DNA of 32,546 bases from Actinomycetes bacterium (GCA_021791675.1 JAJYWE010000025.1:4045-36590), one strand, 5' to 3'. Positions 1-32,546 are shown, counted from the stretch's first letter. The notes: generated by a model from the letters alone, not told the origin. Translations and numbers: made by a program.

Positions 1-77
1 CAGGCCTGCGTCGTCGGGAGGGTAGGAGCCGGGGAGGGGTCCGGCCGGGAGACGGGGCCGAGCCAGGGAGACAGCAG

Positions 78-117
78 GCCAGCGGAGGGCCAGCGGAGAG
101 ACAGGCCGCCAGCGGAG
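78..117. repeat. Three close copies of a 10-bp direct repeat
   Basis: GCCAGCGGAG occurs at 78-87, 89-98 and 108-117 in a purine-rich leader. The whole 1-233 stretch shows no convincing gene, and an in-frame stop lies at 207-209 just ahead of the MFS gene. The repeats could be regulator sites or simple slippage products; nothing in the sequence decides between these. Confidence 0.55.
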
Positions 118-233
118 GAGCAGCGCAGGCACGGCTCGGGGCCAGGAGCCCGGCGCAAGAGCCCCGGCTGAGCACCGCGGAACATCCCGGCCGTGCTGGA
201 CGTAGGTAGTGGGGAGGACTCGAGGAGGGTGTG

Positions 234-1976
234 GTGAGCGAACGCGTGCGCTTGGACGGCCCGGCAGACACGGCCGGTCGGGGAGGAACGGTCGCCCCGG
301 TCTCGGCCAACGGCGGAGGGAGCAACGGCGCCGCAACGGCGGTGTCGCACACCGGCCTCGCCCTCCTCGTCATCGTGATCGGGGTCCTGATGGCGGCCGT
401 CGACACCACGATCGTGGTGCTCGCACTGCCCGAGATGGAGCGGGCGCTCCACGTGCCACTCTCCGGGATCATCTGGGTCGTGATCGGCTACCTGCTCGTC
501 ATCACGCTCCTCGCCACCCAGGTCGGCCGCCTCGGGGACATGTTCGGCCGTGTCCGGATGTACGAGGCCGGCTTCCTGGTCTTCATCGTCGGCTCCGCGC
601 TCTGCGCGCTCGCGACGAACGAGGCCACGATCATCACCTTCCGGGCGATCCAGGGCGTCGGCGGGGCGCTCATCTCTGCCAACGCCGGTGCGGTGATCGC
701 CGACACCTTCCCGGCCGAGCGGCGCGGACGTGCCTACGGCTTCAACGCTGTCGGGTGGAACGTCGGGGCGATCCTCGGGATCCTCCTCGGCGGGGTCATC
801 ATCACCTACCTGTCGTGGCGCTGGATCTTCTGGATCAACGTGCCAGCGGGGATCCTCGCGTTCGCGCTCGCGCTCAAGGTGCTCCACGACAACGGGGTGC
901 GACAGCACCAGAAGCTCGACCTCGCCGGGATGGTCGTCGGGGGGCTCGGCCTGTTCGGCGTGCTCTGGGCGATCACCAAGCTCGCGACCAGTGCGTTCTC
1001 GACCGAGATCGGCGCCTACCTGGTCGGGGGGTTGGTCCTGCTCGCGGTGTTCCTCGTCATCGAGCGGGCCCGGGAGGCACCAATGGTGAACCTCTCGTTG
1101 TTCCGCATCCCGACGATGTCGCCGACGCTCCTCGCGGCGCTCTTCCAGCAGCTCGCCAACTTCGCGGTGCTGTTCCTCATCATCATGTTCCTCCAGGGTG
1201 CGCGCCAGCTGAGCCCGCTCGACGCCTCCCTGCTCCTCGTCCCCGGGTATCTCGTCGGCGGCGTCGTCGGACCGTTCGGCGGCCGTCTGGCGGACCGCTT
1301 CGGACCCGTCTGGCCTGCGACGGTCGGCCTCGCGATCGAGATCGTCGCACTCGCGATCTACGCCCAGCTCACGCTCGCCACGCCGCTCTGGGTGATCGTG
1401 GTCGCGGCCGCGGTGAACGGGATCGGCTCCGGCGGCTTCTTCCCGGCCAACAACGCGGCGGTCATGGCGGCTTCGCCGGGGAAGTCCTTCGGCACGGCGT
1501 CCGGACTGCTGCGGACCTTCTCGAACATCGGCATGGTCTTCTCGTTCTCGGTCGCCATCCTGGTAGCCGCCCACTCGATCCCCCGCGAGCTCGCCTTCGC
1601 CATCTTCGTCGGCACCACGAAGCTCGACACCCACCTCGCAACGGCCTTCGCGAGCGGGATCCACGCGGCCTTCTACTCCTCGATGGCCTTCATGGCGATC
1701 GCGGCGGTGCTCTCGGCAACCCGCCTCCTGCACCACCGACCCGGCGGCGAAGGACCCCGCGGGTCACGGCGGGAAGGTGCCGCCCTCGCCGTGGCCCCCG
1801 GGACCGCCGGCCCTGGCGCCAACGGTGTCGGGATCGGGGCCAGCCCGGGTGGCGCGGCCCCGTCCCCAGCTCCGGCCGACCCGCTCCCGGAGCCGGCACG
1901 CCTCGGCGCGCCGACGCCGACACCGGACCGCCCGGACGGTCGCGCCCTGCCCGGCGAGGTCGCGTTCGAGGGCTAG
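234..1976 (+). CDS. MFS transporter, DHA2/EmrB-type drug:H+ antiporter
   Basis: This is a polytopic membrane protein of about 580 residues with roughly 14 hydrophobic segments, the length and layout of the 14-helix DHA2 (EmrB/QacA) family of proton-driven efflux pumps. The first helix carries an Asp in VLMAAVDTTIVVLALP, typical of this family. The loop after helix 2 has the MFS motif A (GRLGDMFGRVRMY). The C-terminal 75 residues are a Pro/Ala/Gly-rich, probably disordered tail. GTG codons lie at 231 and 234. The Shine-Dalgarno GGAGG at 224-228 is better spaced for 234, so I chose that. Its stop codon shares CTAG with the stop of the convergent hypF gene. The substrate cannot be read from sequence, and a role in hydrogenase function is not indicated. 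Confidence 0.9.
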   Translation: MSERVRLDGPADTAGRGGTVAPVSANGGGSNGAATAVSHTGLALLVIVIGVLMAAVDTTIVVLALPEMERALHVPLSGIIWVVIGYLLVITLLATQVGRLGDMFGRVRMYEAGFLVFIVGSALCALATNEATIITFRAIQGVGGALISANAGAVIADTFPAERRGRAYGFNAVGWNVGAILGILLGGVIITYLSWRWIFWINVPAGILAFALALKVLHDNGVRQHQKLDLAGMVVGGLGLFGVLWAITKLATSAFSTEIGAYLVGGLVLLAVFLVIERAREAPMVNLSLFRIPTMSPTLLAALFQQLANFAVLFLIIMFLQGARQLSPLDASLLLVPGYLVGGVVGPFGGRLADRFGPVWPATVGLAIEIVALAIYAQLTLATPLWVIVVAAAVNGIGSGGFFPANNAAVMAASPGKSFGTASGLLRTFSNIGMVFSFSVAILVAAHSIPRELAFAIFVGTTKLDTHLATAFASGIHAAFYSSMAFMAIAAVLSATRLLHHRPGGEGPRGSRREGAALAVAPGTAGPGANGVGIGASPGGAAPSPAPADPLPEPARLGAPTPTPDRPDGRALPGEVAFEG

Positions 1977-4345
1977 CGCCTCGACATCGGCCGAAGCTGG
2001 CGCCGCCGGTCGTCGGAGCAGGCGGCGGGCCTCTCCGTCGCCGTCGCCGCGATGGCTGCCTGGCCGATGCTGATGCCTCCGTCGTTCGGCGGGATCCGCC
2101 GGTGGCGGAGCACGCGTAGTCCGAGCTGCTCGAGACGACTGCCGAGGATCTCGCCGAGTAGGACGTTCTGGAAGACGCCGCCTGTCAGCGCGACCGTGCC
2201 CAGACCCGCTCGTGAGGCGACCTCCGCGGCTGCCGCCGCGCTTGCGGCGGCCAGCGCCTCGTGGAAACCACGCGCGATGGCGGCGGTGTCGACGCCGGCT
2301 CGCGAGTCCGCCACGACTGCCGCCACGAGCCCCCGCGGGTCCAGGAGGACCTCGTCGCCGAGCTCGACGGCCACCTCGTAGTGTCTCGCCGTACCCGCGG
2401 AGCGGGTTCGTGCCGCCATCTCGAGCTCGATGGCCGCCTGGCCCTCGTAGGAGACGCGGCGTCGGAGACCGACGAGTGCCGCCGTCGCGTCGAAGAGCCG
2501 ACCGACCGAGCTGGTGAACGGAAAGCGGCCGGCTCCGGTCGGCCGGACGAGCGCTCCCCACCCGGGCTCGAAGCGCTCCGCCGCGAGCCCGGCCAGCTCC
2601 ACGCCCCCCGCCACGAGCGACCAGGCGAGGGCCATCCGCCAGGGCTCCCGGACGGCGGCGACCCCACCGGGCATCGGGACCCCGAGGAGGTGACCGGCGC
2701 GCCGGAAGCCATCGAGATCGCAGACGAGCAGCTCCCCGCCCCAGAGCGTTCCATCCACTCCGTAGCCGAGCCCGTCGAAGGCCACGCCGACCACGGGACC
2801 GGTCTCCCCGGCGTCGACCAGGCAAGACGCCACGTGCGCGTGGTGATGCTGGACCGGGAAGAGCTGCTCCCCCGAGACCGCGGCGCGCTCCTCTGCGAAC
2901 TTCGTCGAGAGGTACTCCGGATGGAGGTCGTGCGCGAGGAGCGAGGGCCCGATCCCGTAGATCGCGACGAGGTGGTCGACCGCCTGGCGGAACGCCTCCC
3001 AGGCCTCGAGGTGCTCGAGGTCGCCGAGGTGCTGGCTCGCGACGACGGCGTCGCCGACCGTCAGGGCGACGGTCGACTTGAGCTCCGCCCCGAGGGCGAG
3101 GACGGCACGCGCCGCAGGACGAGGCAGGGCGAGCGGAGCCGGTGCGTAGCCCCGCGCACGGCGCTGGAGCTGCAGCCCGGACGGCGTCGCCCGGGCGACG
3201 GAGTCATCGCAGCGAACGTGGATCGGCCGGTTGTGGGAGAGGATCCCCTCCACCAACGGCCCGAGCCGTTCCACGACGTCCTCGTCCCGGAAGACGATCG
3301 GCTCGTCGGAGCGGTTGCCGCTCGTGAGCACGAGCGGGCATCCGGTCCCCTCGAGGAGGAGGTGGTGCAGGGGGGTGTACGGGAGAAACACGCCCAGCTC
3401 CGCGAGGCCCGGCGCAACCGCCCGGGCGACGGGGGCGTCCGGGCGCCGCTCGGCGAGGACGATCGGGCGCTCCCGGCCCGCCAACAGGGCGCGAGCAGGC
3501 CCGTCGAGCGACACGAGCCGCTCCGCTGCAGCGAGGTCCGGCACCATCACCGCGAAGGGCTTGTCCTCGCGCACCTTGCGCCGGCGCAGTGCCTCCACAC
3601 CTGCCTCCGAAGCCGCATCGACCGCCAGGTGGTACCCCCCGATGCCTTTCACCGCCACGACGGCCCCGCGCCGGAGCAACGTGATCGTGCCGCGCAGCGC
3701 AGCGTCACCCTCCGCCTGCTCCTCACCGAGCGGGGAGAGCAGCCGGAGGCGAGGCCCGCACGCCGGACATGCGATCGGCTGGGCATGGAAGCGCCGGTCC
3801 GCCGGGTCCTCGTACTCGGAGCGGCAGGCCGGGCACATCGGGAACCCGGCCATCGTGGTAGCCGGGCGGTCGTAGGGCACCGCGGTCACGATCGTGTAGC
3901 GCGGGCCGCAGTTCGTGCAGTTCGTGAAGGGATACCGCCATCGGCGCGCCGCAGGATCCCGGATCTCGGCGAGGCAGTCGTCGCAGGTCGCGACGTCCGG
4001 GCTGATCGGCACCCGCGCCCCGCCGTCCGCCCGGCTCTGGTCGATCCGGAAGCCCTCGAGGCCGTTCGGGGAAAGGGTGACGCAGCTCACTCCCTCGACC
4101 ACCGCCAGCGGCGGCGACTCCTCGGCCACTCGCCGGGCGAGGGCTGCGAGGACATCCGGGCGACCCTCGACCTCGAGCACGACGCCCGCGGCGTCGTTGC
4201 GGACGAAGCCGGCCAGCCCGAGCTCGGTCGCGAGCCGGTAGACGAACGGTCGGAACCCGACACCCTGCACCGTGCCTCGAATCGTGAGGCGCCAGCGCGC
4301 CAATGGCTGCGCTGCCGACTCGGGAGCCCGGACGGTGCGCACCAC
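1973..4345 (-). CDS. hypF: Carbamoyltransferase HypF, [NiFe]-hydrogenase maturation
   Basis: HypF converts carbamoyl phosphate and ATP to a carbamoyl-adenylate and transfers the carbamoyl group to the C-terminal Cys of HypE, the first step in making the active-site cyanide ligands. All family domains are visible in the 790 residues: an acylphosphatase domain (GTVQGVGFRPFVYRLA, about 24-39); two zinc-finger modules with C121/C124/C143/C146 and C171/C174/C193/C196; a YrdC-like domain (KGIGGYHL near 233); and a Kae1-like carbamoyltransferase domain with HHHAH at 500-504. The gene is the last of the hydrogenase operon, 12 bp after hypE. GTG codons at 4345 and 4342 are both possible starts. The identity is secure. 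Confidence 0.97.
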   Translation of the reverse strand: MVRTVRAPESAAQPLARWRLTIRGTVQGVGFRPFVYRLATELGLAGFVRNDAAGVVLEVEGRPDVLAALARRVAEESPPLAVVEGVSCVTLSPNGLEGFRIDQSRADGGARVPISPDVATCDDCLAEIRDPAARRWRYPFTNCTNCGPRYTIVTAVPYDRPATTMAGFPMCPACRSEYEDPADRRFHAQPIACPACGPRLRLLSPLGEEQAEGDAALRGTITLLRRGAVVAVKGIGGYHLAVDAASEAGVEALRRRKVREDKPFAVMVPDLAAAERLVSLDGPARALLAGRERPIVLAERRPDAPVARAVAPGLAELGVFLPYTPLHHLLLEGTGCPLVLTSGNRSDEPIVFRDEDVVERLGPLVEGILSHNRPIHVRCDDSVARATPSGLQLQRRARGYAPAPLALPRPAARAVLALGAELKSTVALTVGDAVVASQHLGDLEHLEAWEAFRQAVDHLVAIYGIGPSLLAHDLHPEYLSTKFAEERAAVSGEQLFPVQHHHAHVASCLVDAGETGPVVGVAFDGLGYGVDGTLWGGELLVCDLDGFRRAGHLLGVPMPGGVAAVREPWRMALAWSLVAGGVELAGLAAERFEPGWGALVRPTGAGRFPFTSSVGRLFDATAALVGLRRRVSYEGQAAIELEMAARTRSAGTARHYEVAVELGDEVLLDPRGLVAAVVADSRAGVDTAAIARGFHEALAAASAAAAAEVASRAGLGTVALTGGVFQNVLLGEILGSRLEQLGLRVLRHRRIPPNDGGISIGQAAIAATATERPAACSDDRRRQLRPMSRR

Positions 4346-4357
4346 GACCGGGCGACC

Positions 4358-5515
4358 TCAGCAGATCCGTGGGAGGGGATCCCCCACCAGCATGTCCACG
4401 ATGCGTGTGCTGCCGAAAGCGGTCCGCAACACGACGACACCCTCGGGCTCCGCGCGGATCTCGCCGATCAGGGCCGCCTCCGCCCCTCCCGGCTCGGCAC
4501 GGACCGCCGCGAGAGCAGCGTCTGCCTCCTCGGGCGGCACCACGGCGAGAACCTTGCCCTCGTTCGCCACGTAGAGCGGATCGAGGCCGAGCAGCTCGCA
4601 GGCACCCGCGACCGCGGGTCGCACCGGCAGGGCTGCCTCGTCGAGGACCACGGCGAGCTGGCGGTCGCGCGCGAGCTCGTTGCAGACCGTGGCCACCCCA
4701 CCGCGAGTGGGATCGCGACACCACCGGGTGCCGGGAGCCGCCTCGAGGAGGGCCCGTACCAAGGGGGTCACCGGGGCAGTGTCCGAGCAGAGCTCCACCT
4801 CGAGGTCGAGGTCACCCCGCGCCAGCATGACCGCGATCCCGTGGTCCCCCATGGTGCCGGAGAGCAGCACCACGTCTCCGGGTCGCACCGACTCGGCCGC
4901 GAGATCGACCCCGGGTGCGACGGTCCCTACGCCTGCGGTGGTGAGGTAGATCCCATCCGCCGCTCCTGCCCCCACGACCTTCGTGTCGCCGGTGACCACG
5001 GCCACCCCGGCGCCGTCAGCGGCCTCGGCGACGTCAGCCACGATCTCTTTCAGCTCCGCGACGGAGAGCCCCTCTTCGATGACCACCGCGAGCGAGAGCC
5101 ACCGCGGGACTGCCCCCATGACCGCGAGGTCGTTCACGGTCCCGTGCACCGCCAAGTGACCGACCGACCCGCCCGGGAAGCGACGAGGGCTCACGACGAA
5201 GGAGTCGGTGGTGAACGCGAGACGTTCGCCCGGGGCGAGGTCGAGGACCGCCGCGTCTCGAAGCGGGCCCTCGGGACGGCCGAGCCCCTCGAGGAACACC
5301 GCGTCGAGCAACGCCGCCGAGGCCTTGCCTCCGGCACCGTGCGCAAGGGTCACGACGTCGTCCTTGAGGCGCGGGCGGCGGCGGCGGAACGCCTCGATCC
5401 GCCCGAGGACGGCGGCCTCGCTCGAGGACACGCCTCTCGTCCGATTCGGTCCGGACCGATCGTCCTGCTCGGTCCTCCCGGGCGTGCTCGGTCCCGGCGC
5501 GCGTGCCGCCGTCAT
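4358..5515 (-). CDS. hypE: Hydrogenase maturation protein HypE (cyanide ligand synthesis)
   Basis: HypE is an AIR-synthase-like ATPase that dehydrates the S-carbamoyl group on its C-terminal Cys to thiocyanate and donates cyanide to the Fe held by HypC-HypD. The 385-aa protein ends in PRIC, so the essential terminal Cys is present at position 385. Other family signatures are LAHGAGGKAS, FTTDSFVVSP, VNDLAVMGA, VTGDTKVV and DPTRGGVA. The first 35 or so residues form a charged extension not usual for HypE, so an internal start is conceivable. However, ATG 5515 overlaps the preceding SIS-gene stop as ATGA, which supports translational coupling from the long start. Confidence 0.96.
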   Translation of the reverse strand: MTAARAPGPSTPGRTEQDDRSGPNRTRGVSSSEAAVLGRIEAFRRRRPRLKDDVVTLAHGAGGKASAALLDAVFLEGLGRPEGPLRDAAVLDLAPGERLAFTTDSFVVSPRRFPGGSVGHLAVHGTVNDLAVMGAVPRWLSLAVVIEEGLSVAELKEIVADVAEAADGAGVAVVTGDTKVVGAGAADGIYLTTAGVGTVAPGVDLAAESVRPGDVVLLSGTMGDHGIAVMLARGDLDLEVELCSDTAPVTPLVRALLEAAPGTRWCRDPTRGGVATVCNELARDRQLAVVLDEAALPVRPAVAGACELLGLDPLYVANEGKVLAVVPPEEADAALAAVRAEPGGAEAALIGEIRAEPEGVVVLRTAFGSTRIVDMLVGDPLPRIC

Positions 5516-6174
5516 GACGGTCCGAGTGGTCGGAGGGCGGCCTGCACCACCTCCCAGAGCCGCCACGACAGCGCCGCCTGGGTCTCCTGGATCCGGTGGA
5601 TGCTCTGGGAGGGCACCACGAAGCAGTGTTGGACGCTCGGGGAGACGGCCATCTGGCCTCCCTGGTAGCCGGCGAGGCCGACCGTGAGACAGCCTCGCTC
5701 GCACGCCTCGTCGAACGCGAGCAGCAGGTTCTTCGAGCCACCGCTCGTCGAGAAGCCGACGACCATGTCCGAGGGCTCCACCTGCGCGATCACCTGCCGC
5801 AGGAACACCACCTCGAAACCGACGTCGTTGCCGAGCGCTGTGAGCACCGCCAGGTCGTCTGCGAGCGACCGTGCCGGGAGTGGTCTGCCGGCGGGCGGGT
5901 CGCCGAAGAGGGTGACGAGCGACGCCGCATCCGTCGAGCTCCCGCCGTTGCCCATGGCCAGCAGGCGTCCGCCCGCGTCGAAGCGGGTCGCCATCGCCAA
6001 CCCGACCGCGCTCAGCTCGTCCTCGCTCGCAGCGAGCACGTTCGCTCGGAGCGCCGCGCTCTCCGCCGCCTTGGCCTCGGCCGAGCGCGCGAGGTCCTCG
6101 AGCAGTGGACCGGCGTCCCGCTCCGCGGCATCGAGGAACGGGTAGAGGAACCCCGTGCCCCCCGGCGCGCTCAT
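5512..6174 (-). CDS. GmhA-like SIS-domain protein of the hydrogenase operon, probable pseudo-isomerase
   Basis: This 220-aa protein has the sugar-isomerase (SIS) fold of the GmhA/DiaA group: the phosphate-binding stretch GNGGSSTDAAS, then LTALGNDVGFEVVFLRQV, then STSGGSKNLLLAFDEA. Aligned by eye with E. coli GmhA, the sedoheptulose-7-phosphate isomerase, the residues equivalent to H61, E65 and H180 are Ser, Leu and Trp here. Only the equivalent of Q172 (in RIQE) is retained, so it should not act as a metal-dependent isomerase. No heptose pathway gene is nearby. It is coupled by ATGA overlaps to the SIS-HypC fusion upstream and to hypE downstream, so a role in hydrogenase maturation, perhaps as a binding or scaffold protein, is the best inference. 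Automatic annotation would probably call it phosphoheptose isomerase. Confidence 0.88.
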   Translation of the reverse strand: MSAPGGTGFLYPFLDAAERDAGPLLEDLARSAEAKAAESAALRANVLAASEDELSAVGLAMATRFDAGGRLLAMGNGGSSTDAASLVTLFGDPPAGRPLPARSLADDLAVLTALGNDVGFEVVFLRQVIAQVEPSDMVVGFSTSGGSKNLLLAFDEACERGCLTVGLAGYQGGQMAVSPSVQHCFVVPSQSIHRIQETQAALSWRLWEVVQAALRPLGPS

Positions 6175-6956
6175 TCGCCGCTCCCCTCGGCCAGGACCGT
6201 GAGCACGGAGCCCGCGTGGACGAGGACCAGCGACCCGGGCGACACCCCCTCGACGAGGGACGCGTCCGCCCACTCGAGCCCGGTCGCTGCGCGGACCAGG
6301 ACGGCACCGCCTTCGCCGAGGCGGAGGACCTCGACGAGGCGACCCTCGTCGCCACAGGTGACGCAGGCCGGTCCCGAGCAGACCTGCGGCTCCTCGAGGA
6401 GCCCGGGGTGCTCGAAGCAGACGTGGGTCAGCTCCCAGAGGAGGTGGTACGAGAGCACGAACCGGCCCGTGTGGGCGGCCTGGCTCGGCACTTCCCCCTC
6501 CCACCAGAGGACGTGGTCCGCCGCCCCTGGCGCCGGGCGCGGGCCGGCGCCGATCCAGATCGTCGTGAGCCCCCATGCGGGTGCCCGAGCGAGCGCGCGG
6601 CGCGCTGCGGGCTCCTCCGAGGACGCGACGACCACGAGCGCATCCCCAGCGCGACAGAGCGTCCGGAGCCCCGCGACGCCAGCCTCCGCCGAGACGGCGA
6701 CCGCAGGCAGGGCGCGCGTCCCGACGACGACCGGGTGCACGAACTCCACCGCGACGTGGTGGGCGTGGGCGGGCCAGGCCGGCGCGAAGCACCAGAGCGT
6801 CCCACCGTGCGCGAAGCGCCGTGCGAGAGCCAGGGCAGCACCTGCGACGTCGACACCGAAACCCGGTGGCAGCCCGCCGGCGCCAGCGGCGCCGCGCTCC
6901 GCGTCGAGTGCGCCGGCGGGGCCGGCAGCCGACTGCGCCGCGGTCCCGACGCTCAT
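6171..6956 (-). CDS. SIS-like domain fused to a HypC-type chaperone domain
   Basis: This 261-aa protein has two parts. Residues about 35-185 look like a degenerate SIS-type Rossmann domain (GTLWCFAPA, DALVVVASSEEP, GLTTIWIGAG) lacking the usual Ser-rich sugar-phosphate loop. Residues about 193-256 resemble HypC/HupF: CVTCGDEGRLVEVLRL, then ASLVEGVSPGSLVLVHAG. Cysteines C193, C198 and C201 precede the barrel, and H247 falls where HypC has its conserved His. Classical HypC uses a Cys directly after the initiator Met to bind the Fe(CN)2CO unit; here the candidate Cys is internal. It sits between hypD and the second SIS gene, with ATGA overlaps on both sides. Its partners are likely HypD and the neighbouring SIS protein. 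The HypC call rests on pattern and context, with no alignment run. Confidence 0.75.
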   Translation of the reverse strand: MSVGTAAQSAAGPAGALDAERGAAGAGGLPPGFGVDVAGAALALARRFAHGGTLWCFAPAWPAHAHHVAVEFVHPVVVGTRALPAVAVSAEAGVAGLRTLCRAGDALVVVASSEEPAARRALARAPAWGLTTIWIGAGPRPAPGAADHVLWWEGEVPSQAAHTGRFVLSYHLLWELTHVCFEHPGLLEEPQVCSGPACVTCGDEGRLVEVLRLGEGGAVLVRAATGLEWADASLVEGVSPGSLVLVHAGSVLTVLAEGSGE

Positions 6957-8080
6957 GCCCGGGCCCCGACGGACAGCGCTGCCTCCCGGTGGAGCCGGCC
7001 GAAGTTGTAGTACGCGGCGCACGCTCCCTCCGAGGAGACCATGCAGGTCCCGATCGGCGTCTCGGGGGTGCAGGCGGTACCGAACACCTTGCACTGCCAG
7101 GGCTTGATGACCCCCTTCAGCACCTCGCCGCACTGGCAGGCCTTCGGGTCGGCGACCCGGACGCCCGGGACTGCGAAGCGGCGCTCGGCGTCGAAGTCCG
7201 CATAGGCGTCTGCGAGCCGGAGTGCGCTCTGGGAGATGAAGCCGAGCCCCCGCCACTCGAAGTGCGGGCGGAGCGCGAAGACCTCGGCCATGATCGCGAG
7301 CGCCCTCGGGTTTCCCTCCTCCACGACGCAGCGGGTGTACTGGTTCTCCACGTCCGCCCGGCCGGCTGCGCACTGGACCAGCAGCATCTCCACGGCCTGG
7401 AGGATGTCGAGGGGCTCGAAGCCGGCGGTCACCAGCGGCTTACCGTACTGCTCGGCGACGAAGCGGTAGGGCCGCTGGCCGATCACGGTCGAGACGTGCC
7501 CGGGTCCGAGGAACCCGTCCAGCCGGAGGTCGGGAGAGTCCAGGATCGCCTTGATCGGCGGCACGATCGTCACGTGGTTGCAGAAGACGCTGAAGTTCGA
7601 CACGCCCTCCGCCTTCGCGCGGCGCAGCGTCACCGCCGTCGACGGTGCCGTGGTCTCGAAGCCCACGGCGAAGAACACCACCTCGCGACCGGGGTTGTCC
7701 ACGGCGAGGCGGAGCGCGTCGAGCGGCGAGTAGACGAACCGGACATCGGCGCCGCGGGCCTTGGCGTCGAGCAGGCTCCCCGAGGAGCCTGGCACGCGCA
7801 TCATGTCCCCGAAGGTCGTGAACAGCACGCCGGGCTGCTCGGCAACCGCGATCGCGTCGTCGATCCGGCCCATCGGGATGACGCAGACCGGGCAGCCCGG
7901 CCCGTGGACGAGCTCGACCCCGTCGGGGAGGAGGTGCTCGATCCCGTGTCGGTAGATCGTGTGGGTGTGTCCCCCGCAGACCTCCATGAAGGCGAAGCGC
8001 TTCCCGTTGGACAGCGTCGCGATCCGTCGGACGAGCGCGCGCGCGGCGGCCGGGTCTCGGTACTCGTCGACGAAGCGCAT
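6953..8080 (-). CDS. hypD: Hydrogenase maturation protein HypD
   Basis: HypD is the Fe-S scaffold that, with HypC, holds the Fe(CN)2CO precursor and drives cyanide attachment using HypE. The protein is about 375 aa, the normal family length. It contains CGGHTH (C35), GPGCPVC (C63, C66), the GFETTAP loop, GPGHVS and a C-terminal [4Fe-4S] region rich in Cys (CQCGEVLKG, WQCKVFGTAC, GTCMVSSEGACAAYYNFGR). I chose ATG 8080 because family members start with M-K/R-FVDEYRD. A GTG directly before it (8083) would also overlap the upstream stop and cannot be excluded. The 3' end overlaps the next gene as ATGA. Confidence 0.97.
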   Translation of the reverse strand: MRFVDEYRDPAAARALVRRIATLSNGKRFAFMEVCGGHTHTIYRHGIEHLLPDGVELVHGPGCPVCVIPMGRIDDAIAVAEQPGVLFTTFGDMMRVPGSSGSLLDAKARGADVRFVYSPLDALRLAVDNPGREVVFFAVGFETTAPSTAVTLRRAKAEGVSNFSVFCNHVTIVPPIKAILDSPDLRLDGFLGPGHVSTVIGQRPYRFVAEQYGKPLVTAGFEPLDILQAVEMLLVQCAAGRADVENQYTRCVVEEGNPRALAIMAEVFALRPHFEWRGLGFISQSALRLADAYADFDAERRFAVPGVRVADPKACQCGEVLKGVIKPWQCKVFGTACTPETPIGTCMVSSEGACAAYYNFGRLHREAALSVGARA

Positions 8081-8310
8081 CACGCCACCTTCCTGAGGTT
8101 GACCCCATCCCCGCTTGCGACGCGCTCGGCGAGCACGCCGCCCCCCCGGCTCACGAGCTCAGCCGCCGCCGCGAGACCGCCCGCGAGCAGGGCGCGCACC
8201 TCCTCCGATTGCGCGATCACCGTGACGGCCTCGCGGAGCTCCTCGAGCCCCTCCCTCCCTGCCCGAGTGCCGAGGAGATAGCCCGCCAGGAACCCGATCA
8301 TTGCGCCCAT
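8080..8310 (-). CDS. Small YtxH-like membrane protein in the hyp operon
   Basis: This 76-aa protein starts MGAMIGFLAGYLLGTRAG, a short hydrophobic segment followed by the GTRAGRE motif common in small actinobacterial YtxH-like proteins. A charged helical region (REGLEELREAVTVIAQSEE) and an Ala-rich helix follow. It probably sits in or on the membrane through the N-terminal segment. A good Shine-Dalgarno (GGAAGG about 8 bases ahead) supports ATG 8310, and its stop overlaps the hypD start. Function is unknown. Its place between hypC and hypD suggests a link to maturation or to membrane association of the enzyme, but this is only positional. Confidence 0.75.
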   Translation of the reverse strand: MGAMIGFLAGYLLGTRAGREGLEELREAVTVIAQSEEVRALLAGGLAAAAELVSRGGGVLAERVASGDGVNLRKVA

Positions 8311-8377
8311 GTCCCGCCTTCCTTTCCCCGCCCTACGCCCCTTGCCCGTCTCGGACGCTCCGTGCGGCGAGTGTCCC

Positions 8378-8397
8378 CGAACGGCGGCAGCCGTTCG
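8378..8397 (-). terminator. Perfect 8-bp hairpin between hypC and the ytxH-like gene
   Basis: CGAACGGC at 8378-8385 pairs exactly with GCCGTTCG at 8390-8397 across a 4-base loop. It lies 4 bases past the hypC stop, in the only sizeable gap (91 bp) within the maturation part of the operon. No U-run follows, so it may be a weak or Rho-aided terminator, an mRNA stability element or a processing site rather than a full stop. Confidence 0.5.
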
Positions 8398-8401
8398 TTG
8401 C

Positions 8402-8674
8402 TCAGGCGATCCGTGACTCCCGCACGAGCGCCACCTCGTCCCGGTAGGCCTGCCCCATCAGCTGGAGCCCCTCGAGCGCGCGCGCCGCCTCCGCCTCGTC
8501 GATCACGGCCATCGCGAAGCCGACGTGGATGAGCACCCAGTCACCGGGTTCGATGGCGACGTCGTCGAGCAAGCCGATGTTGATGTTCCGCCGAACCCCT
8601 GCCACCTCGACCTTTGCCAGCTGGTTGTTCGCGTCGACCAGCTCTACGACCTGTCCTGGTATCCCGAGACACAT
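8402..8674 (-). CDS. hypC: Hydrogenase maturation chaperone HypC
   Basis: HypC carries the Fe(CN)2CO group, with HypD, and delivers it to the hydrogenase large-subunit precursor. The 90-aa protein begins MCLGIPGQVVEL with the required Cys2. It has the conserved His in GDWVLIHVGFAMAVID (H50) and the usual small beta-barrel length. The start is fixed by the MC motif. It follows hypA by 11 bp and precedes a hairpin. A second HypC-like domain lies further down the same operon, fused to a SIS domain, so this is one of two. Confidence 0.97.
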   Translation of the reverse strand: MCLGIPGQVVELVDANNQLAKVEVAGVRRNINIGLLDDVAIEPGDWVLIHVGFAMAVIDEAEAARALEGLQLMGQAYRDEVALVRESRIA

Positions 8675-8685
8675 GTCCGCTCCTC

Positions 8686-9021
8686 TCACGCTCGGTACTC
8701 GATGCGTTCCAACACGAGCTCGTCGCCTCCACGCTCCTCGACCTCCGGCGACCCGCAGCGCTCGCACGCCAGCACGTGGTCCGTCGCCTCGAAGGTCGCC
8801 CCGCAGCGCTCGCAGCGTGCCGCGACCGGCAGCACGACGAGCTCCGGGACCGCTCCGGCCGCGACGCTCCCTTCGGCGGCGAGCGCGAAGGACTGCGCGA
8901 ACGCGTCGGGGTGGAAGTGGTGGAGGCAACCCACCCGCACCCGGACGGCGGCGACGCTGCGACCGTTGGCGCGTCGCTCGAGCGCGTCCACGATGGCCGT
9001 GCAGACCCCGAGCTCATGCAT
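8686..9021 (-). CDS. hypA: Nickel-insertion protein HypA
   Basis: HypA delivers nickel to the hydrogenase large subunit, normally together with the GTPase HypB. The 111-aa protein starts MHELGVCTAIV, with the nickel-binding N-terminal Met-His-Glu. It carries the structural zinc site as two CERC motifs (about 70-73 and 86-89). Its start overlaps the stop of the preceding YceI gene by 8 bp. hypB, which is usually its neighbour, is not found anywhere in this window. Confidence 0.96.
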   Translation of the reverse strand: MHELGVCTAIVDALERRANGRSVAAVRVRVGCLHHFHPDAFAQSFALAAEGSVAAGAVPELVVLPVAARCERCGATFEATDHVLACERCGSPEVEERGGDELVLERIEYRA

Positions 9022-9526
9022 CGGAGCCCGCCCTTGCGACCAGCTCGACCCGGACCTCGACTTCCGGGTGGACCTTCGCCATGAGGATCTTCGGCGGCTC
9101 CATGCCGAAGTCGCGGATGTCGAAGACGTGCGCGCCCTCCAGATGCACCTCGCCGTCAGCGAGCCGGAGCACCATCTCGTCCTCCGCGGGCTGGCTGGAC
9201 CCCCGAAAGGTGACCACCCCCGAGACGAGGTAGTGTCCGCCGGCTGCCGGGCGGAGCTCGCGCAGCTCGCCCGAGATGGTCGGATACCGCCGTACGTCCA
9301 CCCGCCGTTGCAGCTCGCGGTCGTAGAGCGGGTTCCCAGAGCGCAGCGCCGAGACCGCGAGCTCGACACGCCCCCGATCCGCCGCGAGACCCCCCGGCTC
9401 CGAGGCCGTCCCGTCGAGCTCGATGAAGCCGTGCAGCCCCGTCGCCTCGGCGTGGATCGGATGGAGACTGGAGCGCGCCTCCACCGAGACGCGCGACACC
9501 GCTGGGTCGATCTCGAAACGCGGCAT
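9014..9526 (-). CDS. YceI-type lipid-binding-fold protein within the hydrogenase operon
   Basis: This 170-aa protein matches the YceI fold: an N-terminal FEIDPAVSRVSVEAR strand, a central SALRSGNPLYDRELQRRVDV segment, RRYPTISGEL, and an HVFDIRDFGMEPPKI ending. YceI proteins are beta-barrels that bind long amphipathic molecules such as polyisoprenoid quinones. No signal peptide is present, so it should be cytoplasmic, unlike many secreted YceI proteins. The segment S-GNPL-D-EL-RRV--RRYP and the DIR-FGM-P ending also occur in the YceI domain of the PadR fusion at 16838-18034, so the two appear to belong to one subfamily. It starts 4 bp after the microprotein gene. A role in handling quinone or lipid for this hydrogenase is a hypothesis. 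Confidence 0.85.
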   Translation of the reverse strand: MPRFEIDPAVSRVSVEARSSLHPIHAEATGLHGFIELDGTASEPGGLAADRGRVELAVSALRSGNPLYDRELQRRVDVRRYPTISGELRELRPAAGGHYLVSGVVTFRGSSQPAEDEMVLRLADGEVHLEGAHVFDIRDFGMEPPKILMAKVHPEVEVRVELVARAGSDA

Positions 9527-9530
9527 CGCC

Positions 9531-9635
9531 TCACATCGCCCGGATCTTCAGGTACCGCGCGACGTCGGGTAGCGAGTCGACCACGACCGCGACCAGGACC
9601 GTCAGCACCACCGACCAGAAGAGCTTGCGGATCAC
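9531..9635 (-). CDS. 34-aa single-helix membrane microprotein (DUF6893-like)
   Basis: A GTG start at 9635-9633 overlaps the TGA of the endopeptidase gene (GTGA), giving a 34-residue peptide. It begins with a basic IRKLF, continues with a hydrophobic helix (SVVLTVLVAVVV) and ends LPDVARYLKIRAM. The helix plus P-D-x-x-RYLK-x-R-x-M ending recalls the small actinobacterial proteins grouped as DUF6893; that assignment is from memory. Tight coupling on both sides (the YceI gene starts 4 bp later) argues that it is really translated. It could be a membrane tether or an accessory subunit for the otherwise soluble hydrogenase. It is too short for many gene callers. Confidence 0.72.
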   Translation of the reverse strand: MIRKLFWSVVLTVLVAVVVDSLPDVARYLKIRAM

Positions 9636-10315
9636 GCCCCTACCTCCTCTCCCTCGGCCGCCACCCCGGCAGCTCCTTCGTTCCCTCCGAGGACCGCCGC
9701 CACCACGGCGGCTCCGTCGCCTGCTGCCGACGACGCAGCCGCCATCGGCCCGGGCCCCCTTCCCTCGCCGTTCGTCGGGACGCCCGCGCTCTCCCCGTTC
9801 ACCCGCAGCAGAGCGGCCACCGTCTCGCGCACAGCGGCGACGGCGGGTCCGATCGCGTCCCGGACCGGAGCCGAGAGGCCGATGCCCTCTCCGAGCTGTG
9901 CCGGCTCGCAACCGATGAGGACGAGGTGGCGCACGTGGCCCCCCATCGCCCTCGCCGAGCGGAGGACGGCGACCGGGTCCATCGCGTGTGCGTCCAGGCC
10001 GACGGCGGAGGCCCCCGCCCCGCCGGGCCGGGGCTGGTTCGCGTCGTCCGGAGCCGCCAGATCCCGGTCGGGGGCCACGACGCGCACGGTTCCCGCAGCG
10101 TCGCCGGCAGGCTGGGCGTCGACCAGGACGACGGCGTCGTAGTCCTCGAGCAGCTCGTAGGCGAGGTGGACGCCCCGGATCCCGAAGTCCTCGATGCGGA
10201 CGCTCTCGGGCAGCTCGCTCCGGTCGGCAGCGAGGCGCCGGACGACCTCGGGCCCGAACCCGTCGTCGGACAGGAAGATGTTGCCGATCCCGGCGACGAG
10301 CACACGCGGGCTCAC
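9632..10315 (-). CDS. [NiFe]-hydrogenase maturation endopeptidase (HupD/HybD family)
   Basis: This enzyme removes the C-terminal peptide of the large subunit after nickel insertion. Family signatures are VAGIGNIFLSDDGFG near the N-terminus, VVLVDAQPAG, LDAHAMDP and IGCEP. By comparison with E. coli HybD, the nickel-sensing residues are D18 (Glu in HybD), D66 and H110. The catalytic-type core spans about 1-170; residues 175-227 are an Ala/Gly-rich tail of unknown use. GTG 10315 overlaps the upstream stop as GTGA. Its natural substrate is presumably the large subunit encoded at 13745-15526, which has a 24-residue tail beyond the final His. Confidence 0.93.
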   Translation of the reverse strand: MSPRVLVAGIGNIFLSDDGFGPEVVRRLAADRSELPESVRIEDFGIRGVHLAYELLEDYDAVVLVDAQPAGDAAGTVRVVAPDRDLAAPDDANQPRPGGAGASAVGLDAHAMDPVAVLRSARAMGGHVRHLVLIGCEPAQLGEGIGLSAPVRDAIGPAVAAVRETVAALLRVNGESAGVPTNGEGRGPGPMAAASSAAGDGAAVVAAVLGGNEGAAGVAAEGEEVGA

Positions 10316-12609
10316 CAGCGCGCCCCACGGAGGCCACGGAGCTCGCCGAGCAGCGCCTCGATGTCCGGGTCGCTCGGAGCCACCCGGACGTCACTCGCGT
10401 CGCCCAGGGCCCCGCCCGCCGGTGTCAGGTCGGGGTCGCCGGATGCGGACAGGGGGACGACCTCCTCTGGCGCGAAGAAGAGGGAGCGCCCGTACCACTC
10501 GTGGAGCTCGGCCGCCGGATCGTCCTCGACGACAACCCCCAGGTGACACTCCCCCTCGAGCGTCCGGTAGACGCCGGTGACCCTGGCCACCCTGCCGCGC
10601 AGGAAGAGGTCCTGGGCGTCGGCCCGCCGGTTCGGTTGCAGCAGGACCCGGCTCCCGACGCCAACGGTGACCCCCGCCACCCTGACCGGCAACGCCTCCT
10701 CGCTCCCAGGCTGGCTGGCGACGGACGGAGCGCCGTCGATCCCGTCACTGGGAGCGCCCCTCGGGGCGGCAGCCCGATCGCCGCCCGCAACGCTCGAAGC
10801 CCGCGCGCCGAGCCGCTCGGCGACGGGGCGGACCCTCGCGTGCAGCCGCTCGAAGTCGACCGCCGTCAGTTCCTCGCAGCCGGAGAGGACAGCCGCGGCT
10901 CTCGGGTCGGTCGCCCGCACCTCCCGCTTCTCGTCGTCCGTGAGCGTGAGGACGCGCAGGGCGAGGATCTCGTCGATCTCCGTGGCGTCGTACATCGCCT
11001 GCGCGCTCTCGGGGGCGATGGCCGGGAAGTCCGAGAGGACGATCGGCGACGCGAGGACGGTCCGGGGCCGCTCCTCGTCACCGACGAGCACCGGGAAGAG
11101 CCCGTCGTGGAGCGCGCCAGCCGCCTCCGGGAGATCCGCTGGCCGGTCCAGCGCGGAGAGGAACACGCCGCCGTCGATCGCGAAGAGCGCGTGGACGCCG
11201 ACGACGCTGCGCCGGACCACGTCGTCACGGTGGGCCGCCGGACCGCTCCATGCCGAGGTGTTCGCGACCTCGACCCGCACCCACCAACCCCCTCCGGAGG
11301 CGAGCGGCCCTGCCGACGCGACGACCTGTAGGTCGACCGGAGCGGCCTCCCACGCAGCAACACACCGTCGTCCGCCTGCGTCCCTTCCGAGCTCCTGTTC
11401 CCGGCGAGCACCGCCCAGCCGGAGCGACCGAGTCGAGACGGCACAAACGGGCCCGAGCGGCGCGACGCCCGGTGCACCACCCACTCCCGGCACGGGAGCG
11501 TCGCGCCCGTCGCCGGTTCGGGAGGCCTGCGCAGGCGCCGGCGCCCCCGGCGCTGCCACCTGGAGCACGAGGTCGACCTCGTGGCTCACTCCCTCGTCGA
11601 ACGCCGTCCAGAGCTGGCCGTCGACCTCCAACGACTCCACCGCCCGGCGCGTCTGGTCCTCCTCCTCGATCCACAGCGAGCGCGCGGTGAGGGTGAGGAA
11701 GCGGACCCGCACCGCGACCCGCGTCCCCACGGCGGCGCGAAACAGGCCGTCGACGCGGGCGTCGGCGCGCTCCGCTCCGCTCGCCGCGGCATACTCCGGC
11801 GGTGCCAGCACCCCGAACTGCCAGCGAAGGTGGTTCTTCCGCGCCGACGCACGATAGGGATAGAGCACGTAGCCCTCGTAGCAGATTGCGTCCGCGACGC
11901 TGCGCGCCGCGTCGAGCGCGACGCCGAGCGGGTCGGCCCTCGACGCCGGATCGGGCTCCTCGGTTGGGGACCCCGAGCCCGCACCGGCGGCACCGAGCAA
12001 CGACTCGAGCGCGCCCTCCCACGTGGGGATTGCCTGGCGGGCCTTGAACGCGCCGAGCGCCCCGAGCGTCTCGCGCGAGAGCCGCAGCCATCCCTCACCG
12101 GGGAAGAAGTGGTCCATTGCGCTCCGCCACGTCGAGACGGGGAGCACGAAGCGCGCCTCCGCATCCCACGAGATCGGTTCCACGGAGAGCCTGCCCTCGA
12201 CCTCCCGGAACACCGTGCCGGAGAAGAGCAGGACGACCGGGACCGTCCCGTGCTCGAGCCCGGCGAGGAGCTTCGCGTGCGCCACCTCGAGGTCGTAACT
12301 GCACGGCAGGGAGAGGGTCGTCTCCGTGCTCCCCTCGAAGCACCCGAGCGCGGTCGTGACCTGGGCCCAGCGCAGCGGCTTGAGGCTACGCGACCACTGC
12401 GTCGGCGGGCCGAACAGCTCGAGCACGTGTGCCCGCTCGGCCGCGGTGAAGTCGTGGCCCCGCGGGTCGATCTCGACGGCAGTGCGCAACACCACGGCGT
12501 GCACGGGGCGCGAGTCGGGCGTGGTCACCCGGAGGCGCAACGCGAGCGCCGGTGCCGCCGCGTATGGCTCGGGCTCGACGCCGAGCACGGAGAACGAGAG
12601 CTCAGCCAC
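10312..12609 (-). CDS. DUF6084-type hydrogenase-operon protein fused to a second conserved domain
   Basis: This 765-aa soluble protein has two regions. Residues about 1-215 resemble DUF6084, a family of unknown function found in actinobacterial hydrogenase operons (AELSFSVLGVEPEPYAAAP, FGPPTQWSRSLKPLRW, CSYDLEVAHAKLLAGLEHG, WRSAMDHFFPGEGWLRL). After an acidic linker, a second region runs from about 235 to the end. It includes CYEGYVLYPYRASARKNHLRW, FGVLAPPEYA, VANTSAWSG, SPIVLSDFPAIAPES and a C-terminal part with RRADAQDLFLRGRVARV and LHEWYGRSLFFAPEEVVPL. I recall such sequences as a separate conserved gene in other hydrogenase clusters, which would make this a fusion. No catalytic motif is evident. 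GTG 12609 overlaps the upstream gene by 8 bp. Confidence 0.8.
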   Translation of the reverse strand: MAELSFSVLGVEPEPYAAAPALALRLRVTTPDSRPVHAVVLRTAVEIDPRGHDFTAAERAHVLELFGPPTQWSRSLKPLRWAQVTTALGCFEGSTETTLSLPCSYDLEVAHAKLLAGLEHGTVPVVLLFSGTVFREVEGRLSVEPISWDAEARFVLPVSTWRSAMDHFFPGEGWLRLSRETLGALGAFKARQAIPTWEGALESLLGAAGAGSGSPTEEPDPASRADPLGVALDAARSVADAICYEGYVLYPYRASARKNHLRWQFGVLAPPEYAAASGAERADARVDGLFRAAVGTRVAVRVRFLTLTARSLWIEEEDQTRRAVESLEVDGQLWTAFDEGVSHEVDLVLQVAAPGAPAPAQASRTGDGRDAPVPGVGGAPGVAPLGPVCAVSTRSLRLGGARREQELGRDAGGRRCVAAWEAAPVDLQVVASAGPLASGGGWWVRVEVANTSAWSGPAAHRDDVVRRSVVGVHALFAIDGGVFLSALDRPADLPEAAGALHDGLFPVLVGDEERPRTVLASPIVLSDFPAIAPESAQAMYDATEIDEILALRVLTLTDDEKREVRATDPRAAAVLSGCEELTAVDFERLHARVRPVAERLGARASSVAGGDRAAAPRGAPSDGIDGAPSVASQPGSEEALPVRVAGVTVGVGSRVLLQPNRRADAQDLFLRGRVARVTGVYRTLEGECHLGVVVEDDPAAELHEWYGRSLFFAPEEVVPLSASGDPDLTPAGGALGDASDVRVAPSDPDIEALLGELRGLRGARW

Positions 12610-13729
12610 CGCTCAGCTCCACGAGCGGGCGCGCCCGTGCCCCGAGGTCGGCGAACACCTCGTCGAGCAGGCCCGCAGCCTCCTCGCCACCGGCGACTCC
12701 CTGCCACGCGCTGCGGAGGCGACCGACGAGCTCGTAGCAGGCGTCGACCGGGACCACGAACGCCTCGATCCCGACAGAGGTGACTCGCGCGAGCACCGCC
12801 TCCACCCCCGGAGCGACGCTTCCGAGCTGCGCCGAAGCATCGACCGCCTCCTCCCAGGCCCCGAGTGGCAGCTCCGACTCGACCGCCCCGGCCGGACCGG
12901 GGTAGAACGCCGCCACCCGCCCACCCTCGGCTCCGGAAAGGAAGAACGCCACGTCGACCGGGATCCCCAGGCGCGCCCAGAGGGCGGGTGGGATCGTCCC
13001 GGTCGGCAGCCGGAGGTAGCGGTCCGACACGAGGCGGTACCGCCCTCGTGCCGCTCCCTCCTGGCTGAACAGCAGCGCGCAGGCTCGGCAGGTGCAACGC
13101 AGCGCCGAGTGCTCGAGATCGGCGACGTGGCGATGCCCGGCTTCGAGGGCCGCGCCGCAGAGCTCACAACCTGCCGACTCGGCAGGGCGCGGGCGCGTGA
13201 GTCCCCCCGCGTCCTCGCGCCTCGGGCCGCGACGCAGGGTCACCGGCGTCCCGACCTCGACGACGTGAACGTCGACGTCATCGAGATCGGGCACCGCCCC
13301 GCGCACGGCGGCGCGCACGGCGTGGGCGAGCGCCCCTCGACTGCCGGCTCCGGGGCCCACCGGGTGGATCTCGACGATCGCGGTTCGACGAGCCTCGTCC
13401 ACGGCCTCGATCGTCGCCGGTGCGACGCCCAGCCGACGTCCGATCTCGTCGAGTGCCGTCGAGACGCGGGACGCGAGCGGGACGGGGTGGAGGTCGTGGA
13501 CGAGCAGCGCGCTCGCGACGACCTCGTCCTGCGCGAGCTCCTCAAGCACTCCGGCGCAACCGTCGCGGCCCTGCTCGGCGAGGCGCCGGACGATCCGCCC
13601 GAGCACCTCCCCGTAGAAGCTCGTCACGGCGGCGAGGAGCTCGTCAGCCGCCGTTGCCACCTCCGGCCCACCCAGGTCGGTGAGCGCCTCGAGCGCCCGT
13701 TCGACCTGCGCACCCGGGTCTTCGTGCAC
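12602..13729 (-). CDS. Degenerate NifU-like domain fused to DUF5947 (hydrogenase-associated)
   Basis: This is a 375-aa protein, 15 bp downstream of the large-subunit gene. Residues about 28-160 resemble the NifU C-terminal (Nfu) domain as found in actinobacterial hydrogenase operons (LHPVPLASRVSTALDEIGRRLG, then a helix ending VPDLDDVDVHVVE). The segment where Nfu has its CxxC cluster motif reads PVGPGAGSRGALAHAV and has no Cys. Residues about 186-375 match DUF5947, with a CELCG...CTCRACALLF pattern (C188, C191, C212, C214, C217) that could hold a metal. A small-cluster rubredoxin-like role for DUF5947 is possible but unproven. GTG 13729 was chosen as the first start after the upstream stop. 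Confidence 0.82.
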   Translation of the reverse strand: MHEDPGAQVERALEALTDLGGPEVATAADELLAAVTSFYGEVLGRIVRRLAEQGRDGCAGVLEELAQDEVVASALLVHDLHPVPLASRVSTALDEIGRRLGVAPATIEAVDEARRTAIVEIHPVGPGAGSRGALAHAVRAAVRGAVPDLDDVDVHVVEVGTPVTLRRGPRREDAGGLTRPRPAESAGCELCGAALEAGHRHVADLEHSALRCTCRACALLFSQEGAARGRYRLVSDRYLRLPTGTIPPALWARLGIPVDVAFFLSGAEGGRVAAFYPGPAGAVESELPLGAWEEAVDASAQLGSVAPGVEAVLARVTSVGIEAFVVPVDACYELVGRLRSAWQGVAGGEEAAGLLDEVFADLGARARPLVELSGG

Positions 13730-13744
13730 CGTGGCCGCTTCTCC

Positions 13745-15526
13745 TCACGCCTCGTCGAGCGTGTGCGCGACGGTCGGGGAGTGGACCTTGCGCAGCTCCT
13801 TCCCGCCCCCGAGGTACATGTGGACCCCGCAGGGAAGGCACGGATCGAAGCTGCGTACCGACCGCATGATGTCGATGCCCTTGAAGTGCTCGCGGTCGTT
13901 CTCCTCGAAGATGGGGGTGTTCTGCACCGCGTCCTCGTAGGGACCCGGGGTGCCGTAGACGTCTCGCGGGTTCGCGTTCCAAGGCGTCGGCGGGTAGGGG
14001 TGGTAGTTGGCGATCTTCCCGTCCCGGATCACCATGTGGTGCGAGAGCACACCGCGCACCGCCTCGGTGAAGCCACAGCCGATCCCCTCGTCGGGAACCT
14101 CGAACGGCTCCCAGGTCTTCGTCCTGCCGGCACGGACCTCGGCGAGCGCCTGCTCCATGAAGTGCAAGGCGCAGGCGGCGGCGTAGGCCTGGAAGTAGGT
14201 GCGCGCCCGGTCTCGCTCGATCGTGTTCGACCACTGGGGGATCTTCCACTCGAGCTGGACCTCGGGCTTCAGCGCGGTCTTCGGGAGGTTGATCACGACG
14301 CTGTGCCCGGTCGCCTTCACGTAGCCGATGTCGACGAGCCCCGACAGCGCGGTCGACCACAGCCGGGCGAGAGGGCCCCCACCGGTGTCGAGCGCGAGGT
14401 GGTCCGTCCCGTCGAACCAGCGGGGCGACATCACCCAGCTGTAGTTCCCGTCGAAGTCGCGCTTCTGCGGCTGGGGGTTCGTGTGCTGGTTCCAGGGGTG
14501 CCGCCGGTCGACCGGGTTCCCGAGCGGGTCGCGCGTCACGAACATCTCCTGGCCCTCCCAGTCGTCGTAGAAGGAGTGCCCGAGGAGGATCCGGATGCCG
14601 AGGTTGATGTCGACGAGGTCGTTCGTCACGAGCTTCCCGTCCACGACCACTCCCGGGGTCACGAACATCTTCCGGCCCCAGTCGGTCATGTCCCGGTAGG
14701 CGAAGTTGCAGACCTCGGGATCCTGGAAGCTTCCCCAACACCCGAGCAGCGTGCGTCGCAAGCCGACCTGCTCGTAGCCCGGGAGTGCCTGGTAGAAGAA
14801 GTCGAAGAGGTCGTCGTGCATCGGGACGACACGCTTCATGAACTCGACGTAGCGCATGAGCCGGCTCAGGTAGTCGGTGAAGAGCTGGATCGTCGCTGTC
14901 GTCCCGACCCCGCCCGGATAGAGCGTCGAGGGGTGCACGTGGCGACCCTCCATCAGGCAGAACATCTCCCGCGTCGAGCGGCTCACCTGGAGCGCCTCCC
15001 GGTAGAACTCGCCCTCGAAGGGGTTGAGCGAGCGCATGATGTCGGCGATGGTGCGGTAGCCATGGTCGCCAGCGTGCGGTGACTCGGTCCGCTCGGCGAG
15101 CTCGAGCACCCCGGGGTTCGTCTCCCGTACCATCTTCTCGCAGAAGTCCACGCCGACGAGGTTCTCCTGGAAGATGTTGTGGTCGAACATGTACTCCGCA
15201 GCCTCGCCGAGGTTCACGATCCACTCGCCGAGATGCGGCGGCTTCACGCCGTAGGCCATGTTCTGTGCGTAGCAGGAGCAGGTTGCGTGGTTGTCGCCAC
15301 AGATGCCACAGATGCGACTGGTGATGAAGTGCGCGTCCCTCGGGTCCTTGCCCTTCATGAAGATGCTGTAGCCACGGAAGATCGACGACGTCGAGTGGCA
15401 CTCCGCCACCGTCCGCTGGCGAAAGTCGATCTTCGTGTAGATCCCGAGGCTGCCGACGATCCGGGTGATCGGATCCCAGGCCATCTCCACCAGGTCGTTG
15501 TTCGCCGTGTCCGGCTGCACTGTCAT
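13745..15526 (-). CDS. hhyL: Group 1h [NiFe]-hydrogenase large subunit
   Basis: This catalytic subunit oxidises H2 at a Ni-Fe(CN)2CO centre. The 593-aa protein has the L1 motif SRICGICGDNHATCSCYAQ (C73, C76) in the form typical of group 1h enzymes, the actinobacterial high-affinity type. It also has the L2 motif DPCLPCGVH (C563, C566, H569). A 24-residue C-terminal extension follows H569 and is expected to be cut by the endopeptidase encoded downstream. A strong Shine-Dalgarno (GAGGAGGGAG) precedes ATG 15526. The gene lies 27 bp after the small subunit. Group 1h enzymes scavenge trace H2 and feed the respiratory chain, often during starvation. The subgroup rests on motif recognition, without a tree. 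Confidence 0.97.
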   Translation of the reverse strand: MTVQPDTANNDLVEMAWDPITRIVGSLGIYTKIDFRQRTVAECHSTSSIFRGYSIFMKGKDPRDAHFITSRICGICGDNHATCSCYAQNMAYGVKPPHLGEWIVNLGEAAEYMFDHNIFQENLVGVDFCEKMVRETNPGVLELAERTESPHAGDHGYRTIADIMRSLNPFEGEFYREALQVSRSTREMFCLMEGRHVHPSTLYPGGVGTTATIQLFTDYLSRLMRYVEFMKRVVPMHDDLFDFFYQALPGYEQVGLRRTLLGCWGSFQDPEVCNFAYRDMTDWGRKMFVTPGVVVDGKLVTNDLVDINLGIRILLGHSFYDDWEGQEMFVTRDPLGNPVDRRHPWNQHTNPQPQKRDFDGNYSWVMSPRWFDGTDHLALDTGGGPLARLWSTALSGLVDIGYVKATGHSVVINLPKTALKPEVQLEWKIPQWSNTIERDRARTYFQAYAAACALHFMEQALAEVRAGRTKTWEPFEVPDEGIGCGFTEAVRGVLSHHMVIRDGKIANYHPYPPTPWNANPRDVYGTPGPYEDAVQNTPIFEENDREHFKGIDIMRSVRSFDPCLPCGVHMYLGGGKELRKVHSPTVAHTLDEA

Positions 15527-15553
15527 CGCTCCCTCCTCGCCCTCGTCGCTCGC

Positions 15554-16627
15554 CTAGCGCCAGCCGCCGCGGTAGCCCGTGGTGAGCTCGGGCCCGCGTA
15601 CTCGCCAGCTCGGTTCCTCGTCGACTGTCTTCACCGTGACGCGCCGCAGCGCCCGGATCACGTTCCCGTACAGTCCGCTCGCTGCGGTGGAAACGCGCGC
15701 TCCGGGAGGCTCCGCCATGAAGGGCATGAACTTGTCCGGGAAGCCCGGCATGGTGCAACCGATGCAGATCCCCCCGACGTTCGGGCAGCCCCCGATCCCG
15801 TTCATCCAGCCACGCTTCGGGACGTTGCACTTGACGACCGGGCCCCAACAGCCCAGCTTCACGATGCACTTGCGCGAGCCGTACTCGTTCGCGAACTCGC
15901 CCTGCTCGTAGTAGCCGGCTCGATCGCACCCCTCGTGCACCGTGCTCCCGAAGAGCCAGGTCGGCCGGAGCGACTCGTCGAGCGGGATCGCGGGAGCCTG
16001 CCCGGTCGCCTGGTAAAGGAGGTAGAGGATCGTCTCCGAGAGGTTGTCCGGTTGGATCGGACAGCCCGGGACGCAGACGATCGGGATCCCGGCCTTGGAC
16101 TTCCAGCCCCAGCCGAGGTAGTCCGGCACACCCATGGCACCGGTCGGGTTCCCCGCCATCGCGTGGATGCCGCCGTATGCCGCACACGTCCCGACCGCGA
16201 GCACGGCGAGGGCCTTCGGTGCCAACCGGTCCAACCATTCGCTCGTCGTCATCGGTTGGTCCGTCGCGGGGTCGTTCCCGAACCCGCACCAGTACCCCTC
16301 CCGCTTGATCGCCTCGTTGGGGATCGAACCCTCCACCACCAGCACGAAGGGCTCGAGCTCCCCGCGGTCGGCCTTGAAGAACCACTCGATGAAGTCGTCC
16401 GCCCCACCGACCGGCCCACACTCGAAGTCGATGAGCGGCCAGTGCACGGCGATCTTCGGGAGCCCGGGCAGCGCCCCGAGCGCTATCTCCTCGATGCTCG
16501 GCTGCGTGGCGGCCGTCAACGCGACGGAGTCACCGTCGCAACTCAGCCCTGCGTTGATCCACAGGACGTGGATCACCGGTTCGTCGCTGACCATCCGGTC
16601 CGCCGCCACCTCGGTCGTCGTGCCCAC
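15554..16627 (-). CDS. hhyS: Group 1h [NiFe]-hydrogenase small subunit
   Basis: This subunit carries three Fe-S clusters that move electrons from the active site. In the proximal motif WINAGLSCDGDSVAL, C30 is kept but the second canonical Cys is D33. That gives the 3Cys/1Asp ligation described for the Ralstonia eutropha actinobacterial-type hydrogenase and seen in group 1h. Other cluster segments are VGTCAAYGG, VPGCPIQPDN, VHEGCDRAG, CIVKLGCWGP and GGCPNVGGICIGC. The 357-aa protein has no twin-arginine signal peptide, so it stays in the cytoplasm. No cytochrome b gene is adjacent, so the electron acceptor is open. GTG 16627 has AGGAGG about 7 bases upstream. It is the first structural gene of the operon. 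Confidence 0.97.
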   Translation of the reverse strand: MGTTTEVAADRMVSDEPVIHVLWINAGLSCDGDSVALTAATQPSIEEIALGALPGLPKIAVHWPLIDFECGPVGGADDFIEWFFKADRGELEPFVLVVEGSIPNEAIKREGYWCGFGNDPATDQPMTTSEWLDRLAPKALAVLAVGTCAAYGGIHAMAGNPTGAMGVPDYLGWGWKSKAGIPIVCVPGCPIQPDNLSETILYLLYQATGQAPAIPLDESLRPTWLFGSTVHEGCDRAGYYEQGEFANEYGSRKCIVKLGCWGPVVKCNVPKRGWMNGIGGCPNVGGICIGCTMPGFPDKFMPFMAEPPGARVSTAASGLYGNVIRALRRVTVKTVDEEPSWRVRGPELTTGYRGGWR

Positions 16628-16708
16628 CTGGCGCCTCCTGTCCCCCGAACCACGTTCCGGCAGTCCTGGAGCACGCCCTCCAGCTCGTGGCGCGGGTCGT
16701 CTGGTGCA

Positions 16709-16737
16709 GTTGTAGCTGCGCGCTCCAGGTCGCTCAA
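16709..16737 (-). promoter_or_regulatory. Candidate sigma70-type promoter for the hydrogenase operon
   Basis: On the - strand TTGAGC (16737-16732) and TACAAC (16714-16709) are separated by 17 bp, each matching 4 of 6 consensus bases. This predicts a start about 75 bases before hhyS. A short dyad CTCAATGAG (16733-16741) overlaps the -35 box, and AGACCC (16746-16741), a half of the palindrome near the PadR gene, abuts it. No experiment supports it. Confidence 0.4.
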
Positions 16738-16837
16738 TGAGGGTCTTCTGCCCCTATCGGCTGCCTGCTCGCTCGGGCCGGGCACCAGCGCGTTACCGCG
16801 AGGACACAGGAGCACCTCTCGCAGGGTCCAACCCGGA

Positions 16838-18034
16838 TCAGGGCGGTCCGGCGACCGCCTCGGCTTCGACGTGCAGGGCCAGGCGGACGTCGGGGTACAG
16901 CTTGAACAGCGGCATCGTCGGGACAGCCATGCCGAAGCGACGGATGTCGACGATGTGCGATCCTGTCACGGTCATCATGACGAGCCCCGGTTGACGGGGT
17001 GCGACGGCGAGCGTGCTCCCCGCCAGGCCAGCCACCTCCTCGATCGTGCCCGCCCCGCGCCACGACCTCGGGGCGTGCACCGTCGCCGTGACCGTCCCGG
17101 CGAGGGTGCACGGGACGCCGTGCATGGTCACGGTCCCGGTGATCTGGTAGCAGTTCCCGTCGCCGATCCGGGTCGCTGTTGCAAGCCGGACTTCGACGAA
17201 GGGGTAGCGCCGGGCCTCCACCCGTCGCACCAGCTCCTGGTCGAACAGTGGGTTTCCCGAGGTGAGGCTTGCGACACGCGCACGGAGCGTCGCGACCGGG
17301 GGGGGCTCCACCGCCACCAACCCCTCCGCGAGCTCCACGGCGATCGAGCCTTCGAGCTGGTCCGTGCTGAAGGCGATCGGTCCCACGTTCGACCGCGCCT
17401 CGACCACCAGGCTCGACCGGCTCCCGACGACCCGGAAGACCGCAGGGCCCGACAGCCAGTCCGCCAGAGCCGGAGCGGCCGCCTCGCCCGCGGCCACAGC
17501 CGTCCCGGCTGCTCGCGCGAGGGGAGCCGGGCGCAACGAGGCCGCTACCGCCTGACCCTGCCGCATGGCAAGGAGCGGGTCGGTGAGGTCGGGACCGAGC
17601 TCGGCGAGTCGCCGGCCGTTGCAGTACCAGTAGCGCTGGAGGACGCCCTCCAGCAGGTCGCGCTCCCGAGCCACCACGGACATCCAGGCCTCGAGGGCCT
17701 GCTGGCCGGCGGTGGTCAGCGCGTAGACCCGGCGCGTCGAACCGGCGGTCGGGGCCTCGGCGCGGCCCTCGAGGAGCCCGTCCCGTTCGAGGTCGGCGAG
17801 CGCGCGATAGACCGCGGTGCGCTCGATCCGGGCGAGCCCGAGCGCCGCGAGGCCGGTGACGAGCCGGTACCCGTGCTGGGGCTCCTCGGCGACGAGCAGG
17901 AGCAGGGCAGGGTAGAGGAAGCGCCGCGGGGGAGCCAGGTCGAAGTTGCACCGGGTCGCCGGCACCCGGTCCGGTGGGCTCGGCCAGACGTCCACCGCAG
18001 CGTCGGCGATCGGCCGCCCATCCGAGCGTGGCAT
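16838..18034 (-). CDS. PadR-type transcription regulator fused to a YceI lipid-binding-fold domain
   Basis: This 398-aa protein joins two families. Residues about 36-125 are a PadR winged helix (RRFLYPALLLLVAEEPQHGY, IERTAVYRALADLERDGLLEG, then the wing RRVYALTTAGQQALEAW). A helical linker covers about 125-195. Residues about 197-393 form a YceI domain (FRVVGSRSSLVVEARS, TSGNPLFDQELVRRVEARRYP, GSHIVDIRRFGMAVPTMPLFKLYPDV). YceI barrels bind isoprenoid quinones and related lipids, so the fusion suggests a ligand-responsive repressor. ATG 18034 follows a good GGGGAG site. It is the gene immediately upstream of the hydrogenase genes (210-bp gap, same direction) and diverges from an MFS gene. Either could be its target, and autoregulation is likely for PadR proteins. 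Confidence 0.87.
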   Translation of the reverse strand: MPRSDGRPIADAAVDVWPSPPDRVPATRCNFDLAPPRRFLYPALLLLVAEEPQHGYRLVTGLAALGLARIERTAVYRALADLERDGLLEGRAEAPTAGSTRRVYALTTAGQQALEAWMSVVARERDLLEGVLQRYWYCNGRRLAELGPDLTDPLLAMRQGQAVAASLRPAPLARAAGTAVAAGEAAAPALADWLSGPAVFRVVGSRSSLVVEARSNVGPIAFSTDQLEGSIAVELAEGLVAVEPPPVATLRARVASLTSGNPLFDQELVRRVEARRYPFVEVRLATATRIGDGNCYQITGTVTMHGVPCTLAGTVTATVHAPRSWRGAGTIEEVAGLAGSTLAVAPRQPGLVMMTVTGSHIVDIRRFGMAVPTMPLFKLYPDVRLALHVEAEAVAGPP

Positions 18035-18069
18035 CGATCTCCCCTCTCTCGGTCGGCTGTCGAGCCGCC

Positions 18070-18085
18070 GAGACCCACGGGTCTC
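18070..18085. promoter_or_regulatory. 16-bp inverted repeat, candidate PadR-YceI operator
   Basis: GAGACCC (18070-18076) and GGGTCTC (18079-18085) are perfect 7-bp arms with a 2-bp spacer. The palindrome starts 36 bp upstream of the PadR-YceI start codon, between the divergent genes, which is where an autoregulatory operator would lie. Confidence 0.5.
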
Positions 18086-18097
18086 TCGTTCCGCCAC

Positions 18098-18111
18098 CCA
18101 GGCTTGCCTGG
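18098..18111. promoter_or_regulatory. Second inverted repeat in the divergent intergenic region
   Basis: CCAGGC and GCCTGG (6-bp arms, TT spacer) lie 12 bp from the larger palindrome. The sequence differs, so it may bind another factor or be chance; such GC-rich dyads are not rare at this base composition. Confidence 0.3.
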
Positions 18112-18229
18112 CAGCTCCCCAGGGGTGCCAGAGAGCGGTGAGAAACGGTAGCACCTCTGCGGCAGCGCGCTCCGGGCGCGGCTCGGACCAGCGACGTCGT
18201 CGTCCGAGAGCGCTTAGCATGGGTAAGCG

Positions 18230-19675
18230 ATGGCGACGACCACCGGCGCCGGGACCGACCCCGACAGCCCGAGTAGCCCCCGTGGCGGCCGCGCGGACGG
18301 ACCTCCGCTCGACGCTGCAGACCTCCGCCACAACCTCCGCTGGCTCTACACCGGTCGGGCGTTGCGGAGCTTTGCGACTGCGTTCCTCACCGTCGTCTTC
18401 CCGCTCTACCTCGCGGGGGAGCATCTCTCGTCGTTCGCTGTCGGCGCGATCCTCACCGCCGGCGGCGTCGCGAGCGCGGGCCTCATGGCCGTGGTGGGCA
18501 TCGCGGGCGACCGCTTCGGCCGGCGGTCGATGCTGGTCGGGCTCGGCGCCGCCGGAGTGGTCGGCAGCGTCGCGATGGCGGCCACGGGTAACCCGGTCGT
18601 GCTCACGGTGGCGAACGGCTTCGGTGGCGTCGGACGGGGGGGCGGTGCGGGCAGTGGCGGGGCGTGGGGACCCTTCTTCCCGGCCGAGCAGCCCCTCCTC
18701 GCGGAGTCGGTCCCCGCCGAGCAGCGGACCACGGCCTTCGGGCGGATCAGCTTCGTCGGCGTCCTCGCCGGCGCAGCAGGCTCGCTCGTCGCGTTCGTCC
18801 CGGGGATCCTCCACGCCCACGGCGTGAGCCTCGTGAGCTCCTACCGCCTGGTCTTCCTCTTCGGGGCGCTCTGCTCCGCGGGTGTGGTCGTCGTCTCCCT
18901 CCCTCTCCGGGAGCGCCTTGCACCCCGTGTGCGACCAACCTCCGTTCCCGAGCGCTTCGCCGCCCCGGCCGAGGCGCCGGCCGCCAGCGCTCCCGGCACC
19001 CTCAGCACACGCCAGCTCGTCGGACGCCTCGGGCTCACCAACGCCCTGAACGGCCTCGGGTTCGGCTTCCTCGGGCCGCTGCTCACCTACTGGTTCCACG
19101 TCCGCTTCGGGGCCGGCCCGACCGAGCTGGCGGCGCTCTACACCGTCGTCAACCTGGTTTCCGCCCTTCCCTATCTCGGCTCGGCCATCCTCGCCCGCCG
19201 CCTCGGGGCGGTGCGGACCGTTGTGTGGACCCGGACCGTCTCGGTGCTGCTGCTGCTCGCCATGGCGGCGGTACCGACGTTCGCACTCGCGGGCCTGCTG
19301 TTCGGGCTCCGCATGGCGGTCAACTCGCTCAGCATCCCCGCCCGCCAGTCGTTCGCGATGGGTGTCGCCGACGAACGCCGGCGCGGGACCGTTGCAGCCC
19401 TGGGGTCGCTCCCGTCGATGGTGACCGCCTCGATCAGCCCGATCGTCGGCGGCGCGCTCATGGAAGAGCTCCTTGCCACTCCCCTGCTCGGTGCAGCGTT
19501 GTTCATGGGGGCCAACACGATCGCGTACTACCTCGCGTTCCGCCGCACCGTCCCGCCCGAGGAGCGCAAGCCGCTGGCTGCCCCCGCGCCGAGCGCGCCG
19601 GCCGCCGGGAGCGCAACGACAGCGCGGGAGCCCGTGAGGCGGAACGCCGACGACGACGGCCCGACCGCTCCCTGA
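18230..19675 (+). CDS. MFS transporter, 12-helix type
   Basis: This 481-aa membrane protein has about 12 hydrophobic segments and an MFS motif-A-like loop (GIAGDRFGRRSMLVGL) after helix 2. A Gly-rich loop (GRGGGAGSGG) lies near 130-140. The N- and C-terminal tails are hydrophilic and low in complexity. Substrate is unknown. It is divergent from the PadR-YceI regulator, with a perfect palindrome between them, an arrangement often seen for PadR proteins and the exporters they control, so it may be part of that regulon. ATG 18230 was taken as start; no strong ribosome site precedes it. Confidence 0.88.
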   Translation: MATTTGAGTDPDSPSSPRGGRADGPPLDAADLRHNLRWLYTGRALRSFATAFLTVVFPLYLAGEHLSSFAVGAILTAGGVASAGLMAVVGIAGDRFGRRSMLVGLGAAGVVGSVAMAATGNPVVLTVANGFGGVGRGGGAGSGGAWGPFFPAEQPLLAESVPAEQRTTAFGRISFVGVLAGAAGSLVAFVPGILHAHGVSLVSSYRLVFLFGALCSAGVVVVSLPLRERLAPRVRPTSVPERFAAPAEAPAASAPGTLSTRQLVGRLGLTNALNGLGFGFLGPLLTYWFHVRFGAGPTELAALYTVVNLVSALPYLGSAILARRLGAVRTVVWTRTVSVLLLLAMAAVPTFALAGLLFGLRMAVNSLSIPARQSFAMGVADERRRGTVAALGSLPSMVTASISPIVGGALMEELLATPLLGAALFMGANTIAYYLAFRRTVPPEERKPLAAPAPSAPAAGSATTAREPVRRNADDDGPTAP

Positions 19676-19717
19676 GCGCCCGGCGAGCGGGTCCTCCGCC
19701 CTTCGCCTGCGCCCGGC

Positions 19718-22324
<2,607 letters not shown>

Positions 22325-22342
22325 GTCGCCTCCTCGATCGGC

Positions 22343-22361
22343 GGTCCCGCCTCGTGGGACC
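22343..22361 (-). other. Hairpin in the GH3-aconitase gap
   Basis: GGTCCC (22343-22348) pairs with GGGACC (22356-22361) over a 7-base loop, 18-37 bases ahead of the aconitase start. It could end GH3 transcription or structure the aconitase leader. No U-run follows. Confidence 0.35.
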
Positions 22362-22406
22362 CGCCCGCAGTACCGGCCTGTCCTCTCCGACCAGCCCCGG
22401 TCCACC

Positions 22407-25094
22407 CTAGGTCCCGCCAGCCTCCCCCCGGGGTGGGCGACCGCCGCGTGGCGCGTCGAGGCTCCTGGCCTGAGCCGCGCCGGCGCTGTCCGCCGTGCCG
22501 ACGCCTTTGCTGTCCGCCGTGCCGCTGCCTTGGCCGTTCGCCACCCCGACACTGTCGCCGTTTCCCGCCCCCGCCTCGTCGACCGTGAAGGCAACGACGT
22601 AGCGGAGGTCCGCGACCGAACGACCCGCTGCGAGGAGATAGTGCCCGGGGACGGGCGACCACGCTCGGTCGTGCCAGCGGGACCATCGCCGCGCGTCCAG
22701 CTCCACACGCACGGCTCCCGAGGCACCGGGTGCCAGCTCGACCCCGGCGAACCCGGCGAGGCGCCAGTCCGGCTCGCCTGCCCCTGGTTCGCCAGCTCCT
22801 GGTTCGCCAGCTCCCGGCGCGCCGGCCCCTGGTTCGCCTGCCCCTGGTTCGCCAGCTCCCGGCGCGCCGGCCCCTGGTTCGCCGGCCTCCGAGACGTAAC
22901 ACTGGACGACCTCGTGACCCGCCCGGCTGCCGGCGTTGGCGACCACGACCTCCGCGACGAGGCCCGCTCCGCCGGGCACCAAGCGGAGTGAGCGGTACTC
23001 CCAGGAGGTGTAGCCGAGGCCGTGACCGAACGTGAACGCCACGCCCCCGCCTCCGGGTCGCCCCCACCCTCGGTAGCCGATGGCCACCCCCTCCGCGAAC
23101 TCGAGGCGACCGCCGGCGGGCCGGATGGAGGGGAGGAGCGCTTCGCCCGCCGGCGCCGGGAGCGTCACCGGCAACCGACCCCCTGGCTCCGCGCGCCCGA
23201 GCAGAACCGACGCCAGCGCGGGAGGACCATCCTGTCCGGGGAACCACGTCCAAAGGACTGCGTCGACCCGGTCGGCCCACGGGAGGAGGACGGCGGCTCC
23301 GGCGTTGACCACCACCACCGTCCGGGTGCCGGTAGCCGCCACCGCTTCGACGAGCGCATCCTGGTCCCCGGGGAGGACGAGACGCTCGCGGTCCACGCCT
23401 TCGGTCTCGTGCTCGGCCGATGTACCGACCACGACGATCGCTACGTCGGCCCAACGGGCGAGTGCGACGGCTGCGGCCAGGCGCTCCGCCGGGGGCGCGG
23501 CCGGCGGCGAGACGCGCAACGCGAAGGCGGCCATCCCGAGGCCGGGCAACACTCGATGCCGCAGCTCGAGCTCGACCTGGCCCGGCCCGACCTCGAGCTG
23601 GACTCGACCCCCTGGTGGATGGAACAGCAGTGCACCGGGATCGGTCGCCTCGGGGACGAGCAGCAGCTCGTGCTCCGGTCCCGTCGTCGCTCCCGAGGTG
23701 GCGAGGCGGAACTGCCCCACGCCGGTCACGGCCACGTCGTAGGTCTCCGGGATCGCAGCCTCCAGGCGCGCCCTGAGCACCAGCTCGGCTGCGTTGGCAG
23801 GCAGTGCCCCAGGCGTTGCCGGCAGGCGGCGGACGGTCGCCTCCTCGAGCACGCGCTGCTCGAGCACGACCCCGCCGGCATCGAGCACTGCCAGCTCGAG
23901 ATGCACCCCCGGACCGGCTCGGAGCGGCTCCGGCCACTCGTCCCTGGCCGCGCCCGCCTCGAGCCGCAGCGCGCAGTCCGCCGGGAGGAGGGCGGTGAGC
24001 TCGTCAGCGAGGGAGCGGTGCCGAGGGGGTACGACCTGTGCGCTCCCTCCGCCCTGGAGGACCAGGTCGACTGCCGCCGGTCCGAGCAACGCCACCCGCT
24101 GGAGCGACTCGGGGACGAGGGGCAGCACGCCGTCGTTGGCGAGCAGCACCATCGAGCGCTCCGCGAGGCGCGCCGGGAGCGCATCGGGGCTGGGGGTGGG
24201 CCGGCCTGGCTCGTGGCGCGCCGCGAGCGCGCCGACCCGGTCCGCCAGGCGGAGCAGCCGGGCAACCTTGTCACGGACAGCCTCCTCCGGCACCTCGCCG
24301 GCCTCGACCGCGCGGCAGAGCGCGGCCCCCCACGGCCCACCCGGCCCTGGCATCACGAGGTCGAGCCCGCCGAGGGCCGATCCTGCAGTGGAGGTCGTTG
24401 CGTACCAGTCCGACACGACCACCCCGTCGAAGCCCCACTCGCCTTTCAAGATCTCGAGGAGGAGCCGGGCGTGCTCGGTCATGGCCACCCCGCCGACCCG
24501 GTTGTAGGCAGCCATGACCGCCCATGCACCGCCGGAGCGGACAGCCTCCTCGAAGGGGAGCAGCTGTGCCGACCGGAGCGCATCCTCGTCCGCGAACACG
24601 TCGTAGCGCATCCGGTCCAGCTCGGACTCGTTCGCGACGAAGTGCTTCGCCGTCGCAGCGACGCCGAACTCCTGGACGCCACGGATGTAGGACGCGCCGA
24701 GCATGGCCACGTGCAGTGGGTCCTCCCCGAGGCACTCGAAGGCTCGCCCGGCGAGCGGTGAGCGAACCAGGTTCAGTGTCGGAGCGAGCAGCACGTGGAC
24801 CCCGAGCCGGCGTGCCTCGCTGCCGAGGAGCCGGCCGGCGCTGCGGAGGAGAGTCGGGTCCCAGGTGGCACCGAGCGCCCCCGGTGAGGGAAGCAGTACA
24901 CCAGGCTCCTCGGCGGACCCGTCGCCGCCCCGCACCCCGACCGGGCCGTCGGAGAGCACGATCGGGGCGAGCCCGAGCCCGTCGTGGTCCGGGAGCGACC
25001 AGAGGTCGCGCCCGGTGAGCAGCGCCACGGCCTCTGCAAGCCCCAGCTCCGTTTCCGCCGACTCGCCCGGGCCGGCCGGCGTCCCGCCGGTCAT
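22407..25094 (-). CDS. Glycoside hydrolase family 3 beta-glucosidase-type enzyme
   Basis: This enzyme probably hydrolyses beta-linked sugars. The 895-aa protein has the GH3 N-terminal domain with KHFVANESE (150-158) and the nucleophile Asp in GVVVSDWYA (D229). A PA14-like insert (about 400-520) follows, then the second domain with [16 protein letters not shown], whose Glu residues are acid/base candidates, and a fibronectin-III-like end. No signal peptide is seen, so it should be cytoplasmic. About residues 736-775, a loop in the C-terminal domain consists of a PGAGE-type tandem repeat. The last 50 residues are also low in complexity. ATG 25094 is the most likely start, with the family fold beginning soon after; the frame stays open further upstream. 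Confidence 0.92.
22771..22890. repeat. Eight tandem 15-bp units inside the GH3 gene
   Basis: Eight 15-bp units of the form GGTTCGCCAGCTCCC, each with small changes, run head to tail and encode a pentapeptide repeat (G-A/E-P-G-A type). A larger 45-bp period is visible (units 3-5 against units 6-8), pointing to duplication of blocks. The unit length is a multiple of 3, so copy changes keep the reading frame. Confidence 0.9.
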
Positions 25095-25212
25095 GGGTCG
25101 GGCTTCACGGCCGGAACGGCGGTGTGCGAGCGCCAAGTGCATCGAGCATGACAGCAGCAACCATGCCACAGCGCCAGCGGCCCGGCGCAGCCCGCGCGCC
25201 ACCGGCCCGCGG

Positions 25213-25251
25213 CGCTCGAGCTCCTGGCGGTGCCGCTCGAGCTCCTGGCGG
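25213..25251. repeat. 18-bp direct repeat, 21-bp period
   Basis: CGCTCGAGCTCCTGGCGG starts at 25213 and again at 25234 in the 226-bp region between the divergent GH3 and ybaK-like genes. On the - strand in the GH3 frame it reads as a charged RQELERHRQELERRG stretch, so it might be a remnant or upstream part of a coding sequence. Confidence 0.7.
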
Positions 25252-25320
25252 CGGTCCTGGAACCGCGGCCAGCGGCGCCGGGCGGTGCTTCGAGCGACGA
25301 CGGCGTGGCAAGATCCAGCC

Positions 25321-25794
25321 ATGCACGAGCGAGCGGCGGTCGTGGCCGAGGCGCTTCGCCGGGGCGGCGCCCCAGGCACGGTCCGTGAGCTTGCCGACTC
25401 GACGCGCACGGCCGTGGAGGCGGCCGCCGCCTTGGGTTGCGCCGTCGGCGCGATCGTGAAGAGCCTCGTCTTCGTCGCCGACGACGAGCCGGTGCTGGTG
25501 CTCGTGAGCGGGGCCGATCGGGTCGACCTCACACGGCTGCGGCGCGCGCTCCCCGCGACCGAGGTCCGCCGGGCCAATCCTGACGAAGTCCGAACGGCAA
25601 CCGGCCAGGTCATCGGCGGCGTTGCCCCCCTCGGCCACCCCCGACCGCTCCGCTGCCTGATCGACCCCGGGCTCGGGGCCTTCGAGACCATCTGGGCTGC
25701 CGCCGGCACGCCCCATGCCGTGTTCCCGACGAGCTTTCCCGAGCTGACTCGGCTGGCCGGAGCCACCGTCTCGTCGATCGCCGCGGACGGCTGA
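25321..25794 (+). CDS. YbaK/ProX-type aminoacyl-tRNA deacylase
   Basis: This 157-aa single-domain protein matches the YbaK/EbsC editing family, which hydrolyses mischarged tRNAs such as Cys- or Ala-tRNA(Pro). Visible signatures are CAVGAIVKSLVFVAD with the conserved Lys, the strand VLVLVSGADRVDL, GQVIGGVAPLGHP (the family's IGGVxPxG loop), and a C-terminal AGTPHAVFPTSFPELTRLAG. ATG 25321 was chosen because family members start shortly before this first helix. CAAGAT at 25309-25314 would suit a leaderless transcript starting at the ATG, but this is weak. The exact substrate cannot be told. Confidence 0.93.
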   Translation: MHERAAVVAEALRRGGAPGTVRELADSTRTAVEAAAALGCAVGAIVKSLVFVADDEPVLVLVSGADRVDLTRLRRALPATEVRRANPDEVRTATGQVIGGVAPLGHPRPLRCLIDPGLGAFETIWAAAGTPHAVFPTSFPELTRLAGATVSSIAADG

Positions 25795-25895
25795 GGAGAC
25801 GCCCCGGTCGGCGCCCACACCGGAGCGGGAGCTTCGCGCACCCCGAACCGCCGGGCCTCGGCCGGGGGCCACCGTCACGCCGCCTCGAGGAGACC

Positions 25896-25911
25896 GGCGG
25901 CTCCGGCCGCC
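25896..25911. terminator. GC-rich hairpin between convergent genes
   Basis: GGCGGC (25896-25901) and GCCGCC (25906-25911) form perfect 6-bp arms over TCCG, in the 156-bp gap between the convergent ybaK-like and ribokinase genes. A 10-bp palindrome GTCGGCCGAC follows at 25925-25934. The position fits a bidirectional terminator, but there is no T-run on either side. Confidence 0.4.
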
Positions 25912-25950
25912 AGAGAAGTCACGGGTCGGCCGACACGGAGGCGACGATGC

Positions 25951-26970
25951 TCAGGAGCCCGCGTCGCCGACCCGAGCCTCCAGGAACGCGTCGACCGCCG
26001 TCGCAGTGGGCAGGCTCGGCAGCGCACCGCGAACCGTCGACGCGAGCGCGCCGGCTGCCGTCGCACGCCGGAGCGCATCCGAGAAGGTGAGGCCGCTGGC
26101 GAGGCCGGCGGCGAGCGCCCCGCAGAACGCGTCCCCGGCGGCGGTCGTGTCCACCGCGTCGACGGGGTAGGCCGCCATTCGCCACTCCCGGATCCCTCCC
26201 GCTCGGTGTCCCGAGCTCCCGCCCGCCGACCCTTCCCCGCTCATCTCGGCCACCAGGGCACCTGCGTCGCCGAGCGTCACCACGACCCGGCCCGCCCCCG
26301 CGCCGAGCAGCGCCCGTGCAGCCGCCCCGGGCTCGGCAAGCCCCGTGAGGGCGGTCGCCTCGGTCTCGTTCGGGACGACCACGTCGGCGAGGCCGAGCAG
26401 CTCCGGCAGCAGGCTCGTGGCGGGTCCGGGCGCGGGTGCGGGCGCAGGTGCGGGGTTGAGGATCGTCCGCGCCCCGGCCTCCCGCCCGAGGCGGAGCGCC
26501 AGGCCGACCGCGTCGAGCGGCACCTCGAGCTGTGCCAGCACCACATCAGCTCGCCGGAAGAGGGCCGCGGCACCTGCAATCGCGTCCGCGTCGAGGCCCG
26601 CGTTCGCACCGGGGAGGACGACCACCGTGTTCTCGCCGCTGCCGGCGACCGTTACGACGGCGGAGCCACTCGGCCCTGGCACCCGGAGCACTCGGCCGGT
26701 CCCGACACCCGCCGCGGCCAGCGTCGATGCGAGGAGCGTGCCCGCAGCGTCGTCGCCGAGCGCGGCCACCATGTCCACTGCGGCGCCTTGGCGAGCGACC
26801 GTCACGGCCTGGTTCAAGCCCTTCCCGCCGGGGAGCTCGAGCGTGCCCGTTGCCCGGATCGTCTCCCCGGGCGAGGGGAGGGTGGGGACGAGGAGGACGC
26901 GGTCGAGGTTCGCGCTCCCGACGACGACCACTCGCCCGGGCCCGACCACCTCACCGGCCCCCGAGCTCAC
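25951..26970 (-). CDS. rbsK: Ribokinase-like PfkB-family sugar kinase
   Basis: This kinase phosphorylates a sugar, most likely ribose, with ATP. The 339-aa protein shows the PfkB N-terminal signature GSANLDRVLLVPTLPSPGET, the GGKGLNQAVTVARQGA motif and NETEA. It also has the C-terminal signature DTTAAGDAFCGALAAGL with the catalytic Asp. An Ala-Pro run (PAPAPAPAPGPA) and a Ser/Gly-rich stretch interrupt the usual sequence. GTG 26970 is the predicted start and lies within a 16-bp tandem repeat array 12 bp after the MFS stop. Another start slightly downstream (GTG in GEVVGPGRVVVVG) is possible. The substrate is inferred from the family; other pentoses or nucleosides are possible. Confidence 0.9.
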   Translation of the reverse strand: MSSGAGEVVGPGRVVVVGSANLDRVLLVPTLPSPGETIRATGTLELPGGKGLNQAVTVARQGAAVDMVAALGDDAAGTLLASTLAAAGVGTGRVLRVPGPSGSAVVTVAGSGENTVVVLPGANAGLDADAIAGAAALFRRADVVLAQLEVPLDAVGLALRLGREAGARTILNPAPAPAPAPGPATSLLPELLGLADVVVPNETEATALTGLAEPGAAARALLGAGAGRVVVTLGDAGALVAEMSGEGSAGGSSGHRAGGIREWRMAAYPVDAVDTTAAGDAFCGALAAGLASGLTFSDALRRATAAGALASTVRGALPSLPTATAVDAFLEARVGDAGS

Positions 26971-27009
26971 CGGCGCCCGAGCTCACCGGCCCCCGACCTC
27001 ACCGGCCCC
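26946..27009. repeat. Four 16-bp tandem repeats across the MFS stop and ribokinase start
   Basis: Units of the form CGAGCTCACCGGCCCC lie at 26946-26961 (diverged), 26962-26977, 26978-26993 and 26994-27009. The MFS TGA (26985-26983) is in one unit and the ribokinase GTG (26970-26968) in the next. Because 16 is not a multiple of 3, a change in copy number would shift the frame at this junction. Confidence 0.85.
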
Positions 27010-28404
27010 CAGCCCGCCCGGTGCGCCGAGCCCGCCCGGTGCGCCGAGCCCGCCCGGGGCGCCGAGCCCGCCGGCGCCAAGGCCCCCGGCCCCGAGCGCA
27101 CCCTGCGTCGGGCGGCCCAGCACGGACCGGCTGGGTCCCCGAGCCTCGTTGGCGCCGACGCCAGCTGCGGCAAGCCCGTCCCTCAGGCTGCGCCCTCGGG
27201 CGGCGAAGGGGACGCACGCGGCACTGAACACGGCGCCTGGGATGACGAGCACGAGGCCCGGGGAGAGGGGGCCGACGAGCGCGGCCCAGCCCAGGCTGGC
27301 AAGCCCCATCGCGCCGGTGGTGAGCGAGAGCTGCACGCTCGCCACCCGCCCGCGAAGCTCCTCTGCCGAGACGCCCTGGGTCCCCACGTACACGAATGCC
27401 ATGAACACCGCTTGGGCAGCTCCCGCGGTGCCCGCCGCGACCGTGGCGAGCCAGAGCGCGTGGGTGAGGCCGAGCGCCACGAGGGGCAGCCCCGAGAGGA
27501 CCGCGGAAACGACGAGCGACCTCGTCAGGTCGACGCGGCTCCCCACCCATGCGAGCGCGAGCGGGCCGATCATCGAGCCGAGGCCGAACGCGCTCAGGAG
27601 GAGCCCGTACGCCGAGGCACTGCCCCGTAGGTTGGCCGTCGCGACTGCGGGGAGGATGCCGGTGCTCGCCATCGTGAGGCTGCAGTGCAGTCCGACCCAG
27701 ACCAGGAGCACGAGGAGGGGCTCCTTCGCCCGCACATAGCGCAAGCCGGAACGGACTGGTTGTGCGAGGTGCGGGCGACGATCGGCGGCGCCCAGCCCGG
27801 CGCTCCTCGCCACCTGGGCGAGGAGTAGGACGCCAGCGCCGTAGAAGGCGGCAGCAAGGAGGAAGGCCGGCCCGGGGCCGGCGAGCGCGAGTACCGCCGT
27901 GCCCGCCGCCGGGCCGCTCAGCTCCGCGCCCTGCTGCGCGACTCGGGTCAACAGCCCGGCGTTGCGGAGCCGGTCCGGTCCGACGAGGTGCGGGACCATG
28001 GCCTGCCACGCCGGACCCTGGATGGCGTTGCCCACCCCGCTCACCGCCGAGACGGCGAGGACGACGCCGAGGTCCATCCGCCCAGCCAGCGCGAGCACGC
28101 CGGCCACCCCCGTCACGAGCACGTTGAGGAGCTGACCCGCTGCGGCCTGCCACGCCCGGTTCACCCGGTCCGCGAGGCCGCCGGCGAAGAGCCCGAGCAG
28201 CATCGAGGGCACCAGGAGGAAGAAGCTCACCAGCCCTGGCCAGAGCGAGGAGTGGTGGCCGAGGCGGTAGGCCTCCCAGCCGGCAACGAGGAGCAGGGCG
28301 AAGCGCCCCGAGTTGGCGAGGAGGGCCGCGGTCCAGACGCGGCGGAAGCCGGGCACCTCGAACGCGGCAAGCGTGGCCGGCCACCGGATCCGTCGTCGCG
28401 CCAC
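26983..28404 (-). CDS. MFS transporter, EntS/MFS_3-type exporter
   Basis: This membrane protein is about 473 aa with roughly 12 hydrophobic segments. The N-terminal FEVPGFRRVWTAALLANSGRF, the GLADRVNRAW loop and the VGNAIQGPAWQAMVPHLVG segment are typical of the EntS-like MFS_3 group (bacterial exporters of siderophores, drugs or metabolites). The C-terminal tail of about 50 residues ends in a Gly-Leu-Gly-Ala-Pro-Gly repeat. GTG 28404 (VARRRIRWPATLAAFE) is the chosen start; a GTG near 28432 is possible. The gene is followed by a ribokinase gene 12 bp on and is probably co-transcribed. Substrate is unknown, and a sugar or nucleoside link is only suggested by the partner. Confidence 0.88.
   Translation of the reverse strand: MARRRIRWPATLAAFEVPGFRRVWTAALLANSGRFALLLVAGWEAYRLGHHSSLWPGLVSFFLLVPSMLLGLFAGGLADRVNRAWQAAAGQLLNVLVTGVAGVLALAGRMDLGVVLAVSAVSGVGNAIQGPAWQAMVPHLVGPDRLRNAGLLTRVAQQGAELSGPAAGTAVLALAGPGPAFLLAAAFYGAGVLLLAQVARSAGLGAADRRPHLAQPVRSGLRYVRAKEPLLVLLVWVGLHCSLTMASTGILPAVATANLRGSASAYGLLLSAFGLGSMIGPLALAWVGSRVDLTRSLVVSAVLSGLPLVALGLTHALWLATVAAGTAGAAQAVFMAFVYVGTQGVSAEELRGRVASVQLSLTTGAMGLASLGWAALVGPLSPGLVLVIPGAVFSAACVPFAARGRSLRDGLAAAGVGANEARGPSRSVLGRPTQGALGAGGLGAGGLGAPGGLGAPGGLGAPGGLGAGEVGGR
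27011..27082. repeat. 18-bp tandem repeat in the MFS C-terminal tail
   Basis: AGCCCGCCCGGTGCGCCG occurs at 27011-27028 and 27029-27046, with one change at 27047-27064 and a more diverged copy to 27082. It encodes the repeated hexapeptide G-G-L-G-A-P. The unit keeps the frame, so copy changes should only alter tail length. Confidence 0.88.
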
Positions 28405-28660
28405 GCCGCACCGCCCTCCACTTCGGCCCACGGAAACGTGTCGGGCGCCGGCCGACCCGCGCGACCAGGCCAGCCGGCTGCTCACCGGGGCTCTTCGTTC
28501 GAGAGGAGCAGCGTAGCGGCCAGCCGGTCCTCGACCCGAGACCGCTCTCGAGGCGGAGAGGGACCGCCCCACCGCCCGGGCCCGAGCGGCCAGAGCGGCC
28601 AGAGCGACAGCCTCGTCCGACTGCGCCGCTGCCTGCGCACGCACCCGGGCACGGGGCTGG

Positions 28661-28666
28661 TAGAAC
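28661..28666 (+). promoter_or_regulatory. Possible -10 box for a leaderless transcript of the solute-binding protein gene
   Basis: TAGAAC lies exactly 7-12 bases ahead of ATG 28673, the spacing expected if transcription begins at the A of the start codon. There is no ribosome-binding site ahead of the ATG. The 268-bp divergent region 28405-28672 otherwise shows only a small CGGCCAGAG tandem duplication near 28587-28604. Confidence 0.3.
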
Positions 28667-28672
28667 CTCGCC

Positions 28673-30520
28673 ATGCGTGCCCGGTCGGCCGAGGGGAGAG
28701 CCCGACACCGGCTGCCGCTCCGGCGGCTGCTCGCCCTGCTGCCAGCGGTCAGCCTTGCGGGGCTCCTCGCGGCCTGCGGCACCACGTCGAAACCGGCGGT
28801 GCAGCACTCGCAGCCGGCGACGGGCGGGACGGCGACGTACGCGCTCCAGGCAACGGACGCGTTCAGCTGGATGCTCCCCTTCGAGAACAGCGCCAACGAG
28901 GAGCCCTGGGACCTGAGCACCGACGAGGGCATGTGGCGACCGCTCTACTTCGAGGGCTCGGGTTCGAAGCCCGTCATCAACCAGAAGCTGAGCCTTGCGT
29001 ACCCCCCGGTCTACTCGGCCAACGACACCGTGGTCACGATCCGGCTGAAGCCCTACCGCTGGTCGGACGGCGCGCCCGTGACGGCCAGGGACGTGCAGTT
29101 CTCGGTCAACCTCTACCGAGCCGGGGAGGCCGACATCGCGACCTACGTCCCCGGCAACTTCCCCGACAACATCACCAGCCTCGACGTCGTGAGCCCGACC
29201 GAGCTCGTGTTGCATCTCAACCGGCCCTACAGCCAGGAGTGGTTCACGGACAACCAGCTCGTGAACCTCATCCCCCTCCCCCAGCAGGCCTGGGACCGCA
29301 CGAGCGCCAACCGGTCGGTCGGGAACTTCGACGAGACTCCGGCAGGCGCGAAGGCGGTCTTCACCTTCCTCGAGGACCAGTCCAAGCAGCTCGCGACGTA
29401 TGCCACCAACCCGCTCTGGCGGGTGGTCGATGGTCCCTGGATCGTGACGCGCTACGACGCGGCAACCGGCCAGACCGAGCTCACGGCCAACCGTGCCTAC
29501 TCCGGACCGGAGAAGCCCCGCCTCGACCACGTGATCCTCGAGACCTTCACCAGCGACACCGCGGAGGTGGACGCCCTCCGGTCCGGCTCGATCGACTACG
29601 GCTGGATCCCCTATTCCGACCTCGGCCTCGAGAGCTACTTCCGCGCGCACGGCTTCACCGTCGCGCCGTGGGCGCCCGACTACTACCAGTCCGCCGAGCT
29701 CGGTTACACGAGCCCGGTCTACGGACCCCTCCTCCGCCAGCTCTACGTTCGCCAGGCTCTCCAGCACCTGGTCGACGACCCGCTCGATCTCGCCACGACC
29801 CTGCACGGCATCGGTCAACTCACCTACGGGCCGGCACCGAACATCCCCGGCTCGCCGTGGGTGAGCCCCGAGGAGAAGACCGATCCCGACCCGTACTCGG
29901 TCAGTGCAGCCCGAGAACTCCTCAGGTCCCACGGGTGGACACCGGGGGCCGGGGGGACCCTCGTCTGCAGCCGGCCTGGCACCGGTCCGAACGAGTGTGG
30001 GCCAGGCATCGCGCGCGACAAGCCGTTGCGACTGCTCATGAACTACACCACCGGCTCGGCGAGCGTCGCAGCGCAGGCGGGGGCGTTCCAGACCGCGGCG
30101 GCGGCGGCGGGGGTCGATGTCGTGCTCGCGCCGGAGAGCGCGACCACGATGTTCTCGACCGACGGCGTCTGTCCCAGCTCGCCACCGTGCAACTTCGCGA
30201 TCGCGCTCTACCCGCTCTGGTTCACCAACTACGGGGACATGTCCATCCTCCCGACCGGCGGCCAGCAGTTCGGCCCCGGTAACTACTACGGCGGCGGCTA
30301 CTCCTCGGCGACCGCGGACCGGTTGATCCAGGCCGCCCACGAGCACACCGGGCTCCGCTACCTCTACGCCGACGAGGACTTCCTCTCCCGTCAGGTCGCC
30401 GCCCTGTGGTTCCCGACCGGCGACAACCAGATCTCGGTCGTTCGCGACAGGCTGCGGGGTTGGGAGCCCCAGAACCCCTTCGGGAACCCCCGGCCCTCCC
30501 GCTGGTACTTCGTTCGCTGA
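28673..30520 (+). CDS. ABC transporter family-5 solute-binding lipoprotein (oligopeptide/DppA-like)
   Basis: This 615-aa extracellular lipoprotein binds a solute, usually a peptide, nickel chelate or sugar. A basic N-terminus (RARHRLPLRR) and hydrophobic helix lead to the lipobox LLAAC, so C35 should be lipidated. The mature part has the SBP_bac_5 pattern: TYALQATDAFSWMLPF at the front, VVTIRLKPYRWSDGAPVTARDVQFS, VDALRSGSIDYGWIP, and YVRQALQHLVDDP in the second lobe. No permease or ATPase subunits are adjacent, so it is an orphan in this window. The next gene is an APC permease. Some family-5 proteins bind nickel, which would suit a hydrogenase producer, but nothing in the sequence points to that specifically. 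Confidence 0.92.
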   Translation: MRARSAEGRARHRLPLRRLLALLPAVSLAGLLAACGTTSKPAVQHSQPATGGTATYALQATDAFSWMLPFENSANEEPWDLSTDEGMWRPLYFEGSGSKPVINQKLSLAYPPVYSANDTVVTIRLKPYRWSDGAPVTARDVQFSVNLYRAGEADIATYVPGNFPDNITSLDVVSPTELVLHLNRPYSQEWFTDNQLVNLIPLPQQAWDRTSANRSVGNFDETPAGAKAVFTFLEDQSKQLATYATNPLWRVVDGPWIVTRYDAATGQTELTANRAYSGPEKPRLDHVILETFTSDTAEVDALRSGSIDYGWIPYSDLGLESYFRAHGFTVAPWAPDYYQSAELGYTSPVYGPLLRQLYVRQALQHLVDDPLDLATTLHGIGQLTYGPAPNIPGSPWVSPEEKTDPDPYSVSAARELLRSHGWTPGAGGTLVCSRPGTGPNECGPGIARDKPLRLLMNYTTGSASVAAQAGAFQTAAAAAGVDVVLAPESATTMFSTDGVCPSSPPCNFAIALYPLWFTNYGDMSILPTGGQQFGPGNYYGGGYSSATADRLIQAAHEHTGLRYLYADEDFLSRQVAALWFPTGDNQISVVRDRLRGWEPQNPFGNPRPSRWYFVR

Positions 30521-30710
30521 CGCGCAGGCGCCAGCCGGACGCGCGGCGGATCCACCGGGTACCGGTCGCGCCAGGCGCCAATCCCCCCGTCCGCAATCTC
30601 CTGCGATAGGGTCGACCGAGCAGAGCTGCATCGGTTCACGACCGGCGCCGGAGGTACTGCTCCTCGCAGCGAGGGGTGGGGCGTTCGACGGCGACGAGAG
30701 GGGTGGTCAC

Positions 30711-32327
30711 GTGACGAGCGCAACGCAGGCAGGCAAGCCGGGGGGCGCGTCGGGGGAGACCGGAGAGCTGAAGCAGGGTATGTCGCTGACGGGGATGCTC
30801 ATCCTCGGGATCGGCGGCACGATCGGCACCGGGGCGCTGTTCAGCGGCGTGGGCATGGCTGCCGTAGCCGGCCCGGCAATGATCGTGGCCTGGATCGTCG
30901 GCGCCATCATCTACGCCTTCATCGGCATCACCTACATCGACCTGAGCGTCCGCTTCCCCGAAGCAGGTGGGCCCTCGCGGTATGCGCTCTACACCCACGG
31001 GCACGTCGCGAACCTCGTCAACTCAGTTGGCAGCTTGATCTGGTACCTTTTCGTCCCACCGATCGAGGCGCTGGCGACCGTCGAGGGCCTCGCGCACTTC
31101 GACGCCGGCCTGCTCAAGGCAAACGGTGATCCGACGACGGCCGGCGCGCTCGTCGCAGTCGGGCTCACGCTCGTCTTCGTGCCGTTCAACTACTACGGCA
31201 TCCAGGCCTTCACCCGCTTCACCAACGTCCTCGGCGGGGCGAAGATCCTCCTCTACGTCCTGCTCGCTGCTGGGGTCGCGATCGCACTCACCCACGGAGG
31301 GAACTTCAGCCACTTCGGCGGGTTCGCGCCCTTCGGCTTCGGCGGGGTACTCGCAGCAGTGCCACTCGCCATGTTCGCCTTCGGGGGCATCCGCGTGCTC
31401 CCGGACTTCGCCGAGGAGGTCAGGGACTCGAGGCACCTCAAGATCTCGATCATCGTCTCCATCGTCGGACAGTCGCTCATCTACGTGCTCTTCGGCGTCG
31501 CGTTCATCGGTGCCATCGACTGGAAGAAGCTCTCGGTCGCGACGGGATCCTGGGCCTCGCTCTCCAAGGTGGCAGGCAACCCGTTCATCCTGCTCACCAA
31601 TCACAACGACGTCGCCTGGCTGCTCGCCCTCGCCATCGTCGTCGGGATCCTCGGCCCCTTCGTGGACGGCTACGTCTACCAGGGAGCCGGCAGTCGGGTG
31701 CTGTTGGCGATGGGGCGCAGCGGGTACGTCTCGCGACGCATGAAGGAGGTCAGCGCCACGCGGGGCATCCCGGTCGGCGCCCTACTCGCGATCACGGCCG
31801 TCGGGGCGGTCATCTCCTTCCTCGCCGCCCCGGTACCGAGCATCTACAGCCTCATCAACGACTCGGTCGTGGCCGGCTACATCGCGTTCGCGGCCGTGCC
31901 CGTCGCCATGCTCGCGCTCCGGCGCCAGAAGGGCGAGCGCCTGAGCGTCCCGACCGCCGTCGTCGGTGCCCTCGCGTTCGGGGGAGCATCCCTCATCGTC
32001 TACTGGTCGGGCTGGCCCTCGGTGCCGTATGCCGTGATCCTGAGCGCCGTCGGCGTCATCGGCTTCGGCCTGTTCAGCCGGGCGACGGGCTTCACCCACG
32101 CGATCTGGTACGTGGTGTGGGTGCTCTTCCTCACCGCCATGACCTACATCGGCAGCGTCGGCAAGGGCACGGAGATCTCCTTCGACTTCGGGACCGCAAT
32201 CGTCGCCGTGGTCTCGATCGTGGTCTTCCTCCCCTGGGGGCTCGCCTCCCGGTTGCCGGCGCTCGGGGCGATCGACGCCACCGACCCGAAGGGCGTGCCG
32301 GTCGTGCGCGCCGGGGCCGGACGCTGA
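30711..32327 (+). CDS. APC superfamily amino-acid permease
   Basis: This 538-aa membrane protein has about 12-14 hydrophobic segments. The first helix carries GMLILGIGGTIGTGALFSGV, the GxGxxIGxG-type substrate motif of APC amino-acid permeases. Other family features are the FPEAGGPSRYALYTHGHVANLV loop and FAFGGIRVLPDFAEEV (helix 6 with the following conserved acidic loop). GTG 30711 is preceded by GAGAGGGG at a good distance. The 190-bp upstream region contains TAGGGT at 30607-30612, a possible -10 box, and a small ACCGGGTACCGGT dyad (30554-30566), but no clear terminator for the upstream gene. Substrate is unknown. The stop lies in a 12-bp palindrome GCTGAGCTCAGC (32323-32334). Confidence 0.92.
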   Translation: MTSATQAGKPGGASGETGELKQGMSLTGMLILGIGGTIGTGALFSGVGMAAVAGPAMIVAWIVGAIIYAFIGITYIDLSVRFPEAGGPSRYALYTHGHVANLVNSVGSLIWYLFVPPIEALATVEGLAHFDAGLLKANGDPTTAGALVAVGLTLVFVPFNYYGIQAFTRFTNVLGGAKILLYVLLAAGVAIALTHGGNFSHFGGFAPFGFGGVLAAVPLAMFAFGGIRVLPDFAEEVRDSRHLKISIIVSIVGQSLIYVLFGVAFIGAIDWKKLSVATGSWASLSKVAGNPFILLTNHNDVAWLLALAIVVGILGPFVDGYVYQGAGSRVLLAMGRSGYVSRRMKEVSATRGIPVGALLAITAVGAVISFLAAPVPSIYSLINDSVVAGYIAFAAVPVAMLALRRQKGERLSVPTAVVGALAFGGASLIVYWSGWPSVPYAVILSAVGVIGFGLFSRATGFTHAIWYVVWVLFLTAMTYIGSVGKGTEISFDFGTAIVAVVSIVVFLPWGLASRLPALGAIDATDPKGVPVVRAGAGR

Positions 32328-32334
32328 GCTCAGC

Positions 32335-32546
32335 CGACAACCTGCGACGGCGCCGCGCAACCCGCCGCTGAGCCCCGGAGCCCGCGGCCGAGCCCCCCCG
32401 CAGACCGCCGACCCCCCGGACTGCAGAGCTCGCGCACCCCAGCATCGACGACCTCGGTGCGGGCACGGCACGCGCTCCGGCCGTCGAGGTGCGCGGTTGT
32501 ACCTGCCGACGATGACGATCCGCCAGGCACGGGCCGCCCTTCCCAC
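32335..32546. other. Right-edge non-coding stretch
   Basis: About 210 bases of C-rich sequence after the permease show no convincing gene on either strand. Open frames here have no recognisable family features and continue antisense into the permease gene. Confidence 0.5.

Follow-up and report, generated by a model that had tools for sequence, protein, structure and literature searches.

A Cys-less, NifU-like HhyE fused to DUF5947 in a group 1h [NiFe]-hydrogenase operon

We have found that the gene at positions 12602–13729 joins in one chain an HhyE-type NifU-like protein and DUF5947; the window, which is the whole stretch of DNA analysed, has 32,546 nucleotides. The HhyE half has a degenerate Nfu core with no Cys. 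The gene stands directly behind hhyS-hhyL, which code for a group 1h [NiFe]-hydrogenase, a group that contributes to the soil sink for atmospheric H2. On balance, and with somewhat better than even confidence, we read the protein as an assembly or docking accessory of HhySL, whose Nfu core would be free of any cluster. The features of this region are the following:

15554–16627 (−): hhyS, group 1h small subunit (PF14720, PF01058)
13745–15526 (−): hhyL, large subunit of the group 1h [NiFe]-hydrogenase, with its two NiFe-ligand motifs intact
13741–13745 (−): likely ribosome-binding site AGGAG, which overlaps the stop codon of hhyL
12602–13729 (−): fused gene, HhyE-type NifU-like half and DUF5947, 375 aa
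13478–13729 (−): N-terminal helical domain of HhyE, residues 1–84 (conservation; helices in the AF2 model)
13259–13477 (−): Nfu-like core, degenerate and Cys-free, residues 85–157 (HMM and fold; Pfam NifU negative)
13316–13363 (−): site of GSCDGCPSS in homologues, residues 123–138, here PVGPGAGSRGALAHAV
13169–13258 (−): linker, residues 158–187
12635–13168 (−): DUF5947 domain, residues 188–365 (PF19372, E 2.6e-60; AF2 pLDDT 87.6)
13079–13168 (−): putative metal motif of DUF5947, C188xxC191, H199xH201, C212xC214xxC217 (alignment A3)
10312–12609 (−): fusion of DUF6084 (PHG068-like) with a PHG069-like protein, 765 aa
9632–10315 (−): hydrogenase maturation protease (TIGR00072, PF01750)

The best PDB match of HhyL is 5aa5_C (E reported as 0, 1112 bits), which is the large subunit HofG of the actinobacterial-type enzyme of R. 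eutropha.

Positions 12602–13729 make sense only as one long frame. It starts with a GTG codon, about 10 nt from AGGAG, and its codon-position bias spans both halves. The linker stands where the stop and start of two separate genes, and any rubredoxin/Rieske-like domain, would be found. The source genome is a draft, with 149 contigs and 91% complete, and an indel artefact was considered. Near the junction there is only one homopolymer of six bases, a G6 at 13203–13208: with an error of one or two bases in it DUF5947 would lack any start codon, so that a plain homopolymer artefact does not account for the fusion. A GTGA found inside the residues TPVT was examined as an old stop/start junction and judged to be due to chance; in frame, TPVTLRR fits the usual tail of HhyE.

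An Nfu pattern had been described for the N-terminal half in the earlier note, and its motifs are indeed present: LHPVPLASRVSTALDEI in residues 80–96, PVGPGAGSRGALAHAV in 123–138 and PDLDDV in 147–152. The whole protein, searched against Pfam, NCBIfam and PDB sequences, gave no match in its NifU half, and for this reason we have used family-specific profiles. The Pfam NifU profile (PF01106) gives no match at E ≤ 1 with the whole protein and none with the N-terminal half alone. An HMM of Cys-bearing HhyE only, from which the window sequence was excluded, matches the fused protein with E 3.6e-24; none of 200 shuffled copies was among its matches. The similarity covers the helical domain and the Nfu core, the latter being weak when taken alone (E about 7e-4). 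The HhyE alignment, used as a profile, matches plant and human NFU structures (2z51, E 8.6e-24), and these profile searches relate the region to both HhyE and Nfu. The two halves of the protein were modelled separately; an alignment of the whole fusion had misplaced the HhyE rows. In the AF2 model of the HhyE half (pLDDT 83.5) there are helices followed by a beta-beta-alpha-beta arrangement. Its best fold matches in the PDB (Foldseek) are 3cq1 and 2cu6 with E about 1e-3, and 3lno with 4e-3. We take the three to be classed in SCOP under the Fe-S cluster assembly superfamily, together with the C-terminal domain of NifU. A fold of Nfu/DUF59 type appears probable, partly on the strength of AF2 and of the relatives. 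Considering together the HMM match, the NFU profile matches and the AF2/Foldseek results, we identify the N-terminal half as an HhyE whose Nfu core is degenerate.

The absence of Cys at the CxxC site is confirmed: where relatives have GSCDGCPSS, the fused protein has PVGPGAGSRGAL. There are 0 Cys in the whole Nfu core (residues 85–157), and the sole Cys before DUF5947 is C58, in the helical part. With the ligand Cys absent, the Nfu module would be unable to bind a cluster through a CxxC, as had been claimed. A CxxC hidden by a frameshift or an alternative frame was rejected, as none is found in the other two frames of this strand. A CxxC-bearing HhyE elsewhere in the genome was rejected as well: the two NifU matches (L001, L002) cover the Nfu core only.

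To place this gene among its homologues we have 108 usable HhyE-DUF5947 loci, taken from named genomes, relatives at the order, class and phylum level, Acidobacteriota and plasmids. The CxxC is kept in 77 of them, and its absence is thus not general in the family. Where HhyE has a C-terminal rubredoxin/Rieske-like domain, the CxxC is kept in all 61 cases (60 scored by script, plus L004, which has a clipped start and was corrected by eye). The 47 HhyE with no such domain are divided: 16 keep the Nfu CxxC and 31 are without it, a class which includes CxC, CxxxC and single-Cys forms. CxxC-less HhyE are found in Actinomycetota, Acidobacteriota and Pseudomonadota. Core Cys are completely absent in the fused protein, in PHG066 of Cupriavidus necator and in L018, L023, L057, L058 and L068. 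The 31 are made up of 28 separate genes and three fusions with DUF5947, each in a different genome: the gene studied here, L058 and L061. The earlier note had asked whether the loss of Cys goes with fusion. All three fusions are CxxC-less, but so are the 28 unfused HhyE, PHG066 included, and fusion is rejected as the cause. The absence of the C-terminal domain is a better correlate of Cys loss than fusion (Fisher p 3e-14, calculated before the correction of L004 and with related sequences that are not independent).

The association is strong by count, with few independent events. The DUF5947 tree requires at least 12 changes for the CxxC, 17 for the C-terminal domain and two for fusion; in the HhyL tree (71 loci) the fewest changes are six, six and three. 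Contrasts on well-supported branches all go in one direction, but they are few (p 0.06 and 0.25 in pair tests). Loss of the Nfu CxxC is thus commoner than fusion and has happened several times. The closest HhyL relative of this operon (92% identity, G153) has an unfused, CxxC-less HhyE, which suggests that in this lineage the Cys were lost before fusion, with a tree placement that is not firm. In many loci the HhyE and DUF5947 genes abut or overlap, so that a small indel is enough to fuse them.

Two loci are peculiar. The fused protein of L061 (G506) has at the CxxC site a stretch rich in Gly, Ser and Cys, GSGCGSGCGSGG, and Streptomyces and Kitasatospora relatives (L033, L043, L049) carry GGCGC; a stretch of this type is possibly another metal site. 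In L034 (Vicinamibacterales) DUF5947 is found directly behind hhyL in a group 1h operon, and there is no recognisable helical or Nfu region of HhyE.

The two parts of HhyE differ in what they conserve. In Cys-bearing HhyE the Nfu core is the best-conserved region, with a mean pairwise identity, after redundancy removal, of 0.57–0.58, as compared with 0.42–0.43 in the helical domain. In CxxC-less HhyE the values are 0.33 and 0.39, respectively. The loss of Cys is thus accompanied by decay of the Nfu core and not of the helical domain. One may ask whether the core, or perhaps the whole HhyE half, is a functionless relic carried along by the fusion with DUF5947. The core has indeed few conserved positions, and L056 has lost it entirely, with the helical domain kept. 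However, the helical motif around D90, H103 and P104 is found in 25 of 25 CxxC-less rows, the coding bias mentioned above extends through both halves of the fused gene, and there are CxxC-less HhyE, such as PHG066, which survive as unfused genes of their own. We consider a relic improbable. It is even less probable that other ligands in the core still hold a metal or a cluster, or that the core and DUF5947 form a common site in the folded protein. Several relatives have CxC, CxxxC or a single Cys at the site, and some of these could bind metal in a different way; but the cores of the fused protein, PHG066 and L058 are devoid of Cys, and the alignment of CxxC-less HhyE has no conserved core residues able to replace the Cys ligands. 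A structural or docking role, proposed when the gene was first described, appears as the best reading of this degenerate Nfu-type module.

A closely similar system is found in C. necator H16, a laboratory strain that has been studied well. The order of genes in pHG1 is hofK, hofG, a NifU family protein of 192 aa, DUF5947, DUF6084, a hypothetical protein and a protease. In the published naming hofK is PHG064, hofG is PHG065, PHG066-069 are of unknown function and PHG070 is the protease (PMC4377017). From this order PHG066 corresponds to HhyE and PHG067 to DUF5947. Both genes were among the top 50 in that experiment, and PHG066 is strongly expressed (PMC4377017). PHG066 has SGRLQGKHAS at the CxxC site and 0 Cys in the core; it adjoins the hydrogenase of solved structure (5AA5), and in our literature search we found no paper which remarks on its lack of Nfu Cys. 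The likeness is close: both species have a short HhyE with no Nfu Cys, and next to it DUF5947, DUF6084, the PHG069 protein and the protease are arranged identically. They differ in that the genes are separate in C. necator and fused here, and in that PHG066 matches Pfam NifU (E 7.4e-12), while the fused protein does not.

HhyE of M. smegmatis (MSMEG_2718), which we have judged from the Mycolicibacterium septicum locus L040, shares the position behind hhyL, the helical domain, the Nfu-type core and the DUF5947 neighbour. HhyE has been described with a CxxC in its NifU domain and with a C-terminal domain with two CxxC; the fused protein has neither and is joined to DUF5947, although truncated HhyE have already been published (PMC6883350). 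HucE, a related NifU-like accessory of group 2a hydrogenases with about 27% identity to HhyE, serves Huc and keeps the CxxC and a Rieske motif as published (PMC6883350), in contrast with the fused protein. A different case is that of the plant plastid proteins NFU1-3, whose second NFU domain is redox-inactive and CxxC-less, and is kept in a working protein (PMC5890173, PMC7851846). Domain 2 of 2z51 is such a plant NFU domain, and it aligns with the HhyE profile. However, NFU1-3 have an active NFU domain besides, and their function is iron-sulphur transfer in plastids. In the H2s strain of M. bryophila, the gene in the HhyE position (B1812_08940), unfused as drawn, was noted with no further analysis: no NifU domain was found in it, though it resembles its NifU-like neighbours (PMC12319191).

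The DUF5947 half is clearly recognised (PF19372, residues 188–365, 203.5 bits with a cut-off of 25, profile positions 2–176 of 177). It had been said to keep five Cys: there are six (188, 191, 212, 214, 217 and 331), and five of them are in the motif CxxC-x7-HxH-x10-CxCxxC. This motif is conserved in alignment A3, where loci with and without Nfu Cys are mixed. It is present whether or not HhyE keeps its Cys; it is thus an independent feature, and there is no sign that metal binding has moved from the Nfu core to DUF5947, as had been supposed. Any metal in DUF5947 is itself presumed. In the order studied, genomes with HhyL at 66% identity or more have DUF5947 in 17 of 20 cases (the HhyL and DUF5947 draws differ by three genomes), and in two of the three exceptions HhyL is only present as contig-end fragments. 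No genome of the order without HhyL-1h has it.

As regards function, HhyE of M. smegmatis is essential for Hhy activity (Islam et al. 2019, PMC6883350). Its hhyE and hucE mutants have no activity even with an artificial dye as acceptor (PMC6883350), a result which concerns a Cys-bearing HhyE; we have found in the literature no experiment on a Cys-less one. The same authors allow both electron relay and assembly as the role of HhyE (PMC6883350). On native gels HhyE runs together with HhyL and HhyS (PMC6883350), and this would agree with a stable relay subunit as well. Purified Huc has three subunits and reduces menaquinone directly (Grinter et al. 2023, PMC10017518); the text of that paper does not speak of HucE. 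This result and the inactivity of the mutants with dye speak for assembly rather than relay. The repeated loss of the HhyE cluster Cys makes an obligatory relay through its Nfu domain unlikely, and it is also unlikely that holding a cluster is the essential job of HhyE.

The main rival to an assembly or docking role is a relay through DUF5947. The HhyE half would only dock, the electrons of HhyS would pass to a metal centre in the CxxC-HxH-CxCxxC motif and from there to menaquinone, and fusion would make docking permanent. It has in its favour that in R. eutropha the role of electron acceptor was proposed for PHG067, which by gene order is DUF5947, and that MSMEG_2717, DUF5947 by position, was named a candidate acceptor (PMC6883350). 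The restriction of DUF5947 to group 1h genomes of the order and the conserved C/H motif also agree with it. Nevertheless the motif resembles a zinc knuckle as much as a redox site, DUF5947 has no PDB relative by sequence or fold, and the lack of a terminal relay alone would not explain why HhyE mutants are inactive even with dye. We find this relay doubtful.

The fused gene corresponds to the PHG066-PHG067 pair in a single chain, and its product would be an assembly or docking accessory of HhySL. HhyE would work, and dock, through its helical domain. The Nfu core may still fold and, carrying no cluster, serve as a spacer or scaffold, by analogy with the second NFU domain of NFU1-3. Fusion would tether DUF5947 to the hydrogenase, and the job of the protein would probably be late assembly or stabilisation of HhySL rather than an obligatory iron-sulphur relay. 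A more general proposal, which we put forward tentatively, is that HhyE is not at heart an iron-sulphur protein: the helical domain and DUF5947 would form the conserved accessory core of group 1h, and the Nfu cluster and the domain with two CxxC a single dispensable add-on, repeatedly lost.

These features have a bearing on published work. The case for HhyE as electron acceptor leans partly on conserved cluster motifs (PMC6883350); they are missing in many operons, including that of the structurally solved C. necator enzyme, and the relay model is weakened. The Cys-bearing, Cys-less and fused forms are natural variants with which relay and assembly could be told apart, and the existence of fusions suggests that HhyE and DUF5947 act as a pair.

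The rest of the operon has some features of its own. The next gene is also a fusion, so that four accessory genes have become two here. Its DUF6084 part has 35% identity to PHG068 and its second part 34% to PHG069; the corresponding genes are separate, some of them overlapping, in 119 of 119 other retrieved loci scored. Adjoining hhyS we find a PadR-family regulator fused to a YceI-like domain (16838–17953, minus strand; PF03551 E 4e-16, PF04264 E 1.5e-6), and there is a second YceI gene at 9014–9526. Behind the accessory genes a maturation cluster extends over 1973–8083 (minus strand), with HypF, a HypE-like protein with an AIRS domain, a HypD-like ORF and a protein with a SIS domain, of which the C. 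necator cluster has one too. A normal HypC is found at 8402–8665, and the protein coded at 6171–6962 (minus strand) resembles HypC weakly in its C-terminal part (PF01455, E 0.002, below cut-off).
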